A model generated the notes under the pieces. The model saw only the letters and a program-made list of their open reading frames with translations. It did not search any database and had not been told where the DNA came from. Both the position numbers and the translations under genes were made by a program. A stretch of DNA of 64,000 bases from a virus. The stretch covers positions 1 to 64,000 of the IMG/VR virus record IMGVR_UViG_3300035703_000016; one strand, written 5' to 3'. Below, piece by piece: positions 1 to 64,000 of the stretch. How positions within the stretch are numbered: position 1 is the stretch's first letter; every line of letters begins with the position of its first letter.

Positions 1-339
1 ATTACAAGAACTACAATCACTACAATAACTACAATCACTACAATCACTACAAGAACTACAAGAACTACAATCACTACAATCACTACAATCATTGCAATAA
101 CTGCAATAATTACAAGAACTGCAAGAACTACAATAACGACAATAACTACAATAACGACAATAACGACAATAACTACAATAACTACAATCACTACAATCAC
201 TACAATTCCAACATCCCGTATTAGTAGAATTGTCATCTACATAATTAGGGTTATTTTTTGCAAAAGTAGGCGATACACCATTTACTGATTTATCTGTTCT
301 GTTTATAAACTCTAAATAGGAATTAAAAATCTGTATCAT
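1..339 (-). CDS. Cys-every-third-residue repeat protein, copy 1 (3' end beyond window)
   Basis: The first 42 residues match the heads of the copies at 2265-2615 and 5150-5599 (start MIQIF, then NGVSPTFA, PNYVDDNST). From residue 43 every third residue is Cys (C-x-x), with Ser, Asn, Arg, Asp and Tyr between, up to the window edge, giving at least 24 cysteines. At DNA level this is a degenerate 9-base tandem repeat. ATG at 339-337, with its own early promoter at 385-410. No enzyme motif is visible. A metal-binding or ladder-like Cys fold is inference only; function unknown. Confidence 0.75.
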   Translation of the reverse strand, partial: MIQIFNSYLEFINRTDKSVNGVSPTFAKNNPNYVDDNSTNTGCWNCSDCSDCSYCSYCRYCRYCSYCRYCSSCSSCNYCSYCNDCSDCSDCSSCSSCSDCSDCSYCSDCSSCN

Positions 340-357
340 ATTACTTTGTTGTTTGAA

Positions 358-381
358 GAGACATTCATTATTAATTGTCTC
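358..381 (-). promoter_or_regulatory. 5' leader hairpin (GAGACA/TGTCTC type)
   Basis: Six-base-pair inverted repeat GAGACA/TGTCTC around a 12-nt AT loop, just downstream of the promoter -7 box and upstream of the ATG. It recurs at 4828-4851 and 5618-5641 before other early genes, so it is probably the 5' end of the transcript. A role in mRNA stability or translation is inferred. Confidence 0.5.
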
Positions 382-384
382 GTT

Positions 385-410
385 GTAAATCTACTAAAAA
401 TAATTGACAC
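385..410 (-). promoter_or_regulatory. Early-class promoter
   Basis: Minus strand reads GTGTC, 12 nt, TAGATTTAC. Drives the Cys-repeat gene ending at 339. Member of a set of 13 sites with the same spacing. Confidence 0.6.
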
Positions 411-443
411 TAAAAAATTTATTTTGAGATATTCTTTTTCTTA

Positions 444-1265
444 CTATGAGGCATACTTTTCAGCAATTTCCCATAGTTTAAGATTCATTTCCATATCAAG
501 CAGAGGATTATTGATTGCTCTCGCCTGTCTCTCATTTAACTCAAAACCTCCTTTGATAAGATTCTCCTGAGTGCGATTAAAAATATGCCATAAGTCATTC
601 TGTTCATCTTCTTTTCTCTTTGGTGTAAGAATGCTAAGCAGTTCATATTGCTCTGGTTTTCTATCTCCAGATAAACGTAGAGCCAGAGCTTCGGCAGCAA
701 ATGCAAATTGTTCTTTGCTTGTCATTGGCTTCATTATCCATTGATTGATACGTTTTACAGCACTCTCGATTTTTATTACTTGATCGTCTACTAATTTAGA
801 CACTTGTTCTTGAGTATACTTAATATGACGCTCTTTTATTGTACCAAAGTCTTGTGTTTTTATCATAAGTCCATTAGAGCACACTAGTCTGAAACAACCC
901 GCTTCTATTTGCAATGGACGATCACCATTGTGATTGTTAAGAATAACTATCTGAGGGCGACCTTCTATTCCACCTCTATTATCTTTCATATATAATTCTG
1001 GATGAGAGAATTTCATGATGTGAGTACCGTAAGTAGTATAGATTGGGTTTGCATTCTTACTCGTACTTTGTTTAGCTTCTACTAATTTCCAGCCAGCTGA
1101 GTCAAGATGTTCCACTAACTGGAGAGAGCTAGTAAACTTGTAGTCTTTTGACACTCTTGGAGCTGGTTTGTCAGCGAAGATTCCAGGTGCTTTTTCACGT
1201 GCTGCCTCAAGAGAAAGAGGAACTATAATGTTGTTTGCGTTATTTGTGGCTAATTGAGTTGTCAT
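444..1265 (-). CDS. DUF932 family protein
   Basis: 273 aa. The central stretch GCFRLVCSNGLM, with upstream conserved strands (FSHPELY, QIVILNNHNGDRP), is the signature I associate with the DUF932 / phage-plasmid-related protein family, common on phages and plasmids. A basic helical C-terminal half follows. The biochemical role of the family is not settled. Monocistronic, with its own promoter at 1298-1323. ATG at 1265 fits the full-length family and an A-rich leader. No truncation seen. Confidence 0.75.
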   Translation of the reverse strand: MTTQLATNNANNIIVPLSLEAAREKAPGIFADKPAPRVSKDYKFTSSLQLVEHLDSAGWKLVEAKQSTSKNANPIYTTYGTHIMKFSHPELYMKDNRGGIEGRPQIVILNNHNGDRPLQIEAGCFRLVCSNGLMIKTQDFGTIKERHIKYTQEQVSKLVDDQVIKIESAVKRINQWIMKPMTSKEQFAFAAEALALRLSGDRKPEQYELLSILTPKRKEDEQNDLWHIFNRTQENLIKGGFELNERQARAINNPLLDMEMNLKLWEIAEKYAS

Positions 1266-1297
1266 AACTTTGATTGTTTTAGTTTGTTTGATATACT

Positions 1298-1323
1298 GTA
1301 AATCTACTTAAAACTTTCGATAT
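1298..1323 (-). promoter_or_regulatory. Early-class promoter
   Basis: Minus strand ATATC, 12 nt, TAGATTTAC; upstream element is a weak match. Precedes the DUF932 gene. Confidence 0.45.
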
Positions 1324-1350
1324 AAAAAAATCTGGAGATGTATATTTATT

Positions 1351-1713
1351 TTAATCATCTGAGTACTTTGTCTTCTTAGAGCTTATCCGATTTATCGAAA
1401 CTATGCCGTCCATATGCTTATTATTGCGTATAGAATTATAACTCATCCTCCAGACTTCCTCATCCATAGAACCATTCCACTCGTTGAAAACTGTTATATC
1501 CATATAGACAGTAGTTCCAGTTCCGTACTTTATCTCTTCTCTTTTATCAGTTTCTGCGAGTAGGTTAAAGTAACACTTTATCTCCTGAGTTAATTTCCAA
1601 AACTTATCGCCCTTTTTAACTGGTACACCAAAGTCTATAGAGTCTGGCCATATCTGACGTGATGCGCACTGAATTTCGTGTGCTGCGGAGTAGAATTCTT
1701 TGAATACTGACAT
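1351..1713 (-). CDS. Hypothetical protein, 120 aa
   Basis: Soluble mixed-charge protein with no motif I recognise; aromatic residues are frequent and there is no membrane segment or signal peptide. ATG at 1713 with a dedicated promoter at 1736-1761 supports a real single gene. Lies among early small genes; function unknown. Confidence 0.65.
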   Translation of the reverse strand: MSVFKEFYSAAHEIQCASRQIWPDSIDFGVPVKKGDKFWKLTQEIKCYFNLLAETDKREEIKYGTGTTVYMDITVFNEWNGSMDEEVWRMSYNSIRNNKHMDGIVSINRISSKKTKYSDD

Positions 1714-1735
1714 ACTTTATTGTTATTGGTACTAA

Positions 1736-1761
1736 GTAAAAGTAATAAAAAAAGTTGAAAG
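1736..1761 (-). promoter_or_regulatory. Early-class promoter
   Basis: Minus strand CTTTC, 12 nt, TACTTTTAC, before the gene starting at 1713. Confidence 0.45.
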
Positions 1762-1787
1762 TAGAAAGCTTTTTGACAAGTATTTTT

Positions 1788-2090
1788 TTACTTAATATAA
1801 TGGACGCCCTCTGCCATGACATCCATATAATAAGCTCTGGCCTCTTCTAGTGCGGTTCTGTGCGCTTTTGGAACATCTTGTATATCTTTCCAATGTCTAC
1901 TATAGCTCTTTTTATTTGGACTATCTGGGAAATAGTTTTGTCCAGAGTAATATTCACATGCTTCTTGTCCTTTACGAGGACCATTAACATATATGATATA
2001 GTTAATGCTTGTCCCTATTGATATTCTATTTTCAACGATATCACATTCTGGATTATGATTTTTGTGACTAAGAAGTTTGAATTGGCTCAT
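1788..2090 (-). CDS. Hypothetical protein, 100 aa
   Basis: Begins MSQFKLLSHKNH; the middle (DIVENRISIG, YIIYVNGPRKG) looks like beta strands, and the C-terminus (HRTALEEARAYYMD) is helical. No known family recognised. Promoter at 2114-2139. A decayed copy of its middle lies immediately upstream at about 2186-2256, so the gene has been duplicated and one copy lost. Confidence 0.65.
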   Translation of the reverse strand: MSQFKLLSHKNHNPECDIVENRISIGTSINYIIYVNGPRKGQEACEYYSGQNYFPDSPNKKSYSRHWKDIQDVPKAHRTALEEARAYYMDVMAEGVHYIK

Positions 2091-2113
2091 TTTGCTTTGT
2101 TGTTTGATATACT

Positions 2114-2139
2114 GTAAATCTACTGCAAAAAATTGACAC
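2114..2139 (-). promoter_or_regulatory. Early-class promoter
   Basis: Minus strand GTGTC, 12 nt, TAGATTTAC, 24 nt before the ATG at 2090. One of the best matches of the set. Confidence 0.6.
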
Positions 2140-2185
2140 TAGAAAGAAAAATCTCAAGTATTTGTTTTTATAATGTAAAAAATGA

Positions 2186-2256
2186 GATGCTCTTAGGGTC
2201 CCTGTAATAGAATTTATACTGTTGTCCATATTGATATTTTTATTTTCAACAATATA
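2186..2256 (-). pseudogene. Remnant of a duplicate of the 1788-2090 gene
   Basis: The minus strand translates to IVENKNINMDNSINSI and GTLRA, aligning with IVENRISIGTSINYI and its continuation in the intact gene next door, but with substitutions, lost frame continuity and no start. It lies between the intact gene's promoter and the end of Cys-repeat copy 2. Confidence 0.45.
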
Positions 2257-2264
2257 ATGTATAT

Positions 2265-2615
2265 TTAATTGATGTTACTACAATCACTACAATCACTACA
2301 ATCACTACAAGAACTACAAGAACTACAATCACTACAATCATTGCAATAACTGCAATAATTACAAGAACTGCAAGAACTACAATAACGACAATAACTACAA
2401 TAACGACAATAACGACAATAACGACAATAACTACAATAACTACAATCACTACAATCACTACAATCATTGCAATAACTGCAATTCCAACATCCTTTATTAG
2501 TAGAATTGTCATCTACATAATTAGGGTTATTTTTTGCAAAAGTAGGCGATACACCATTTACTGATTTATCTGTTCTGTTTATAAACTCTAAATAGGAATT
2601 AAAAATCTGTGTCAT
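2265..2615 (-). CDS. Cys-every-third-residue repeat protein, copy 2
   Basis: 116 aa. Unique head of 42 residues (NSYLEFINRTDKSVNGVS), then 24 C-x-x triplets from Cys43 to Cys112 and a short tail SNIN. X positions are mainly Ser/Asn/Arg and Asp/Tyr/Ser. The encoding DNA is a 9-base near-repeat, so copy number can change by slippage without a frameshift. Promoter at 2640-2665. Another frame of the repeat is open (Ile/Val-rich) but is only a shadow. Paralogous to copies at 1-339 and 5150-5599. Function unknown. Confidence 0.8.
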   Translation of the reverse strand: MTQIFNSYLEFINRTDKSVNGVSPTFAKNNPNYVDDNSTNKGCWNCSYCNDCSDCSDCSYCSYCRYCRYCRYCSYCRYCSSCSSCNYCSYCNDCSDCSSCSSCSDCSDCSDCSNIN

Positions 2616-2639
2616 ATTGCTTTGTTTGTTTAGTACTTA

Positions 2640-2665
2640 GTAAAAGTAAGAGATTAAAACGACAC
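2640..2665 (-). promoter_or_regulatory. Early-class promoter
   Basis: Minus strand GTGTC, 12 nt, TACTTTTAC, before Cys-repeat copy 2. Confidence 0.55.
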
Positions 2666-2698
2666 TTGAAAGTATTTTGTCAAGTATTTGTTTTTATA

Positions 2699-3652
2699 CT
2701 ATGAGGCCGATGGTACTGTTATATCAGCCCCATTCCTATTGATTACGAATTGCTTTGGCTCTTCACTCACCTCAGACTCATCAGTAACATATCCATAATG
2801 TATCTCATTATTATTTAATTGATATGACCAACGGATATCGGCCTGACCATTTCTATTTTTAGTAAAAACTATATATGTTCCACCTCCATCGGACATTTTC
2901 TCCTTTTTCATTTCCATATGGGCGTCAGTCATATGTTTAACTTTGTTACTACCAACAAATACTCCACCTTTAGTAACTTGATTAATTAATAAAAAAGATG
3001 AATATACGTTTCTTTTATTCTGTCCTTCATTATGAGTTACACACAAATCGATCAACCACTTTTCTACTTCTTTTAAACTCATTCCAGCGTCTTCTCTCAC
3101 AGATTCCATCATTTCTGCCATAGAGTCAATAAGAACATAATCAAACCCTTCAGATAAGATTTGTTCAACTACGTCTTTCATATTATCACTTAGAAAGTCT
3201 GAAGCAATAAGAGTCTTAACACAACCGAATATAGGGAATCTTTGCATATATTTGTAAAGTTGGATTTTTCCCATTTCACATGATATAAAAAGACATTTGA
3301 GTTTTTTATTATTTTTCTGGAGATTAGCGAGAGTATGTAAAAGAACCGTTGTCTTACCCACTCCTGGATCGCCAGTACACATGATATTAGTTCCAACTGG
3401 AATACCACCTTCGTATGAGATTAATTTATCTATGACTATTCCAGTCTTGTGAGTAACTAACATATTCTCATTAATATCTAAAGACTCAAGTGTTGAAACT
3501 TTATCAAAAGATATTGGCTTTTTTTCAACTACTTTCATATTTCCTACAGCACCTGTTTTATTTGCTAGATACTCTTCTACTGTGATACCCATTTGCTTTG
3601 CTTTCAGTTTTGCATAATACATTTGTGAATAACTCATATTGGCAGTTGACAT
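2699..3652 (-). CDS. RecA-fold ATPase (RadA/DnaB-like), accessory
   Basis: 317 aa. Walker A GDPGVGKTT at about residues 94-102, Walker B FDYVLIDSM at about 175, and a following LLINQVTKGG segment typical of RecA/RadA/DnaB-type P-loop ATPases. The N-terminal 70 residues are a short helical region (YAKLKAKQMGITVEEYLA) without the DnaB N-domain. It is separate from the UvsX-like protein at 50.6 kb and the replicative helicase at 48.1 kb, so it is a third RecA-fold ATPase. Early promoter at 3677-3702. A role in DNA repair or remodelling is likely, exact substrate unknown. Confidence 0.75.
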   Translation of the reverse strand: MSTANMSYSQMYYAKLKAKQMGITVEEYLANKTGAVGNMKVVEKKPISFDKVSTLESLDINENMLVTHKTGIVIDKLISYEGGIPVGTNIMCTGDPGVGKTTVLLHTLANLQKNNKKLKCLFISCEMGKIQLYKYMQRFPIFGCVKTLIASDFLSDNMKDVVEQILSEGFDYVLIDSMAEMMESVREDAGMSLKEVEKWLIDLCVTHNEGQNKRNVYSSFLLINQVTKGGVFVGSNKVKHMTDAHMEMKKEKMSDGGGTYIVFTKNRNGQADIRWSYQLNNNEIHYGYVTDESEVSEEPKQFVINRNGADITVPSAS

Positions 3653-3676
3653 ATTGCTTTAGTTTTTTAGTACATT

Positions 3677-3702
3677 GTAAATATACAAGAAATAAACGAA
3701 AC
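3677..3702 (-). promoter_or_regulatory. Early-class promoter
   Basis: Minus strand GTTTC, 12 nt, TATATTTAC, before the RecA-fold ATPase gene. Confidence 0.55.
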
Positions 3703-3734
3703 TTTAAAGTTTTTTTCGGATATTTTTTTTCTTA

Positions 3735-4019
3735 CTATGAATTAAATATCCTCTCGTACTCAGTCACATCCTTTGGCACCCACCTCACACCGTTATATTT
3801 ATGTTCTATTGCTGGATATCTATGCGCTTCGTGATTAGTGGCACCATATATTGTTTCATTCATATCTGCGCAATATATCACGTATCCATATTCTTGCGCC
3901 CCTATTTGACAGTTCTGCTTCCAATGCTCTTTGGCTGCCTTGAGAGTAGAGAAGGTGCCACAGAATGAGTTATATTTACATTCTGCAACCAGGGTAAATA
4001 TTTGCTTTGTCTTTGTCAT
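3735..4019 (-). CDS. Hypothetical protein, 94 aa
   Basis: Soluble small protein with a KAAKEHWKQNC helix followed by YGYVIYCADMN and RWVPKDVTEYERIF; no family recognised. ATG at 4019, early promoter at 4062-4087 and leader hairpin 4038-4058 support expression as a single gene. Confidence 0.65.
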   Translation of the reverse strand: MTKTKQIFTLVAECKYNSFCGTFSTLKAAKEHWKQNCQIGAQEYGYVIYCADMNETIYGATNHEAHRYPAIEHKYNGVRWVPKDVTEYERIFNS

Positions 4020-4037
4020 TTGCTTTAGTTTTTTAGT

Positions 4038-4058
4038 GAATCAATATTCTATTGCTTC
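4038..4058 (-). promoter_or_regulatory. 5' leader hairpin (CAAT/ATTG type)
   Basis: GAA-x-CAAT / ATTG-x-TTC imperfect stem around a 5-nt loop, directly after the promoter -7 box. Copies at 6289-6309, 6597-6617 and, slightly changed, 10723-10743 precede other early genes. Confidence 0.5.
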
Positions 4059-4061
4059 GTT

Positions 4062-4087
4062 GTAAATCTACTTAAAATAAACGACAC
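4062..4087 (-). promoter_or_regulatory. Early-class promoter
   Basis: Minus strand GTGTC, 12 nt, TAGATTTAC, preceded by ACTTTAAA; near-ideal member of the set. Confidence 0.6.
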
Positions 4088-4118
4088 TTTAAAGTTTTTA
4101 CTTAGATATTTGTTTTTC

Positions 4119-4277
4119 TTATAAGTCTTCATCCATACCGTATTCAGCCAATTGCTCAAAAGTAGTGATAGTATCATCCTCTATTAGGACTATTAAACAA
4201 TCAAACTCTCGCTGTCCCACTTGATACACATATTCCCTTTTATTATCATAACAGAACTTTAATAATGCTTCTTTCAT
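4119..4277 (-). CDS. Hypothetical acidic protein, 52 aa
   Basis: From ATG at 4277 the protein runs MKEALLKFCYDNK to an acidic C-terminus (YGMDEDL). An in-frame GTG at 4313 would add 12 residues; the ATG is preferred but this is not certain. No family recognised. It follows the tRNA-like RNA directly and may be transcribed with it. Confidence 0.5.
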   Translation of the reverse strand: MKEALLKFCYDNKREYVYQVGQREFDCLIVLIEDDTITTFEQLAEYGMDEDL

Positions 4278-4355
4278 ATAAGATGTTTTAGTAATGTGAG
4301 CGGCAACTGTCACAAGCTCTTAGAATCCGCTCACTAATTCAGGTTGTATGATGCG

Positions 4356-4463
4356 TAGTCAAGACAGGATTCGAACCTGTATGGGTGTCTGAGTCTTGGT
4401 TTGCAACCATCTCCCCCATCTGAATTTTACTCCCGAGCGTCTACCAATTCCGCCACTTGACCA
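4356..4463 (-). tRNA. tRNA-like RNA 1, non-canonical anticodon region
   Basis: Eight-base-pair acceptor (TGGTCAAG 4463-4456 with CTTGACTA 4363-4356), TG linker, D arm GCG/CGC with loop containing TTGGT (4453-4437), and a perfect T arm ACAGG-TTCGAAT-CCTGT (4380-4364). The 5' half resembles a bacterial tRNA-Leu, but the expected anticodon stem cannot pair. Between D and T arms lie 56 nt instead of about 30. They can form an irregular long hairpin ending in loop TTGCAAA (4406-4400), which matches a Cys (GCA) anticodon loop but on only a 3-bp stem. CCA is not encoded. The paralog at 17931-18073 has compensatory base changes. It could be a functional odd tRNA, a tRNA-derived regulatory RNA, or a decaying gene. 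Confidence 0.55.
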
Positions 4464-4518
4464 AATTTTGAATTTCTACGCTCAGTTACCTATGAAATTC
4501 TAACAGTCCTAAGTTTCT

Positions 4519-4620
4519 TTATCCTATGATGCTAATTATAAACATCATCGCCCATATAATAAAAGTTCCAAGTGCTAGACTTAAAACAATAAAAGAGGAT
4601 TGAATTAATTTATTTTTCAT
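4519..4620 (-). CDS. Small single-span membrane protein, 33 aa
   Basis: Starts MKNKLIQSSF, then one hydrophobic stretch (LSLALGTFIIWAMMFIISII) to the stop. Its ATG overlaps the end of the upstream gene (4610-4810) by 11 nt, suggesting translational coupling. Function unknown. Confidence 0.5.
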   Translation of the reverse strand: MKNKLIQSSFIVLSLALGTFIIWAMMFIISIIG

Positions 4621-4810
4621 AACTGAATATTTTATTTGTGAAAGATGTTTTAGTGTTATTAGTAGACGCTGGACATATGGAATGAAAAGGACCTAATGAC
4701 ATGGCTAAAGAATCAGCGAAGTTTTTAGGAAATTCAGATATTCCATTTATTTCTACAATCTGAAAGTATTCGTCCTTTATATTATAGAATGTGTATTTTT
4801 TATGTGTCAT
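4610..4810 (-). CDS. Hypothetical protein, 66 aa
   Basis: Start chosen at ATG 4810 (MTHKKYTFYN). The upstream in-frame ATG at 4834 lies inside the repeated non-coding leader hairpin, so it is unlikely to be used. No family recognised. Promoter 4855-4880; followed by the overlapping small membrane protein gene. Confidence 0.55.
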   Translation of the reverse strand: MTHKKYTFYNIKDEYFQIVEINGISEFPKNFADSLAMSLGPFHSICPASTNNTKTSFTNKIFSYEK

Positions 4811-4827
4811 ATTATTAGATGTTTGAA

Positions 4828-4851
4828 GAGACATTCATTATTGATTGTCTC
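4828..4851 (-). promoter_or_regulatory. 5' leader hairpin (GAGACA/TGTCTC type)
   Basis: Second copy of the element at 358-381, between promoter 4855-4880 and the ATG at 4810. Confidence 0.5.
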
Positions 4852-4854
4852 GTT

Positions 4855-4880
4855 GTAAAAGTAAAGGAGTAAGTTGATAC
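4855..4880 (-). promoter_or_regulatory. Early-class promoter
   Basis: Minus strand GTATC, 12 nt, TACTTTTAC. Confidence 0.55.
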
Positions 4881-4921
4881 TATAAAGTATTTTGACAAGT
4901 ATTTCTTTTCTTAATTTATAT

Positions 4922-5065
4922 TTAGTTATTCAGTTCTTCTTGTATTTGCTTTTTTGCTTGTTGACGTGCACTTTTCTTAAAGACTTTTCTAATTTTCTTA
5001 GATACATTATCTCCCCAAAATTGAGACCATAATGCTTTTCCTCTTGAATTATGATATGCTTTCAT
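4922..5065 (-). CDS. Small basic protein, 47 aa
   Basis: Begins MKAYHNSRGKALWSQFWGDN, then a Lys/Arg-rich helix (KKIRKVFKKSARQQAKK). Possibly nucleic-acid binding from its charge alone. A TAGATTTAC -7 box lies at 5092-5100 without a clear upstream element. Confidence 0.55.
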   Translation of the reverse strand: MKAYHNSRGKALWSQFWGDNVSKKIRKVFKKSARQQAKKQIQEELNN

Positions 5066-5149
5066 ATTCTATAGTCGTTGTTTGCTTCTTTGTAAATCTA
5101 CTTTAAAAATTTTTTTCAGATATTATATTTTCAACGATATTATATATGT

Positions 5150-5599
5150 TTAATTGATGTTACTGCAATCACTGCAATAACGGCAATTATTGCAATCACT
5201 GCAATCACTGCAATAACGGCAATTATTGCAATAACTGCAATAATTACAAGAACTGCAATCACGGCAATTATTGCAATAACTGCAATAATTACAAGAACTG
5301 CAATCACGGCAATTATTGCAAGAACGGCAATTACTGCAATCATTGCAATCACGGCAATAAGTGCAATTATGACAATTACTGCAATTACTGCAATCACGGC
5401 AATAAGTGCAATTATGACAATTACTGCAATCATTGCAATCATTGCAATCACGGCAATCACTGCAATTCCAACATCCCGTATTAGTAGAATTGTCATCTAC
5501 GTAATTAGGATTATTTTCTGCAAAATTAGGCGTAACGCCATTTACTGATTTATTTGTTCTGTTTAAAAATTCCGAGTAAGAATTAAAAATCTGTGTCAT
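5150..5599 (-). CDS. Cys-every-third-residue repeat protein, copy 3
   Basis: 149 aa, the longest copy seen. The head is almost identical to copy 2 (NSYSEFLNRTNKSVNGVT), then 35 C-x-x triplets from Cys43 to Cys145 and tail SNIN. Length variation among the copies is in whole triplets, as expected for in-frame slippage of the 9-base repeat. Promoter 5645-5670 with leader hairpin 5618-5641. Function unknown. Confidence 0.8.
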   Translation of the reverse strand: MTQIFNSYSEFLNRTNKSVNGVTPNFAENNPNYVDDNSTNTGCWNCSDCRDCNDCNDCSNCHNCTYCRDCSNCSNCHNCTYCRDCNDCSNCRSCNNCRDCSSCNYCSYCNNCRDCSSCNYCSYCNNCRYCSDCSDCNNCRYCSDCSNIN

Positions 5600-5617
5600 A
5601 ATCTATATTTGTTTGAA

Positions 5618-5641
5618 GAGACATTCATTATTGATTGTCTC
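5618..5641 (-). promoter_or_regulatory. 5' leader hairpin (GAGACA/TGTCTC type)
   Basis: Third copy of the leader hairpin, before Cys-repeat copy 3. Confidence 0.5.
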
Positions 5642-5644
5642 GTT

Positions 5645-5670
5645 GTAAATCTAATGAAAATTATTGATAC
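5645..5670 (-). promoter_or_regulatory. Early-class promoter
   Basis: Minus strand GTATC, 12 nt, TAGATTTAC. Confidence 0.55.
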
Positions 5671-5711
5671 TAGAAAATTTATTTTGAGATATTCTTTTTT
5701 ATAATACAAAG

Positions 5712-5739
5712 AAAAACCCTCCATATTTAAGGAGGGTTT
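5712..5739 (-). terminator. Intrinsic terminator
   Basis: Stem AAACCCTCC/GGAGGGTTT around an 8-nt loop, followed on the minus strand by a T run. It separates the 5883-6269 transcript from the Cys-repeat copy 3 promoter. Confidence 0.8.
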
Positions 5740-5882
5740 GAAAAGTCTAAGACAAAGACTATTATATCCAGATTCAAGAGGTGGGAAATTAATATCTGGA
5801 TTTTATTTTATATTTACTCTATTATTCCAAAGTTTTTTGCGACTTTTATTAATTCTTCAAATTTTTCTATATTTACAGTTTG

Positions 5883-6269
5883 TCATCCTACTTTTATTCC
5901 CTCTTCTGATACAACTGCGTCATATTCTTTAGTAATATTACAAACAGTAACTGGTTGTAGTCGTTCTACTTCGAATAGAGCAACAAACTCTTCAACTGAA
6001 TTTACAACAATAGGATATATTTCACGTATACGAAAGACATCCGCAGAGTTAGAAAAAGACAAAGATGATTGAGAAACATTTTCTTTAAAAGAAAATACTA
6101 ATCTTGGAAATTCTGGGTCGTACACCGTCGTATCTTCATATATAGGTACTCCAATACTTTTTAGATATTTTATGGCCGAGGTAATACTGTCCTGAATAAA
6201 TTGACTAGGATTGTCTGGAGTGTTACAGAAAACGGATTGAGTCGGCAAATTAAATGTTCGCTTTGACAT
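5883..6269 (-). CDS. Hypothetical protein, 128 aa, with open frame past its UGA
   Basis: Starts MSKRTFNLPTQSVF; no family recognised. It stops at TGA (5885-5883), but the same frame stays open for 22 more codons (QTVNIEKFEELIKVAKNF, then GIIE) to TAA at 5816-5814. That extension looks like a normal helical C-terminus. UGA followed by C is a leaky context, so readthrough, or a recent nonsense change, is possible. Promoter 6313-6338; terminator 5712-5739 follows. Confidence 0.6.
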   Translation of the reverse strand: MSKRTFNLPTQSVFCNTPDNPSQFIQDSITSAIKYLKSIGVPIYEDTTVYDPEFPRLVFSFKENVSQSSLSFSNSADVFRIREIYPIVVNSVEEFVALFEVERLQPVTVCNITKEYDAVVSEEGIKVG

Positions 6270-6288
6270 ATTGCTTTGTTTGTTTAGT

Positions 6289-6309
6289 GAATCAATATTC
6301 TATTGCTTC
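6289..6309 (-). promoter_or_regulatory. 5' leader hairpin (CAAT/ATTG type)
   Basis: Copy of the element at 4038-4058, between promoter 6313-6338 and ATG 6269. Confidence 0.5.
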
Positions 6310-6312
6310 GTT

Positions 6313-6338
6313 GTAAATCTACTAAAAATTATTGACAA
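6313..6338 (-). promoter_or_regulatory. Early-class promoter
   Basis: Minus strand TTGTC, 12 nt, TAGATTTAC. Confidence 0.6.
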
Positions 6339-6380
6339 TAAAAAATTTATTTTGAGATATTCTTTTTTATAATATAGACA

Positions 6381-6458
6381 TTAATCTCTATTATCACCTC
6401 TTGGATCCATTTGACCTTCAGTCCCAAAAAAATCATTATCTCGCATCTCGTCTAACAT
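6381..6458 (-). CDS. Small acidic ORF, 25 aa
   Basis: MLDEMRDNDFFGTEGQMDP and onward, Asp/Arg-rich; begins 7 nt after the stop of the preceding small gene, so it may be co-translated. Little else can be said. Confidence 0.3.
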   Translation of the reverse strand: MLDEMRDNDFFGTEGQMDPRGDNRD

Positions 6459-6464
6459 ACTATT

Positions 6465-6578
6465 TTAACTGTCAACCCAGAGTTTTTTGCAATCTTTATT
6501 TGATTCATTCTCAAAAGATTTTACTATATTCTGAACAACTGTTTTGAAATTCTTTACTGTTGCTTTTTTGCTTGGCAT
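6465..6578 (-). CDS. Small basic protein, 37 aa
   Basis: Starts MPSKKATVKNFKTVVQN; Lys-rich helix. Promoter 6621-6646 and leader hairpin 6597-6617 directly precede it, which supports a real gene. Confidence 0.5.
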   Translation of the reverse strand: MPSKKATVKNFKTVVQNIVKSFENESNKDCKKLWVDS

Positions 6579-6596
6579 AATCTCTATTTGTTTAGT

Positions 6597-6617
6597 GAAT
6601 CAATATTCTATTGCTTC
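6597..6617 (-). promoter_or_regulatory. 5' leader hairpin (CAAT/ATTG type)
   Basis: Third copy of the element at 4038-4058. Confidence 0.5.
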
Positions 6618-6620
6618 TTT

Positions 6621-6646
6621 GTAAATCTAATGAATAATTTTGACAT
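6621..6646 (-). promoter_or_regulatory. Early-class promoter
   Basis: Minus strand ATGTC, 12 nt, TAGATTTAC. Confidence 0.6.
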
Positions 6647-6729
6647 TAGAAAGTTATTTCTCAAGTATTTATTTTTAACATTTGATAACCGCCGCCTCTT
6701 ATATAAAAAAACAAATATCAATTTTTATC

Positions 6730-6978
6730 CTATGGATGAATTTCCTCTAAGTTACGTTCACACACACTCAACCACTTGTCTTTTGTAAACGTATGATGAT
6801 CCAGAAGTGGAATATCCAAATACCAACAATTTTCTCCATAGTCATTAACACAGCTTAATGAAAGAATAGTGCCAATTTTCCCTATATATTCGTCTAAATA
6901 CGCATAACGCTTTTCTCCATATTCTTCTCTTGTCTTATTAATGTTTCCGCAAATAATTACTTTGTCTCCTGGTTTCAT
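6730..6978 (-). CDS. SH3-like (KOW-type) small protein, paralog A
   Basis: 82 aa. GDKVIICGN near the start and YIGKIGTILSL in the middle give the pattern of a small SH3-like barrel. Shares order and spacing (GDK..I, YIGK..TI, ND.G, C..L) with the 79-aa protein at 10465-10704, so the two are paralogs. No catalytic motif. Role unknown; such barrels often bind nucleic acid or protein. Confidence 0.55.
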   Translation of the reverse strand: MKPGDKVIICGNINKTREEYGEKRYAYLDEYIGKIGTILSLSCVNDYGENCWYLDIPLLDHHTFTKDKWLSVCERNLEEIHP

Positions 6979-6986
6979 ATATAATT

Positions 6987-7184
6987 TTATTTTGTTATTA
7001 TATTAACTCTATCTCTTATTCCTTCTGGATTAGTATGAAAATTAAAATTTGATTGAAGTTCTGTGTGTAAAGGTATTAGAATGCTAGAATAACCAAGATC
7101 TGGTAAATTATCTTCAAGTTGCTCATAATATGATCTAATTACTTTTAATCCATTTTCCTCTATACTCGACGTTATCTGTTTCAT
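6987..7184 (-). CDS. Hypothetical protein, 65 aa
   Basis: Starts MKQITSSIEENGLKVI; no recognisable family. The leader AAAAAACAAAAAAGGTATCC lies just before the ATG and similar GGTAT leaders occur nearby (7362, 8160). Confidence 0.5.
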   Translation of the reverse strand: MKQITSSIEENGLKVIRSYYEQLEDNLPDLGYSSILIPLHTELQSNFNFHTNPEGIRDRVNIITK

Positions 7185-7205
7185 CCCGGGATACCTTTTT
7201 TGTTT

Positions 7206-7373
7206 TTAATTATTTAATTGATTATCTAAAGTTAATTCTATATTATTGACAATAATAATATGTATAGGAGTACTAAGATAGTTAAATAGATATTTATAAT
7301 TAACATGATCTGGTTTATTATTATATAAAATTAAGTCTAATAATATTGATGATTCTAAAAATACCTTTTTCAT
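7206..7373 (-). CDS. Hypothetical protein, 55 aa
   Basis: MKKVFLESSILLDLILYNN start; Asn/Ile/Leu-rich. It resembles the ORF just upstream (7375-7599) in the order VFL(E/K)S, LDL, NYL(S/R)(T/I)PI, so the two seem to be a tandem duplicate. The ATG follows the upstream stop directly. Confidence 0.45.
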   Translation of the reverse strand: MKKVFLESSILLDLILYNNKPDHVNYKYLFNYLSTPIHIIIVNNIELTLDNQLNN

Positions 7374-7374
7374 T

Positions 7375-7599
7375 TTATTTCATAATCATTTGACTTTGTA
7401 AAGAATCGTTTATATTTATTCTTAAAATATTATATATAGGAATTCTAAGATAATTACGCGTATATTTATACATATCAGATTTAATAAATTCTATATTTAA
7501 ACCTGTACGATAAATTAAATTGAAATCTAACAATGATTTTAAGAAAACAATGTTTTCATTTATCTGGATAATAGTATATTTATAATAAATTGTAGCTCT
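7375..7599 (-). CDS. ORF without a canonical start, tandem paralog of 7206-7373
   Basis: Open for 74 codons after an in-frame TAA, with protein-like sequence (NENIVFLKSLLDFNLIY, YTRNYLRIPIYNI) and no ATG/GTG/TTG before residue 20. Either it begins at a rare AUU/AUA codon or it is a gene whose start was lost. Co-directional and abutting the next gene. Confidence 0.3.
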   Translation of the reverse strand, partial: RATIYYKYTIIQINENIVFLKSLLDFNLIYRTGLNIEFIKSDMYKYTRNYLRIPIYNILRININDSLQSQMIMK

Positions 7600-7685
7600 T
7601 TAAAATTATTCAATACCTTTTTCGATTTACATCAAAACTGGTATATTTATGATTATAGAATCACGGTTAAAAAGCACATAAAGAT

Positions 7686-7745
7686 TGTCGCAGTAGGCCG
7701 GTGGTCCCGAGTACTTCGCCTTGAGCTAGGAAACAGGATGACAAA
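7686..7745. other. GC-rich island, possible structured RNA
   Basis: About 60 nt much richer in G+C than its surroundings, closed by the inverted repeat TTGTC/GACAA, between the gene ending at 7753 and the AT-rich stretch to 7600. I cannot fold it into a tRNA; both strands are open in one frame, so short coding remnants are an alternative. Confidence 0.2.
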
Positions 7746-7752
7746 CTAAAAG

Positions 7753-7950
7753 CTAAATAACAAAGATTCTAAATATAAAGACTACGATTAAATAAATACC
7801 AATAGCTGTTATTATCTTACTAATAGATTCTATTGCTATAAGAGTAAAATAGTCTGTAATATGATGTTTAATCTTATTACAAACTATAATAACAAGACCT
7901 AAAGTCAGTATACTTAATAAAGAGATATACGCGTCGATTAACTGTTCCAT
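7753..7950 (-). CDS. Small membrane protein, 65 aa, two spans
   Basis: MEQLIDAYISLLSILTLGLV hydrophobic segment, a short basic loop (NKIKHH), then a second hydrophobic stretch to the C-terminus. The start MEQL(I/L)D resembles that of the 39-aa protein at 13829-13948. Function unknown; a holin-like role is possible but unsupported. Confidence 0.5.
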   Translation of the reverse strand: MEQLIDAYISLLSILTLGLVIIVCNKIKHHITDYFTLIAIESISKIITAIGIYLIVVFIFRIFVI

Positions 7951-8214
7951 GCAGTAAATTTAACTCTTTTTGTTTAAATAAGAGAGATTAAGTTGAAAGT
8001 CATCGCAAATATTTTTAAAAGTATGCTTGATTACTAAGAAGTTATGTTTTTTTCCTGGAAGTTTTGAGTGGAATAGGGATTCTAAGACTTTGAATTTTTG
8101 TTATTACCCACTTCCGTCTCCATATATTCCTATCTCTGCCTCATTTACCTCCAGATACCTTTTTTGTTTTTACTATATCCGATCTTCTCCACTCTTTCTT
8201 AATATTTTATTATC
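7951..8214. other. Intergenic stretch without a convincing gene
   Basis: AT-rich. The minus strand contains another copy of the A-run/GGTAT leader near 8155-8175, followed by a short open piece (YLEVNEAEIGIYGDGSG) with no start codon, which may be a gene remnant. Nothing else is evident. Confidence 0.3.
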
Positions 8215-8829
8215 CTATTTAAGAGAATTTAATGCATCTTCTATCCACTGATTGGCATTTTTTACTCTTATTAGTTCTTTCTGCCAGTTTTCAGAATGAT
8301 AGTCTATAGAATGTAATATAGTCTCTGTTCTATCTTTTCTTATTTTTTCAGCTGATAGATTATGTATAGCTTTTTCTAGACTTTCTATTTCTTTATCATG
8401 ATATTCGCTGTTACCATCCCATTTTATAGTTTCTTCTAACTGTTGTTTTAGAAAAGTCTTGTATGTTTCATGGTCTAGAGTTGGTGGAACATAATCTTCG
8501 GCTTGTTTTAAAAAAGATTCTAGCTTTTGTCTTGTTTTTTCTATTTCTTGCTTTTTATTCTTATAATACTTTATAGATTCCTCTAGCTCTTTTCTAGTAT
8601 CTACTAGCAACTGTTCATCGGTTGTTCTGTTAAGTTTTAATAGATTCTTATGTTCTTCTTGGAGTTTTTTTTGATGATACGTATCTGTTTCTCTTGATTT
8701 ATATGGAGTACTCATGCTGTCATCTCTCATATGAATAGCTGCACCAAAAGCTCTTATACACTGTGTAGCGTATTCTTTGAATGTTTTTATAGAGCCATCT
8801 ATTATTCCTTGTGTGTATCCGGTCGGCAT
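8215..8829 (-). CDS. Coiled-coil phage protein (MPTGYT family), 204 aa
   Basis: N-terminus MPTGYTQGIIDG, then CIRAFGAAIHMRDD, matches a small phage protein family I recognise by its MPTGYT start and CARAFGA-like motif. Residues about 60-200 are strongly charged and helical, probably coiled coil. Family function is unknown. Confidence 0.65.
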   Translation of the reverse strand: MPTGYTQGIIDGSIKTFKEYATQCIRAFGAAIHMRDDSMSTPYKSRETDTYHQKKLQEEHKNLLKLNRTTDEQLLVDTRKELEESIKYYKNKKQEIEKTRQKLESFLKQAEDYVPPTLDHETYKTFLKQQLEETIKWDGNSEYHDKEIESLEKAIHNLSAEKIRKDRTETILHSIDYHSENWQKELIRVKNANQWIEDALNSLK

Positions 8830-8904
8830 TTTTTAAGATTTATTGATTATTTCTTCTACTGATAATATCATATAATCCAATGTCTTTGTTGTTATAGGTA
8901 AAAA

Positions 8905-9207
8905 TTATTCTACTACTCCGTCATTCCAATATCCTAAAAATAGCTGACCTAAATGTCTCTCTTCTTTATTATAAGCAAACATTAAGTCAAAAACGTGAGA
9001 ATGAGATCTTTCTCGAACTAATTCAATGAAGTCGAAAGAATCTGGATTAGGACATTTTTCATACGGCTTTTGATTATTTAATTCTATAGTAGCAGAGACA
9101 TTTTCATTAGTTGAACTCCTAGAAAACACTAATTCCAATTCTCTTACAAATTTTATTGGTTTAACTTGTTTAGTTTCTTTCTGTCCTAAATTTATGCACT
9201 TCGTCAT
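8905..9207 (-). CDS. Hypothetical protein, 100 aa
   Basis: Starts MTKCINLGQKE; soluble, with FVRELELVFSRSS and HVFDLMFAYNKEERH segments; no family recognised. ATG at 9207 follows an A-rich leader. Confidence 0.55.
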   Translation of the reverse strand: MTKCINLGQKETKQVKPIKFVRELELVFSRSSTNENVSATIELNNQKPYEKCPNPDSFDFIELVRERSHSHVFDLMFAYNKEERHLGQLFLGYWNDGVVE

Positions 9208-9471
9208 TTTATTTTTGTTTTTGATTATTTATCGAATATACTCTTTATATAGTAGTGTTGTAATAGTGTGTTGTTACACCAAAGGGTTATTATTTCTAAT
9301 AAACAACGGCATTTAGTCCGTCCAGTTTTTGCATTTACGAAGCCAGTATTTTCAGCCACTGTTACCATGCTGAACCTCACTTGATGTCTTCTGCTCACCC
9401 ACTCATTATATGATGGCTACTTTCAAGCCTACATTCTACTACAACAACTACTATAGCAAAGAGCAATGTTA
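9208..9471. other. Intergenic stretch of unclear content
   Basis: Base composition is visibly richer in G+C than neighbouring DNA around 9300-9470. The minus strand is open across about 9237-9415 (contains WVSRRHQVRFSMVTVAEN and FVNAKTGRTKCRC) with an internal ATG near 9368. The plus strand has MATFKPTFYYNNYY from 9412. Neither can be confirmed. Confidence 0.3.
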
Positions 9472-9612
9472 TTATCCACCGAATGATACTAAATACCCTT
9501 GTCTTTGATAGCTTGCTACTATACTATCTATAGAATCTGATGAACAGCTACCACCTGCTACATTATGACCTTGATTGTCGTATACTGAATATGTTATCAT
9601 GTTGTTATACAT
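9472..9612 (-). CDS. Small protein, 46 aa
   Basis: MYNNMITYSVYDNQGHNVAG, then a helix (SIDSIVASYQRQG) and YLVSFGG stop. Compact and well-formed, probably real. It lies in a run of very small genes between 9.4 and 10.3 kb. Confidence 0.5.
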   Translation of the reverse strand: MYNNMITYSVYDNQGHNVAGGSCSSDSIDSIVASYQRQGYLVSFGG

Positions 9613-9627
9613 AGTTTTTAGTTATTA

Positions 9628-9726
9628 TTAATAAGAACCCCCTATAGTTCTAGGAAGAGCTTTTACTAGCTGCTCTATTTCTTCACTATTGAGTATTATA
9701 TCAATACCATCTTTACTAATACACAT
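9628..9726 (-). CDS. Small protein, 32 aa
   Basis: MCISKDGIDIILNSEEIEQL, then VKALPRTIGGSY. Sensible composition; 15 nt upstream of the next small gene. Function unknown. Confidence 0.4.
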   Translation of the reverse strand: MCISKDGIDIILNSEEIEQLVKALPRTIGGSY

Positions 9727-9741
9727 TTTTAGACCCTTTGA

Positions 9742-9822
9742 TCAGTGACGGTATTTGTCAGCTTCTGTGTTTTCTACTGTTGATACAGTTATTACTGAAA
9801 ACGTTGATTCATTGTCTGTCAT
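9742..9822 (-). CDS. Small protein, 26 aa
   Basis: MTDNESTFSVITVSTVENTE start, acidic and Thr/Ser-rich. Preceded by the leader ATAAACTACATACAAGATG, the same leader as the gene at 9977-10342, which supports translation here. Confidence 0.4.
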   Translation of the reverse strand: MTDNESTFSVITVSTVENTEADKYRH

Positions 9823-9891
9823 CTTGTATGTAGTTTATTTGTTTGAGTTTAGCTATTATCGACTACTAAAGTAGCAAAAGTTGAAAGCAAA

Positions 9892-9972
9892 TCACAACTC
9901 ATACATATTGTGCATATCGTCAACCCAGCCGTCATATTCGGCTATTACTTTTATTTTCTCTTCTATAATCAT
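9892..9972 (-). CDS. Small acidic protein, 26 aa
   Basis: MIIEEKIKVIAEYDGWVDDM and onward. The EYDGW segment resembles pieces common in small phage proteins. Begins 4 nt after the stop of the 9977-10342 gene, so translational coupling is likely. Confidence 0.45.
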   Translation of the reverse strand: MIIEEKIKVIAEYDGWVDDMHNMYEL

Positions 9973-9976
9973 ATAG

Positions 9977-10342
9977 TTATTGTTTTTCTTCTTCCCAGAT
10001 ACTATCTAGTAATGTGTATATTTTATTGAACTCTTTAAACACTGGTTCTACATTAGTACCACAGTTTTCTACTCCATCAGCTGTTACTAGAATAAACTTT
10101 TTGTGTACAGCATTTTTGTTACATAGTTGAGCTATACAGTTTACAACGTCTATATTGAGTGTTACTATAATAGTTTTTATGGTCTGCTTTTTTACAACAT
10201 TAGAAAAAACATTATTACACCAGTTGAATATCTCTACTGCTCCTTTTTCTGTTTCTGGAAATATACTCCAGTAGTCATAATCAATGTTATTAAACTCTTT
10301 CATTACTAGCTCTTTATTGCTACCTGTTATTACTGTTATCAT
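9977..10342 (-). CDS. Hypothetical protein, 121 aa
   Basis: MITVITGSNKELVMKEF start, alternating strands and helices (IKTIIVTLNIDVV, KKFILVTADGVENC) suggesting a small alpha/beta domain; no Walker motif. Promoter at 10419-10444. First gene of the run of tiny genes that follows. Confidence 0.6.
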   Translation of the reverse strand: MITVITGSNKELVMKEFNNIDYDYWSIFPETEKGAVEIFNWCNNVFSNVVKKQTIKTIIVTLNIDVVNCIAQLCNKNAVHKKFILVTADGVENCGTNVEPVFKEFNKIYTLLDSIWEEEKQ

Positions 10343-10418
10343 CTTGTATGTAGTTTATGTGGGTGAACATTTGATTGTTGGTTATCTATTTAATTTTCTG
10401 ATGTCTTATACGTTCTGT

Positions 10419-10444
10419 GTAAATTTAATCCTATTTATTGACTA
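10419..10444 (-). promoter_or_regulatory. Early-class promoter
   Basis: Minus strand TAGTC, 12 nt, TAAATTTAC, before the gene starting at 10342. Confidence 0.45.
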
Positions 10445-10464
10445 TTTAAGAATTAAGTTCTAAG

Positions 10465-10704
10465 TTAATTCTCGTTATACAATTCAATGTTTAATTCACA
10501 AACGCTTAAACTAGGATTACTTGGAGATATAAAATGAGACGGAGCTGGGATATCAGTATAATAACATGCGTCTCCATCATCATTACAACCATTTAACCTT
10601 GTTATGGTCGCACTTTTCCCAATATACTGATTAAAGTATTCATGTCCTTCATGGGAATTTTTTACAATTTTTATTTTATCTCCTACTTTGAATTTTAGTG
10701 ACAT
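10465..10704 (-). CDS. SH3-like (KOW-type) small protein, paralog B
   Basis: 79 aa. VGDKIKIVKNSHEG then YIGKSATITRLNGCNDDGD and LSVCELNIE match the order of motifs in the protein at 6730-6978. Promoter 10747-10772. Same inferred SH3-like barrel; role unknown. Confidence 0.55.
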   Translation of the reverse strand: MSLKFKVGDKIKIVKNSHEGHEYFNQYIGKSATITRLNGCNDDGDACYYTDIPAPSHFISPSNPSLSVCELNIELYNEN

Positions 10705-10746
10705 AATCTTTATTTTTTTAGTGAATCAATATTCTATTGCTTGGTT

Positions 10747-10772
10747 ATAAAAGTACAACTTTATTTTGACAT
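10747..10772 (-). promoter_or_regulatory. Early-class promoter
   Basis: Minus strand ATGTC, 12 nt, TACTTTTAT, with a variant of the CAAT/ATTG leader hairpin at 10723-10743. Confidence 0.5.
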
Positions 10773-10791
10773 TAAAAAGTTTTTTTCAAAT

Positions 10792-11163
10792 TTATTTTTC
10801 TGTAACTTGTTCTCGAATTCTTACTATATTTCTATAATCAGAAAATACACCTTTTCCAATTCCACACACGACCAACGCATATGTTTTTCCAGTATCTAAT
10901 AGCAAATACCTATCAGAACTACTAAAAACTCCATGAATTAGAGATTTTTCAATTTTAAATACTTCTTTGTCTGTACTAACTAAATATCTATATTCTGTTG
11001 ATATGTCTTCTTTAGAACCGCTTACCAATTCTTGGCACATTTTATTCTTAATCTTTACAGTCACTGTCTCAGTCTGTAAATCTCTCAATCCTATTAAGAC
11101 TAATAAGAATATCACGACGGTAAAAATAGTTGCTATTCTCCAATTAATTCTTTTACGTTTCAT
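10792..11163 (-). CDS. Membrane-anchored protein, 123 aa
   Basis: Basic N-terminus (MKRKRINWR) followed by one hydrophobic segment (IATIFTVVIFLLVLIGL), then a soluble domain of about 95 residues rich in beta strands. This is an N-in, single-span topology. Family not recognised. Confidence 0.6.
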   Translation of the reverse strand: MKRKRINWRIATIFTVVIFLLVLIGLRDLQTETVTVKIKNKMCQELVSGSKEDISTEYRYLVSTDKEVFKIEKSLIHGVFSSSDRYLLLDTGKTYALVVCGIGKGVFSDYRNIVRIREQVTEK

Positions 11164-11237
11164 TTCTATTTTTATATTTTAATTACTTTAGGAGCGTCAG
11201 AATGATAGATTATAATATTATATCTTTGTTATTAATA

Positions 11238-11546
11238 TTATAATGTTGCGTTTTCTATTATCTTACTAATACTGTCTAATACTTCTTTATCTACCTTATC
11301 TGCTAGATAACCACGTAACATTCTCAGAACATTATACATCTCTGATACAGACTCAGGGTTAATTCCCTTGCCGTATGTGTTGTTAATGGAGTGGGTAATG
11401 GCGTACTGCATAGCCTCATCTACATTGTTGCTGTAATCCCTGCTATAGCAATCTAATACATGCATGCCCGCGCAATATATTGTTGAACCATCACCCATAA
11501 GTAACGGCAATAGTGGTAAGTTCTCTTTAATTTCTTGCTGTGTCAT
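11238..11546 (-). CDS. Hypothetical protein, 102 aa
   Basis: Mostly helical (AMQYAITHSINNTYGK, MYNVLRMLRGYLADKV); no family recognised. Its ATG overlaps the end of the 11527-11910 gene by 20 nt; the genes from 12996 down to 11238 form an overlapping chain and are probably one transcript. Confidence 0.55.
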   Translation of the reverse strand: MTQQEIKENLPLLPLLMGDGSTIYCAGMHVLDCYSRDYSNNVDEAMQYAITHSINNTYGKGINPESVSEMYNVLRMLRGYLADKVDKEVLDSISKIIENATL

Positions 11547-11910
11547 TTTGTTTTAGTTTGATTGTGATTGATTTGGTTAACAAAGGGCAAAGATTAACTT
11601 CAATATATGGTCTGTTATTTGGGTAACTTGGGTGGGTGCAATAATCATTTATAGTTCCTTCACGTCTAAAAAAACAATCCACACACCCAGTTACTTCTAC
11701 TACCTCATTTGGCAATGTGTTGATGAAATCGGAGTAGGTTATTTTAATCTCATTTATCGCAGAAACTACAGATTGAATTAAATAAGTATTATCTGATGCT
11801 TGAGCAAAAACAACTTTTTTCGTTATCTCAGGAATAATATTAAACTCTGATGCTGCTGCTTTTACTATTCTATCAGTTTTCTTGTCTATTATTCCTTTGT
11901 TTGTTTCCAT
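11527..11910 (-). CDS. Hypothetical protein with possible zinc site, 127 aa
   Basis: N-terminal helical part (AAASEFNIIPEITKKVV). The C-terminal part has CVDCFFRREG, then YCTHP and NLCPLL, a C-x2-C plus C-x-H and C spacing that could hold zinc. Overlaps its neighbours on both sides, consistent with one operon. Confidence 0.55.
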   Translation of the reverse strand: METNKGIIDKKTDRIVKAAASEFNIIPEITKKVVFAQASDNTYLIQSVVSAINEIKITYSDFINTLPNEVVEVTGCVDCFFRREGTINDYCTHPSYPNNRPYIEVNLCPLLTKSITIKLKQNDTARN

Positions 11911-12221
11911 AGTTCATACAGCTGTTGTGTTGTTAGATTATTACTGTCATGTTTTTCAATATCTAGTCTCCATATTACTGTATCAGCATGTTGTCTTCCA
12001 GCTGTAACATTAGTATGTGCCCATTCTAAAAACTCAATAGCATCTGTAGCAGATTGTTCTTTTTGCCAATTTGCTCCAGCTATTATTCCTTGTTCCCAAC
12101 CTGCCCATTCTCCATGTAAAGGTGTTCCCCACGGCATTTTAGGCCCGTATTTAGATTCCCAAGTTTCTCTTGCAAATTTTCTTTGCTTTTCCCACTCTTT
12201 TAAAGCCGTTTCTTTATTCAT
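11889..12221 (-). CDS. Hypothetical protein, 110 aa
   Basis: Trp-rich, helical (LKEWEKQRKFARETWESK, GANWQKEQSATDAIEFLEW); soluble; no family recognised. Overlaps the upstream gene by 8 nt and the downstream one by 22 nt. Confidence 0.55.
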   Translation of the reverse strand: MNKETALKEWEKQRKFARETWESKYGPKMPWGTPLHGEWAGWEQGIIAGANWQKEQSATDAIEFLEWAHTNVTAGRQHADTVIWRLDIEKHDSNNLTTQQLYELWKQTKE

Positions 12222-12996
12222 ATCCTAAATCTTTTAGTGCTTGTTTATAACCATCAATATAAGCAGTTTTTCTTGCTGTTAAACATTTCATATTTTTCAT
12301 TATTCTGCATTTTTCTACTGCATAATCTGATGCTATATCGTTTATTTTTTCATAAGTAGGAATAGATGGTTTAGTCGTTGCATTTGCAATTATTTTGTCA
12401 ATTGCCCTTTCAGCTAAGTCTCCTAAATCATTTCCCCTGTTTTTGTATTTCTTATTAAACTCTAATAATATATTACTACTAATAGTAACTGGTCTTGGTA
12501 CATCAAACTGTACCCAGTTATCTGGTTGATCGTATGTGGATGGTATGTAGTGACCTTCTACTAGTTTAACAATTCCTTCTTCAGGTGTACCAGCATCTAT
12601 CCAAGCCTGTACTGTTTCTTTAGATATGGGTAGAGTACCTTCAATATTTGGATATGAAGCGATGACTTTAAAATCAAAGTTGGTTACATCGCCAACCATT
12701 TTGAAAACCTTCTTGTAAATACTATTGTATGCCAAATCTCCATTGCCATTCAAAGGGTTATTTACTGGTATTGTGTTTGTTTTTATCTCATCATCACTAA
12801 GAACCAGAAGTTGTTGTGATTGCCAAGTAACATTTGGTTCAACAGCATCCCACTTTACCGGCGTTATTGTTAAATCACCTAACTTATACTTATCATTGTT
12901 CTTTATAAGATTTATCAGTTTTATTAAGTCTCCCTTTTGATGGAAACCTTCACGACTACTTAAAGGCGTTATTACTATCTGTACTGTTTTTTTCAT
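12214..12996 (-). CDS. Hypothetical protein, 260 aa
   Basis: N-terminal beta-rich region (KKTVQIVITPLSSREGF), a middle part with conserved-looking DNWVQFDVPRPVTIS, and a C-terminal helix KINDIASDYAVEKCR followed by AYIDGYKQALKDLGYE, a segment type common in small phage proteins of Bacteroidota. No catalytic motif identified. Leads the overlapping gene chain to 11238. Confidence 0.55.
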   Translation of the reverse strand: MKKTVQIVITPLSSREGFHQKGDLIKLINLIKNNDKYKLGDLTITPVKWDAVEPNVTWQSQQLLVLSDDEIKTNTIPVNNPLNGNGDLAYNSIYKKVFKMVGDVTNFDFKVIASYPNIEGTLPISKETVQAWIDAGTPEEGIVKLVEGHYIPSTYDQPDNWVQFDVPRPVTISSNILLEFNKKYKNRGNDLGDLAERAIDKIIANATTKPSIPTYEKINDIASDYAVEKCRIMKNMKCLTARKTAYIDGYKQALKDLGYE

Positions 12997-12999
12997 AAT

Positions 13000-13230
13000 C
13001 TATAACGTTATTTGATGTGGAATAATAGTAGTTTCATTTTTACAATCTGGACACACATGTTTATATCCTTTTCCTTGTGGAATATGGATATGTGAAGGTG
13101 GGTTATGGAGAGGACTGACACACTGTTTATTTTTTGGTAAGTCGAAAAATTCACTCTCTTTTTTTTGAGAATCTTCTATTATTTTATTAAAATAGTTCAT
13201 TATTAATTTGTCTGATAAATCTAATGTCAT
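13000..13230 (-). CDS. Small zinc-ribbon protein, 76 aa
   Basis: C-terminal half has CVSPLHNPPSHIHIPQGKGY followed by HVCPDC, a plausible Cys/His zinc site like that in small phage zinc-binding proteins. N-terminal half helical and charged. A -7-like box TATATTTAC at 13273-13281 is upstream but lacks a good partner element. Confidence 0.55.
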   Translation of the reverse strand: MTLDLSDKLIMNYFNKIIEDSQKKESEFFDLPKNKQCVSPLHNPPSHIHIPQGKGYKHVCPDCKNETTIIPHQITL

Positions 13231-13374
13231 AGTCCTTATTTGTTTAGTAAATCAATATTCTACTTCTTCGTTGTAAATATACATGAATTAATCTTCTAGA
13301 AAAAGAAAAAGTGCAAAGTCGATTAAGAAATTGCACTTTAAAATTAATTCACATTTATTATTTTTCTAATTAGA

Positions 13375-13563
13375 TTATTCTTCTTCAGAAGTTAATACTA
13401 ATCCAGAAGACATATTTCCACCTATTTCTTTTATACTCGTCTTTGATTTATTTATCATCTCAGACATCTTCTTTTTAATTTCTTTTATTGAAGTTGCGTA
13501 TTGTTTAAACTCCTCTTTCTCTTCTTGAGTTAAGTTATTTATTATCTCTTTTATGCTCGCCAT
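13375..13563 (-). CDS. Small helical protein, 62 aa
   Basis: Highly charged helix (TQEEKEEFKQYATSIKEIKK) and acidic end; probably a coiled coil. Motif ATATTTAT lies 16 nt before the ATG. Function unknown. Confidence 0.5.
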   Translation of the reverse strand: MASIKEIINNLTQEEKEEFKQYATSIKEIKKKMSEMINKSKTSIKEIGGNMSSGLVLTSEEE

Positions 13564-13576
13564 ACTTTTTTTGTTT

Positions 13577-13810
13577 TTAATAAATATCTGTCAGACTAGA
13601 AGGTGGTTTTAATCTGTCAAGTTCTTCCATTATTTTTGGATTTCTAATTACTTGAATAGAAGATATCTCTTCGCTCTCTTTACCTTCTGTTACTACTAGT
13701 CCCATAAACTTTTTAGTTTGGGAATGTTTTACGCATGTATCATCATAACCTAATTGAACTCTTTTAGGATGAATTACTTCACTGCAAACTTTACAATATC
13801 GTTCTGTCAT
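13577..13810 (-). CDS. Small zinc-finger protein, 77 aa
   Basis: CKVCSEVIHPKRVQLGY followed by CVKHS gives a C-x2-C / C-x2-H finger reminiscent of the DksA/TraR type. The second half (KFMGLVVTEGKESEEI, IQVIRNPKIMEEL) is a small beta/helix region. A good AAAGGA stretch lies before the ATG, unusual in this window. Could be a regulator; unproven. Confidence 0.55.
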   Translation of the reverse strand: MTERYCKVCSEVIHPKRVQLGYDDTCVKHSQTKKFMGLVVTEGKESEEISSIQVIRNPKIMEELDRLKPPSSLTDIY

Positions 13811-13828
13811 GTGTCCTTTTTTTATTTT

Positions 13829-13948
13829 TTATTTTCCGTGCTGATTATTATAATGCCTGTCTAATACTTTATTTTTCTTTTTAATAGATAGATATCCTAT
13901 TGTACATAAAAATAATATAAACACATAATAGTCTAATAACTGTTCCAT
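13829..13948 (-). CDS. Small membrane protein, 39 aa
   Basis: MEQLLDYYVFILFLCTIGYL then a Lys-rich tail (SIKKKNKVLDRHY). One hydrophobic span, positive inside. Start resembles the protein at 7753-7950. It abuts the 13955-14269 gene, another membrane protein; lysis accessory is a guess. Confidence 0.45.
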   Translation of the reverse strand: MEQLLDYYVFILFLCTIGYLSIKKKNKVLDRHYNNQHGK

Positions 13949-13954
13949 GTTGTT

Positions 13955-14269
13955 TTATTTTTTATTTCCAATCATAAAATTTAATATAGTCTTTTGCAAC
14001 TCATTAAGAGCTTTTGTATTATCTTCTATAAGTTTCATCATCCTATCTCTTTCTTCTATTAGCAAATCATTCATCTCTCTTTGAACTCTATCAATTTTTT
14101 GTTCTAAAGATTCATTTCTATCTATTAATTTCTGATATTGCTGGAAAGCTATATAAGCTAGAACAACGGTTATTATTCCTAAGATTCCATATTGAAGAAC
14201 ATAGCTCTGAATTCCAGATACGTCAAATTGAATAGTATTTTGAGCAGATTCTAATAAAAGTGATAGCAT
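13955..14269 (-). CDS. Membrane protein with coiled coil, holin candidate
   Basis: 104 aa: short N-terminus, one hydrophobic span at about residues 27-45 (YGILGIITVVLAYIAF), then a long charged coiled coil ending DNTKALNELQKTILNFM. That arrangement is typical of some small phage holins with a C-terminal coiled coil, but no endolysin is adjacent, so the call is tentative. ATATTTAT motif upstream. Confidence 0.4.
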   Translation of the reverse strand: MLSLLLESAQNTIQFDVSGIQSYVLQYGILGIITVVLAYIAFQQYQKLIDRNESLEQKIDRVQREMNDLLIEERDRMMKLIEDNTKALNELQKTILNFMIGNKK

Positions 14270-14275
14270 TTATTT

Positions 14276-14431
14276 CTATGATTTATAGCTATAAATATCA
14301 TCTATTGACAGCTTATTAATATGTAATCTAAATTTTCCAAATTCTATATTAACTCCATTAAAAATTAAATAAGTTGCGAATAATAAAACTGACAATATTC
14401 TAATGATGTCTATCTTTTTTATTTTATTCAT
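14276..14431 (-). CDS. Small membrane-associated protein, 51 aa
   Basis: MNKIKKIDIIRILSVLLFAT hydrophobic N-terminal span, then a 25-residue polar tail. Its start overlaps the upstream gene by 8 nt. Unknown. Confidence 0.45.
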   Translation of the reverse strand: MNKIKKIDIIRILSVLLFATYLIFNGVNIEFGKFRLHINKLSIDDIYSYKS

Positions 14432-14804
14432 TATCTACTACTTTAATAAATATATAATCAGGATGTTCTCCTCCAAAAACCCAAGAATTTACTGGACATA
14501 ATCCAACAAGCCAAGATTGAGTGTATTGTTTTGTTTCTTTAGGAAAAAATATAGAACAAAAATATTTAGCCCAACCGCTGTCTTCTCCAGGGATTTTAGT
14601 TTTTCTCAAAATAGCGTCTGAATTATCTAGTTCCTCTGTAGATGCTATGACTGTTAGTTTTTCTACTCCTCCAAGTTCTTCTATTAATTCTGGAGCGCCA
14701 TCTACCATTAAACAATCTGAGAATTCACCTCCATTTTCTATATACTCTGGAATATCAGCATACCAGAGATCTTGTAATTTTACAAATACTACTTTATGTT
14801 TCAT
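14424..14804 (-). CDS. DUF6717-like protein, 126 aa
   Basis: DLWYADIPEY near the start, DCLMVDGAPELIEEL in the first third and SWLVGLCPVNSWVFGGEHPD near the end follow the pattern I associate with the DUF6717 family (W-x-D-x-P, M-V-x-G-A, L-C-P-V). Biochemical function of the family is unknown. Confidence 0.5.
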   Translation of the reverse strand: MKHKVVFVKLQDLWYADIPEYIENGGEFSDCLMVDGAPELIEELGGVEKLTVIASTEELDNSDAILRKTKIPGEDSGWAKYFCSIFFPKETKQYTQSWLVGLCPVNSWVFGGEHPDYIFIKVVDNE

Positions 14805-14807
14805 TTC

Positions 14808-14978
14808 TTAAATTTTAAAGACAATGTCATAGAGTGGATATACAAAATTAAAAAGTCTTATTCGTTCCATGTCTAAATCAAAATCGTCGATTCCTACTAT
14901 CACTTGTCGTTCCACTATTTTAGAAATTGAGCTTATTGCATCACGAAGTTGATAATTTATTTCGAATATTTTTTTCAC
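14808..14978 (-). CDS. Hypothetical protein, 56 aa, GTG start
   Basis: Begins at GTG (VKKIFEINYQLRDAISSISK) overlapping the stop of the upstream gene by 4 nt. Helical with an acidic middle (GIDDFDLDMERIRL). No ATG is available upstream. Unknown function. Confidence 0.4.
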   Translation of the reverse strand: MKKIFEINYQLRDAISSISKIVERQVIVGIDDFDLDMERIRLFNFVYPLYDIVFKI

Positions 14979-15157
14979 GATTTATAAATAAAATAAGTCT
15001 TCATTAATTGTTCTTGTAATTCTCTATCATAATGAATAATAGTAGACCGCGTTACTACATCATAAATTTTAACTATTTTCATAAAATTATCTTTTGACAT
15101 AATCTTATCTAAATCAGAACACAGAGTCATTAATTTATTAAAATAAATAGTTTTCAT
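14975..15157 (-). CDS. Hypothetical protein, 60 aa
   Basis: MKTIYFNKLMTLCSDLDKIM helical start; no family. Overlaps a start-less ORF upstream by 20 nt and the GTG-start ORF downstream by 4 nt; the set seems to be one translated chain. Confidence 0.45.
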   Translation of the reverse strand: MKTIYFNKLMTLCSDLDKIMSKDNFMKIVKIYDVVTRSTIIHYDRELQEQLMKTYFIYKS

Positions 15158-15332
15158 TATCTATACGTTTGCTAAGATTAATCATATTCATTATATTGAA
15201 TAACATACCAATATTATCTTTAACTTTAAATCTGTATAGTAGATAATTAGAATCTTTTATATCAACTGTTTCTAAGTTTAGTAAATCTGAATATAAAATA
15301 TGATATAAATTTGGTAAAATAGTTCTTTTTAT
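15138..15332 (-). CDS. ORF without a canonical start, 64 codons
   Basis: Opens immediately after the TAA of the gene at 15333-15527, first codon ATA, and continues IKRTILPNLYHILYSDLLNL, KDSNYLLYRFKVKDN. The sequence is protein-like, but the first ATG comes only after about 40 codons. A rare AUA start, stop readthrough, or a broken gene are all possible. Confidence 0.3.
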   Translation of the reverse strand: MKRTILPNLYHILYSDLLNLETVDIKDSNYLLYRFKVKDNIGMLFNIMNMINLSKRIDNENYLF

Positions 15333-15527
15333 TTATGATTGTCTTTCTTTATACCATGGGCTTATTTTTGTATTCTTTTCAACCCTTGATCCTACTTTCA
15401 TTAAGTAGGACCAAGAGTTAAATTCTACTTGATTTTCTGGATAATAACTTCTAAATCCAGGTTGTTTGTCAATTATATTTTCTCCTCCAGCGCTTATACC
15501 GAAAAAAATAGTTTTTAGAATATTCAT
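15333..15527 (-). CDS. Hypothetical protein, 64 aa
   Basis: MNILKTIFFGISAGGENIID start, Gly-rich, later WSYLMKVGSRVEKN; no family recognised. Directly abuts the start-less ORF that follows. Confidence 0.5.
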   Translation of the reverse strand: MNILKTIFFGISAGGENIIDKQPGFRSYYPENQVEFNSWSYLMKVGSRVEKNTKISPWYKERQS

Positions 15528-15545
15528 AACTTCTTAATTATTAAT

Positions 15546-16568
15546 CTATGACCTTAAATCCCAAGAATAATCTTCTGGGTTTAGACGACTAAGAGATGCT
15601 ATAGCTGACCTTGCGTCTTCGTGATGAGGTTCTACCCCTTGCAGATACTGAGTTCCAGTAGAAGGACAGACCATTTTAACCCAAGCAAAAGGCTGATTAT
15701 CTATCTCAGCAAATACTTCTTTTGTTTTTAGCAATGTTATTTCTTCTAAGTCTCCATTAGCGTGTACTAGCGTCTGTTGATCTACTGGCTCTGCTCCTAA
15801 CAAATCCATAACGCCCTTTTGTCCAAGTATTTCATACCAAGCTCCTTTATAATCAGAATTTTTTTCTTTTATAAACTCTTCTCTCGTAAGAGACTTTGCT
15901 TTATTGAAAATATGTGCTGGTATATTTCTACCATTTATGTAATAACAATCATCCCATGCTGTGCATTCATAAGTGCTATTCCAAGTAACAGCTTGATATG
16001 CTGGATTGTGCAAGAGATTTTTATCATTTCTTACTATCTTTGTTGGGTACTTGCTTACGATGCAAACTTCTTCACAAAATATCGCAGAATAAATATTTGC
16101 TTTCCAGTTTAAAGCCTCTAAAGTATCTAACTCTGCTGCAGCTCCAGTTGTTTTTATTTTAAATTCATCTTGGATAAATTTATACCAAGTATAATAATAT
16201 CTAGCATATATTCCAATAGCAAATAGAGAAGAATCAACAAACTTCATAGAACCTGCATTATCTTTTACAAACTGAGATAGATCTTTTTCTGGGATTTGAT
16301 CTATACCAATAGCAGCCGCTTTTATCATATTCTCATTTTCAACAAGATAATGATATATAATTTTTGCTTCTAGAGGATTTTCAACGACAATAAGATGTTT
16401 TGGTCTTGGTTTTTCAGCCATGTCATATAGCTTATTAACAATCGCGAGAGCTGACTCTTTATCGAAATTTTTATAATTTTTACCATCAAATACTCCATCT
16501 AAAGCATGATCAATATATTGAGGAATTTTTGCTTTAATGTCTTCTGTAAATTTGTCTGAAGTAATCAT
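15546..16568 (-). CDS. DUF6745-like protein, 340 aa
   Basis: The middle contains CEEVCIVSKYPTKIVRNDKN, then a WDDCYYINGRNIP segment; the C-terminal part has ILGQKGVMDLLGAEPVD and a CPSTGTQYLQGV strand. This set of motifs is what I associate with DUF6745 proteins, which in other genomes often sit near a small GExxGHxH protein like the one at 18387-18767. Function of the family is unknown. A -7-like box TATATTTAC lies at 16594-16602. Confidence 0.5.
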   Translation of the reverse strand: MITSDKFTEDIKAKIPQYIDHALDGVFDGKNYKNFDKESALAIVNKLYDMAEKPRPKHLIVVENPLEAKIIYHYLVENENMIKAAAIGIDQIPEKDLSQFVKDNAGSMKFVDSSLFAIGIYARYYYTWYKFIQDEFKIKTTGAAAELDTLEALNWKANIYSAIFCEEVCIVSKYPTKIVRNDKNLLHNPAYQAVTWNSTYECTAWDDCYYINGRNIPAHIFNKAKSLTREEFIKEKNSDYKGAWYEILGQKGVMDLLGAEPVDQQTLVHANGDLEEITLLKTKEVFAEIDNQPFAWVKMVCPSTGTQYLQGVEPHHEDARSAIASLSRLNPEDYSWDLRS

Positions 16569-16634
16569 AATCTTTATTTTGTTTTGGTATGACGTAAATA
16601 TACATGAAATTAACTAGCTTTTTTAATTAATCTT

Positions 16635-17099
16635 CTAAGCGAAGTCTTTTAATAATACTTTTATCCAATTATCAAAATATTCTCTTAATTCTTTACTTCT
16701 AGGATGAGATCCTTCATGATAAATAGCAAAATCTTTTTCATTTTGAATTTTATCAGCATATAACATTTGTTTAATTCTAAAATTAGTAAAACCAACAAAG
16801 TCTTCTATCTTATTTTTTGATAAATAACTATTAGCGACTCTTCTATATTCCATTGCCAGTAATAAAGATGGTATTGATATTCCCTCAAATAATGATTCTC
16901 TTGCATAATTTTTATTAAAAGAGTCATCAGATTGTAATATTGGATGTAAACAATATGCGTCTATAGTAATTTGATCTGCTCCTATAGATTTTAATATATC
17001 AATACCTTCATTTATATGATTTATTAATTTTACTCCACTTCTTTCTGTTACCCTGTCTTCATAATAAGAAAGTATTAATTTATATGCAGCACTTTTCAT
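16635..17099 (-). CDS. Phage HD-like family protein, 154 aa
   Basis: RSGVKLINHINEGIDILKSI followed by AYCLHPILQSDDSF matches a phage family recognisable by NHI.EG and the later CLHP.(V/I)Q; it has the look of a helical HD-like phosphohydrolase, though a full H..HD..D set is not visible. All helical. Hydrolase activity is inferred only. Confidence 0.45.
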   Translation of the reverse strand: MKSAAYKLILSYYEDRVTERSGVKLINHINEGIDILKSIGADQITIDAYCLHPILQSDDSFNKNYARESLFEGISIPSLLLAMEYRRVANSYLSKNKIEDFVGFTNFRIKQMLYADKIQNEKDFAIYHEGSHPRSKELREYFDNWIKVLLKDFA

Positions 17100-17111
17100 A
17101 ATTTTATTAAT

Positions 17112-17756
17112 TTATAGAAAAAATATTCTTATTCCAATTACTTTATCATCTTTTTTATAGATATAACAACTATAACTTCCATCTCCCCAACCACTACTAG
17201 AAACAACTCCTCGACCCATTATTAACCCAGACTGTGTCCATGGTACTTCTTGAAGATTAAAGATTTGAGTTTTTAAATCTTCAATTCTGGATGATAGATA
17301 TAAATCGCCGTCTTTATTTTCTATCATTTTTGATAATCTATTATAGTCGTTCTTTAATTCAAACAAACGTTGTTTAGCATGATATCCATCTCCCAAAGTT
17401 GCATTACAACAAGCTCCATAAAATGAATTCTTATCATCATAATCTCCAATATCATTTTCTTTCGGATATATAGAATCACAGAAGATACCAGCTTGTCCAG
17501 AATCAACTCCAACTATAAAATTTGCTTTAATTCCTTTTCTAATACTAGATTCTTTCATAGTCTCATGAAATACTGTAAGAGATTTAACTCTCTTATCTTC
17601 AGAATATCTAACTACTGCTTTATATTTTCCAGGTAAGACATTATCTATGACTCCCATACACCATACATCTCTAGAATAACATGGATCGGATACTATAACC
17701 TTTTCTCCCAACTCTATCAAATCTTGGAATTCGTGGGAGACTTTTATTGATTTCAT
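17112..17756 (-). CDS. DUF4241-like protein, 214 aa
   Basis: EKVIVSDPCYSRDVWC near the start, GKYKAVVRYSEDKRV, then FIVGVDSGQAGIFCDSIY and a C-terminal GWGDGSYSCYIYKK. The VSDPCY and VGVDSGQAGIF blocks are typical of DUF4241. Two Cys pairs are present (CC at GACCNATLG). No known activity. Downstream of tRNA-like RNA 2 in the same direction. Confidence 0.55.
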   Translation of the reverse strand: MKSIKVSHEFQDLIELGEKVIVSDPCYSRDVWCMGVIDNVLPGKYKAVVRYSEDKRVKSLTVFHETMKESSIRKGIKANFIVGVDSGQAGIFCDSIYPKENDIGDYDDKNSFYGACCNATLGDGYHAKQRLFELKNDYNRLSKMIENKDGDLYLSSRIEDLKTQIFNLQEVPWTQSGLIMGRGVVSSSGWGDGSYSCYIYKKDDKVIGIRIFFL

Positions 17757-17930
17757 AACATTTATTTTTTTAGATTAGATTACATAATTTTATAGCGTAT
17801 TCAATTTTTGCTAAAGGTCACTTTCACATTTGTTATGTCTACCTGGCGACTTTCTATTAGGATCCTTATGTCAAGGTCTGCTCTCTAACAGATATCATAG
17901 TCATTTTGAGCGACTGTATTGAAGTCCCCG
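17757..17930. other. Leader between RNA 2 and the DUF4241-like gene
   Basis: No ORF of note. A few G+C-rich patches (17840-17880, 17908-17930) suggest that the RNA transcript may extend here, but I can define no structure. Confidence 0.25.
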
Positions 17931-18073
17931 TGATCAAGACAGGATTCGAACCTGTATAAAGGAATGACCGTCGTGACGACATACATTATCCATATCGGCG
18001 CAGTGCTATTTATCCTTCCACTTACGCTATTACTCACTTGCGATTACGTTAAACCAATTTCGTCACTTGATCA
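17931..18073 (-). tRNA. tRNA-like RNA 2, non-canonical anticodon region
   Basis: Perfect eight-base-pair acceptor TGATCAAG (18073-18066) with CTTGATCA (17938-17931), TG linker, D arm ACG/CGT with TTGGTT in the loop (18063-18046), and T arm identical to RNA 1 (17955-17939, loop TTCGAAT). Relative to RNA 1 an acceptor pair changes G-C to A-T and a D-stem pair changes G-C to A-T, keeping the helices. The middle is about 90 nt, far longer than any anticodon plus variable arm, with possible stems CGC/GCG and AAGGA/TCCTT. No anticodon could be assigned and CCA is not encoded. The last codons of the DUF4031-like gene overlap the acceptor strand. Confidence 0.5.
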
Positions 18074-18311
18074 TTTTTAATAAGACTGTTGACTTAATAA
18101 TCTTTGTTTTTTCTTGTATTTCTATTAATCTTCTCTTTGGAATATCATAATGAGGATATGGTTTTGATTCATACCAAGATCTTGATATTTTTAAATTTTT
18201 AGCCATTTTATGTAAATTCTCTACAGAATAAGGAATACATATTAAATGTCTAAATATGTCACTAAAATACTGAAGTTCTTCAAACCTCTCATTAGATTTC
18301 ACATACTCCAT
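18063..18311 (-). CDS. DUF4031-like protein, 82 aa
   Basis: FRHLICIPYSVENLHKMAKN followed by W(Y)ESKPYPHYDIPKRR resembles DUF4031 (HL.AD....LH..A..LGL...WF....HYDL...R). The family is small and uncharacterised, common in phages. The stop codon lies inside the 5' acceptor strand of tRNA-like RNA 2. Confidence 0.55.
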   Translation of the reverse strand: MEYVKSNERFEELQYFSDIFRHLICIPYSVENLHKMAKNLKISRSWYESKPYPHYDIPKRRLIEIQEKTKIIKSTVLLKMIK

Positions 18312-18386
18312 TAGAAAATTTTATTTTAAAAAATAGGTGTTCTATTATCTTTGAACTATTTGGGTGGATGTTTCCTATTTATAAAA

Positions 18387-18767
18387 TTAGTCAATAACTT
18401 TTTCCATTAATCGACTAAATGGATTATAAGAGTTTTGTATCCAAATCTCATAATTTCCTTTTGGAAGATGAAGTGGTTTATGATCTGCCATTGGAAGTTC
18501 TTTTGTAGATTTCCAAGCAATTTCATTATTAAACATACTTGACTCATGTATATGTTGAAGAGTTGCGCCATCACTCCCTACAGCAGCAAAGAATGTTCCG
18601 TCTTCCGACATAAATAAAGCCACGTCCCCAGTCAAACAATGTTGATGTCCAGAATGTTCTCCATAAGCCACCGGACGGTTTGTTACTTGTCTTGCTTCAA
18701 ACGGAATTGATTCAATTTGACGACCTTGTACATCACCTTGGTGAAATTTTATCATTTTTGTTTCCAT
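18387..18767 (-). CDS. Small cupin-like protein (GExxGHxH), 126 aa
   Basis: HQGDVQGRQIESIP at the start, then AYGEHSGHQHCLTGDV and near the C-terminus MADHKPLHLPKGNYEIWIQN. The GE..GH.H plus H.P..LP.G.Y.(I/V)..Q arrangement defines a small His-rich beta protein family often found near DUF6745 genes, as here (15546-16568). The His cluster could bind metal. Function unknown. Confidence 0.5.
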   Translation of the reverse strand: METKMIKFHQGDVQGRQIESIPFEARQVTNRPVAYGEHSGHQHCLTGDVALFMSEDGTFFAAVGSDGATLQHIHESSMFNNEIAWKSTKELPMADHKPLHLPKGNYEIWIQNSYNPFSRLMEKVID

Positions 18768-18852
18768 TGTATTTTTATTTTTCTTTGTAAATTTAAGAGA
18801 AAAAGTCTATTATAAATATCTAATCTTCTAAGTCCGTGTATTTATTTTATTT

Positions 18853-19089
18853 TTATATCAACTCAGAATTTTGAATACGTCCACGAAGCATGTCAAATGC
18901 TTTATTCATGATTTTTGTATTAAATTCTTTGCCTTTTAGCACATCGTGCACATGAGTCTTAGAATATCCAGTCCTTTGTGAAATACGTGATACGTCTCCA
19001 GACCTTAGTCTTCGATTAGCTATTATACATTTTTGAATGTAAGTGCGAATTTTATATTTCGCTGGTCGATTTGATAAAACTGTGCTCAT
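18853..19089 (-). CDS. HTH DNA-binding protein, 78 aa
   Basis: From ATG 19089 (MSTVLSNRPAKYK): basic helix, then RSGDVSRISQRTGYSKTHVH as a helix-turn-helix, then VLKGKEFNTKIMNKAFDML. Cro/XRE-like. An in-frame ATG at 19179 would add 30 residues but overlaps the upstream gene by 34 nt; the shorter start follows a clean A-rich leader. Likely a phage regulator, target unknown. Confidence 0.55.
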   Translation of the reverse strand: MSTVLSNRPAKYKIRTYIQKCIIANRRLRSGDVSRISQRTGYSKTHVHDVLKGKEFNTKIMNKAFDMLRGRIQNSELI

Positions 19090-19145
19090 TTTTTTGAGTT
19101 TTTTTGTTAGATTATAAAAATAAGAAAATAAAATGATTTTGTGAG

Positions 19146-19349
19146 TTAATTCTTCAAAGTCATCATATTTAATTTCCATTCAATTGGCATACATAATCTA
19201 GAATTTATAATAGATAATAACTTTAAACTTAAATTATTTTTCAATTTTAATTGAATAGATTTTTGTAATTGACATTGTATATCATTATTATAACATATCC
19301 ATATAACTGAAGTTAAATCATTTTTTAATTCTACATTTATTTGTCTCAC
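19146..19349 (-). CDS. Hypothetical protein, 67 aa, GTG start
   Basis: GTG at 19349 overlaps the stop of the 19346-20626 gene by 4 nt (GTGA). Sequence has a hydrophobic patch (LTSVIWICYNNDIQ) and a basic helix; family not recognised. Confidence 0.4.
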   Translation of the reverse strand: MRQINVELKNDLTSVIWICYNNDIQCQLQKSIQLKLKNNLSLKLLSIINSRLCMPIEWKLNMMTLKN

Positions 19350-20626
19350 TGATAATCTATTAAATCATTAATATCCTCTGGAGTTTTATTCTTTTGAGGT
19401 TTTACTTCCTCTGCTAAATCTTTTACTCCTAAATTTCTTAAGTGGTCTAAATAAAAATCATCTATTTGATAGAACGATTCTAGGACTTCTGGAGCATCTG
19501 GAGATTCTGGTGCGATAGATTGTATAATTTGTCTATTAGTTCTTGTAAATGAGTCTAGAGATAGCAAGAAAGAGCAATTATAACACAGCCATCTCAAGTT
19601 GTCCTCTGTCCAGTCTGTTCTATCATCATTTTTAAAGTTTAACATTAAAGGCATCTTCAAATCTATCGGTCGTTTTTGAGAAAATCCGCACTCAGCACAA
19701 CAATATCCCAATCTGCCATCTTTCATTAATCTCTTTGACAGTTCATCTACTCTAGCAGGAGTACAATATTGTCCTTTAATTAATTGATAACCTAATTCTA
19801 AAGCTCTTGGATTTACTTTATTCTTTGCTGACTTCATAACTTTAGGAATACCTTTGCCACCACTCGCTGTATGAACACTAAACAAATCTCTTCCAGTTAT
19901 TGGATCGATATAGGATTTAGCATATTTTTTCCAAGTCTTATACGATATTCTTAACCATGATGCTGCTTCCTTATTGCTACGAGTATTTTTCATAGCAGTT
20001 CTAATAACCTCTTCGCTTAGTTGAAGACCTTTGAATTTATGCTCTTCTGCTATTTGATGTCCAGGTTTGAATCTTGCTTTCTCAAACGCCTCTTTTCTTT
20101 TTTTATATTTGTCTATCCATCCAGATTCTTTTTTTATTAAAAACCTCTCATAACTGATCTTTCTCCACTTCTCATAAAGAACTTCATAAATATTCATACC
20201 AGTTTCTTCATCAATAACTAATGATGAATATTTTTTCCAAGCATATGCTGATATTTGAAGATTGTCTGCAGCTTCTTTATTTGAGTGTGATATAGCCGCA
20301 GTTTCTCTAATCTTATGTTCTGGAATATTTAACTTTAAATTTGGAAGATTATTTACTTTTACACCTCTTGGACCAGTGCCTACTTTATTTGCTTTTTCTA
20401 ATAGTCTAGATTTTCTTTGCAGTTCTAATAAAGTTAAACCCGTATCAGCGTCTAAATATTTATTTGCCCAATGTTTAAATCTATGCTCTGATACGTTTAT
20501 AAACTTAGCCGCAAGTCTAATTCTATTTGAATGTTGAATTGCTTTTCTTATGTCTGACTCAGATATAACTAACTGAGCCAATCTATTCATAAAATTTTTT
20601 CTTGGATCATCAAAAAAACCCGTCAT
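19346..20626 (-). CDS. Three-HTH protein with degenerate HNH domain, 426 aa
   Basis: Three similar segments, each about 40 residues (ISESDIRKAIQHSNRIRLAA..., IPEHKIRETAAISHSNKEAA..., LSEEVIRTAMKNTRSNKEAA...), each ending W/YAxxYIDxxTG: repeated helix-turn-helix DNA-binding units. Then an HNH-type treble clef CCAECGFSQ...LRWLCYNC with both Cys pairs, but the region where active nucleases carry H-x-N reads LNFKNDD, so the catalytic His is absent. Probably a sequence-specific DNA-binding protein with a dead nuclease fold; active homing endonuclease is less likely. Confidence 0.6.
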   Translation of the reverse strand: MTGFFDDPRKNFMNRLAQLVISESDIRKAIQHSNRIRLAAKFINVSEHRFKHWANKYLDADTGLTLLELQRKSRLLEKANKVGTGPRGVKVNNLPNLKLNIPEHKIRETAAISHSNKEAADNLQISAYAWKKYSSLVIDEETGMNIYEVLYEKWRKISYERFLIKKESGWIDKYKKRKEAFEKARFKPGHQIAEEHKFKGLQLSEEVIRTAMKNTRSNKEAASWLRISYKTWKKYAKSYIDPITGRDLFSVHTASGGKGIPKVMKSAKNKVNPRALELGYQLIKGQYCTPARVDELSKRLMKDGRLGYCCAECGFSQKRPIDLKMPLMLNFKNDDRTDWTEDNLRWLCYNCSFLLSLDSFTRTNRQIIQSIAPESPDAPEVLESFYQIDDFYLDHLRNLGVKDLAEEVKPQKNKTPEDINDLIDYQ

Positions 20627-21030
20627 TATTTTATTTTTGGATTAATTTTAATCATTAAGTCCCATAAATCATGAGGACTTTGCATATTTATTTCTACTCC
20701 TCTGGAATCAACTAAAGACAGCGGTTGTCCGTTTTCATCCATTCTTTCCCAAAGATAAAAGCTAATTAGCTCATAACACTCTTGCCCATAACTTGTAAGA
20801 AATAGATGATCTATTACTTCATAGAATTTTTCATCATATTTAGACATATCTATTTCTATATCGGAATATATAATGTTTGATCTAACTATAGAAGACTCTA
20901 AAATGGTTATTATTCTCACAAAAGAATCTCTTTTATTTTCTGGTCCTTTTAATGATAATTTCTTTTTTATAAAAGATTGTACATTTAAAACAGAATTTAC
21001 AGCAGTTTGTATATTTTTATAGTCTTCCAC
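20626..21030 (-). CDS. Hypothetical protein, 134 aa, GTG start
   Basis: Start GTG at 21030 (MEDYKNIQTAV). Contains IDMSKYDEKFYEVIDHLF, YELISFYLWERMDENGQ and SPHDLWDLM, a helical protein type I have seen in large T4-like phages but cannot name. Overlaps the next gene by one base. Confidence 0.5.
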   Translation of the reverse strand: MEDYKNIQTAVNSVLNVQSFIKKKLSLKGPENKRDSFVRIITILESSIVRSNIIYSDIEIDMSKYDEKFYEVIDHLFLTSYGQECYELISFYLWERMDENGQPLSLVDSRGVEINMQSPHDLWDLMIKINPKIK

Positions 21031-21035
21031 AGTCT

Positions 21036-21365
21036 TTATTTTTTAGAAAATTTTTTTTTAATATCTTGAGATAGAGCTGTTATTTTTATACACGGTTCAT
21101 AGTCTTCTACTTCAGCATACATTCCTATACAAGATTCTAAAGCATTGACCCAATCGTTTCTATGTATTTCTATAAAACAAGATGAGTCATTAATTTCAAA
21201 TAGAGTAGCAAATACACTATTAGATTTATACGCTGATTCTATTATTCCTGGGACTTTCTCTTTAAGCAAAGTCTTAAATGTAGCAGATTTAGCTACTTCA
21301 TCAGATTTTAATTCGTGAACATTATCAAAAATTGCTCTAATAGGAACTTCTTTTTTTGCAGCCAT
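21036..21365 (-). CDS. Hypothetical protein, 109 aa
   Basis: MAAKKEVPIRAIFDNVHELK start; mixed alpha/beta; no family recognised. Forms a tight run with its neighbours (4-5 nt gaps). Confidence 0.5.
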   Translation of the reverse strand: MAAKKEVPIRAIFDNVHELKSDEVAKSATFKTLLKEKVPGIIESAYKSNSVFATLFEINDSSCFIEIHRNDWVNALESCIGMYAEVEDYEPCIKITALSQDIKKKFSKK

Positions 21366-21369
21366 CTTA

Positions 21370-21690
21370 CTAATTAGATCCTTTTAAAATGTCAATTAAT
21401 ATTTTTGATACAGAAGCCAAAGGAACTAAAAATCCTATTACATTTTCAAAAGGATTTCTATCGTCAAAATCAACCATAATTCCAGCATCTCCAAATCTTT
21501 TCTGCAAAGCAGTTGATATTTTTTGAGTAAGATCTGCTTTTACTTTAGGATCAATTCCTCCATTTTCATCTAAGATAAATTGCATTTTAACACCTCTCTT
21601 AGTTTCATTTGTATTTAAATCAAACTGTAGTCCGAGTTTTTGTCCTGCTATTGTTATTGAAGTTTTTGGTTTTGGTATAGTATTAGCCAT
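21370..21690 (-). CDS. Hypothetical protein, 106 aa
   Basis: MANTIPKPKTSITIAGQKLG start and a C-terminal hydrophobic segment (VIGFLVPLASVSKILIDIL) that could dip into membrane. ATATTTAT motif 10 nt before the ATG. Function unknown. Confidence 0.5.
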   Translation of the reverse strand: MANTIPKPKTSITIAGQKLGLQFDLNTNETKRGVKMQFILDENGGIDPKVKADLTQKISTALQKRFGDAGIMVDFDDRNPFENVIGFLVPLASVSKILIDILKGSN

Positions 21691-21716
21691 GTCTTTTTAT
21701 ATAAATATGTAAAATA

Positions 21717-22286
21717 TTATTCTACTTCTTCTCCTATAATAGAATCTACTATGCCTAATTCTTTTGCTTCAATTGCTCCAAAATACCATTCCTTGGCTTT
21801 TTGTTTTTCTTGTTCTAGTTGTTCTTCAGATAATTTACTATTTTCTATAAGAATAGTGTCATACTTTTTTTCCATTAATTCATACTCTACAAATTCATTT
21901 TTATGAACTCTACCACTACCCTCTACTCCATATACTCCCTCATGATACATAAATCTAGCATTTGGTCCTGAAACTCTATAATGACATACTGCAGCTATTA
22001 CTAAACCCATGCTCATAGCTCTACCTAATATAGTAGCTTGAATTGGTGTGCCTGAATGTTGTATAGCGTCTACTATTGCAAAACCATCATACACATCTCC
22101 TCCAGGGGAATTTAAAATCAATTGAATAAATTCTCTATTTTCAGACTTTACATCATAGTCTTCCATGTTTATTTCGTAGATTGCTCTAATTACTTCATTT
22201 GCACTTTCTGAATTTATTTCTCCCAAAGTTATTACTCTACTTAATTTTTCAATATCTCTATTTTCTTTTTTCATAAATCCATTCAT
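21717..22286 (-). CDS. ClpP-like serine protease, 189 aa
   Basis: LILNSPGGDVYDGFAIVDAI is the SPGG oxyanion strand. The nucleophile Ser sits in GRAMSMG and the His in FMYHEGVYG, as in ClpP-fold (crotonase-type) peptidases. Length equals ordinary ClpP. Start MNGFMKKENRD. In phages such proteins can be capsid-maturation proteases or act in host-protein turnover; no capsid gene is in view, so the role stays open. The next gene, at 22334, starts the glycan block. Confidence 0.75.
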   Translation of the reverse strand: MNGFMKKENRDIEKLSRVITLGEINSESANEVIRAIYEINMEDYDVKSENREFIQLILNSPGGDVYDGFAIVDAIQHSGTPIQATILGRAMSMGLVIAAVCHYRVSGPNARFMYHEGVYGVEGSGRVHKNEFVEYELMEKKYDTILIENSKLSEEQLEQEKQKAKEWYFGAIEAKELGIVDSIIGEEVE

Positions 22287-22333
22287 TTAATTAAAATATA
22301 AAACAATTAGTATTATCTTCTAATTTTATCTTT

Positions 22334-23092
22334 TTAGTCTATGTACTTTAAATTTGATTCATTGTCATGTTTTATATATGACCCCCATTTATACTTAGCA
22401 TATTGATGAGCATGATTCTCCTCGTATTGTCTATTCTTTCCAGTTGCTATTTGAGCAAAATGATAAAAATGGGATTTATAAGTCCTATTCATACTTAAAT
22501 TAGACAAATTACATTTTAAAAAAAAATCCCAATCAGCTACAACTCCGTTAGTGGGATAATTTTCATCCCATCCGCCAAGTCTTAAAAAGTCAGTTTTATT
22601 TATTAGAAATGGAAGAGTCGATCCGCAATGATAATCTATGTCTTCTTTTTTTATAGAATTTGAATATTCTATAAATTTTTTAAAATTAAACTCTTGAACT
22701 GATTTTCCTAAATCTTTTATATTAAATTGAGAAAACATACTAGGACTAGGCTCTATTTGATTTGGAGATAATACAGAATTATGTTCATAGTCGCAAAGTA
22801 AATCATTATCCCAATTATCAGGAAAAACATTATCATCATTAACAACTAGTATCTTATCAAATCTAGAATTGTACACACCAATATTAATAGCTCTGCATAA
22901 CCCTTGATTCTCTTTTAAGTTTATGATGTCTATCTGAGAATCATATTTCTCTAAAACTTCTCTATTTTCTTCATAAAATCCATCTACGATAACTAATATC
23001 TGATTTTGATTTCGTTGTCCAGAAATAGCTGATTTGATGCAAAGATTTAAATATTCTGGCTCTTTATATGTGGGAATAATTACGCTTATCAT
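22334..23092 (-). CDS. Glycosyltransferase family 2
   Basis: About 252 aa from ATG 23092 (MISVIIPTYKEPEY); the TTG four codons upstream is less likely because the ATG overlaps the previous stop as ATGA. GT-A signature: SVIIPTYKEP, ENQGLCRAINIGV, VVNDDN (D-x-D-like metal site), GGWDENY acceptor region. Transfers sugar from a nucleotide-sugar; acceptor unknown. First in position of a run of coupled sugar genes. Confidence 0.75.
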   Translation of the reverse strand: MISVIIPTYKEPEYLNLCIKSAISGQRNQNQILVIVDGFYEENREVLEKYDSQIDIINLKENQGLCRAINIGVYNSRFDKILVVNDDNVFPDNWDNDLLCDYEHNSVLSPNQIEPSPSMFSQFNIKDLGKSVQEFNFKKFIEYSNSIKKEDIDYHCGSTLPFLINKTDFLRLGGWDENYPTNGVVADWDFFLKCNLSNLSMNRTYKSHFYHFAQIATGKNRQYEENHAHQYAKYKWGSYIKHDNESNLKYID

Positions 23093-23784
23093 ATTTTTGT
23101 CCAATCTACTAGTGGAGATAGATATTTTACTTCTGTGTGTGTTGATAGTCCAGGTATTGGAGTTATTAAAGATCTTCCTTTTTCTCTTAATTCTAAAAAT
23201 GATTGAAAATCATTTGGATGAGCTGTATTTAAATGCTTATTCCAAATTTCTAAATCTTGTTTTAAAATTTCTACTGTAGATGCAAATGTCATAGTTGTAG
23301 AATTCGTAAGTTTCCAGTGAGTAGACTCACTTAATATAACTCTTGTTACCTCTCCTCCGTTTTCTATGAAAGGATTATCTCCACCTTCAGAGTGATTCAT
23401 ATATTTATCTGGATGATCATATAAAGAGACATAGTCTGCTAATCGCAATCCCTCTTTTATAATTTTGTCAGAGCCAGGGACATATAAATAATCGTCTTCG
23501 GCAAAGAAAACAAATTCATTATCACTTAAATCTTGAATAGATTTGTGTAAAATATACTTAAAAGATTTAGCATTATTTAAAGATGTCTCTTCTACTCTAT
23601 TTACATTACAAGATTTAATAAATCTCATTAATGCTTGATCAGTAACGTTGTCAGCTATAATAGTAATACTATTTTCTAAATTATTAAATTCTCTTAAGAA
23701 ATTAGAAAGACAATATTCTTTTGTTGCAAACTCTAATCTCTTTTTATTATAAGAGTTGTTACTTATTCTGTAGTATATTTTCAT
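23089..23784 (-). CDS. Glycosyltransferase-like protein, 231 aa
   Basis: Contains FVFFAEDDYLYVPG, an acidic D-D metal motif after a hydrophobic strand as in GT-A enzymes, and a STHWKLTNSTTMTF segment. N-terminus MKIYYRISNNSYNKKR. Overlaps both neighbours (4 and 26 nt), so it is translationally linked to the other sugar genes. Substrate unknown. Confidence 0.6.
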   Translation of the reverse strand: MKIYYRISNNSYNKKRLEFATKEYCLSNFLREFNNLENSITIIADNVTDQALMRFIKSCNVNRVEETSLNNAKSFKYILHKSIQDLSDNEFVFFAEDDYLYVPGSDKIIKEGLRLADYVSLYDHPDKYMNHSEGGDNPFIENGGEVTRVILSESTHWKLTNSTTMTFASTVEILKQDLEIWNKHLNTAHPNDFQSFLELREKGRSLITPIPGLSTHTEVKYLSPLVDWTKI

Positions 23785-24484
23785 AAAAATTAGAATATTG
23801 TATTAAACTTGGAAATGTTGTTACTTTATATTTATCGAATAATCTATCTGAAATGTATAATTCTGGATTGATATTGAATTTTTCCTCTCCATGAGCTTTA
23901 CATGAAGAGTAATTATTCCACTTTTTATTTACATACTCTAAATTTAAATCTCTAATATTTGGAATAGAATCTCCTCCAGTTTCTGATAAATTATAATCAG
24001 CGCTTATTCCTAAAGTGGATATTGTTACTCCATTTAGTTTACATCTGTATTTATAATCATTGTCTTCTCCAGCTGCAAAAATAATGTTTTCGTCGAACAT
24101 ACCTACTTTATAATAAGTTTCTCTATGTATGCAAAATAAAGAAAATTCAAAAGCTCTATCATAAGTTCCAGCTATATTTATAGGAGAACAATTATTATAT
24201 AGGGCTTCTAAATATTCTTCACTGTATAAATTGTCTTCATTGCTTATAATTACCTTTTCTAGATTAAAAAACTCAAAAGCTAGCTTACATATAAAATTCC
24301 ATCCACCAGCGCATCCTATATTTTGTGGAATTGAATAATATAGATACGGAGTCAGCCTTTCTGAATACGTTTGATTTCCATTATCAATAATTCTTATTTT
24401 TGTATTTTTAAATTTTTCAGGATCAATCCAAGCATCTAAAAATTTAGAAGAACCATATCCTAATATAAACAAATTATAGTTCAT
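23759..24484 (-). CDS. Glycosyltransferase family 2, 241 aa
   Basis: IPQNIGCAGGWNFICKLAFE is the conserved N.G.AGG.N block of GT2 enzymes; KVIISNEDNLYSEEY supplies the acidic metal site and FAAGEDNDYKYRCK the ED motif. Coupled to neighbours by overlaps. Donor and acceptor not predictable. Confidence 0.7.
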   Translation of the reverse strand: MNYNLFILGYGSSKFLDAWIDPEKFKNTKIRIIDNGNQTYSERLTPYLYYSIPQNIGCAGGWNFICKLAFEFFNLEKVIISNEDNLYSEEYLEALYNNCSPINIAGTYDRAFEFSLFCIHRETYYKVGMFDENIIFAAGEDNDYKYRCKLNGVTISTLGISADYNLSETGGDSIPNIRDLNLEYVNKKWNNYSSCKAHGEEKFNINPELYISDRLFDKYKVTTFPSLIQYSNFYENILQNK

Positions 24485-25370
24485 TTTTTATTATTTTTAT
24501 AATATCATCATCAGAAATAAAAGGATCTAGATTTATATGATTTTTATTAGGAAATAAATTTGCTGGTCCTAAATTAACTTTATCAAATTTCTTCATTATT
24601 CCATTAGGTCCATATAAAGCATGCATAAAGTCTGTGGTTATTATGCACCTAGTTCCGACTCCTGCAGCTAAATTAGTTAATCCCCCCTCTTGTCCTATTA
24701 CTAAATCACAAATTTTTAATATAGAAGCTGTATTAGTATAAGTTGATGTAGAATCTAAAGCAGTATGATATTGAGTTACTCCGTGTTCATACCCTATTGG
24801 AATTAAAATATAATCTTCGTATAAACTATTCACTATTTTATCTATATTTCTAGTGTTTAGTTGAGAATGAGACATTATGTCTTTAATATTTTTTAGTCCT
24901 CCGTTATACTCTTCTTTCGTATATGAAATTGTCAAATTCTTCCAATTTGCGACATATCCAATAACTTTCTTATTGTCTTTATTTAAAAGAGATAATTCAT
25001 ATTTAATTGACTCATCTAATTCTCTATCAGTATAAACTTCATACTGTGGAGTTGAATTTGCTATTCTGCAATGTTGTTGATACCATATTGTAGGTTGAAT
25101 ATCTTGTTTACATTCTGGCAATTCATATACTTGATTATAATTATTTAAATCTACATTATCAGGTAAAATCACTTTAGGTCCTTTCTCTTTGGATAAAAAA
25201 ACGTTATCTATGTATGGATTATTTTTAAGTAATTTATACGGTTGTGGAAATCCTATGCAATAATCAACTATACAATACGGATTTTGAATTTTTAATTTCT
25301 CTGCAATAGAAGAAGCAAATAATATGTCTCCTATAAATCCGTATGTTTTAATTAATACTCTATTTTTCAT
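24474..25370 (-). CDS. Glycosyltransferase family 9 (heptosyltransferase-like)
   Basis: 298 aa from ATG 25370 (MKNRVLIKTYGFIGDILF); a TTG 18 codons upstream is inside the previous gene. GxGD-type N-terminus, SIAEKLKIQNPYC, and C-terminal DLVIGQEGGLTNLAAGVGTR resemble the GT9 nucleotide-binding region (GxEGGxxHxA type, His replaced by Asn). GT9 enzymes usually act on lipopolysaccharide core. Start overlaps the upstream stop (TAATG). Confidence 0.65.
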   Translation of the reverse strand: MKNRVLIKTYGFIGDILFASSIAEKLKIQNPYCIVDYCIGFPQPYKLLKNNPYIDNVFLSKEKGPKVILPDNVDLNNYNQVYELPECKQDIQPTIWYQQHCRIANSTPQYEVYTDRELDESIKYELSLLNKDNKKVIGYVANWKNLTISYTKEEYNGGLKNIKDIMSHSQLNTRNIDKIVNSLYEDYILIPIGYEHGVTQYHTALDSTSTYTNTASILKICDLVIGQEGGLTNLAAGVGTRCIITTDFMHALYGPNGIMKKFDKVNLGPANLFPNKNHINLDPFISDDDIIKIIKNEL

Positions 25371-26059
25371 TATTTCTTTTTTATAGTTACTCCCCATATA
25401 ATATTTGGAGTATAAGAATTGCAATAATTTTTATAATTCTCTTCAGTATTTATTTCTTCTCCTACTTCATACCATTCATTAAAGTCGAGTGACATATAAA
25501 ATTTTTCATTATCTATTTTATATCCGTTATTTTCGACCTCTCGTCTTATTTTATCTTGTCTTTGTTTATTATAATATCTCAAAAATGGATATCCAGATTC
25601 TTGATAATTCATAAATGGGCCAACTGGAAGAGTAATTATTAATTTAGAATCTTCATTTTTAAGAAGTCTACAAGCTTTTAAGATTCCGTGTATATCATGA
25701 TTCCAAAGTATTATATCTTCTAAAGTAGAATCGATGTCATATGCTTTACCTTCCCAAAACATTCCAAAATGTTCAAATACTGATATTGAAATAATATAAT
25801 CATATTTCAGATCTTCATTAAACTTTATAAAGTCTGTCTTTATATGTTTCCAGTCAGTATTCTGTCTCAACCACGAATTAGGCAATGATTCTAAAATATC
25901 AGTAGTTGTAACATTTTTAAAACCTAAAGCATGTACACTCTCACTTACACCCTCTTCTCCTCCTTTACATTCACCAACAATTAAAACCTCTTTATTTAGA
26001 TCTTCAAGTTGATTTAGAAAATATGGAACTTCTACATTTTTTGTGCCTTTTAATACCAT
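25370..26059 (-). CDS. Class I SAM methyltransferase, 229 aa
   Basis: KEVLIVGECKGGEEGVSESV is a motif I variant, followed by VTTTDILES (acidic motif II), YDYIISISVFEHFG (post-motif with E-H) and LIITLPVGPF. Looks like methylation of a small sugar or nucleotide rather than a DNA methylase, because no DPPY/NPPY motif is present. Within the sugar block. Confidence 0.6.
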   Translation of the reverse strand: MVLKGTKNVEVPYFLNQLEDLNKEVLIVGECKGGEEGVSESVHALGFKNVTTTDILESLPNSWLRQNTDWKHIKTDFIKFNEDLKYDYIISISVFEHFGMFWEGKAYDIDSTLEDIILWNHDIHGILKACRLLKNEDSKLIITLPVGPFMNYQESGYPFLRYYNKQRQDKIRREVENNGYKIDNEKFYMSLDFNEWYEVGEEINTEENYKNYCNSYTPNIIWGVTIKKK

Positions 26060-26061
26060 AT

Positions 26062-26649
26062 TTACTTTTTACGTTTAAGAATAGTCAACCCATTATTGTT
26101 TGTGAATCTTTCATATAATTCCCAATTCTTATCTTTTTCTTCTAAAAAATTCTGTACTGCTGGCCATAATCCACTTAATCCTGACCTTAAATTTGTCCAC
26201 CTATTTTCTGAAGCTGTTGACTCATCATTATATTCAAAAGAAGTAGTATCATGAATTATAATAAATTTCCTAACTTTATGTGAATGAAGTTCTAACTCTG
26301 ATGTTAATTGATCATAAGTGTGCCAAGTATCTATAAAAAGCAAATCAGTTTCTTCAATTTCAATATCTAATACATTTGCTTTATTAAATTGATATTCTAC
26401 ATTATTATATTTTGCTATATCATATACCTTTTTTATATCTGATCCCCAATAACTTGGATCTTGAATATCATAGCTAATTAATTTTTTAGGAAAACCAGCT
26501 AAAAATGCCCAAGTAGATACAACTCCTCGAACTCCCATTTCTGTTATATGATCGCACATACTTGCATATTTTACTAACGTAAGTATGTGTTCATTTATGT
26601 CTGATGGCTCTTGATATATTCTTTCTATTATTTGTTGTATATTTTCCAT
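26062..26649 (-). CDS. Class I methyltransferase / CmcI-like, 195 aa
   Basis: ATG at 26649 (MENIQQIIERIY) chosen over an upstream TTG inside the previous gene. ITEMGVRGVVSTWAFL is the Gly-rich motif; DLLFIDTWHTYDQL and FIIIHDTTSFEY match CmcI/rhamnosyl O-methyltransferase-like proteins (metal Asp/His). Substrate unknown. Confidence 0.6.
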   Translation of the reverse strand: MENIQQIIERIYQEPSDINEHILTLVKYASMCDHITEMGVRGVVSTWAFLAGFPKKLISYDIQDPSYWGSDIKKVYDIAKYNNVEYQFNKANVLDIEIEETDLLFIDTWHTYDQLTSELELHSHKVRKFIIIHDTTSFEYNDESTASENRWTNLRSGLSGLWPAVQNFLEEKDKNWELYERFTNNNGLTILKRKK

Positions 26650-26651
26650 TT

Positions 26652-27308
26652 TTATTTTTTTATCATATAACAACCACAAGGAAGAATTGCTCCTCTTTTG
26701 TATATAAATAATTCATCTGTTTCTGGATGTCTCAGTTCTATTTCTATTTTTCTATCTTCAAAGAAATCAAAAATTGCATCTGTTGTTGGTTGTAAACAAG
26801 TATCATCGAATACTATGAACCCACCTACACTTACTTTGTCATATAAACAATCTAAAATTTCTCTAGTAGCAGAATAAGCGTCTACATCTATTCTTAATAG
26901 AGCTATTTTTTTAATTTTTGATTTAGGTAAAGTATCTTTAACAAATCCTGGGAGAAATTTTATCCTCTTTTGGTTTATGTCTATATCAAATTTTTTAAAA
27001 TTATTTTCTACAGTCTCTTGAGTTACTTTTATCATGGGATTATAACTAGGAGTATGCGTCTCTCTGTCATATTGGTACTTAGCTGTGTCTAGAGGCTGAA
27101 ATCCTTCAAAAGAATCTACTATCCATATATTTTTGGTTTCAAATAGCTTAGTTAAAAATATACTCATTCCTCCAGCCCACACACCGCACTCTATTATATC
27201 TCCAGATACTTCATTGATTGCTTGTTGATTTCTAAGTATTGTATCAAATCTCTCTTTAGATACTAATGTTGTATTTTGAGATAATAAATCTTGGATTAGT
27301 TTTTCCAT
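26652..27308 (-). CDS. TylF/MycF-type O-methyltransferase, 218 aa
   Basis: SGDIIECGVWAGGMSIFL (SAM motif E-x-G-V-x-x-G), WIVDSFEGFQP, LRIDVDAYSATREIL and GGFIVFDDTC are the typical TylF blocks, including the Asp pair that binds Mg. TylF enzymes methylate sugar hydroxyls, which suits the surrounding glycosyltransferases. Confidence 0.8.
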   Translation of the reverse strand: MEKLIQDLLSQNTTLVSKERFDTILRNQQAINEVSGDIIECGVWAGGMSIFLTKLFETKNIWIVDSFEGFQPLDTAKYQYDRETHTPSYNPMIKVTQETVENNFKKFDIDINQKRIKFLPGFVKDTLPKSKIKKIALLRIDVDAYSATREILDCLYDKVSVGGFIVFDDTCLQPTTDAIFDFFEDRKIEIELRHPETDELFIYKRGAILPCGCYMIKK

Positions 27309-27311
27309 ATT

Positions 27312-27923
27312 TTAAATCGTGTCGTATAATTCGTTTTGTTTTTCTTGTTTTTTTATATCTTTTGGGTGAATTAAGAAAAAATCATCAGAAAAATGAGATG
27401 ATATAATGTGTCCAATAATTCTTTCATGAACTTTTCCATCCCACCTAATTTCCAATTTATTTTTAACTAATCTACTTTGATAGTCTGGAAAATTTATTCT
27501 ATTTTGAGTATCTACTCTCCATCTCCATTTATCAATATGTCGCTGAGTCAATCCATTTACTGTGTTCCATCTAGGAATATAATATAAATCAATTTCTGGA
27601 TTTAATTTTAAAATTTCTTTTAGATAAATTACAAGATTTTCATTCAAAAATTCATCTGCGTCTATATAAAAAATATAATCCTTTGTTGCGAACTTTTTTA
27701 TATTATTCTTAAAAGTAGCAAAATCTTTATTTAAAGAGAATTCTATATTTTTTATACTAGGATGATTAACTAAAACGTCTCTCACTTCGCTTGTGGCATT
27801 ACTATCTAATTGTACGATTACTTCATCGTCTTCATCTTTAAATGACTCCAATTGACACAAGAGACGCTCCAGTTCATCATGTTCATTACATGCTGTTATT
27901 GCAAAACTTATTGTTGGTTTCAT
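27312..27923 (-). CDS. Glycosyltransferase family 2, 203 aa
   Basis: ISFAITACNEHDELERLL (GT2 start), DDEVIVQLDSNATS, IFYIDADEFL (DAD metal motif) and RLVKNKLEIRWDGKVHERI (W..x.HE) place it with LPS core-type GT2 enzymes such as glucosyltransferases acting on lipid-linked sugars. A tiny ORF overlaps its start (27920-27988). Confidence 0.75.
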   Translation of the reverse strand: MKPTISFAITACNEHDELERLLCQLESFKDEDDEVIVQLDSNATSEVRDVLVNHPSIKNIEFSLNKDFATFKNNIKKFATKDYIFYIDADEFLNENLVIYLKEILKLNPEIDLYYIPRWNTVNGLTQRHIDKWRWRVDTQNRINFPDYQSRLVKNKLEIRWDGKVHERIIGHIISSHFSDDFFLIHPKDIKKQEKQNELYDTI

Positions 27924-27988
27924 AATCTTCTTTTGATATAATTTAAATTAGAATTAAATTGCAATTTATCTAACTCTTCAGTTTTCAT
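27920..27988 (-). CDS. Possible 22-aa leader ORF
   Basis: MKTEELDKLQFNSNLNYIKR then RL stop; the TGA overlaps the ATG of the glycosyltransferase gene, as expected for coupling. May be real or chance. Confidence 0.25.
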   Translation of the reverse strand: MKTEELDKLQFNSNLNYIKRRL

Positions 27989-27992
27989 ATAA

Positions 27993-28442
27993 TTATTCTA
28001 ATTCAAAAGCCCCAATATAATCACATGCATCAAAAAATCCAAGTATACCAAAACTCTTAAGAGTAGACGGATCAGATTTATATGACTGTGATTTAAATCT
28101 TGGCATTTTCTTTTCTTCTTCAGTTAAAGGAACAGTCTTTATAGCAGAAAAATAACAATCGTCTGCAGTCTTTCCATTTAAGAAAACTATACCTTTATTT
28201 TCTATATTAATAGTTCTAGGATACCATACTCTTCCTGATTCATCTTGAACTTTAGCTGCTTTATGAAGCTCAGGCATTTCTACTTCAAAAGAATCAAAAT
28301 CAAACTCTCCAACTATCATTAAGTCTGTTGATTGATATCCACAATTAAAGCAAGAGTACGATTTTTTAGTTTCATTTATATTATCGATCATGCAAGATTC
28401 AATCTCTTTACATAAAGGACATGTCATTAATATGTCTATCAT
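27993..28442 (-). CDS. Zinc-ribbon protein, 149 aa
   Basis: CPLCKEIESC and CFNCGYQ at the N-terminus form a four-Cys zinc ribbon. The remainder (SGRVWYPRTINIENKGIVF) is a beta-rich domain of unknown role ending KSFGILGFFDACDYIG. It sits inside the sugar gene run 4 nt from the GT4 gene, but no enzyme motif is visible. Confidence 0.55.
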   Translation of the reverse strand: MIDILMTCPLCKEIESCMIDNINETKKSYSCFNCGYQSTDLMIVGEFDFDSFEVEMPELHKAAKVQDESGRVWYPRTINIENKGIVFLNGKTADDCYFSAIKTVPLTEEEKKMPRFKSQSYKSDPSTLKSFGILGFFDACDYIGAFELE

Positions 28443-28446
28443 TTTA

Positions 28447-29745
28447 TTATTTTTTTGGTAGTAATGAAGGAAGTTCTATCTTTTTTAAATTTGGTAACTT
28501 TAATTGAATAGGGCGAGGGACTATTTCTAATATTTTATTTAATTTAGTCTTCATCTCTTCAAATGAAAAATTAGTTTTTACATAATGAGATTGTCTTTTT
28601 GAATTATCTGTATATTTTTGGTAATTTTCAAATAAATCTACCATTTTAGCAGAAGCCAATTTCATATTCGGAGAAAACCACTTAGATCCCTGTATAAGCA
28701 TATTCTGTGCTTGAGCTGACGGATGTATATCTGTTAATTCTCCTGGAATTAATATTGAATACTCTTGATGACAAAAGTCTGTATGACCTGACCAAAAAGA
28801 AACTATTGCTGGTTTTTTACTCATAAAGAATTCTGCAAGAGGTCTACCAAAACCCTCTCCTTTAGTTAAGTATAACATTGCTTTTACTTTCTTATGATTA
28901 TATAGAAGATTCATCTCTTTATCGTCTATATCTCCATGAATTAAGTAGATATTTGGTAAATCTTTTGAGTTTATTTGTTTACGAATAGCGTCTATATTTT
29001 CTAAAATAGAATCTCTATCCATTATTGAATTAGTTCCTCTAGCTGTTTTGAGTATAAGAGCCGGCTTTTTTTTCTTATCTTTAAATGTTTCTAAGAATGT
29101 TTTTATTGTTAGTCCTAAATTCTTTCTATCTTCTCCAATGACTCCAGGTAACCAATGTCCAACAAATAAATAACAAAATGATTCTGGAATACTATCAAGA
29201 GATTTTGCTAATGGTTCTGTTGAAGAAATTTGTTCTGTGTAAAAATACTTAGAAATATCTATTCCCTCAAATAAAACTTCTACTGGTTTTTCTAATTTTA
29301 TCTGTCTAATAACTTGACCAGTTGCTTGATCTTGTTGGTTAAATGTAGAGTTTTCAAATACTGTTTTTGCATGTTGAGAAGAAACTAGAGTTAAATTCAT
29401 TCTATTACATCCGTCTATCCAACTAGGATCGCATAAAGTCGTTTCTATTCCAGCCGTCACTAAAATGTTATATTTTCCAATAGGCTGCGCTTCATTTGGT
29501 ACTGTGATTTGACACCATAAATCTGGTTGTTGAGTCAATTGATTTGCTATAAGAGGTCGTATCCATTGGTACTTTTCTTCATCTAAGTTATGCCATGGAG
29601 TATTTCCCCATCTTTGAGGAATAATTTTTATATCCCATTCATTTTTCTTAAGCTCATAAAGCGCTTTTACAAAATCATAACTTCTAGCGCCATATCCGCT
29701 GGCTGTTAAAATCGGGCAACTTATAACTGCTAATGGTTTTATCAT
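28447..29745 (-). CDS. Glycosyltransferase, GT-B fold (GT4-like), 432 aa
   Basis: N-terminal ISCPILTASGYGARSYDFV is a GT-B glycine loop; the C-terminal domain has NIYLIHGDIDDKEMNLLYN, then TKGEGFGRPLAEFFMSKKPA, the E-x7-E nucleotide-sugar site of GT4 enzymes. Paired with another GT4 at 30300. GT-B enzymes also include the T4 hydroxymethylcytosine glucosyltransferases, so a base-glucosylating role is conceivable but unproven. Confidence 0.75.
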   Translation of the reverse strand: MIKPLAVISCPILTASGYGARSYDFVKALYELKKNEWDIKIIPQRWGNTPWHNLDEEKYQWIRPLIANQLTQQPDLWCQITVPNEAQPIGKYNILVTAGIETTLCDPSWIDGCNRMNLTLVSSQHAKTVFENSTFNQQDQATGQVIRQIKLEKPVEVLFEGIDISKYFYTEQISSTEPLAKSLDSIPESFCYLFVGHWLPGVIGEDRKNLGLTIKTFLETFKDKKKKPALILKTARGTNSIMDRDSILENIDAIRKQINSKDLPNIYLIHGDIDDKEMNLLYNHKKVKAMLYLTKGEGFGRPLAEFFMSKKPAIVSFWSGHTDFCHQEYSILIPGELTDIHPSAQAQNMLIQGSKWFSPNMKLASAKMVDLFENYQKYTDNSKRQSHYVKTNFSFEEMKTKLNKILEIVPRPIQLKLPNLKKIELPSLLPKK

Positions 29746-29748
29746 ATT

Positions 29749-30288
29749 CTATTGTTGAGTTATTCTTATTATTTCTTTTTCTCCATTTGGTTTTGAGTAT
29801 ACGCAATGGCTTGGAGTTAATATAAATTCTATATCTTTCAATAGTTCTGCATATTTTTCTCCTATTCCAGATTTTATATACGCTATAGTCATATGCGGAT
29901 GATAATCTGGATAATTTGATGTAAATGGAAATTGTTTTAGTAAATTGTTAGCTTCTACTAGTCCTTCTCCAGAAACATTAAATTTTAAAACATCATACTT
30001 TTCATTTTCAAAAATAGAAGCATCTTTAATTTCACATGAACTAAATATAATAGAGCGTATTACGTTTTTTATTTGATCAGTGGTCACTTCTTCGTGTAAT
30101 CCATATAATAAAGTAGTATGGGGTTCTGTTTCTAATCCAAACGATCTATCGCCCTCTTCAGTATAAATGTCTGATTTTTTAATTATACTATGAATTAAAT
30201 TCATTTTAGGAAAATCAAAGTATAACATTACACATCCATAATCGTACGTCTGATTATCTTCTTTTAATAAATTAATTAATTTTATCAC
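29749..30288 (-). CDS. 2H phosphoesterase, 179 aa, candidate capsid-targeted protein
   Basis: Two H-x-T/S motifs, PHTTLLYG (about residue 57) and HPHMTIAYI (about residue 130), define the 2H superfamily (2',5' RNA ligase/cyclic phosphodiesterase type). GTG start gives MIKLINLLKEDN, which is nearly the same N-terminus as the unrelated protein at 44226-45173 and ends in L-K-E, the type of site cut by T4 prohead protease. It could be packaged in the head. 2H enzymes in phages can degrade cyclic oligonucleotide or nicotinamide signals, so anti-defence activity is possible. Confidence 0.65.
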   Translation of the reverse strand: MIKLINLLKEDNQTYDYGCVMLYFDFPKMNLIHSIIKKSDIYTEEGDRSFGLETEPHTTLLYGLHEEVTTDQIKNVIRSIIFSSCEIKDASIFENEKYDVLKFNVSGEGLVEANNLLKQFPFTSNYPDYHPHMTIAYIKSGIGEKYAELLKDIEFILTPSHCVYSKPNGEKEIIRITQQ

Positions 30289-30299
30289 TATTTTTAGTA

Positions 30300-31742
30300 T
30301 TAATATGTAAGTGGATGTTTAATTTTTTTAGGTTTGATGTCCTCAATTTTTATAAATTCAAAGCTTGCTCTCGGTTTAAATTTATCTATCGCTGTCTGTA
30401 AAGTATTACATACTCCATCTGCCATACTCTGAGCTGACATTTTAGATTCTGAAGATGTGACCCATTTTCTTCCAGATAAACCTCTTTTTTGTCTTTCTTC
30501 TGATGTCATACTATATACTTTGTTTATCGCGTCTGCTACATCTCTAAAATCACAACGATCATCAAATATATAAGGAGTAGGAATAGATCCAACTAGACTT
30601 AAATTACTAGGAAATACTGGTATTGCCCATTCTCCGCATTCTCTAAGAGTTCCAAAATGATTTGATGGCATCTCTTTTGTTGGTTCATACCACTTTCCAT
30701 CTTTTACAAATCTCATCTGATCTTGCATTCCTCCAGTTACATTTCCTATTATCATAGTTCCACTCATCATAGATTCTGTCAAACTTAATCCCCAACCTTC
30801 ATTTGAAGATATTAAAGCGGTAACATCTGCTAAATTATAGAGTAAGTTCATTTGTTCTGGAGTATATCTTTCTTCTGAAAAATAAACCTTTTGATAAGAA
30901 GGATCGCAAAGTAATTCAACTACTTTTGGAAGATCAGTTCCATGTTCATCAGTTTTTTGAGTATGAAGTAATAGAGCGCATTTAGATGCTTTTTCTTTTC
31001 CAATAGATTCTGTAAATTTAGACCAAGCGGCTATAAGATCTGAAGTTGATTTTCTCCTTATATTTCTAGCATTATACAATACTATAAATTCTGGATTAAA
31101 TGAGCCAAATATGCCCTTTTTCATTTTTTCCATTTCTGAATTAGCCTCAATCATAAACTCATTTATAGGAAAAAATGTCTTTTCGTTAATACCATGAGGA
31201 ACATAATTAATTATTTTATCTTTAATTTTCTCCTCTAGTACTAATTCAGTCAATATTTTAGTTTGTTTTGATATGCACATAAATGCGTCACATGACTCGT
31301 AATATGATTTATTGTATATAGGGGCTGGATCTGAATCCCAAATTTGTAAATATATAATAGGCATTCTTTTTCTTATTTCTGCCTCCATATCAAAAAGCCA
31401 TACGAAATATCTAGGATCTGTAAATAGCATAATAGCGTCAGGTCTCTCTATTTCTATTATTTGTCTTACTAGTTCTGGAGTTCCGTATCCATCTGTGGGA
31501 TACATTATAACTGAAGAATCTTCAATTTCTAAAATCTTGTTTGTATCTTGAGATAAGTCTAGTCTTTTTCCTTTTTCTGGATGATTTATTCCACCTGCTA
31601 TTTGAACCCAATTAAATTTATGAGCAGACCCTAAAACTATTTCTCTTGTCATAGTTGCTACTCCACTTGTCATTCTCAGATCATCTGATAGCAAAAGAAT
31701 TTTTTTCCTGCTGTCTTTATTTATGTAACCTTGTTTTATCAT
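30300..31742 (-). CDS. Glycosyltransferase family 4, 480 aa
   Basis: ILLLSDDLRMTSGVATMTRE (GT-B N-domain glycine loop), IYLQIWDSDPAPIYN, NYVPHGINEKTFFPI, VLYNARNIRRKSTSDLIAAW and ALISSNEGWGLSLTESMMSG (E-x7-E) are all classic GT4 blocks. Longest enzyme of the sugar block and first transcribed after the RHH-like gene. Acceptor unknown. Confidence 0.8.
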   Translation of the reverse strand: MIKQGYINKDSRKKILLLSDDLRMTSGVATMTREIVLGSAHKFNWVQIAGGINHPEKGKRLDLSQDTNKILEIEDSSVIMYPTDGYGTPELVRQIIEIERPDAIMLFTDPRYFVWLFDMEAEIRKRMPIIYLQIWDSDPAPIYNKSYYESCDAFMCISKQTKILTELVLEEKIKDKIINYVPHGINEKTFFPINEFMIEANSEMEKMKKGIFGSFNPEFIVLYNARNIRRKSTSDLIAAWSKFTESIGKEKASKCALLLHTQKTDEHGTDLPKVVELLCDPSYQKVYFSEERYTPEQMNLLYNLADVTALISSNEGWGLSLTESMMSGTMIIGNVTGGMQDQMRFVKDGKWYEPTKEMPSNHFGTLRECGEWAIPVFPSNLSLVGSIPTPYIFDDRCDFRDVADAINKVYSMTSEERQKRGLSGRKWVTSSESKMSAQSMADGVCNTLQTAIDKFKPRASFEFIKIEDIKPKKIKHPLTY

Positions 31743-31764
31743 TTTTTATTTTTAAATATGGTTT

Positions 31765-32001
31765 CTATATTTTACAAGTCTTTGTGTGTTTGATACTCTC
31801 TACGAATGCACTTCCAGTATAGTAAGTATTATACGCACAATGAATTTTATGTCTAAATTCAGAATCTACTACGTAAAGATAAACTGCTCTGTCAGTAAGA
31901 TCTTGTAGAGACATTTTATTCATTTTAGTTAAAACCCTAAAATCTTCATAGGTTAGTTTTGGAATCTTGACAGTTGTAAGTGTTTTTTCTTGAATTATCA
32001 T
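31765..32001 (-). CDS. Ribbon-helix-helix-like protein, 78 aa
   Basis: LTTVKIPKLTYEDFRVLTKM followed by NKMSLQDLTDRAVYLYV has the beta-strand plus two-helix pattern of CopG/Arc-like proteins. ATATTTAT motif before the ATG. Might regulate nearby genes; unproven. Confidence 0.45.
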   Translation of the reverse strand: MIIQEKTLTTVKIPKLTYEDFRVLTKMNKMSLQDLTDRAVYLYVVDSEFRHKIHCAYNTYYTGSAFVESIKHTKTCKI

Positions 32002-32031
32002 GTTTTTTACTTATAAATATACGTAAAATAT

Positions 32032-32211
32032 TTACAAATTATTTTCATTACATATATTTTTTGTCAATTCATTATTTTTAGATTCCTTTTCTTGTCTTTT
32101 AAAAGCATCTACTATCGTGTCTCCATGCCATTTTAGCCACTGATCATATGTAAATTCAGACAGAGGATTTTTATCTAAGTAATTTTTATATTGAGTTTGT
32201 AAAGTTGCCAT
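32032..32211 (-). CDS. Small protein, 59 aa
   Basis: MATLQTQYKNYLDKNPLSEF, then TYDQWLKWHGDTIVDAF and a charged tail. Good composition and abuts the metallopeptidase-like gene. The LSEFTYDQWLKWHG pattern resembles small phage proteins of unknown role. Confidence 0.5.
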   Translation of the reverse strand: MATLQTQYKNYLDKNPLSEFTYDQWLKWHGDTIVDAFKRQEKESKNNELTKNICNENNL

Positions 32212-32685
32212 TTATTTTTCTATTTTTATTCCTAGATTGCTTATTTCATTACAAAAGTATTCAGCTATTTCATAAGAATCTTTTGCTAACTTTTCAAATG
32301 CCATAGCTTTTTCTTCTTCTTCTTGATATCCTTCAGGAGTATAATACTCAAATGTTGAATTTCTAAAATTAGATCCATCAACTAAATGACCCAATTCATG
32401 AGCGCATGCTACTAGTATATCTTTGAATTTAACTTTATCAGAATTATAAAGAAGCACACATATTATTCCTTTTGATTGTTCACATGTATCCGCTTCCCAG
32501 TAAAATTGTTCAGGTTTTGGAGTCTCGTCTGATAAGTGAGTTTTAGATAGTAAGACTAAATCTTCAAAATTATCTATATCAACTATCTCGTTATTAGCAT
32601 CTTGAAAACAAAATTCTATATTTTCTTTATCTACATAATCTTGAAAACTAGAATAAAATCTTAATTTAAAATTATTATACTCCAT
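32212..32685 (-). CDS. HExxH metallopeptidase-like protein, 157 aa
   Basis: LVACAHELGHLVDG provides a HExxH zinc site (H-E-L-G-H); C-terminal acidic helix (EEEEKAMAFEKLAKDSYE) may hold the third ligand, as in ImmA/IrrE-type small metallopeptidases. ATG 32685 overlaps the stop of the upstream nuclease gene. Peptidase activity is inferred. Confidence 0.55.
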   Translation of the reverse strand: MEYNNFKLRFYSSFQDYVDKENIEFCFQDANNEIVDIDNFEDLVLLSKTHLSDETPKPEQFYWEADTCEQSKGIICVLLYNSDKVKFKDILVACAHELGHLVDGSNFRNSTFEYYTPEGYQEEEEKAMAFEKLAKDSYEIAEYFCNEISNLGIKIEK

Positions 32686-33590
32686 CAATTATTTTTTTTA
32701 TTACATAAATTAGGTTCTTTTGAAAATGGACAATATTTACAGCTATCTATATTTTTTGGATAATTTTTATCTATATACTCTCCATCCTTAGTAAAACCAT
32801 CTTTTATAAAAGTCTTAAAATCTTCTACAGCCTGTTTCATTTTTATTTTGCCTTGAGTTGGCACTACATGCTGAACTCTTTTTATTTGAAATTCTGCATC
32901 TTCATAAACTTTTCTTCTGACTATAAAAAATTCTACTTCTATCATTTCTGGATCAACACCTAATTTTTTTGAATAGAAATGCTTATAAAGTAAAACTTGA
33001 TTTAGTTTTGTTTGATCTTTTTTATCTTTGTCTTTCCATCCAGAAGTACTAGTCTTTATGTCATAGATTTTATACTTCTTTGTCTTTTTATTTCGCATTA
33101 TTAAATCTATGCTACCTATTAATAAGACATTAGGAACATCTTCATCTACAACTTCAGTAAGCGGAATTTCTATTCCAACCAATTCTTCATTTTTGATACT
33201 AAAGAATTCTGATCTTTTTTTCTTCACATATTCTAAAATTACTATTCCATCATTAATAAACTCGTTGAATTCTTCAAGTTTTGCAAAATGTTCATTATTA
33301 TTTTGTTCTTTCGCCTCTTTATAATTTTCTATCATTCTTGCTTTGAAGAATTCAACGAGATCCATTGTATCAGCAGCTTTTCCAGATACGGTATATACTA
33401 TGTTTATATACTCTTGAATTGCTTCGTGTATTGAAGTTCCAAAGGTTAAGTGAAGACTCTGTTGGAATTTTTTGTGCTTCTTTACATATTGAAGATACCA
33501 ACTATTGGGACATGATTTATACAGAGCATATTGAGAATATGACACTGATTTCTGGAATGAGTAGTCTACTGGATATGATTGTTTAGGCAT
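32685..33590 (-). CDS. PD-(D/E)XK nuclease, Cas4/RecB-like, 301 aa
   Basis: YSQYALYKSCPNSWYLQYVK near the start, TFGTSIHEAIQEY, GSIDLIMRN and YKIYDIKTS form the PDDEXK_1 core (D...D-x-K). C-terminal CKYCPFSKEPNLC together with the early Cys suggests a four-Cys iron-sulfur or zinc site as in Cas4/AddB. 5'-3' or ssDNA exonuclease in recombination is the usual role. Confidence 0.75.
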   Translation of the reverse strand: MPKQSYPVDYSFQKSVSYSQYALYKSCPNSWYLQYVKKHKKFQQSLHLTFGTSIHEAIQEYINIVYTVSGKAADTMDLVEFFKARMIENYKEAKEQNNNEHFAKLEEFNEFINDGIVILEYVKKKRSEFFSIKNEELVGIEIPLTEVVDEDVPNVLLIGSIDLIMRNKKTKKYKIYDIKTSTSGWKDKDKKDQTKLNQVLLYKHFYSKKLGVDPEMIEVEFFIVRRKVYEDAEFQIKRVQHVVPTQGKIKMKQAVEDFKTFIKDGFTKDGEYIDKNYPKNIDSCKYCPFSKEPNLCNKKNN

Positions 33591-33843
33591 TTGGGGTTTG
33601 TAATTCTTTTGGAAGGAATTCTTGATTTACGTGTCCGCAATTTGAACAAACAAATGTTGGTATTGGGATAACTGCGTCTTTTTCAGTTCCAGTAAGAAAT
33701 TTTGAAGCTTTTCTTATTATTAGCCCCTCAGTGAAAGTATGTCCTCCACATTTTTCACATGTTACTCCAGTAGTTTTATCTAATGAAATATTTAATTTTG
33801 GAGCATGAGATTGATTCGCCCCTAGTAAAATTTCTTTTGCCAT
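33583..33843 (-). CDS. Zinc-ribbon protein, 86 aa
   Basis: CEKCGGHTFTEG and CSNCGHVNQEF form a four-Cys zinc ribbon separated by about 38 residues, an arrangement of small phage zinc proteins. Overlaps the nuclease gene by 8 nt. Confidence 0.6.
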   Translation of the reverse strand: MAKEILLGANQSHAPKLNISLDKTTGVTCEKCGGHTFTEGLIIRKASKFLTGTEKDAVIPIPTFVCSNCGHVNQEFLPKELQTPNA

Positions 33844-33897
33844 AATTTATGTATTTTAATAAAAGTAACTAAAACTGTTGATTTTCTAAAGTCTATC

Positions 33898-34155
33898 TTA
33901 CAAGTACTTTTTTATTTTGTCTATTAACAACTGTTTGGGCAATACTCCAGTAAATCTATCAATGACTTGTCCATTTGATAAAAATACCATAGTAGGCACA
34001 GATGTTACAGAGTACGCATTAGTCATTGATGGATTTGAAATAGCATCTATGTAATTTATGTTTATTCCAGTTTCTGCTGATACTTGTTGAACTACAGGCT
34101 TAAAAGATTTACACGGCATGCAAGTCGATGTTGAAAAATAAAGTGCGCTTATCAT
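33898..34155 (-). CDS. Thioredoxin
   Basis: 85 aa with active site TCMPC, cis-Pro loop SVPTMVFL and a terminal helix; slightly short but complete thioredoxin fold. Expected to reduce the phage ribonucleotide reductase (45201-47812), as with other phage thioredoxins. Confidence 0.85.
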   Translation of the reverse strand: MISALYFSTSTCMPCKSFKPVVQQVSAETGININYIDAISNPSMTNAYSVTSVPTMVFLSNGQVIDRFTGVLPKQLLIDKIKKYL

Positions 34156-34157
34156 TT

Positions 34158-34640
34158 TTAAAAATTTGAGGTTGAAAGATTTTTCATATACTTTATTGTA
34201 TTCTCATTAGTAATAGTGTGAATATGAGTCATAGCTTCTTGGTCTATTGGAATACACGTATTTCCATCAATCAAGTGTTCAATACAGCTTTTTTTAGTAA
34301 TCATAGTTTTTGGATCTAATTCATAAATCTTTCCTCCGTATCTATTATCTAATTTTGAAAGAGGAACAGCTATAAAATAAGTCCTATAGCTATTCATTAT
34401 TTTTTCAAGTTGATTATTTTTAACCATAAATGATTTATCTTTTATCATAGGAACGAGAGTTTTTACTTCTACGTCTTTTCCATCTACTAATAAATCTCTT
34501 TTTCTATCAAATAGATCTTCTGATAAAAGAACTACTTTTCCTTTTAGAGTGAAATAATTAGCTATTATTTTTTCTCCTAAATTTCCCAGCTCTTTATTTT
34601 TAAAATCCGAAGTATTCGAATATGAATTTAAGTATGACAT
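34158..34640 (-). CDS. PD-(D/E)XK-type nuclease-like protein, 160 aa
   Basis: LGNLGEKIIANYFTLKGK, then DRKRDLLVDGKDVEVKTLVP gives E...D...E-x-K, the pattern of restriction-endonuclease-fold proteins. Remaining sequence is strand/helix. Could be a small DNA nuclease; substrate unknown. Confidence 0.5.
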   Translation of the reverse strand: MSYLNSYSNTSDFKNKELGNLGEKIIANYFTLKGKVVLLSEDLFDRKRDLLVDGKDVEVKTLVPMIKDKSFMVKNNQLEKIMNSYRTYFIAVPLSKLDNRYGGKIYELDPKTMITKKSCIEHLIDGNTCIPIDQEAMTHIHTITNENTIKYMKNLSTSNF

Positions 34641-34644
34641 GTTT

Positions 34645-36441
34645 CTATTTTGATTCTAATATAGATTTGAACTTGAAGTATGATTTATGTTTTTCAACGC
34701 CTGGAATATTCCAACCATTATCGAAATCTTTTATCGTATGTTCTTGTTTTATATAATATTGCCATATTGGATTTTTTATATACTTTAACCATACACACAA
34801 AAGATCTTCTAAGTCAACGGGTTTCATATTATACCTTGCACAAAGTTTGTCAAAATCTTTATACTTAAATCCAGGTCTGAGAATTTTCATAGAGGCAGTT
34901 GCAGTTGGACCTAATTTACACTCAGACCACTCATCTATATCAAATAAACCTTTTATTTTTGTATCTAGATTCACATAATTTGCTAAATCCCCTGCCATTA
35001 ATAAGTAATGAAAATTAAAAGCATGTAGATTATGTTTGCTATTATACTGATTCATTACATCTACTATACCGCATAGACTTGTTTTTGGTTTAATATTCTC
35101 TATTATATGGTCTGCCCATGGTCTAAAATGATTAATAACAAGATCTTTAAGAGGATATCTAGGAGGTTGATTCACGCAACAACTAACAAAATTTCCCTTA
35201 TCTTCTTTCATAAACTTATAAAAGTCTACATGAGAATTATAATTTTGAAAATTTAAAAGAATAGTGTTATTATATCCGTGATTAAATTGATTTGAAGTTC
35301 CAGATCCAAAAATCCTATGAGAATAGATTAAAAATAAATAATCATATATTTCCCAATTTGGATTTGCAATTGGTTTATAAATATCCCAAGTAAGTGATTC
35401 TTTACCCATAAAATAGTCTTCAAGCAAGAATATAAATCCTTCATATCTTCTATCAATATTATGGAATAGGTTTACATTGTCTATGTAATTATCTCCAGTA
35501 TTAAACTCTCTTTTTCTTGTGTCAATAAAGACTTTTTCTGTCTTTCGGTTGATATCGATATAGTAATCCAAACACTCTAAAGCTATCGGATTCCATCCAT
35601 TTTCATCTAGTGTAATATTTGCTTTTGACTTTTTTTCTTTATCTTTTATCAAATACACGCTAGAAGATCCAGAGTTTTTTTCTTCTTCGTTAATAGGAAC
35701 TGGTTCTGCAAAATCATAATAATCTTCAGTCTTACATTGATATTCTTCTTGAGGAACTGGGGGGCTAGATAGAATAAGATCTGATATTGACGTCTTTACG
35801 TCTGGTGTTAGCATATTAAAATGCTTTTCATAGATATGCAAATTTGTTATAAAAAAATGCATTGTGCCAATTTGAGTATTTGTTTCAAAACAAACCATAC
35901 TCATTAATTTTGCAAATGTGTATTGATCATTTGAGAATCCATAGACTAAATCAATACTTCTTGCAAATACTGTAAGATTTAGTCTTCCTTCTACTATGGT
36001 GAAGTTTAGCACAATGTTACAGGGAGTGTCTGAGGCATACCTGTCTAGCTCATTTATATCGTAATGAACAATTATAGCTCTTCTAGTATTAGGGTTGCTC
36101 TTGAGCTCCTGAATAGCTCGTTCTAGCTGACCTCCTTTTTGCCAAAAATATCCATAGTTTGAATTCACTTCATTTGTACCAGGAACTATCATGTTATTCC
36201 ACAGTTTGGCTCTTTTAGCAATTTCAGTCACATCTCTATTTCCTGACAAATACCAATGCCACTCATACTCTGCGTAAGATTGGTTAAATTTTCTCTCTGG
36301 TTCTGTGATAACCATTTGAAGTGGATTATCTAAAGTAAAAGAGACATTAAATTTAGTTTTTGTTTTTGAAAAGTCTACTCCATTTTGCATTATATCAAAA
36401 TATAGACCTCTAAAAGCCTCATTTGCATTTTTAAAATTCAT
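34645..36441 (-). CDS. Thymidylate-synthase-fold pyrimidine (hydroxy)methylase fused to a C-terminal domain, 598 aa
   Basis: Residues 1-250 are thymidylate synthase-like: YEWHWYLSG (Glu60), YGYFWQ, TPCNIVLNF with catalytic Cys141, FARSIDLVYG (Arg161, Asp164) and LHIYEKH (His202, Tyr204). In ungapped alignment with E. coli ThyA, Asp172 occupies the position of Asn177, which selects dUMP; Asp there is the dCMP signature of T4 dCMP hydroxymethylase. His after the Cys is Asn. Residues 290-598 are an extra domain with LIYSHRIFGS, HYLLMAGDLANYV and LGPTATASMKIL, reminiscent of the helical domain of phage base-hypermodification enzymes (inference). Next to dCMP deaminase and dUTPase. Confidence 0.7.
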   Translation of the reverse strand: MNFKNANEAFRGLYFDIMQNGVDFSKTKTKFNVSFTLDNPLQMVITEPERKFNQSYAEYEWHWYLSGNRDVTEIAKRAKLWNNMIVPGTNEVNSNYGYFWQKGGQLERAIQELKSNPNTRRAIIVHYDINELDRYASDTPCNIVLNFTIVEGRLNLTVFARSIDLVYGFSNDQYTFAKLMSMVCFETNTQIGTMHFFITNLHIYEKHFNMLTPDVKTSISDLILSSPPVPQEEYQCKTEDYYDFAEPVPINEEEKNSGSSSVYLIKDKEKKSKANITLDENGWNPIALECLDYYIDINRKTEKVFIDTRKREFNTGDNYIDNVNLFHNIDRRYEGFIFLLEDYFMGKESLTWDIYKPIANPNWEIYDYLFLIYSHRIFGSGTSNQFNHGYNNTILLNFQNYNSHVDFYKFMKEDKGNFVSCCVNQPPRYPLKDLVINHFRPWADHIIENIKPKTSLCGIVDVMNQYNSKHNLHAFNFHYLLMAGDLANYVNLDTKIKGLFDIDEWSECKLGPTATASMKILRPGFKYKDFDKLCARYNMKPVDLEDLLCVWLKYIKNPIWQYYIKQEHTIKDFDNGWNIPGVEKHKSYFKFKSILESK

Positions 36442-36910
36442 GTTGTTGTATTTCTATAAATTGTTTAAGAAATTGTAGGCCATCAGTTTTTCTATATTCT
36501 TCTAAATAGACTACTTTTTTAATTCCAGATTGCAGTATTAATTTTGAACATTCAATACAAGGAGATAGAGTAATATATAAAGTCGCTCCATTTACAGAAT
36601 ATCCAACTTTTGCAGCTTTTAAAATAGCGTTCATCTCTGCATGTATAACTTCTAGAACTGTTACTCCGCCTCTTTCACAACAATTATCTACTCCAGTAGG
36701 AGTTCCATTATAACCGAAAGATACTACATTGTCATCTTTTACTATTATTGCTCCAACTTTAGATCTTTCGCAATGTGACAGTTTAGATATCTCTTTAGCT
36801 ATATTTATATAGACTGTATCTAATTTTTTTTGCTTATCCATAACCTGTATTTTATTTTCTGTATTTATAGTTATTTTTATTCCATAACCATATAGATCAA
36901 AACTATTCAT
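36431..36910 (-). CDS. dCMP deaminase, 159 aa
   Basis: Zinc-site motifs HAEMNAIL and SPCIECSKLIL, plus the HCERSKVGAIIV and GYNGTP strands, match dCMP deaminase. Converts dCMP to dUMP. The first 23 residues precede a second possible ATG (36841) and are extra to the family. Overlaps the TS-like gene by 11 nt. Confidence 0.85.
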   Translation of the reverse strand: MNSFDLYGYGIKITINTENKIQVMDKQKKLDTVYINIAKEISKLSHCERSKVGAIIVKDDNVVSFGYNGTPTGVDNCCERGGVTVLEVIHAEMNAILKAAKVGYSVNGATLYITLSPCIECSKLILQSGIKKVVYLEEYRKTDGLQFLKQFIEIQQHEF

Positions 36911-36915
36911 TTTTT

Positions 36916-37347
36916 TTAGTTTACTCCAGTACTACCAAATCCTCCATCTTTTCTTTGTGTCTCTATATCTTCAAGCTCATCTACAACTTCTATACTATCA
37001 TAATTCATAGGAATAAGAATAAATTGAATTATTTTTTGTCCTGGAGTTATTAATACTTGACTATTTCCAGAATTAAAAACATGAATGTGAATTTCTCCAG
37101 TATAGTCTTCATCAACAACTTCAGCTCCCTTTGTTAATTTATTTTTAGTTGCTACTCCAGATTTATTAAAAGCTATTAAAGCATAACCAGATGGGATTCT
37201 TACTTTTATTCCAGAAGGTATTAGAGCGTCTTCTCCTGGGGATAGTAGTATAGGTTCTAAGTCATTAGGTGTATAAAAGTCAATTCCCGCGCTTTTGGAT
37301 GTGCCTCTTGAAGGTGACTTAACGTCACGACATTTTTGAATTTTCAT
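36916..37347 (-). CDS. dut: dUTPase
   Basis: 143 aa, normal trimeric dUTPase length with all five motifs: AGIDFYTP, NKSGVATKN, VVDEDYTGEIHIHVFN, PGQKIIQFIL and RKDGGFGSTG. Hydrolyses dUTP to dUMP and pyrophosphate, keeping uracil out of DNA and feeding the TS-like enzyme. Confidence 0.92.
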   Translation of the reverse strand: MKIQKCRDVKSPSRGTSKSAGIDFYTPNDLEPILLSPGEDALIPSGIKVRIPSGYALIAFNKSGVATKNKLTKGAEVVDEDYTGEIHIHVFNSGNSQVLITPGQKIIQFILIPMNYDSIEVVDELEDIETQRKDGGFGSTGVN

Positions 37348-37349
37348 TT

Positions 37350-37628
37350 TTATTTAGTTTTATCGTAGTCTTCTTTATAATGTTCTACCATAGCTGTTAA
37401 ATACGCTATAGCATCAAGTATATTATCATATTTTTTAGCATAAGATTCTCTACTCATTTTAAGAGCAACCATGCATAGATACATGTCTTTCGCAGTTATT
37501 TGTTTTCCTGTCATAGTAGAAGCCAAAGTTGCTGCTTTTTCCATGCTCTCTTTCATTGGACCGTATTTTCTAGAGGATTCTTCTGCTCTACGATATACAA
37601 TATCTTGTGCGTGCTCAAGTACATTCAT
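37350..37628 (-). CDS. DUF6378-like protein, 92 aa
   Basis: RKYGPMKESMEKAATLAS, ITAKDMYLCMVALKMSRES and DNILDAIAYL fit the phage DUF6378 pattern (YG...N, L.M..LK..R, DN..D..GY), an all-helical family often near nucleotide metabolism genes. Function unknown. Confidence 0.6.
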   Translation of the reverse strand: MNVLEHAQDIVYRRAEESSRKYGPMKESMEKAATLASTMTGKQITAKDMYLCMVALKMSRESYAKKYDNILDAIAYLTAMVEHYKEDYDKTK

Positions 37629-37655
37629 ATAATTAATTTATATATTATTTTCTAT

Positions 37656-38579
37656 TTAAGAAATTAATTCATGCAAGTACGGAAAATATTTAGGCTTTAG
37701 ATGTACTGACTGCTTAGATTCTAGAATATCCAGCATTTTAGTTCCGTCTGAATCAACCCAATCTTTTGGCCAACTAATATATTTCAATCCAGAATTTTCA
37801 ATCATTTCATTAGCTATGTCTCTTAATTCCATTCTCAATTGCCTACTTCCATAAAATGGTTTACCTTTATATAGTCCAGTTCCAGGTATTTTTCTAGATT
37901 CATGCTCTATAGGTATTAATTCTACTAAAGTTGGATTATTTAACTCTCTTGCAAAATTTATATACTTTGAAAACAGTTTTTCTGTTTCTTTATAGGGATC
38001 TTCCATTCTTCCTAAATGAAATCTTGTGTCTATATTTCCAAAATAAAGTACAACATTGCCAGGCCTCTGTTCATTAATAGCTTGAGCATTTGCATGTTTT
38101 AACCACCCAAATAAAGTCTTACCTGGATTATAACTAAGAGCGTATCCTGGTCTCCATACTGAAAGAGAATGAGAATCTCCTATAACTATATTTGGATTTG
38201 CTTTTGAAAAATAGTCAATAGCTCGACTTATTGGCCAATTATTGCTATCTACTTTTATTCTTTGATTAAATTTTCTAAAATCAAAAGTTTTATTTACAAA
38301 CTCAAATTGTCCATTGAATTTTGAGATAGCTTCCATTTTCTTAGCATGGATTGGACCAGGACCTCCAGGGATATTGAAACTTCCATCTACAAAATTAACT
38401 CCTTCGCAAATATAAAGTTTTTCATATTGATTCCAAGTTTCTGGACTTGGATTAACATCTATATCGTCTTGAGGATTAAAATCCTTAACCATCTTTGTTG
38501 ATATAAGGCCATAAGCACCTCCTTGAAAATTCAAGGAAGTACTCACATTTGCCATAATTGATACTAGAGCAGCTTTCAT
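37656..38579 (-). CDS. SGNH-hydrolase-like protein, 307 aa
   Basis: NIVIGDSHSLSVWRPG is a GDSH block, VLYFGNIDTRFHL resembles the G-x-N-D block, and KQSVHLKPKYF could supply the catalytic His near the C-terminus. N-terminal 100 residues are extra. Esterase or acyl-hydrolase activity on a carbohydrate is plausible. 17 nt downstream of groEL. Confidence 0.5.
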   Translation of the reverse strand: MKAALVSIMANVSTSLNFQGGAYGLISTKMVKDFNPQDDIDVNPSPETWNQYEKLYICEGVNFVDGSFNIPGGPGPIHAKKMEAISKFNGQFEFVNKTFDFRKFNQRIKVDSNNWPISRAIDYFSKANPNIVIGDSHSLSVWRPGYALSYNPGKTLFGWLKHANAQAINEQRPGNVVLYFGNIDTRFHLGRMEDPYKETEKLFSKYINFARELNNPTLVELIPIEHESRKIPGTGLYKGKPFYGSRQLRMELRDIANEMIENSGLKYISWPKDWVDSDGTKMLDILESKQSVHLKPKYFPYLHELIS

Positions 38580-38596
38580 TTATTTATTTTTATAAA

Positions 38597-40249
38597 TTAC
38601 ATTAATCCTGACATATTTGGAATATCAGAAGTATCGTTATCTTTTTCTGATTTTTTCTGTAAAACCACAGATTCAACAGTTATGATTGTTCCAGCTACTC
38701 CAGCAGCATTTCTAAGAGCAGATATAGCCACTTTAGTAGGATCTAAAAGCCCAAATTCGATCCCGTTTACTACTTTTTTATCTTTGGCATCATATGTTGT
38801 AAATGAATCATTTTGTGTAGAAATTTCATGTAATATCTCATACCAATTTTCTATTCCAGCATTTGATAATATTTTTTTAAATGGAGCCAAGCAAGCAGCA
38901 AGTACTATGTCAAATCCTATTTTTTCATTCTCTTTCCAATCTTTAGTAATGTCTTTTATTCTAGAAATTGCATTTATAAGAGCGATTCCGCCACCAGGAA
39001 GGATTCCTTCAGAGAGAGCTGCTTTTGTTGCTAGAAGCGCATCTTCTACTCTGTCTTTTTTCTCTTTCATTTCAATTTCAGAGTTTCCTCCAACATTGAT
39101 TATTGCAACTCCTCCAATAAGTTTTCCTAAACGTTCTTGTAGTTTTTCTTTTTCAAAAAATGACTGAGCATTATCAATTTGATCTTTTATATCTTTAGAC
39201 CTATCTATTATTGCTTGAGAATCACCTTTTCCATCTACTATAGTTGTTTGTTCTTTTCCTACAGTTACCATTCTAGCGCGACCAAGTAAAGAATCTATCG
39301 TAGCTGGATTTGTTTTTTCTAGCTTATGTCCTTTATTTTTTGACATTACTGTAGCGCCTGTAAGAATTGCTATGTCCTCTAGCATCAAAGTTCTGCGATC
39401 TCCAAAATCTGGAGCTTTAGTAGCACAAACCTTAACCACGCCTCTCATCTTATTTACTATGATAACAGCTAGGGCTTCATCTCCAAAGTCTTCTGCTATT
39501 ATTAATATTGACTTATTCTCAGAATTAGCCTTTTGCAAAAATGGAACTATCTCCTCATGGCTATTTATTCTACCATCATATATCATAATATATGCATCCT
39601 CTAACACAGCTTGCATTGTTGTATTATCTGTTACTAGATACGGACTTTTATATCCTCTGTCAAATTGCATACCTTCAACGACTTCTAAAGTAGTTTCTCC
39701 AGTCTTAGATTCTTCAATAGTTATTAAACCTTCTCTACCGACTTTATCAATAGCTGCTGATATAAGTTCTCCAACTTCAAAATCATTATTTCCAGATATT
39801 ACTGCAACTTGTTTAATTTGCTCTTCTGTGCTAACATCAATAGATAAATTCTTAAGCTCTTGTATAACTAGATTTACTGTTTTATCTATACCTGATTTAA
39901 CTTCAACTGCATTTGTTCCTTGACGTATAGATTTTATTCCCTCTTGAATCATTTTTGTGGCAAGTATAGTAGAAGTTGTTGTACCGTCACCAGCCTCATT
40001 TGCTGATTTTATAGCGACTTGTTTTACCATTTGAGCGCCAATGTCTTCAAAATCGTTTTCTAATCGAGTTATTGACTTTGAACAACTAACTCCATCTTTT
40101 GTGGCTTTTACTTCCCCATTTGGTTCTCTTATTAAAACCGTACGACCTCCAGGACCTAAAGTAGAAGACACTATATCGTTTAGTTTATTAATTCCTACTA
40201 ATAGCTTTTCTTTTAACTCAATTCCTGTTAAGTGTTGTGTTTGACTCAT
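38597..40249 (-). CDS. groEL: GroEL chaperonin
   Basis: 550 aa, full GroEL length. ATP site STLGPGGRTV and NEAGDGTTTSTILA (Asp needed for ATP hydrolysis), apical-domain strands (EGMQFDRGYKSPYLVT, ILIIAEDFGDEAL) and LPGGGIALINA near the C-terminus are present. Ends in PNMSGLM rather than GGM repeats. With the GroES-like gene at 40626 the phage can assemble its own folding chamber, probably for a large capsid or tail protein. Confidence 0.92.
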   Translation of the reverse strand: MSQTQHLTGIELKEKLLVGINKLNDIVSSTLGPGGRTVLIREPNGEVKATKDGVSCSKSITRLENDFEDIGAQMVKQVAIKSANEAGDGTTTSTILATKMIQEGIKSIRQGTNAVEVKSGIDKTVNLVIQELKNLSIDVSTEEQIKQVAVISGNNDFEVGELISAAIDKVGREGLITIEESKTGETTLEVVEGMQFDRGYKSPYLVTDNTTMQAVLEDAYIMIYDGRINSHEEIVPFLQKANSENKSILIIAEDFGDEALAVIIVNKMRGVVKVCATKAPDFGDRRTLMLEDIAILTGATVMSKNKGHKLEKTNPATIDSLLGRARMVTVGKEQTTIVDGKGDSQAIIDRSKDIKDQIDNAQSFFEKEKLQERLGKLIGGVAIINVGGNSEIEMKEKKDRVEDALLATKAALSEGILPGGGIALINAISRIKDITKDWKENEKIGFDIVLAACLAPFKKILSNAGIENWYEILHEISTQNDSFTTYDAKDKKVVNGIEFGLLDPTKVAISALRNAAGVAGTIITVESVVLQKKSEKDNDTSDIPNMSGLM

Positions 40250-40264
40250 AATTATTTTATATTT

Positions 40265-40624
40265 TTATTCAGTTATTTTTATAAATTTTTTCAGACTATG
40301 CACTACTTGTCTAAATAGATAATCTTTACTTCTTTGTTCTACAGGCAATTCTGAATATGGAATATAGCAAGGATGTTCTTTTGTTTCTACATTTTTAACT
40401 GGTCCGTATTTCCAACCTTCTTCTGTCTTCTGCTTCATCCAACTTTCATGAGAAGCTTCTGGTGTTGCATTTGGGTTATCGATATGAAATTTTACTCCAT
40501 TTTCTGCAGATGATTTTTGCCAGTCTGGCGCTAAGCTCCATGGTAATTGAGACGTATCGCCTATACTTTGACAATATGCCATATTAATTTCGTGTGCTAC
40601 TTGAGCTATATCTTGAATTGTCAT
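40265..40624 (-). CDS. RyR-domain protein, 119 aa
   Basis: HESWMKQKTEEGWKYGPVKN, HPCYIPYSELPVEQRSKDYL match the RyR domain (HE.W...GW.YG...HP...PY..L...ek..D). The N-terminus (VAHEINMAYCQSIGD) also fits. Phage RyR proteins are uncharacterised; ligand binding is possible. Sits between groES and groEL. Confidence 0.75.
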   Translation of the reverse strand: MTIQDIAQVAHEINMAYCQSIGDTSQLPWSLAPDWQKSSAENGVKFHIDNPNATPEASHESWMKQKTEEGWKYGPVKNVETKEHPCYIPYSELPVEQRSKDYLFRQVVHSLKKFIKITE

Positions 40625-40625
40625 G

Positions 40626-40913
40626 TTATGCTAATACTCCCAGTATTTCTGTTTCTTTTGTTAAAAAATAATCTTCTCCAGACATGCTAATTTTAGTAGT
40701 TCCCATTTTAGGAATCATTACTATATCTCCAACATTTAAATTAGACAGGATAACTCTGTCACTATGATAATTAAATGTTCCAGAGACTGCAATAACTTCT
40801 CCAGTTTCTGGTCTTTCTTTTCCCATGTCAGGCAATATAATGTTGCCTACCATTTCTTCGGATGATTCTACGGGCCTTATCAAAATGTACCCATTCATTG
40901 GTTTTATATTCAT
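40626..40913 (-). CDS. groES: GroES co-chaperonin
   Basis: 95 aa. MNIKPMNGYILIRPVESSEE, GNIILPDMGKERPETGEVIA, VGDIVMIPKMGTT and EILGVLA match the GroES barrel; the mobile loop is the EEMVGNIILP segment. Partner of the GroEL at 38597-40249; upstream in the same transcript. Confidence 0.85.
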   Translation of the reverse strand: MNIKPMNGYILIRPVESSEEMVGNIILPDMGKERPETGEVIAVSGTFNYHSDRVILSNLNVGDIVMIPKMGTTKISMSGEDYFLTKETEILGVLA

Positions 40914-40915
40914 AT

Positions 40916-41206
40916 CTACAATTTATTTGCTAAGTTTAAAATATACTGTTCATCTTCTAAATCTAGTCTCCATCTATTTACATTGATTATCTCGCATGCT
41001 TCTGCAAATTTAGAATCATCCCCAGATAAAGAGGGTTTTATTCTATTAGTTTTATCTGTATATTCTGAATTAGAATTTAAAACTGATAAAACATCTTCTG
41101 GATCTAATACTTCTAATAGTCCTTCTAATAATTCTAATCTATCGGATTTTTTCCACAAGCTGCTTAAAACTTCATCAATTTCAAAATCTACTGAAATGTA
41201 TGCCAT
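40916..41206 (-). CDS. Hypothetical protein, 96 aa
   Basis: Acidic and helical (VDFEIDEVLSSLWKKSDR, LLEVLDPEDVLSVLN); no family. Two nt from groES, so co-transcribed. Confidence 0.55.
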   Translation of the reverse strand: MAYISVDFEIDEVLSSLWKKSDRLELLEGLLEVLDPEDVLSVLNSNSEYTDKTNRIKPSLSGDDSKFAEACEIINVNRWRLDLEDEQYILNLANKL

Positions 41207-41218
41207 ATCTTTATTATA

Positions 41219-41473
41219 CTATTTATTTAATGAAAAATTAAACTTATCTTTATGGTTATTTACATAATTTCTATACTCAGCCAGTGTTCGTCTTTCTCTT
41301 ATTTTCCGTAGATTGTCTAATTCTAGACTTAGAGGCAAAGTAGAATGTATAAAATCTCTAATAGAGCCATATTTAAGAACTCTTTTAGTTTTATGGTCTA
41401 GTACTCGAAAAAAATCATCTTCCCAAAACCATGTATATCTTTTTCTTAGCTTCTTTAAATACTTTATTTTCAT
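41219..41473 (-). CDS. Hypothetical basic protein, 84 aa
   Basis: MKIKYLKKLRKRYTWFWEDD start, rich in Lys/Arg and aromatic residues; RVLDHKTKRVLKYGSIRDF looks strand-like. Unknown; perhaps nucleic-acid associated. Confidence 0.55.
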   Translation of the reverse strand: MKIKYLKKLRKRYTWFWEDDFFRVLDHKTKRVLKYGSIRDFIHSTLPLSLELDNLRKIRERRTLAEYRNYVNNHKDKFNFSLNK

Positions 41474-41489
41474 AATCTTTTATTTTTAT

Positions 41490-43799
41490 TTAGTGAGCGT
41501 CTTTAAAGTTTCTTCCTATTTCAGCTGGCGCTTTTAGTTTTATACTTATTTTTGTAGTATTCTCCATTAGCTGTTGAACTAACTCTGCGCATTCTTTAGC
41601 TCGGTCTTCTGGAACTTCGGTTATTATTTGGTCATGTATTTGTCCGCACACTTGTCCGTCAATTCCTCTTTTCTTTAATTCTCTATTTATAGCTATAGCT
41701 GCTCTATTTACTATTGATGCTGATAAACCTTGAATTTGTACGTTAAGTGCGTTATTTAAACCATTGGAGTAATCCCTATAGATCTTTGTTACTTTGTCTT
41801 TTCCATATTGTTTAGACAGCATATTTCTAATCTGCCAATCCATTATACCCTCTCCAATGATGTCATGTATTTTTTTAACTTTATCTAAATGTCTTACTCG
41901 ACCTACTTGAGTTTTTACATATCCCAAAGTTTGAGCTTGAGTTCTAGAGTCATGCATCCATTGTTTCAAGGCAGGAAATCCATTTAAATATCCGTCTACT
42001 AATGTCTGTGCTTTTTTCTGAGATACTCCTAATGTTTTTCCAAGAGCGTATGCGCCCATTCCGTAAGGTATTCCTAGAGAATATGCTTTAGCATCATTTC
42101 TAACTTTTGGCGCATGTTTCCTAAGAAAATTTTCTGACTTTTTATCTGGAGAATATTGATGAAGTCCTTCGGTTTTTATTGCAATAGTAGAATAAAAATC
42201 CCAATTGTTTCTAAATATATCTCTTAACCCCTCATCACCAGACACGTGAGCAAATACGTGAGGCTCTAATGACTCATAATCACAATCTATAAATACATTT
42301 CCAGTATCAGATATAAAAAATGCCCTAATCAAATTTGTATATTCAACTACTATAGGATCATCATCGCCTTCTTCTTTAGGTCTTGGTAATTGTTGAGCAT
42401 CTGACCCATATCTTCCTGAGACTGTGCCATGCTGTTTATAATAAAAAAAATACCTGCCGTTTTCTTGACCATCTAAAAACCTATCCATATAGGTAGATTT
42501 TATCTTTAGTAACTTTCCATATATTCTTAATTTAGAAGCCCAAGAATGTTGATCAGCTATGCTTTGAATTAAGTCTTCGTCAAATTGAGACTTACCTTTT
42601 TTAGTCTGAGAAAGAGGTTTTATTCCAAGAGCATTAAATGCAATATCTCCCATTTGATCTTTGGATTGTATATTGAAAAAAGCTCCATCATTTTCTTTTT
42701 TCCAAAGACTTATACTTATTTTATCTAAATCTTCTTGATCTAAAACATACTCAAATCCTTCTAATAAAAATGTTTTAACTGGAGATGGTGGTAATTTTGA
42801 TACAGTAGACTTTGTAATTGAATATTTTCCAGAAGTTTCTGAAATCGGTAAATCTAAATTAAAATATTTTGCTGTTTCTTGAGCGTATGATCCTTTATTT
42901 TTTGGTGGAAACATCTCTGTTGCCTTGTTCTTAATCCACCTTTGAACTTCTTTACGTTCTAGTAAATCATCAACGACTAGTCTTTCATATTTTTCCATAT
43001 CAAGAGTGATTTTTTCTCTTGATGATTTTATTAATTCAAGATCAATTTTAACTCCTCTATCTTCCATAGGAATTGTGACTTCTCTGTAAAGAGGCATAAC
43101 TTCATCTTCAAAAAAGAATTCAAGTAGTCCTTGTTCTTCTAATTTTTTAAGATAATACTCATATACTCGTAAAGCTAAATCCGTGTCAGCGCATGCATAT
43201 TTAGATAATATATCGATATTTGCTTTAAAAATTTCATAATTATCTTTAGAAGTAGATCCACCATTTGCTTTTATAGATTCTTTTAAGTCTATTTGCTCTT
43301 GATTTGCTTCAGTTTCAACATCAATTCCAATTTCTGATTGTATGCTTCTTGCAACTTCTTTTAATGCAAACACTCCTTGGCCATATTCAGAATTTACACC
43401 CTCTTCTTGAATAGTGTGAACCATAAGCAAAGTATCTGCATAAATAGAATCTATTAAATTTACACCATAGAAATTTTTAATAAATCTAGAGTCAAAAGAT
43501 AAATTATGTCCTATTAGTTTTTTTCCTACTAAAAGAAGTAAAATTTTCTTTGCTATATCATGACAAGAAATACCATCAATCTTAGCGTCCAGGAGCTCGC
43601 CATTAGCATATATCATTGTTGGCAAGTAGTAGCCAAGGCCTTTAACTCCAGTAACAGAGAATCCTATTATTTGACCTTTTCTAGTATTTAAGGAATCTGT
43701 TTCTATATCGACTGAAATATACTCATGTTCTTTTATATGAGCTACCATTTCTTTGACTTTAGTCGAAGTATCTACTTTCAAATAGACTCTTTCTGTCAT
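41490..43799 (-). CDS. DNA polymerase, family A, with 3'-5' exonuclease
   Basis: 769 aa. Exonuclease motifs: YISVDIETD (Exo I), LIGHNLSFDSRF (Exo II), YACADTDLALRVYEYY (Exo III). Polymerase motifs: A DCDYESLEPHVFAHV, B RNDAKAYSLGIPYGMG, C GQIHDQIITE; the usual HDE is HDQ and the usual DYSQIELR is DYESLEPH, both lineage variants. Replicative polymerase of the T7/Pol I type, here in a T4-like gene set. A second, compact family A-like protein lies at 53113-54417. Confidence 0.9.
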   Translation of the reverse strand: MTERVYLKVDTSTKVKEMVAHIKEHEYISVDIETDSLNTRKGQIIGFSVTGVKGLGYYLPTMIYANGELLDAKIDGISCHDIAKKILLLLVGKKLIGHNLSFDSRFIKNFYGVNLIDSIYADTLLMVHTIQEEGVNSEYGQGVFALKEVARSIQSEIGIDVETEANQEQIDLKESIKANGGSTSKDNYEIFKANIDILSKYACADTDLALRVYEYYLKKLEEQGLLEFFFEDEVMPLYREVTIPMEDRGVKIDLELIKSSREKITLDMEKYERLVVDDLLERKEVQRWIKNKATEMFPPKNKGSYAQETAKYFNLDLPISETSGKYSITKSTVSKLPPSPVKTFLLEGFEYVLDQEDLDKISISLWKKENDGAFFNIQSKDQMGDIAFNALGIKPLSQTKKGKSQFDEDLIQSIADQHSWASKLRIYGKLLKIKSTYMDRFLDGQENGRYFFYYKQHGTVSGRYGSDAQQLPRPKEEGDDDPIVVEYTNLIRAFFISDTGNVFIDCDYESLEPHVFAHVSGDEGLRDIFRNNWDFYSTIAIKTEGLHQYSPDKKSENFLRKHAPKVRNDAKAYSLGIPYGMGAYALGKTLGVSQKKAQTLVDGYLNGFPALKQWMHDSRTQAQTLGYVKTQVGRVRHLDKVKKIHDIIGEGIMDWQIRNMLSKQYGKDKVTKIYRDYSNGLNNALNVQIQGLSASIVNRAAIAINRELKKRGIDGQVCGQIHDQIITEVPEDRAKECAELVQQLMENTTKISIKLKAPAEIGRNFKDAH

Positions 43800-43968
43800 A
43801 AACTTTATTTTTTTTGTAAGGAAATAACTTATTTAGTTTGTATTGTCTTCTATCACAACCACAGTCTTGTAAACCTAATACTTTTTTAGCAAACCATGAA
43901 GACAAAATATCAAGTTTAAAAAAGTGTGTAAATTTAAAGACTGTATCCCCAAGACCTCTACTTTTCAT
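43759..43968 (-). CDS. Small GLGD/CGC phage protein, 69 aa
   Basis: MKSRGLGDTVFKFTHFFKLD, then LGLQDCGCDRRQYKLNKLFP. The GLGDT start plus a CGC..RR..LN.LFP end is a small family I recognise from phages of Bacteroidota. Overlaps the polymerase gene by 41 nt, so the last residues may not be conserved. Function unknown. Confidence 0.6.
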   Translation of the reverse strand: MKSRGLGDTVFKFTHFFKLDILSSWFAKKVLGLQDCGCDRRQYKLNKLFPYKKNKVYDRKSLFESRYFD

Positions 43969-44152
43969 TTATTTTATTTTCTAAATTTGTTATTGCTGTA
44001 GATGCTCCTAATATTAAATTTTGAACTTGGATCCATAAATTATTATGATCTTGTCTAAGTCTGTATATCATTCTAAATTGATATATCTGCAAACTCATTA
44101 GTATGAAAATAATAACTAGATAAAAATCTTGAAGCGTAAGTGTAATTGTCAT
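43958..44152 (-). CDS. Small membrane protein, 64 aa
   Basis: One N-terminal hydrophobic span (FYLVIIFILMSLQIYQF), then a helical tail with LRQDHNNLWIQVQNLILG, possibly coiled coil. Starts soon after the terminator at 44202-44225. Possible holin/spanin-like role, unproven. Confidence 0.5.
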   Translation of the reverse strand: MTITLTLQDFYLVIIFILMSLQIYQFRMIYRLRQDHNNLWIQVQNLILGASTAITNLENKINEK

Positions 44153-44201
44153 AATTAAATGTACTACTATATCTTGAAGATTTATAAATTTTCTTCAAAG
44201 T

Positions 44202-44225
44202 AAAAGAGGCCTTAGGCCTCTTTTA
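44202..44225 (-). terminator. Intrinsic terminator, symmetric
   Basis: AAAAGAGGCC / GGCCTCTTTT hairpin with a 3-nt loop just after the stop of the 44226-45173 gene; A and T runs on both sides could work in both directions. Confidence 0.85.
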
Positions 44226-45173
44226 TTATTTCTTTAAACTCTGCGATTGTGCTTTTGCTTCAGCCTCTGCTTTCCATTTTCTATCTCTTAACTTTAGATT
44301 TAGTGGTTGGACTTTTACTTGAGACATTGATCCTACGATTTTGCCTGTTGCTGGAAAGAATTTAGCATCAAAGTTAGGATCTATTTCATTTCCAAGTTTT
44401 AAGATCTTTTCTTGGTTTGCTGCGACGTCATTTCCAGATATTACAACTCTTGTAGTTTTCATACCCAAGGACATATGAGACAGCTTTGAACTTCCAGGTC
44501 CGTCTTCATTTTCGCTTATAGATTCTTGGAGATATTTTTTGATAAATTGATCGAAGATAATTTTTGCAATTTTTATATTACCTCTATACTTTTGTTGATA
44601 GAATAATGGCGCATTCCCAAAAGTTGAATCTCCTGCTACGCCGTATATCTTATGCATTATATTATCTCCTTGCTTATATGATTGAGCGTATAAATCCCAC
44701 GTATAACCCCCCGCTTTAATCTTATGTAACTCTTCTTTAGGTCTACCTTGATCATCAAAAAGATGTTTAACTTTTTCCCAAGATTGAGGTCCTAATTTAA
44801 GAATCATTGTAGGTCTACCACCTCCAGAATCTTTCTTATAAACATAATCTGAACTTCTAGGTCCGTCTTCATTTTCCTCTAAAAAATCATCATCTTTATC
44901 ATTGTATGAATTAAAAGCTGGTCTATTTTTAAAGATAGAAGTCTTACCCCACTGACGTATTTTATCTTCTATAGGTTTTAATACATCATTCTTATAATTT
45001 TCTCCAGATGTATAATATGCTTTCTTCCAATTATCGCTATCTGATAACCATGCTTCGATAATTTCTTTTATCTTTGGATACTTACCATATTTTTTTTGAA
45101 ATACTGAAATTAACTTATTCGCTATATTTTTATCAAGCGTAGATTCTTTTAGTAAAGGAATTAATTTTATCAT
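44226..45173 (-). CDS. Candidate capsid-internal protein, 315 aa
   Basis: N-terminus MIKLIPLLKEST nearly repeats that of the 2H enzyme at 29749-30288. Residues 8-10 (L-K-E) form an L-x-E site of the kind cut by T4-type prohead protease. Inside, ENEDGP(R/G)SS occurs twice (residues 100-108 and 221-229), each time after an L-x-E (LEE at 98-100, LQE at 215-217), suggesting that processed fragments may be made. Between lies a basic domain with GGYTWDLYAQSYKQGDNI and YGVAGDSTFG, reminiscent of small unknown phage domains. Single gene flanked by a terminator; ATATTTAT motif upstream. Injected-protein function is inference. Confidence 0.5.
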   Translation of the reverse strand: MIKLIPLLKESTLDKNIANKLISVFQKKYGKYPKIKEIIEAWLSDSDNWKKAYYTSGENYKNDVLKPIEDKIRQWGKTSIFKNRPAFNSYNDKDDDFLEENEDGPRSSDYVYKKDSGGGRPTMILKLGPQSWEKVKHLFDDQGRPKEELHKIKAGGYTWDLYAQSYKQGDNIMHKIYGVAGDSTFGNAPLFYQQKYRGNIKIAKIIFDQFIKKYLQESISENEDGPGSSKLSHMSLGMKTTRVVISGNDVAANQEKILKLGNEIDPNFDAKFFPATGKIVGSMSQVKVQPLNLKLRDRKWKAEAEAKAQSQSLKK

Positions 45174-45200
45174 TGAGTTTTTATTATAAATATGGCAAAA

Positions 45201-46823
45201 TTATGATTCGCAATTTACGCATTCTAAAATATTTCTAGAAAATGATTGAGCAGAAGACTGACTATATTGATAATATAATGTCTTAATTCCAGATTCATGA
45301 GCATATAAGTATAATTGATTTATATCTTTTGCTGGAACTGATGGATGTATCATTAGATTTAAAGATTGTGCTTGATCAATAAATACTTGACGTTGAGCAG
45401 CCTGTATCAATATTTCTTTAGGAGAAATTTCTATAAATGACTTAAAAACTTGTTTTGTGGGAAAATCTAAATGTTGCACTGAGCCATCTTTTTTCAATAT
45501 ACTTTCCCAAACTTCTGGAGTATTTAATCCATAATTATCTAGTTCTTTTTCTAAATAAGGATTTTTATAGATAGTTTTTGACTTTGCTAAATCTTTAATA
45601 AAATAGTTTGATTTAATTGGTTCTATTCCCATAGAAACTTGACCCAATATAAATGAACTTGATTTAGTTGGAGCTATTGCTACTAGAGTAGTATTCGCGT
45701 ATCCGTCTCTTAAACTTGTTACTCCTTTTTCAAAAAGCATTTTAGAAGCGGACTCTGTTCTTTCTTTTATTGTCTTAAATATCTCATGATTAATCTGCTT
45801 TGCTCTTAAAGATTCAAACTCTATTAAATTATATTGTAACAAAGAATGATATCCTAGGACTCCAACCCCAATAGCTCTATGTTGAGATGCAAATCTATGA
45901 GCTCTTTTCATACCAGGATACCAATAAGACTTAAATATAAATTCGTCTAATACTGCATTTAAAAACAAAGTATAAGTCTCTATAGCATCTGTATTTTTTA
46001 ATTCATCCCAGTGAAGAAGATTGATAGAGCCTATGCAACAAACAAATGAATTAAAAGAGTCTGTTGGCAACATTATCTCAGTACATAGATTAGAAGCTGT
46101 AATTTTTAAACCTAGTTCTTTATATGGAGTGTTGTTATTTGCATTATCATAGAATTTTATGTAAGGAAATCCAAATTCACTACGTCTTTGAATAACTTTT
46201 GCCCATATCTTCCTCTTGTCTGCATCTCCCTGTTTCATTTCATCTAACCACTTGTCTGTAACAGTTACTCCATATTGTAAATTTTGTATAGGATTTCCTT
46301 CAGTTCCTATATCTAAAAATTCCAAAATGTCTCCATGTTCTATTGGAAGATATACAGCGCATGCTCCTCTTCTAGCTTCAGATTGTTTTGATACATCTAC
46401 CGTAGTGTCATATAATCTAGCATAGTGTACAGGCCCATCAGCAGTTCCACCAGTTGATATTTTTGAACCTCTTGCTCTTATATTTCCCAAATAAGCAGAT
46501 GTGCCACCTCCATATTTAGACATCATGCCTATTTCTCTAGCAGCATTTAATATACTATCAAGAGTATCATCTATATTAGAACCATAGCAGCTTATAGGAA
46601 GTCCTTTCTCTTTTCCAAAATTAATCCAAACAGGAGTTGCTAAACTATAGTATCCTCTGGACATATAGTCTTCAAATTTCTTAGCAAATCCTTCTATTTT
46701 AAGATATTTTTCTGCCGTGTTTGATATGTCTTTAATTCTTTGTTCAGGAGTTTCTTCTATATAACCTCTAGATAAAAAAGTCCTACTATCTTCGTTTAAC
46801 CAATAATATTTTTCGTATGTCAT
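45201..46823 (-). CDS. nrdA: Ribonucleotide reductase, large (alpha) subunit
   Basis: 540 aa, short because the N-terminal ATP cone is absent. Conserved parts: PISCYGSN (first redox Cys), NLCTEIMLP (Asn, radical Cys and Glu of the active site), CCIGSINL (partner Cys), and TKSSSFILG. Ends CVNCES, the C-x2-C tail that takes electrons from thioredoxin. With the NrdB-like gene next door it forms a class I enzyme. Lack of the cone suggests loss of dATP feedback. Confidence 0.9.
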   Translation of the reverse strand: MTYEKYYWLNEDSRTFLSRGYIEETPEQRIKDISNTAEKYLKIEGFAKKFEDYMSRGYYSLATPVWINFGKEKGLPISCYGSNIDDTLDSILNAAREIGMMSKYGGGTSAYLGNIRARGSKISTGGTADGPVHYARLYDTTVDVSKQSEARRGACAVYLPIEHGDILEFLDIGTEGNPIQNLQYGVTVTDKWLDEMKQGDADKRKIWAKVIQRRSEFGFPYIKFYDNANNNTPYKELGLKITASNLCTEIMLPTDSFNSFVCCIGSINLLHWDELKNTDAIETYTLFLNAVLDEFIFKSYWYPGMKRAHRFASQHRAIGVGVLGYHSLLQYNLIEFESLRAKQINHEIFKTIKERTESASKMLFEKGVTSLRDGYANTTLVAIAPTKSSSFILGQVSMGIEPIKSNYFIKDLAKSKTIYKNPYLEKELDNYGLNTPEVWESILKKDGSVQHLDFPTKQVFKSFIEISPKEILIQAAQRQVFIDQAQSLNLMIHPSVPAKDINQLYLYAHESGIKTLYYQYSQSSAQSFSRNILECVNCES

Positions 46824-46831
46824 ATATATTT

Positions 46832-47812
46832 TTAGAATAGATCGTCTTCTGTAATTGATTTACTTTTTTTATTATAATCGACACTTTTTTTATGAAAAAA
46901 ATCCCCCTCCTTAGTTGAAGTTATCTCAACATCAAACCAAAGAGTCTTTTCTATTTTTAAAAAATCAACATCGAAAATAGATTCCATTCCAATCTTATTA
47001 AGAGAAGAATTAAATCTATTCTTTATAAAATTTTCAATCGTTGATTTTGGTAAAAATTCTAATTCCCCATTTTCAAATATCCAATCAAGTATTTTACACT
47101 CTGCTTTATATGCTTTTTTACAAGCAGAATTTATAAGTTGTTCAAATTCTTTATCAAACCACTCAGGATTTTCTCTTTTTATTATGTTTATTATTTCAGA
47201 TCCAAAGTTTCCGTGAATATCCTCTTCTTTAGACGTCGCCTCTACTACATTTGAAATTCCTTTAAAAATATTTCTTTCTTTATTAAAAGACATCATTATT
47301 AGGAACTGACTAAATAAACTTACATGTTCAATAAACAAAGAAAATAGTAATACTGATTTTGTGTACATTTTATTATCAGAACTTCTAGTTCCGTCTAGAT
47401 ACTTTTTTAAATAAGAAATTCTATCTTTTATTGCTGGTATTTCAACTACTGTCTGAAACTCCTCTTCCAGTCCTAAAATTCTCAATAGCCTAGCATATGC
47501 GTCTTTATGTCTAACTTCAGATTCAGCAAATGTCATTCCAACATCTCCTATTTCTGTAATAGGCATTCTTTTATACATATCTGCCCAAAAAGTTTTTACA
47601 TTAACTTCTATTTGAGCAATTGCAAGCATTGTTCTTTTTATCGCTTCTCTTTCTGATTCTGAAACTTTTGTTTTAAAATCATCAATGTCAGTTGTAAAAT
47701 TAAATTCTGTATCTATCCAATAAGAATGTCGGATAGCATCTTTATATGCAAGTAGAGACGGATACTCGTATGGAAGTATATTCACTCTTGGCATAAATAT
47801 ATTATTATTCAT
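46832..47812 (-). CDS. nrdB: Ribonucleotide reductase, small (beta) subunit
   Basis: 326 aa ferritin-like protein: FAESEVRHKDAY (E-x2-H), SLFIEHVSLFSQFLIM, and KEEDIHGNFG (E-x2-H) hold the dimetal site; N-terminal VNILPYEYPSLLAYKDA helix typical. Nine nt upstream of nrdA, same transcript. Confidence 0.9.
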   Translation of the reverse strand: MNNNIFMPRVNILPYEYPSLLAYKDAIRHSYWIDTEFNFTTDIDDFKTKVSESEREAIKRTMLAIAQIEVNVKTFWADMYKRMPITEIGDVGMTFAESEVRHKDAYARLLRILGLEEEFQTVVEIPAIKDRISYLKKYLDGTRSSDNKMYTKSVLLFSLFIEHVSLFSQFLIMMSFNKERNIFKGISNVVEATSKEEDIHGNFGSEIINIIKRENPEWFDKEFEQLINSACKKAYKAECKILDWIFENGELEFLPKSTIENFIKNRFNSSLNKIGMESIFDVDFLKIEKTLWFDVEITSTKEGDFFHKKSVDYNKKSKSITEDDLF

Positions 47813-47901
47813 TTCTAAATACCTTTATTTTTTAGAATAGTTTATAATCTAGGTCTTGTACAATAAGCCTATTAGTTATTTTTATTAATTAACACTATTC
47901 C

Positions 47902-48102
47902 TTATTTTCCTGGAATAGTCGAGTTTCCTGGAGTAGTAGGAGAATTAGATTGAGCTCTTGCTAGAGTTGATGTAGTTGGAGCTGCTTGATTTGTAGAATT
48001 TAGAAAAGCGATACTGTCATTATACTTTGTTGGAGTATCAGTTGTTCTATATCCGTCTGATTTTTTTGATTTCTTAAATAGATCTATTAAAAAATTTCCC
48101 AT
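47902..48102 (-). CDS. Hypothetical protein, 66 aa
   Basis: Amphipathic start (MGNFLIDLFKKSKKSDGYR), then a low-complexity Thr/Ser/Pro/Asn tail. May be membrane associated via the first helix. Unknown. ATATTTAT motif upstream. Confidence 0.5.
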   Translation of the reverse strand: MGNFLIDLFKKSKKSDGYRTTDTPTKYNDSIAFLNSTNQAAPTTSTLARAQSNSPTTPGNSTIPGK

Positions 48103-48138
48103 GATTGTTTTGTTTTTATATCAATAAATATCGATAAA

Positions 48139-49524
48139 TTATTTTGAAAGTTCAAAGAACTTTTTACTTAGTATTGATTTTTCTTCAAATGTCAAACTTC
48201 CTGCAGAAGAAGATTTAAATTGTCCATTTGTTTGAGCCTGCATTGATTGAATTTCTTCTTCAGTCAATTCTTGTGTATCTATTTTTATAGAACCATTGTC
48301 TGTGTTTATTTGAGCGTTATATGTCATACCGTCTTGACCGTATCTATTTTTCATAATGTGCACTCTACCAGTTTTATTTAACTTATCGATTCTTTTTCTT
48401 GACAAAGACGCAATAAAATCTGCAATCATAATTTTATTATAAGATCCAGCAGCTTTATCGCCTTCTACAATGTCGTCTTTTGCTCCAGCCCTATTAACTT
48501 GAGAAACAGACCATATTGGTGTATTTAATTCTCTTGCCATTCCCTTTATAGCTGTATATACGTCGTCTATTTCATCCTTTATATCCACAGATTTTCTATT
48601 TGATTTTAATAAATCAATATAATCTATGATAATTAAGTCTGGTTTGTGTCCTAAATCTATACATTTTCTTATGTGAGATTCTATAGTATTAACAGTTGTT
48701 TTCCCCATAGGAAACTCTTTTACTATGAGTTTTCCTGGTATATTTTTTATAACCTTTTCTACAGTTTCTCTATGATTATAAATCTCTTTAAAGTCTATAC
48801 CGGTTAATACCGAATCGTATCTTTTTCCAGTATAAATATCTGAAAGTTCTAATGTATAATGAACAACAGTAAAACCGTTCTTGATAGCGTACGCCCCTAA
48901 ATTAACTAGGAACCAAGATTTTCCACTCCCCGGTCCACCAAATATTAATCCTAAATCTCCTCTTCCCAGTCCTCCCATTAAATGTTGATTAATAATGTCC
49001 CATGGTGTTGGAATTGCAGCTCTATCATCTTCTCTGTGTCTTTGTTCTATATCTTTGTCATACTCATGTCCTATATTTTTATCTGCTCCTGCTTTTAAAG
49101 CTCTATCAATAATAGAACGAATGTCTTCAAATTGACCTTTTCCTAATAAATCTACTGAATTAAGTAATGCCTTTTTTAATTGTTGATTTTTACAAAATCC
49201 AGAAAATTCTTGTTCTATATAATCCCTGTCTTCATTTGCGGCTTTTAATGATTCTTTGACTTGCTCTGCTACTGATATTTTTAATACCTCATTATCTATT
49301 TTTTTTACTTCTACTTGTAAAAATTCTAATGACGGTGTTGTGTGGTATTTATAGTAGTACCTTAATATCTCTTTTACTATCCACTGAGACGCTGGGGAAT
49401 CAAACATTTCAGGCTCTATAACATCATTGATTGTCTGTAGAAACTCTTTATGCTTTAAAAGTGAACTAAGCACTTTTATTTGAAAACCTGAACCGTACGC
49501 GTTAAGCGTATTTAATTGTGCCAT
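48139..49524 (-). CDS. Replicative DNA helicase, DnaB/gp41-like
   Basis: 461 aa. Small N-terminal domain to about residue 150, then RecA-type motor: Walker A GGPGSGKS at 196-203, DLIIIDYIDLLK (Walker B), WSVSQVNRAGAKDD (motif H3) and HIMKNRYGQDGM (arginine finger region). Hexameric 5'-3' helicase, works with the polymerase and ssDNA-binding protein. Confidence 0.85.
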   Translation of the reverse strand: MAQLNTLNAYGSGFQIKVLSSLLKHKEFLQTINDVIEPEMFDSPASQWIVKEILRYYYKYHTTPSLEFLQVEVKKIDNEVLKISVAEQVKESLKAANEDRDYIEQEFSGFCKNQQLKKALLNSVDLLGKGQFEDIRSIIDRALKAGADKNIGHEYDKDIEQRHREDDRAAIPTPWDIINQHLMGGLGRGDLGLIFGGPGSGKSWFLVNLGAYAIKNGFTVVHYTLELSDIYTGKRYDSVLTGIDFKEIYNHRETVEKVIKNIPGKLIVKEFPMGKTTVNTIESHIRKCIDLGHKPDLIIIDYIDLLKSNRKSVDIKDEIDDVYTAIKGMARELNTPIWSVSQVNRAGAKDDIVEGDKAAGSYNKIMIADFIASLSRKRIDKLNKTGRVHIMKNRYGQDGMTYNAQINTDNGSIKIDTQELTEEEIQSMQAQTNGQFKSSSAGSLTFEEKSILSKKFFELSK

Positions 49525-49541
49525 AACTATTTATATTATTT

Positions 49542-50552
49542 TTAATTTGTACTTAAATACCTAAAATTAGTAAACAACCAAGTTTGAGGATTTGTTATAC
49601 TTTTTCCTAATTCATCCTCATTATACATTTCTATAAACTCTGAAGGATAATAATCTTTTTTTGCGTCTTGCACCATTTGATCTATTTCTATCTTTGCATC
49701 TTCTGGAATATTAGTATCTTCTAAGTCCATTAATTGCTTATTTATATATAGCTGATTCTTAAAGTCATATATTTTATTTAGCAATGGAACTTTACTATCT
49801 TTACATTTATCTAAGATATTCTCTAGATTAATAGTAACTGATTCTCCCAATTCAGGAAAATGTTTTAATAGAGTCTTGATTCCTAATCCTTTTACTCCAG
49901 GTACATTATCGCCTTTATCTCCTAATAAAATCTTTTGAGTTAAGAAATTTTTAGATGTGACTTCATATTCTCTTAATACGTCGTGTGGTCCATAAAATTT
50001 CTTTTTAGTAGGAGAATATATAGTTACTCTATCAGACGCTAGTTGAAGATAATCTCTATCAGAGGACATTATTGTTACTTCTCCATCAATACGTTTTGTT
50101 ATATATCCTATAACATCATCTGCTTCTATTTTATCAATGCATAAAAGATCCACTGGCAGACATTTTAAATAATCTATTAGTCTCACTAGTTGATTTTTTA
50201 TTGCGTCTCCTTCTTCTTCTAATGAATCAAATGTATCCCAATTTGTAATTCTTTTTAGTCCTCTATGGGCTTTATATTCTGGATATAGATATCTTTTATT
50301 TGTAGAACTACCTTTTCCGTCAAATACCACTATGACTCTGCTTGGTCGAACTAGTCTCATTCCGTAAGCCATTGATTTTAAAAATCCAGTCAGCGCTCCA
50401 ATGTGCTGTCCTGAAGGATTCGTATGCTGAATCATTGCGAACGATCTCAAAAAATTATTCAACCCGTCTACTATGAAAGTTTTAGATTTTTCATTAGAAA
50501 CAGATTTTTCATCTTTTAATGAGTCTAATATATCTTGATAATTGCTATTCAT
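49542..50552 (-). CDS. 5'-3' exonuclease (FEN / RNase H-like), 336 aa
   Basis: FIVDGLNNFLRSF, VIVVFDGKGSSTNKR, KIEADDVIGYI, TIMSSDRDYLQLA and GDKGDNVPGVKGLG are the acidic metal motifs and helix-three-turn of the PIN/5'-nuclease family. Removes RNA primers or flaps at the fork, like T4 RNase H. Confidence 0.85.
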   Translation of the reverse strand: MNSNYQDILDSLKDEKSVSNEKSKTFIVDGLNNFLRSFAMIQHTNPSGQHIGALTGFLKSMAYGMRLVRPSRVIVVFDGKGSSTNKRYLYPEYKAHRGLKRITNWDTFDSLEEEGDAIKNQLVRLIDYLKCLPVDLLCIDKIEADDVIGYITKRIDGEVTIMSSDRDYLQLASDRVTIYSPTKKKFYGPHDVLREYEVTSKNFLTQKILLGDKGDNVPGVKGLGIKTLLKHFPELGESVTINLENILDKCKDSKVPLLNKIYDFKNQLYINKQLMDLEDTNIPEDAKIEIDQMVQDAKKDYYPSEFIEMYNEDELGKSITNPQTWLFTNFRYLSTN

Positions 50553-50564
50553 AATTTTTATTTT

Positions 50565-51644
50565 TTATTCTGAATCATCAAAAATATCTGATGAATTTTC
50601 TGGTTCTTCTATTAAGTCAAAATCTTCAGTTCCCAAAGTCTTTAACCATTCATGAGCATGAGTCTTTTTATAAGATTCGATTTCTTTTTTATCATCATTT
50701 ATAAATCCATGAACAGTCATTATAACTTTTCCAATAGCTGTTACTCCAGTAATGTGATTTTTATCACAACTTAATCTAGTTCTTTTTGCAAACTCTACTG
50801 TTTTTCCATTTTTACTAGCATTTATTTTATTAGTGCCTGCATTTGTTATATTTCCAAAAGTTAAAACTAAAGAAGCGTCAAACCACATAGTATTACCACC
50901 TTTATTTTGCATTTTTGGTTGACCTAGTCTTACTTCTGGTTTTGCTACCCAAACTTTATTAATAGCAACTAATGTGTTTGTATATTTTTGACTTTCTTTT
51001 CTAGACATTATGATCCTTTGGTTGATAAAATTACCAAATTGTTGACTCATAGCTCCAGCATTCCACTCGTTATTATTGGAATTTGATTCTATGCTTAATC
51101 TACATGGAATTGATCCAACAGAATCCCAGAAAAAACAAATATTATAAGGTAGATTTTCTTTTTTTTGTTCATCTAATATATCAGCAATAAATGCAGAGAC
51201 GTCTTCTACACAATTCATTTTTTCTCTATCTACATAAATAAAAAATCCGCTATAGTCTACTACTTCTCCAGTAGTTTCATCTACTACTTCATCAAATTTT
51301 AATCCCATTGACTTTGCATGCTCCCAAGACCACTTCATTTCTGTAATTATAAAAACTGGTAAAATCCCCATAGATTGAGCACTAACTGCTGCTTCCAATA
51401 GCGCTGTTGTTTTTCCAGTATCTGAGTGACCTCTCAAAAGAGTTATATGACCTAATGGTATTCCTGAAATTTGTAAAGTATCTTGAAATGCTTGAGATAG
51501 AGGAATCCACCTAGTCTCTTTAAATTTTACAGAAGTGCTCGATAAATTTTTAGATTTTTTAAATTTATCTAAACTAAAAGAGCCCTTTATAGCATCTGAT
51601 ACACTAGAAATAACCCCTTCTTTTTTTTCTTTGTCTTTTTTCAT
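50565..51644 (-). CDS. uvsX: RecA/UvsX-like recombinase
   Basis: 359 aa. N-terminal basic region, Walker A GHSDTGKTT at 72-80, FFWDSVGSIPCRL (Walker B region), LVAINKVWVAKPEVRLGQPK (L1-like) and GGNTMWFDASLVLTF. Strand exchange in recombination-dependent replication. The acidic tail (SSDIFDDSE) is typical. Confidence 0.82.
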   Translation of the reverse strand: MKKDKEKKEGVISSVSDAIKGSFSLDKFKKSKNLSSTSVKFKETRWIPLSQAFQDTLQISGIPLGHITLLRGHSDTGKTTALLEAAVSAQSMGILPVFIITEMKWSWEHAKSMGLKFDEVVDETTGEVVDYSGFFIYVDREKMNCVEDVSAFIADILDEQKKENLPYNICFFWDSVGSIPCRLSIESNSNNNEWNAGAMSQQFGNFINQRIIMSRKESQKYTNTLVAINKVWVAKPEVRLGQPKMQNKGGNTMWFDASLVLTFGNITNAGTNKINASKNGKTVEFAKRTRLSCDKNHITGVTAIGKVIMTVHGFINDDKKEIESYKKTHAHEWLKTLGTEDFDLIEEPENSSDIFDDSE

Positions 51645-51674
51645 ATAATATATAACTAATTTTTAAAAATAAAA

Positions 51675-51726
51675 ATGGCCCTAACAATTCCGAGAACTAC
51701 TACCCTCTGCGGAAAATTAGGGCCAT
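51675..51726 (-). terminator. Long nested terminator hairpin
   Basis: Perfect 10-bp outer stem ATGGCCCTAA/TTAGGGCCAT enclosing an inner CCG..CGG / AGA..TCT stem, followed on the minus strand by a T-rich tract (TTTTTATTTTT). It lies directly after the ssDNA-binding protein gene and before uvsX. The nested arm is unusual for a simple terminator; a regulatory or processing role is possible. Confidence 0.7.
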
Positions 51727-51778
51727 ATAATTTAGAATATAGATTGTTTAGTAGTAGTAAACATCTAATACATATAGA

Positions 51779-52603
51779 CTACAGGTTAAATAGTTCGTCT
51801 ATTACTTTATCTGTATCTGATTTTTTTGTGCTAAGAGAAAAAGATTTTGGTTCAGCATCTTTTCCTTTTTGCCAAGGTAAATCTCCAGATGTTTCTGATT
51901 CTTCTATAACTGCTGCTGGTTTTTCAGTTTCTTCTTCAGGAGTCAAATGAGCCTGTAAAGCTGCTTTCATATCTTCATAAGAATGCTTTGTATACGCTTC
52001 TAGAGGATTTGGCTGCTCGGTTAACCACTTTTTAACTTCTGCTTCTTTTTCTGATAAAGGGGTTATTTTAGTTCTTACTCTTACTTTTGATTGAGTATAC
52101 TGTGTTCCATTCTGTTCTGGAGAAGTTGTTTCTATTGTGATATCACGTCCAGAAATAGGATCTGTATAATCGCCAACGTCTTCATCTTCCATAATAGCGA
52201 TCAGTTCCATATAAACTTGTTTGCTAAATTCCCAAAGCATTACACCTTTGTCTTCTTCTCCTCTTACTATTACAGGAACCATTACTCTCATTCTAGGTTC
52301 TAGCTTTTTAGCAAGCTGCCAATCTTCTTTATTTGAAGACTTTCTTAATTTTTGAGTAAATTCAGAAATAGGATCTTTTTCTCCATAATTAGAAGGAGAC
52401 ATCATCGTCTTATTGTTTATGCCATAATACACATAAACTTCTTTAAAAGGATTGGTTTTATCGAAAACTGATGGTAAGATTCTTACTGAATGTTTTCCTA
52501 CAGATGGTCTCCAAAGAGTTTTAGGTTTATTGTCTCCTTTTGCTGATTTTGGATTTTGTAATGCAGCTAATCGCTGCTTCAATGCTGAAATGTCAATTGC
52601 CAT
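51779..52603 (-). CDS. Single-stranded DNA-binding protein, gp32-like
   Basis: 274 aa. N-terminal LKQRLAALQN oligomerisation helix, WRPSVGKHSVRILPSVFDKT, then YYGINNKTMM, and MLWEFSKQVYMELIAIMEDE with DITIE strand: the core of T4 gp32-type OB proteins, without visible zinc ligands. C-terminal 70 residues acidic and ending DKVIDELFNL, the expected protein-interaction tail. Separately terminated from uvsX. Confidence 0.8.
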   Translation of the reverse strand: MAIDISALKQRLAALQNPKSAKGDNKPKTLWRPSVGKHSVRILPSVFDKTNPFKEVYVYYGINNKTMMSPSNYGEKDPISEFTQKLRKSSNKEDWQLAKKLEPRMRVMVPVIVRGEEDKGVMLWEFSKQVYMELIAIMEDEDVGDYTDPISGRDITIETTSPEQNGTQYTQSKVRVRTKITPLSEKEAEVKKWLTEQPNPLEAYTKHSYEDMKAALQAHLTPEEETEKPAAVIEESETSGDLPWQKGKDAEPKSFSLSTKKSDTDKVIDELFNL

Positions 52604-52663
52604 AATATTTCGTAAATGTTTATAATTAAATGTATAAAAGTAGATTGATATAAAAAAACAAAT

Positions 52664-53086
52664 CTATGAAGTCGTAATTATCTTATGAACTAGTGTATTT
52701 AATTTTCTAAATTCATTTCCTTGAGTTAGTAATAAAGAATTTTTATACTCATTCCAGTCTACAGAAACTCTACTATCAGAAATTCCATTATTTAATCTTT
52801 GTATTAAATTATTTAAAGCATTTATAGTATATAGAGTATTTGTTTCTTTTTTTCTATGAAGTAGTATAGTATTACTTATAATGTATGTTTGTTGATCTTC
52901 TACTTCGATATTGTAAGTACACATATATTCTTCTGATTCTGGAGAAGCAAGAACAAATATCTTATTATATAGGATTTTATATTGACTATTTATCTCTGCT
53001 AGTCTTTGATCTAATCTGTCTTTTGGAGTAAAGCTACAAAACAGCCTATTCATGAGTGATTGTTGCGTTAATGTTATCGATGCCAT
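52664..53086 (-). CDS. Hypothetical protein, 140 aa
   Basis: LMNRLFCSFTPKDRLDQRLA, then ILYNKIFVLASPESEEYMCT and NTLYTINALNNLIQRLNNG. Seems a conserved phage protein but I cannot name it; its position between ssDNA-binding protein and the second polymerase suggests a replication or transcription role. ATATTTAT motif overlaps the leader. Confidence 0.55.
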   Translation of the reverse strand: MASITLTQQSLMNRLFCSFTPKDRLDQRLAEINSQYKILYNKIFVLASPESEEYMCTYNIEVEDQQTYIISNTILLHRKKETNTLYTINALNNLIQRLNNGISDSRVSVDWNEYKNSLLLTQGNEFRKLNTLVHKIITTS

Positions 53087-53112
53087 AACCTTTTATTTAT
53101 AAATATCGTCTT

Positions 53113-54417
53113 TTAGTTAAAAAAATAAGTTTTTGAATGTCTATGTTTTACTTTAAATTCTCCCTCTTCTAAAATTTGTTTTACTTTTATTAAAAACTCT
53201 TTTCCGTCTTCTATAGAATAATCGAATAAAAAAGAATCATACGTAATAAGTACTAATTTACTTTTATAATTTTGCATCATTTCCCTTAGTTTCTCTATTT
53301 TATAAGAATTTACTCTTGTTTCTAAATTCTGAATCCAATAATTAAATAATTTAAGAGCAGTTATTTCAGAATCTCTTTTTAACATTATCCCCGTTGGTAG
53401 CGTTATGGATCCTTGTTTTTTATACTTAGCCCATATTTTGTTTATAAAATTATCTAAAGATGAAAAAAATAAATGTTTTTTGTATTTATCTTCTATTCCT
53501 CCATATAACTGTCTAAAAGTTATCTCTTTAGATTTATTATACTCTTCTTCTGTTAAATTACTTTTATTAAAGTATATTTTTCCTAATTGAGCGTGTATAG
53601 ACTCTTGAGTATCTTCAAATTGATAATTAATTTGCTTAGCTATTAGTCTTAAATGATAACTGTCAAAATCGAATTCTATTAAATAATCATATCTTGGAAT
53701 AAAACAATCTCTAAACTCTTTATTTTTAGGAATTGCTACAAAATTAATTCCGTTGTATGAGTTTGTAGGTCTACCTGTTGTATTATACATATTATAGTAA
53801 GAATATGCTAATCTAGATTTTATAAAAACTCTACTATCTTCTATTCCATATACTTTTTCAAATAATTTTTGATTTATGCAAATACCAGATTTCTCAACCC
53901 ACTTATATAAAAGGGATATTTTATTTAAAATAGAATAATCATTTTCTAAATCAATTAAAGATTGTACTTTATTGTATAAATTTTCACATCTTTCATAATG
54001 TTTTGTTATAGGAATAATTTCATTTATGCTATCTAATTGTCGTAGTCTTGAGTTAAATTCTCTATGTAAAATTGTACTATATTCTAGTTTTGATGAGTCT
54101 ATCCCCTGTTCTACTCTAGTAAATTGTAAATCTATAACATTCTCTAAATTTAAAAAATAAGAATGAAATTTATAATCCAATAAATACACTTTTTTATGGC
54201 AGTTTATGAAACATTCAATTTGAGCTACTTCTAGGCTAAATCCTTCGCTATGATTCACTGAGAGTATATAACCTTTAGTTCCATCATTATAATAGACCAG
54301 AGAGCATCTGGATAGCTCAGGATGGCATTTATCTGAAGATGGTATTAATTGAATGAAACAAACATCGCTTTTTGGTAAATTATCTAATTGTTCTTTTGTT
54401 TCAATAATAAAATACAT
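53113..54417 (-). CDS. Compact family A polymerase-like protein, 434 aa
   Basis: The middle has YNTTGRPTNSYNGINFVAIP (fingers-entry region as in Pol I), LIEFDFDSYHLRLIAKQ (motif A with Asp), KSKEITFRQLYGG (motif B-like) and LVLITYDSFLFDY (motif C with Asp). No exonuclease motif set. So both metal-binding Asp are kept but the protein is far smaller than the 769-aa polymerase at 41490. Could be a repair or specialised polymerase, or a primase-like enzyme. Confidence 0.65.
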   Translation of the reverse strand: MYFIIETKEQLDNLPKSDVCFIQLIPSSDKCHPELSRCSLVYYNDGTKGYILSVNHSEGFSLEVAQIECFINCHKKVYLLDYKFHSYFLNLENVIDLQFTRVEQGIDSSKLEYSTILHREFNSRLRQLDSINEIIPITKHYERCENLYNKVQSLIDLENDYSILNKISLLYKWVEKSGICINQKLFEKVYGIEDSRVFIKSRLAYSYYNMYNTTGRPTNSYNGINFVAIPKNKEFRDCFIPRYDYLIEFDFDSYHLRLIAKQINYQFEDTQESIHAQLGKIYFNKSNLTEEEYNKSKEITFRQLYGGIEDKYKKHLFFSSLDNFINKIWAKYKKQGSITLPTGIMLKRDSEITALKLFNYWIQNLETRVNSYKIEKLREMMQNYKSKLVLITYDSFLFDYSIEDGKEFLIKVKQILEEGEFKVKHRHSKTYFFN

Positions 54418-54474
54418 GACATAACCTATTTTTATTAAAGTATTTTATTTTTTGAATTTTTTTTAACTTTTGTT

Positions 54475-55149
54475 CTAAGTGTTAGGTCTTGCCCATTTTG
54501 AGTAGTCTCCTCCTATAAAATCAATTATTCCAAGTAAAGTTCTATTTAAATTTTCTGTGAGTCTCTTATTCACATCTATTATTCCAGATCTAGTATCATA
54601 TTGATTTATTCTAATAGAATTTAGAGGACCAGTTAATTTCCAAAGAATTTGACCTGTTTGATACATAGATATATCATAAGAAGCTGATCCGTCTTGAATG
54701 CTATTGTATTCTTGTTCTGAAATCTCGATTATAAATCCGATATTATTTTTCTTTTTCACAAAATACCTAATAATGTATCCTCTATCGTAATCACTTGGAA
54801 GAGGGAGCGGATAAAACGATAAAGGACCTGTTGTTGAATTTCCTATTCCATATACCGATTGTTGAGTTGTTGGAGAGGTTATGTTTTTATTATTAGGTGT
54901 AGAATTAGAAAGAGCATCTATCAGTATAGGAGACAAACTTTTATTTGTCAATACTGGAGATTGTTTATATTGTTGCACTGGAGTTAATAACTCGTTTGGT
55001 CCTGAAATAGGATCAGTTCCTGAAAATGCTTTACCGTCATACGTTGTATAAAATTTACCAACATATGGTTTTCCATTTACAGTAAAATCTCCACCAGCTG
55101 TGTTTTGATTAGTCTGTACTCTAAATGAAGGATAATATTTTAATGACAT
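54475..55149 (-). CDS. Putative virion/baseplate protein, 224 aa
   Basis: GGDFTVNGKPYVGKFYTTYD near the N-terminus is like the GGE(F/Y)xxNGxxYxGxYH segment found in structural proteins of large myoviruses. Thr/Ser/Asn/Pro-rich linker follows, then a strand-rich domain. Two nt from the baseplate hub gene, so probably a tail component. Confidence 0.5.
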   Translation of the reverse strand: MSLKYYPSFRVQTNQNTAGGDFTVNGKPYVGKFYTTYDGKAFSGTDPISGPNELLTPVQQYKQSPVLTNKSLSPILIDALSNSTPNNKNITSPTTQQSVYGIGNSTTGPLSFYPLPLPSDYDRGYIIRYFVKKKNNIGFIIEISEQEYNSIQDGSASYDISMYQTGQILWKLTGPLNSIRINQYDTRSGIIDVNKRLTENLNRTLLGIIDFIGGDYSKWARPNT

Positions 55150-55150
55150 A

Positions 55151-58100
55151 TTACGTTAATGTTGAAGTATTATCTTTAAATATAGTATTTGCTGCGGCAA
55201 GTCTACCATTAAAATTAGCTGATTCTGCTTTTGGCCTTTCATACTTATTCATTATAATTTTTGTAGCTTGTTCTACAGTAGATGAAGTTTTTATTTCAGA
55301 TAATACATTTGGATAATCTTTTTGTAATTCTTCTACTACAAATTCTAATTGAGTATATAAGTCTGATACGCTTTTATTTTTTTTATATGCAAACATTCTT
55401 AGCTTATCTTGTCTACTTTTTATAGTCCACTGCGCTAGTCCATATCCTACATTTGGAGTTAGCGGAGCAGCTGTTGAGACTTGAGTTGCATTTGGATTTA
55501 ATCTACTTTCTTGCCAAAAATTTCCAACAAATGCAGATGCTTGTTCTGAAGTAAAAATTTCTTTACTTTTTGGAGTAGATTTTCCCGTAAAAAACTGATA
55601 AATTAAATTTGCATTTCTTGGTAAACTTATATTTATTTGTTCTGGGATTATATCTTGATTTTGGATTTCTACTTGAGTTGGAATAATGTCTCTAACTTCT
55701 GACTGACCTTTACTTGGATTTCTTATAAGAGTCATAAATCCATCAATACTAGTTGTCCATTGATTATCTGAAATTGTATGAGATATTTTTGATATTGAAA
55801 AAGCCGTCTTTCTTAAATTTCCTGCTCCATCACTAAGATTTATAGAACTATATCTATACGGTAATAATCTTTCATCTATTGTATATAATTGAAATGGAAA
55901 TAATCCAGACATCCCATCCATTACGACATTAGATTTAACAGGTATTATCATAGCATGTAAACTTTCAGGCTGTTCATTTTTTACTTTTGCCATTTTATCA
56001 ATATAATATGACATAGCTTTATTAATAGAGTCTCTTGATATAAAAAGAGTATCTTGATTTTCACTACCGTCTTCTCTAGAAATACTATAAATACTCTTTA
56101 CTACGTTGTTAAAATTTATAGCAAGTTGAGCAGCTGGAAGATTAGAAGATTCATCCTCAGAATTAGAAGGATCACTAAATTTATATGGAAGATATCTATC
56201 AAAAGATCCAGAATTATAAATTCCAAAATCAGAAGTATTTTTAGAATTTGATACTTGATCTTGAATTCCTGGATTTGAAGATATTGCTATTAAACTAGCT
56301 AGTCTTGAACTTAAATCCGTGCTAATGTTAAATGATCTAGCTATAGATTTTTTGCCATAAATAGGTATTTCGTATTCGTCTGATTGTGAATTAACTATAG
56401 AACTATGAACGCTTTGTAAAGATTCATCTGGTCTTATTTGTATCTGATCATCAGTTATAACATAACAATTAGCTGTATCACTATAGGATAATCTAAATGA
56501 ATTATATAAACCCATACTTTTATTCAAATCAGTTAATATTTTTTCTATGACTGTTTGAAAATAGGCTTCGTTGGTACTACTACTGTTTTTTATAGTCTGA
56601 ATCACATCTTGTAATAGATAATTTATGTCAACCATTACATTCATCAGTCTTCCTATATATCCGTCAGGTTTACCTCCAAATTTTGGAATTTTTTGTTGAG
56701 GAAGAGCGCCACTTAATTTATCATTTGAAAAATCAAATAAAGGTGTTGGTGCTTGAATTGGAATTTGTTGATTTGTATCTTGCAGTTTTGGTAGAACAGC
56801 TTTTATTGAATCATTTTCTATTAATGTTTTATTAAATAACTTTTTATAGTCTTGATTTTTTCCTATGTATGGCACTATAAATTTGTAAGGATCTATAGAT
56901 ATTTGATTTATGCTACTTAAATAAAAATTCGTTTCTGGGTTAAAATCTAAATAAGTCACTGGAGTGAGTGTATCTCCGGTTTTTAATTTTCCAACTGTCT
57001 CTTTGTTATAAAGTAAACTGGTGTGATTTAGCATCAAAAAGAATAATCCTAAATTAATATAGACAGATAGCTTTGGTTTAGAACTTACTTCTAAATCACA
57101 AGATTCTCCGTAAGGAACGGGAACTATTTTAAATAACTCTTTAAAGTTTACTTGAGGAATTACGCCTTTAGCCATTTGATTTTTTAAAATCATCGTGCTA
57201 TTTGAATCATTTTTATAGGCATTTTCCCCAGACATTAAATAAAAATTATTTCCATATCTTAGATTTGCTTCTAATCTATCTAAAGAGTTTAATGTTCCAC
57301 TTATATACTTCTTAAAAAACTCATCATCATATTTTGAATAATCTTCTTCCCACGGAATTCCTTTATTAAATATAGGAGCGTATACTCCTTCAGAAAATAA
57401 ATTTTTTATAAAGTCTTTGTATTCAGGTCTAGATAATAATTGTCTATTAGTCGCATTATTTACTCCGTATAAAAGTATTGATCTTAACATGAGTTCAATA
57501 GTAGACTCAGAATCTACTGTGCCTCTTAAAGCTTCAGCGTTATATTCATTCTGCAAGTCCCTTTCTTTTTGAGATAATTGAGCTAATGCGTCATTTTCGG
57601 CTTTTTGAATAGCAGCATTTCTCTCTTGAAGAAATTTGTTTTCTCTTAAATTTTGAGGACCAATTATGCTGGTTATTATTCCAAAATCTGAATAATCAGA
57701 TATTTTATTTCCAAGTATAATTTTATATTCAGAATTATTTTTTACTGATAATACTATCTTAGAGTGGCTAGAAATATCTGTTTCTATACTATCTATATAA
57801 TACTCTGTATTTGGATTTGAAAATAAAGACTTTGCTGTATCAATAGATCCTCCAGAAATATCAAGTGTTATAGAAAATTTAATATTATTTTTTTGATAAG
57901 ACATATTATCACCAGACTCTTGAAATAATATGTCTACATAGTTTGTAGATGATTTTCTGTCTCCTATTTTTATGTCTAAATTTAATAAAGTTACTCCATC
58001 TATTTTATTATTAACCAATCTATATAAGTAGTCTGTATCTAATTTAACTGATATATTCCCAAAAGATTTTTGTTGGGGTTGACTAGTAATTGCAATATAT

Positions 58101-59524
58101 TTTTCTTTTAGATTATCTTGTGAAGTTTCTCCAAAAAATACAATACCGTCTTTTATATAATAAATCTCTAACCCCTCTACAGTAGATGACTTACTTAAAT
58201 TTTGTTTAATCTTGAAGTTATCTAGTAATGTCTTCGATCTTTTCTTATAATATTCAACGTCTAAATTTGATATTTCTTCTGGTATGACTAATCCAGGAAC
58301 TGCTATAAACTCTCCTGTTCTTGTGTAAATTTTTCTTACTGGAAGAACTTCGGCTGTTTCAGAAACTATAGTCTTTCCGTCTCCGCTGTCTTGTAGATTT
58401 TGATTATTTTTATATTCAGTAAATACTTGAAAATCTCCAGCATTTTTTGAATTTGTGTTAAATAGAACATTACTTAACTTATCAGAAATATCCAATTTTG
58501 CCCAAAGACTTTCGCTTGATTGAATTTTATTTTGAGCCTCTTCAATTGCTTTTTGTTTATCTAATTCTATTTGTTTTAGTATAGCGCTTTTTTCTTTAGA
58601 TTTTTCATTACTCAAATATAACTTTAATTGTTCAAAATAAACATTAGCAAGAGAAGATTTATGAGTAATGGCATAATTTCCTAATACAGATCCAAGCGCT
58701 GTAACTTTTATAATACAATCATACCCACCGTCTTGAGTCAATGTAAAATTAAAAGAAGTAACTAATCCTAACATTCCTCCATAGTTTCCGTAAGATTGTC
58801 TTATATTTGTTGATATTTTTAATCCTATATCTTCTTTTGTAAGTCCAGCTTCAAACGGATTTATCATAAACTGCTCAGACGATTGGATTTTACCAGCATT
58901 ATCATAATACTTTGCATGACCCCACTCCAAAAGAATAGTAAATCCTAAACGAAAATATAATGCATCCATTATGTCAAGCTGATACTTATCCCATACTTTA
59001 AAATTGATGGTAGCTTGTCTAAGAGATCCCATTCTACCTGTTGATTCTACAGTTACAGATGATATTCCAGGCATTGGTTTATACCCAAAGTCTTTTATCT
59101 CTTGCTGACCTAGTAAATTATAAGAATCTAATCCTGATCTTAAATTCATGCCTCTAGTCGTAGATCCGTTAAGATCTCCGATTTCTATATTATTTATACC
59201 TAAAGTGGGTAAATTTAATTGTTGACTTTCAAAAGCATAAGTAGAAGTGCCTCCGTATAAAATAAAATTCTCAGCTAGACTTCTATCATTTGGTAATCCT
59301 AATTGATATGTGCTTTTTAGATAATTTCTAAAATTTTCTTCAAAATTAGCAGAAGATACAACTCTCACCCAAGCTGTTTTATTCGCTAAATAAATTAAAT
59401 CGTCATTTTGTCTCAATTCTCCAGACCCAAGCTCACTTCTTTTTTTTAGTTGACTTGCGGCCCATTCATATATTGGGTAACCAGCTACATTACAAATTCT
59501 TTCTAATTCTTGATTGTTTGGCAT
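55151..59524 (-). CDS. Baseplate hub protein with C-terminal tail lysozyme, 1457 aa
   Basis: Residues about 140-210 contain FGYKPMPGISSVTVESTGRM and FRLGFTILLEWGHAKYYDN, a block I associate with hub or tail proteins of large Bacteroidota and T4-like phages. Residues about 640-680 are coiled coil. Residues about 1330-1457 form a lysozyme-like domain: FVGNFWQESRLNPNATQ, GYGLAQWTIKSRQDKL, TKIIMNKYERPK, as in phage tail lysozymes (catalytic Glu in WQES). It likely digests peptidoglycan during DNA entry. Tightly packed with the LysM protein upstream. Confidence 0.75.
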   Translation of the reverse strand: MPNNQELERICNVAGYPIYEWAASQLKKRSELGSGELRQNDDLIYLANKTAWVRVVSSANFEENFRNYLKSTYQLGLPNDRSLAENFILYGGTSTYAFESQQLNLPTLGINNIEIGDLNGSTTRGMNLRSGLDSYNLLGQQEIKDFGYKPMPGISSVTVESTGRMGSLRQATINFKVWDKYQLDIMDALYFRLGFTILLEWGHAKYYDNAGKIQSSEQFMINPFEAGLTKEDIGLKISTNIRQSYGNYGGMLGLVTSFNFTLTQDGGYDCIIKVTALGSVLGNYAITHKSSLANVYFEQLKLYLSNEKSKEKSAILKQIELDKQKAIEEAQNKIQSSESLWAKLDISDKLSNVLFNTNSKNAGDFQVFTEYKNNQNLQDSGDGKTIVSETAEVLPVRKIYTRTGEFIAVPGLVIPEEISNLDVEYYKKRSKTLLDNFKIKQNLSKSSTVEGLEIYYIKDGIVFFGETSQDNLKEKYIAITSQPQQKSFGNISVKLDTDYLYRLVNNKIDGVTLLNLDIKIGDRKSSTNYVDILFQESGDNMSYQKNNIKFSITLDISGGSIDTAKSLFSNPNTEYYIDSIETDISSHSKIVLSVKNNSEYKIILGNKISDYSDFGIITSIIGPQNLRENKFLQERNAAIQKAENDALAQLSQKERDLQNEYNAEALRGTVDSESTIELMLRSILLYGVNNATNRQLLSRPEYKDFIKNLFSEGVYAPIFNKGIPWEEDYSKYDDEFFKKYISGTLNSLDRLEANLRYGNNFYLMSGENAYKNDSNSTMILKNQMAKGVIPQVNFKELFKIVPVPYGESCDLEVSSKPKLSVYINLGLFFLMLNHTSLLYNKETVGKLKTGDTLTPVTYLDFNPETNFYLSSINQISIDPYKFIVPYIGKNQDYKKLFNKTLIENDSIKAVLPKLQDTNQQIPIQAPTPLFDFSNDKLSGALPQQKIPKFGGKPDGYIGRLMNVMVDINYLLQDVIQTIKNSSSTNEAYFQTVIEKILTDLNKSMGLYNSFRLSYSDTANCYVITDDQIQIRPDESLQSVHSSIVNSQSDEYEIPIYGKKSIARSFNISTDLSSRLASLIAISSNPGIQDQVSNSKNTSDFGIYNSGSFDRYLPYKFSDPSNSEDESSNLPAAQLAINFNNVVKSIYSISREDGSENQDTLFISRDSINKAMSYYIDKMAKVKNEQPESLHAMIIPVKSNVVMDGMSGLFPFQLYTIDERLLPYRYSSINLSDGAGNLRKTAFSISKISHTISDNQWTTSIDGFMTLIRNPSKGQSEVRDIIPTQVEIQNQDIIPEQINISLPRNANLIYQFFTGKSTPKSKEIFTSEQASAFVGNFWQESRLNPNATQVSTAAPLTPNVGYGLAQWTIKSRQDKLRMFAYKKNKSVSDLYTQLEFVVEELQKDYPNVLSEIKTSSTVEQATKIIMNKYERPKAESANFNGRLAAANTIFKDNTSTLT

Positions 59525-59527
59525 AAC

Positions 59528-59836
59528 CTATCTTACAGTATTAATTGATTTATATTTATTCAAAATTGTTTGTAAATCTGAAGGAAGTCTTAATTGCATT
59601 CCAACTGGTGGGAATAAACTATCTCCTGGAAGAGAATTTGCTGAGGCTATTACCCACCAATAACTAATATCTCCATAGAAATCTAAAGATAAAAGATCTA
59701 ATCTATCCCCAAGAGTAGTTATGACATAACTATCATTATTAGAAAGTGGAATATCTGGATAAATAGCATTTACATAAAACTGTACGCCTCTTGGGTTATT
59801 TTTCGTTGTTTGTATATTTTGATATCTATTTACCAT
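59528..59836 (-). CDS. LysM-type baseplate wedge protein (gp53-like), 102 aa
   Basis: YVITTLGDRLDLLSLDFYGD, then SYWWVIASANSLPGD and GMQLRLP is a short LysM-like domain as in T4 gp53-type baseplate proteins. Only 1-4 nt separate it from neighbours, so it is part of the tail operon. Confidence 0.75.
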   Translation of the reverse strand: MVNRYQNIQTTKNNPRGVQFYVNAIYPDIPLSNNDSYVITTLGDRLDLLSLDFYGDISYWWVIASANSLPGDSLFPPVGMQLRLPSDLQTILNKYKSINTVR

Positions 59837-59837
59837 A

Positions 59838-61565
59838 TTATGATTCTATTATTCCAAAATTTGGTTGATTTGTTGTTTGAGCTCTATCAAAAGTCGTCTC
59901 TCTTATTGGATTTGGGTTTTGAGGTAGAGGTTGCAATCCAGATATAGGAACGCCTTCTAATGAACTTTGAGGAGAATCTATAAATCCATTTGTTATTAGA
60001 TTTATGCTGTCAGTTGTTTGTCTCTTAGGAAGTATATTATGTATTGGTTTAAATGAAACAGATATTTCTAAAACATGAGGTAACTCTTGTACATCAGAAG
60101 AAGATTCTAAATTTATTTCCCAAGGAGAACTATTATCTGCTGTTATATTTATACTTTCAATAAACCCAGGAACTCTATATAAATAATCTCCCAATGTTAA
60201 TCTAACTAGAGGAGCTCTCATTACATTAGTATTTGGAGAATAGTCAGGGTAGACTTGAGACATCAAATAATTCAACTTATTATAAAGAGGTTTTAATTCT
60301 ACTCTTGAAAATGCTGCAATTTTAAATGAAAACGATATTTGTCTAGAAAAGCCTTGATAAGTAAAAAATTCCTCTCCTCTTCCCATATATCTAAATGAAT
60401 TTAAAATAGCAGAATTACCGTCTGAAAATCCATTTGTCAATAATGCTCTAAATATAAGAGCTGTACTATAAGAAGTATTATCATTATTAATACATTCAAA
60501 TCCAAGTTTTATAGAATCTTTGTATCCTAATGCCGTCCAAGGATCTTGAGTTTCAAATGTTCTATAAACAGTTGGCATCATCATATTAATCTTATCAGTA
60601 CTTACTGTTATTCTATAGTCGACTGGCTTGCCTTGAGGTAGTCCAGATTGAATCTTTCCTGAATTAGATATACCGATTCTATTTTCCATATTTATCCCAG
60701 GATACCACGTCATTTGCGCACTTCTGTAGTCTTGAGTCGATAATCTAAAGTCTTTTATGTCATTTGTAATTACTGGATTATTTTGAAATGGTCTGGATTG
60801 AGCAATTTGAGCATAGTTCATTACTCCTGGTAATCTATTCATAGTTGTATCTACATATCTGCCTATTGTAGTATTTCCAACTCCATTTCCAGAATCAGGA
60901 CCTCCAGGATAATTAAAAAGAAGTAATTGATTAGTTGAAATTCCTAAACTTTTAGCGGTAAGAGTACTTTCTGCTGCTCCCAAAAATTCATCTAAATTAG
61001 AAAACATATTTGCATTTGACTTAGATATTTTTAATCTATGCAATATTGCTAATCTATTTAATGAAGAGGAATTAGTTATATTCTGAAGATTTACTGTATT
61101 TGCGTAAAAATCATCTTGAATTGCTAAATTAGAAGACCCAATTCTTGAAATATGTCCTCCACTTCCTTGTATTTTTATTTGGTTTAATAAATTTTCTTTA
61201 GAATAAACTCTAGTATTTTCTATTAATCCGGGAAGAGTATTTGTATTTGTTGATATTTTCATACTAGGAGCAGTCTCTATTCTTGGATTCATAAACTGTA
61301 ACATTCTTTGTTTTTCTAAAAATGTCGTACCAGCTTGAGTATCTAAAAATTTACTTATTCTTTGAAAATCAATATCATTAGACGGATAATTTCCACCTCT
61401 TTTTGGAAAATCTATTATAGAAGCGTTCTTTGTTTTTATGTTTCCAGGCTCTACTACTCCATTTGAAGTAAATGTAACAAAAGGCTGACCTGACCATCCC
61501 CCGCCTTTTTGATCATTTCCATATTTTAAAGAAGTTAGATTTGTTTTTAAATTTACTAAAGCCAT
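59838..61565 (-). CDS. Tail/baseplate structural protein, 575 aa
   Basis: C-terminal half: YMGRGEEFFTYQGFSRQISF, ELKPLYNKLNYLMSQVYPDY, LVRLTLGDYLYRVPGFIESI and PWEINLESSSDVQELPHVLE, the conserved order of a large-myovirus tail protein that precedes LysM and hub genes. N-terminal half Asn/Ser/Gly-rich (GGGWSGQPFVTF). No enzyme motif. Probably a baseplate or tail-tube-proximal component. Confidence 0.6.
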   Translation of the reverse strand: MALVNLKTNLTSLKYGNDQKGGGWSGQPFVTFTSNGVVEPGNIKTKNASIIDFPKRGGNYPSNDIDFQRISKFLDTQAGTTFLEKQRMLQFMNPRIETAPSMKISTNTNTLPGLIENTRVYSKENLLNQIKIQGSGGHISRIGSSNLAIQDDFYANTVNLQNITNSSSLNRLAILHRLKISKSNANMFSNLDEFLGAAESTLTAKSLGISTNQLLLFNYPGGPDSGNGVGNTTIGRYVDTTMNRLPGVMNYAQIAQSRPFQNNPVITNDIKDFRLSTQDYRSAQMTWYPGINMENRIGISNSGKIQSGLPQGKPVDYRITVSTDKINMMMPTVYRTFETQDPWTALGYKDSIKLGFECINNDNTSYSTALIFRALLTNGFSDGNSAILNSFRYMGRGEEFFTYQGFSRQISFSFKIAAFSRVELKPLYNKLNYLMSQVYPDYSPNTNVMRAPLVRLTLGDYLYRVPGFIESINITADNSSPWEINLESSSDVQELPHVLEISVSFKPIHNILPKRQTTDSINLITNGFIDSPQSSLEGVPISGLQPLPQNPNPIRETTFDRAQTTNQPNFGIIES

Positions 61566-61572
61566 TGTTTAT

Positions 61573-63918
61573 TTAATTTGATGATTGTCCTGGAAGAGAA
61601 TAACTAATATTGGACTGATATTGCCCAACGCTATTGTCTAATGGCGCGTTTGATTGAGCATTTTTAAAATTAGCAGCCGCTATAGCTTGAGAGTCGAGTA
61701 ATGTATAATTTTGTATATTAACAGATACTGGTTGATTATTTTTGTTTGATGGCTGATTCATTATTATTGGGGCGGGTTTATTTCCAACCGCATTTTGAAG
61801 TGCTGACTTTCCAACAGATATCGGCTCTATTCCTATAGCTTTTATAGAATTTGATGCTGTTTCAGAATTTGATCTAATAACACTAGCATAATTTTCCCAT
61901 TTTTTTGTGTCTGTTCCTGGAAGATAGCTAATTGCGTCTGCTACAAAAGCAAATAGATCTCCAAAAAAAGAAACGGCTCCCGCTATTATATTTTTTATCG
62001 TATTTAGAATACCACCTATTTTTTGTGGATTTGATAAATAGTCTATGAAACTCTGTATTTTATCAATTAGTCTAGACCCCTCTACAAAATCCACAATAGA
62101 CGTCTTTATTTTATCTATCATAGCAGCCATTTTTTCTTGAGTAGATGCGTTTACTAGATTATTATACACGTCTTCTCCAAGTGCTTGCGAAAGCTGCTTT
62201 TGAGATTGAAATCTTTGTAATCCAATTTTTAACTGTGTTCTTGCGTTATCTGTATCTTTTGCTCCAAGAATAGAAAGTAGTTCTTGTCTTTTTAACATCT
62301 CTCCAAGTTGATCTCTTGACATTCCAAAAGACTCAGCCATACTCGCAGCAGATATCCTATTCATTTTAAGAAAATCATCAGAAGTCCCCAATTGTTTATT
62401 TATTTCAATCGCAGCGCCAGATAAATCATTATTTAAAAACAATCTCCTTGCTTCTTGTAAATTAATATCTCTGCCAGTCAATAACTGAGCTTCAAATTGT
62501 TTACTAATGCTACTTTCAAAATCTAAAAAAGAATCTGCTAAAGAATCAATATCTTTTAAATTAGTACCAAGAGCTTTTGTAGTAACTACAGCTTTTGATA
62601 TTTTTTCTGGATACTTAGCAAATGATAATCCTAAATACCCTCCTAGTTTATTTGCCTCTTCAAGTATTTTTTGGAAATTTAAACTTATTCCAGTTGCATT
62701 TTTTAAACCTTTAACTTGTGCAGCTATAAATTTTATAGTCTGTTCTGATGTATTTTTAGATATTATAGAATTTTCAACTATATCCGCTCTTACTCCAGCT
62801 TCTATTCCAGCAATATCCTTTAGTTTTATATTTGTTGATAAGATACTGTTTGAGATTTGATTATTTACTCCAAGAGCTTGTCCAAGTTCAACTTGAGAAC
62901 TTAACATTTTCTTAGAAGTAATAAATATGTCATTACTCTGATAAGAAATATTTACATACTCTCTATATAGTCTAGTAGCTTCAGCGGTATTTAATGATAA
63001 ACTTCTTCCTGATTTTACTATTAAATCATTTGTAGACACTATTATATCAAATATATTTGAAAATACTCTAGTAAGACCTCCTAAAATTGGACCTAATAGG
63101 GGTATTTTTTCTAACATAGTGGAAATTCCAAATGTTAAATTTGAAGCAAACCCATCTCCAGCTGGAGTTATAGTTTTTATTCCTTGAGAAAGAGTTGTTC
63201 CTATTTTTTGAGCTAATTTATAAACGCCTATCATAGAGGCTGTTAATATTCCATATAATTGAATTTTTCTTAACTCAGTTTTATTACCGTCTCTTGCTTC
63301 TTCTACAATTTTTGCATATGTATCTTTAAATAATCCAAATTTATTATTTAAAAATCCAACTAATTGACCTGTTTTTCCTAGACTCTTTTCTAATTGTTTT
63401 TCAAATGATAATCTATCTCTAACTTCTTCTGTTAATTTATTTGCTATTGATTGTGTCTCTCTAGAGGCGATGAGTTCTAAACTTTTTGCGTCTAAATTTG
63501 ATTTTATATTATCTAACTGAGCGTCTAATGTTTGTAATATAGATTGTTCTATCTGATACTGTTGAGAGTTTCCAGTCGCTATAGCTCTTTGTAATTTTTT
63601 TGTTTGAGTTTCTATAGATTTTATAGTAGTTTCATATAAATCAGCATTCTGTACTTGCATAAAATTAGCATCAGCAAGCGCTTGATTATATTTTTGTTGA
63701 GCTAATTCCGCTTTTGCTGATGCTTTCTCTAATTCTGATTGTATTCTTTTTGTATTTATAGCCCCCTTATTCATATTATCTATCTTTGACAAGATAGTGT
63801 CATATGACTTAGCCATATTCTTAAGAGAATTAACAGTATCTTTTACAACGTCATTAAATTCTCTATTAACCTGAGCTATTTCTTTTAAATCTCTAGCATT
63901 TATGTTTTCATTCGTCAT
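61573..63918 (-). CDS. Tail tape-measure-like protein, 781 aa
   Basis: First 230 residues long coiled coil (Lys/Glu/Gln-rich), then hydrophobic patches at about 260-310 (LEKIPLLGPILGGLTRVF) and about 640-680 (TIKNIIAGAVSFFGDLFAFV), and a Ser/Asn/Gln-rich end. Coiled coil plus membrane-compatible segments, upstream of hub genes, is the pattern of a tape-measure protein, though it is short for one. ATATTTAT motif 20 nt before the ATG. Confidence 0.6.
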   Translation of the reverse strand: MTNENINARDLKEIAQVNREFNDVVKDTVNSLKNMAKSYDTILSKIDNMNKGAINTKRIQSELEKASAKAELAQQKYNQALADANFMQVQNADLYETTIKSIETQTKKLQRAIATGNSQQYQIEQSILQTLDAQLDNIKSNLDAKSLELIASRETQSIANKLTEEVRDRLSFEKQLEKSLGKTGQLVGFLNNKFGLFKDTYAKIVEEARDGNKTELRKIQLYGILTASMIGVYKLAQKIGTTLSQGIKTITPAGDGFASNLTFGISTMLEKIPLLGPILGGLTRVFSNIFDIIVSTNDLIVKSGRSLSLNTAEATRLYREYVNISYQSNDIFITSKKMLSSQVELGQALGVNNQISNSILSTNIKLKDIAGIEAGVRADIVENSIISKNTSEQTIKFIAAQVKGLKNATGISLNFQKILEEANKLGGYLGLSFAKYPEKISKAVVTTKALGTNLKDIDSLADSFLDFESSISKQFEAQLLTGRDINLQEARRLFLNNDLSGAAIEINKQLGTSDDFLKMNRISAASMAESFGMSRDQLGEMLKRQELLSILGAKDTDNARTQLKIGLQRFQSQKQLSQALGEDVYNNLVNASTQEKMAAMIDKIKTSIVDFVEGSRLIDKIQSFIDYLSNPQKIGGILNTIKNIIAGAVSFFGDLFAFVADAISYLPGTDTKKWENYASVIRSNSETASNSIKAIGIEPISVGKSALQNAVGNKPAPIIMNQPSNKNNQPVSVNIQNYTLLDSQAIAAANFKNAQSNAPLDNSVGQYQSNISYSLPGQSSN

Positions 63919-63954
63919 GTATACTCGTGTCTATATGAATAAATATCTATTAAT

Positions 63955-64000
63955 TTATTTTTTAGACTTAGATACAAAATCAGGAGTCTTTGTTATTGCT
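63955..64000 (-). CDS. C-terminal end of a gene continuing beyond the window
   Basis: Only 15 codons seen (ITKTPDFVSKSKK stop), in the tail operon orientation. Nothing more can be said. Confidence 0.4.
   Translation of the reverse strand, partial: AITKTPDFVSKSKK

Follow-up and report, generated by a model that had tools for sequence, protein, structure and literature searches.

A phage gene joining a probable dCMP hydroxymethylase to a helical domain with the predicted fold of DNA base-hypermodification enzymes

A fused gene and its neighbors

The 64,000-nucleotide window analyzed here (positions 1 to 64,000 of IMG/VR record IMGVR_UViG_3300035703_000016) carries a long gene whose product begins like a thymidylate synthase (TS) and continues into a further domain of about 320 residues. 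Which pyrimidine does this enzyme act on, and what does the additional domain do? The source record is of phage origin, is 158,434 bases long, and may be incomplete. The gene reads on the minus strand as a single open reading frame of 598 codons (598 amino acids; positions 34645 to 36441), and the plus strand across the same interval is riddled with stop codons. The TS-like domain comprises residues 1 to 216 (positions 35794 to 36441, minus strand) and matches PF00303 over residues 49 to 216 with an E value of 7.6e-27. It is followed by a disordered linker (residues 217 to 274; positions 35620 to 35793, minus strand), which AlphaFold models at low confidence (pLDDT 27 to 63), and by the helical C-terminal domain (residues 275 to 598; positions 34648 to 35619, minus strand), helical in the AlphaFold model and homologous to a sister subtype. 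We refer to the sister as the A-subtype and to the form in the window as the B-subtype.

The identical fusion occurs in 11 IMG/VR loci (L002 to L012) at 74 to 80% identity, some of these contigs being near-identical. Purifying selection is strong on the C-domain (dN/dS of 0.023 to 0.025 where dS is unsaturated) and also acts on the TS part (0.05 to 0.10), with relaxed selection on the linker (0.2 to 0.45). With 75 to 89% identity to its relatives across residues 275 to 598 or so, and with such a low dN/dS, the C-domain is not the product of chance coding. Many IMG/VR contigs are near-duplicates, so their number exaggerates how much independent evidence there is; the stronger arguments come from conservation and from dN/dS across diverged members.

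Ahead of the fused gene and in the same direction lie genes for a dCMP deaminase (positions 36431 to 36910, minus strand; PF00383, E value of 4e-27; phrog_174, E value of 1e-57), a dUTPase (positions 36916 to 37347, minus strand; PF00692, E value of 4e-25), a DUF6378 protein (positions 37350 to 37628, minus strand; PF19905, E value of 1.5e-12), an SGNH-hydrolase-like protein with the motifs GDSH, GNID, and SVH (positions 37656 to 38579, minus strand), and GroEL. The deaminase and dUTPase are directly adjacent to the fused gene, as the initial annotation had it. The DUF6378 protein and the SGNH-like protein belong to a conserved module, the latter as a neighbor of the C-domain. On the other side, positions 34158 to 34640 (minus strand) encode a conserved 160-residue protein with a PD-(D/E)XK-like D...EVK pattern recognizable by eye, for which family searches gave no credible match. 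Two phrog_2170 glycosyltransferase-like genes (positions 28447 to 29745 and 30300 to 31742) are found farther along the minus strand, in an interval (22334 to 31742) that holds, downstream of them, a run of open reading frames of 200 to 316 residues.

We consider it fairly likely that the fused gene encodes a two-step cytosine-modifying protein: a dCMP hydroxymethylase joined to a divergent member of the fold shared by amino acid:DNA transferase (ADDT) and the helical domain of 5-hydroxymethyl-deoxyuridine (5-hmdU) DNA kinase (HMUDK_hel), which would modify hydroxymethylcytosine further.

The helical C-terminal domain and its partners

The C-domain has no match in Pfam, PHROG, or NCBIfam. Since its score against ADDT (PF18724) falls short of the Pfam cutoff, we class it not as an ADDT but only as sharing the ADDT/HMUDK_hel fold. 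Searching 50,697 cultured phage records by tblastn with both C-domain subtypes gave no credible match, and no relatives were found in GTDB genomes. The relatives form two subtypes, A and B, that are homologous to each other (hhalign E value of 4.7e-10). Subtype A is a standalone protein of about 347 residues, confirmed in 176 and 220 stretches in two IMG/VR scans. Subtype B, besides being fused in L002 to L012, stands alone in L303 to L308; in L013 and L014, a GIY-YIG endonuclease gene separates it from the TS gene.

The C-domain of the window itself is modeled at moderate confidence only, and the evidence for the fold comes from the standalone A-subtype, for which AlphaFold gives a pLDDT of 88 and a pTM of 0.87. 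A Foldseek search of viral models with this structure matched an ADDT-annotated protein (E value of 1.9e-10, TM-score of 0.70) and a second ADDT (E value of 2.9e-3), with 5-hmdU DNA kinase helical domains at ranks 6 and 8 (PhiW-14, probability 0.75; phiRSL1, probability 0.51). A fold search of the PDB with the C-domain returned nothing similar; a hit to the DNA glycosylase TAG (probability 0.08) was discarded. These models predict that the C-domain shares the ADDT/HMUDK_hel fold, as seen in the sister A-subtype to which the window's B-subtype is homologous. The two reference families are also called aGPT-PPlase2 (ADDT; M6 gp051 and PhiW-14 gp109) and aGPT-PPlase1 (HMUDK_hel, PF18723; M6 gp055).

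Short motifs point in the same direction. NFHYLLMAGDL (residues 476 to 486; positions 34984 to 35016, minus strand) has N, F, and D residues that are invariant in both subtypes. The segment LGPTATASMKIL (residues 510 to 521; positions 34879 to 34914, minus strand) is the counterpart of AGPGAxRGLNRL in HMUDK_hel, and DLEDLLCVWLKY (residues 543 to 554; positions 34780 to 34815, minus strand) is the counterpart of DxEHxLCxFxKY in HMUDK_hel and of ExETxLCKWKS in ADDT. The C-domain thus has in common with ADDT a helical fold and a C-terminal E-x-x-L-C motif, and with HMUDK_hel the order of short motifs NV..D+, WFML..R, F....DL....GPxA, and DxExxxC...KY. A scoring matrix derived from HMUDK_hel and ADDT, and only from their C-terminal motif, places the B-subtype sequences at the top of about 690 forward proteins, with 2 of about 660 reversed proteins scoring equally. 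Profile comparisons by hhalign are not significant, either against the HMUDK_hel family alignment (E values of 0.02 to 0.17) or against ADDT (0.09 to 0.4); HMUDK_hel against ADDT, the positive control, gave an E value of 1.5e-4. Similarly, hhalign against M6 gp051, M6 gp055, and Vi01_062c singly was not significant, and HMMER cross-searches between HMUDK_hel and the C-domain gave no signal exceeding that of reversed decoys. We regard the sequence link to HMUDK_hel and ADDT as suggestive only. The initial annotation had likened the C-domain to the helical part of enzymes that hypermodify phage bases; the predicted ADDT fold and the C-terminal motif support this, and profile comparison with the HMUDK/aGPT-PPlase families does not reach significance.

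Further evidence comes from the genes that travel with the domain. In relatives we find a module of an SGNH-like protein, the helical domain as a separate gene, a pyridoxal phosphate (PLP) enzyme, and a TS-like enzyme with the base-selecting Asp (TS-Asp). Among 75 nonredundant standalone subtype-A loci, with counts limited by contig ends, a PLP fold-type II enzyme directly follows the helical gene in 70, the SGNH-like protein directly precedes it in 61, and a TS-Asp enzyme is present in 61. The PLP enzyme is found in none of 19 B-subtype contigs (Fisher P = 1e-15 against the 70 of 75 for subtype A, although contigs are not phylogenetically independent) and is absent from the window's record. 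It therefore goes with the subtype, much as in M6, where a PLP gene (gp052) directly follows the ADDT gene (gp051). The PLP protein matches phrog_7093 (E value of 2e-28) as well as fold-type II enzymes in the PDB and has an invariant lysine. In the SGNH-like protein the GDSH, GNID, and SVH motifs are invariant; its profile finds no sequence match in the PDB, so its fold is assigned from motifs only. The SGNH-like protein is fused to a subtype-A helical domain in one locus (L088), and one lineage that has lost the C-domain (L016 to L018 and L027) is also without the SGNH-like gene. Glycosyltransferases are not among the conserved module genes in relatives. The initial suggestion that those in the window could decorate the base is accordingly not upheld, and we set them aside as the decorating enzymes; what the conserved module contains is the SGNH-like protein, joined by the PLP enzyme in the sister subtype.

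These observations bear on the alternative that survives best. Here the product of the TS domain would again be 5-hydroxymethyl-dCMP, but the C-domain would only bind DNA or a partner as a scaffold, or would have an unrelated function; hydroxymethylcytosine would then either remain undecorated or receive sugars from the glycosyltransferases in the window. The presence of the two glycosyltransferase-like genes, the nonsignificant sequence links of the C-domain, and the failure to find a kinase for the known ADDT route would fit such an arrangement. However, the C-domain is under very strong purifying selection, has enzyme-like invariant residues, with R, H, N, and D among them, and a fold that matches ADDT, and is constantly paired with the SGNH-like protein, and in the A-subtype also with the PLP enzyme, while the glycosyltransferases lie outside the conserved module. 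We consider a scaffold unlikely and favor a C-domain that takes part in modifying the base.

The reaction of the thymidylate synthase-like domain

The TS core described initially is complete: Cys141, Arg161, Ser162, Asp164, His202, and Tyr204 are all in place. The codon of the catalytic Cys141 lies at positions 36019 to 36021 (minus strand), and the residue is invariant. The motif RSxD...GFSND (residues 161 to 172; positions 35926 to 35961, minus strand) ends in Asp172, which HMMER alignments place without gaps on Asn177 of ThyA, as first noted, and on Asp179 of T4 gp42, where it is the second residue of the Asn-Asp pair. Had Asn171 occupied the base-selecting site, the assignment would change; gp42 carries the same pair in the same register, and Asp172 stands. 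Across 80 aligned TS-like homologues, Asp is found at this position in all 79 that could be scored, and the corresponding residue is Asn in all 6 coresident canonical ThyAs, one of them from the window's own genome. Together these make an ordinary TS role unlikely. That ThyA, a protein of 390 residues, is encoded outside the window at positions 129997 to 131169 of the record (minus strand; phrog_160, E value of 3e-103). The same record encodes a guanylate-kinase-like protein (phrog_1815) at positions 127581 to 128105.

A side-by-side residue table covering ten core positions shows the domain to be like T4 gp42 and unlike either the RB69/HY126 enzymes or the dUMP hydroxymethylases. The positions that agree with gp42 are W81, S94-N95-Y96-G97 (SNYG; positions 36151 to 36162, minus strand), D164, G168, N171-D172, H202, and Y204. 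W81, SNYG, D164, G168, and N171 are also common to the gp42-type enzyme of an Aeromonas phage. The elements Cys, Arg-Ser-x-Asp, Asn-Asp, Trp81, SNYG, and His/Tyr recur in T4 gp42 dCMP hydroxymethylase (PDB 1b49 and 6a9b), and no PDB sequence is closer by profile (E value of 5e-28); identity is about 25%, the core here is shorter (about 213 residues when standalone; one standalone homologue lies at positions 9817 to 10461 of L061), and the window's lineage adds the fused domain of about 320 residues. None of the NCBIfam TS models comes anywhere near its cutoff. The TS domain is therefore probably a T4-type dCMP hydroxymethylase, a reading that every sequence feature fits, and by homology its product would be 5-hydroxymethyl-dCMP. 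The hydroxymethyl-dCMP-type enzyme proposed in the initial annotation thus gains support from Asp172, the gp42 signature, the separate ThyA, and the NCBIfam scores.

The AlphaFold2 model of the TS domain (pLDDT mostly 80 to 97) matches MilA, HY126 AfhB, and T4 gp42 in Foldseek. The highest target-normalized TM-scores in the PDB search, 0.81 to 0.82, are to HY126 AfhB (9iqc and 9iqu), a dCMP hydroxylase that depends on flavin; this advantage is at least partly due to the shortness of the target. RB69p048 is essentially the 9iqc protein, and Mosigvirus makes 5-hydroxy-dCMP via a homologue of the hydroxymethylase (PMC13390438). The RB69/HY126 enzymes have the TS fold, a similar short length, and the base-site Asp, so Asp172 alone cannot tell hydroxymethylation from hydroxylation; other residues do. 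At the positions listed above, the 5-hydroxy-dCMP synthase has A, T-F-Y-G, N, V, L-D, H, and F, and thus lacks W81 and the S94-N95 of SNYG and has Asn for D164, Val for G168, and Leu for N171, all of which are kept here and in gp42. Sequence comparison likewise favors gp42 (hhalign E value of 2e-23 against 2e-17 to RB69p048). A flavin-dependent 5-hydroxy-dCMP synthase, leading to a base derived from 5-hydroxycytosine, is consequently very improbable, and we set it aside on the residue table and the profile comparison.

Methylation deserves equally little credence. An Asp at ThyA position 177 suffices to switch methylation to dCMP, as in N177D ThyA (PMC8670742), and the TS domain might likewise make 5-methyl-dCMP, with a C-domain unrelated to base chemistry. 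Against this, the full gp42 signature is present, and the gene keeps company with genes of the hypermodification type, whose products work on a hydroxymethyl group. It is also highly unlikely that the domain is a divergent TS or a dUMP hydroxymethylase that feeds hypermodification of thymine in the manner of M6 and ViI: the adjoining dCMP deaminase and dUTPase make dUMP, and known ADDT/HMUDK systems work on hydroxymethyluracil, but position 172 is Asp in every scored homologue, a canonical ThyA coexists in the window's record and in five relatives, the NCBIfam TS scores are low, and the dUMP hydroxymethylases of ViI, M6, and Goe26 lack W81, SNYG, and the Asp.

Divergent enzymes of this kind also occur in the cultured Bacteroides fragilis phage BF503P2 (OP172671), which has two dCMP-hydroxymethylase-like genes (positions 34973 to 35779 and 37853 to 38533). 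The second is 44% identical to the window's TS domain, and the 10.7 kb around it contain no homologues of the C-domain, the PLP enzyme, or the SGNH-like protein.

A possible route of cytosine modification and related loci

Taking the fused protein as a hydroxymethylase joined to a modifying domain, we propose the following route. By homology, Cys141 would attack C6 of dCMP, with Asp172 picking cytosine. Methylene-tetrahydrofolate would give the carbon, as the signature residues suggest, yielding 5-hydroxymethyl-dCMP that would then be built into phage DNA. The C-domain would act on hydroxymethylcytosine in DNA, its presumed substrate: it may transfer an amine, or a group derived from an amino acid, onto the 5-methylene carbon, or it may supply the DNA- or base-binding part of such an activity. 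Gene order and fusions suggest that the adjacent SGNH-like protein joins the same pathway. In the sister subtype, the PLP enzyme may remodel the attached group; the window's subtype has no PLP enzyme.

In M6, ViI, and PhiW-14, hydroxymethyluracil in DNA is phosphorylated by a 5-hmdU DNA kinase, after which alkylamine transferases act (PMC6449724). The module resembles this scheme with a cytosine-type first enzyme, and it differs from the ADDT and HMUDK_hel systems in its dCMP-type rather than dUMP-type hydroxymethylase and in the kinase: no 5-hmdU DNA kinase (PF18748) was found in six records including the window's, which may be incomplete and were searched without a positive-control phage. 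The explanation we favor thus does not account for the activation that the known pathway requires. Activation could come from the SGNH-like protein, from a kinase of general function (the AAA_33 protein encoded at positions 142701 to 143096 is one candidate), or by other means. No Pfam-level ADDT or HMUDK_hel is recognizable in the 158-kb, possibly incomplete record. Two further points count against the explanation: no gp56-type dCTPase was identified, and the dCMP deaminase and dUTPase also fit an ordinary dTMP supply.

Amino-acid and polyamine chemistry is known on phage thymine, and to our knowledge amine and amino-acid side chains have so far been described only there. Where phages build on hydroxymethyl- or hydroxycytosine, the known additions are mainly sugars, together with a carbamoyl group (PMC8670742). 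The latter, a nonglycosyl modification, is added by 5-hydroxymethylcytosine carbamoyltransferase, which is found beside TS-Asp, dCMP deaminase, and pyrophosphohydrolase genes (PMC8670742) but belongs to an unrelated enzyme family, no member of which is seen in the module here. We raise tentatively the possibility that a widespread family of uncultured aquatic phages carries amine or amino-acid side chains on 5-hydroxymethylcytosine, made by a divergent ADDT/HMUDK_hel-fold enzyme with its SGNH-like partner and remodeled by the PLP enzyme in one subtype. The joining of the two domains in one gene suggests that these freshwater-type phages have a previously undescribed way of decorating cytosine. 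Fusion of the probable hydroxymethylase to a transferase-fold domain would physically tie the first modification step to a later one. The four-gene module (SGNH-like protein, helical domain, PLP enzyme, and TS-Asp) occurs in more than 200 IMG/VR stretches, is unannotated in the libraries searched, and offers concrete candidates for new DNA-modifying enzymes in what is likely a counter-restriction system of aquatic phages.

Cultured relatives exist in the Aeromonas phages 31 and 44RR2. PHG31ORF233c of Aeromonas phage 31 (795 residues; positions 160183 to 162570 of NC_007022), annotated as hypothetical there and in relatives such as 44RR2.8t, is a single fused protein whose SGNH-like N terminus is homologous to the product of window positions 37656 to 38579 and whose C terminus matches HMUDK_hel (PF18723) with an E value of 3.6e-3, below the curated cutoff; the phage also has a gp42-type enzyme. 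We regard PHG31ORF233c as a candidate enzyme of DNA modification among T4-like phages in culture. In the literature examined, no modification is described for these phages. PLP enzymes of the same family occur in Erythrobacter phage ZS04 (PV416405, positions 2326 to 4764), fused to a DNA methylase domain, and in Microcystis phage Mae-JY30 (PP438422, positions 26021 to 27612), beside ParB and sulfiredoxin genes; these loci may possibly be further base-modification systems.

Several relatives carry traces of homing endonucleases. In L013 (positions 2428 to 3057) and L014 (positions 6699 to 7328), the GIY-YIG gene between the TS and C-domain parts is of the GIY-YIG/NUMOD3 homing type and leaves two open reading frames. 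In L015 to L018 and L027, where the C-domain is cut down to a remnant of 79 residues, another GIY-YIG insertion is present. In L011 (positions 7942 to 8790) and L012, an HNH-type open reading frame lies just downstream of the fused gene and is followed by a second copy of that gene's last 30 or so codons, a repeat that looks as if left by homing-endonuclease insertion.
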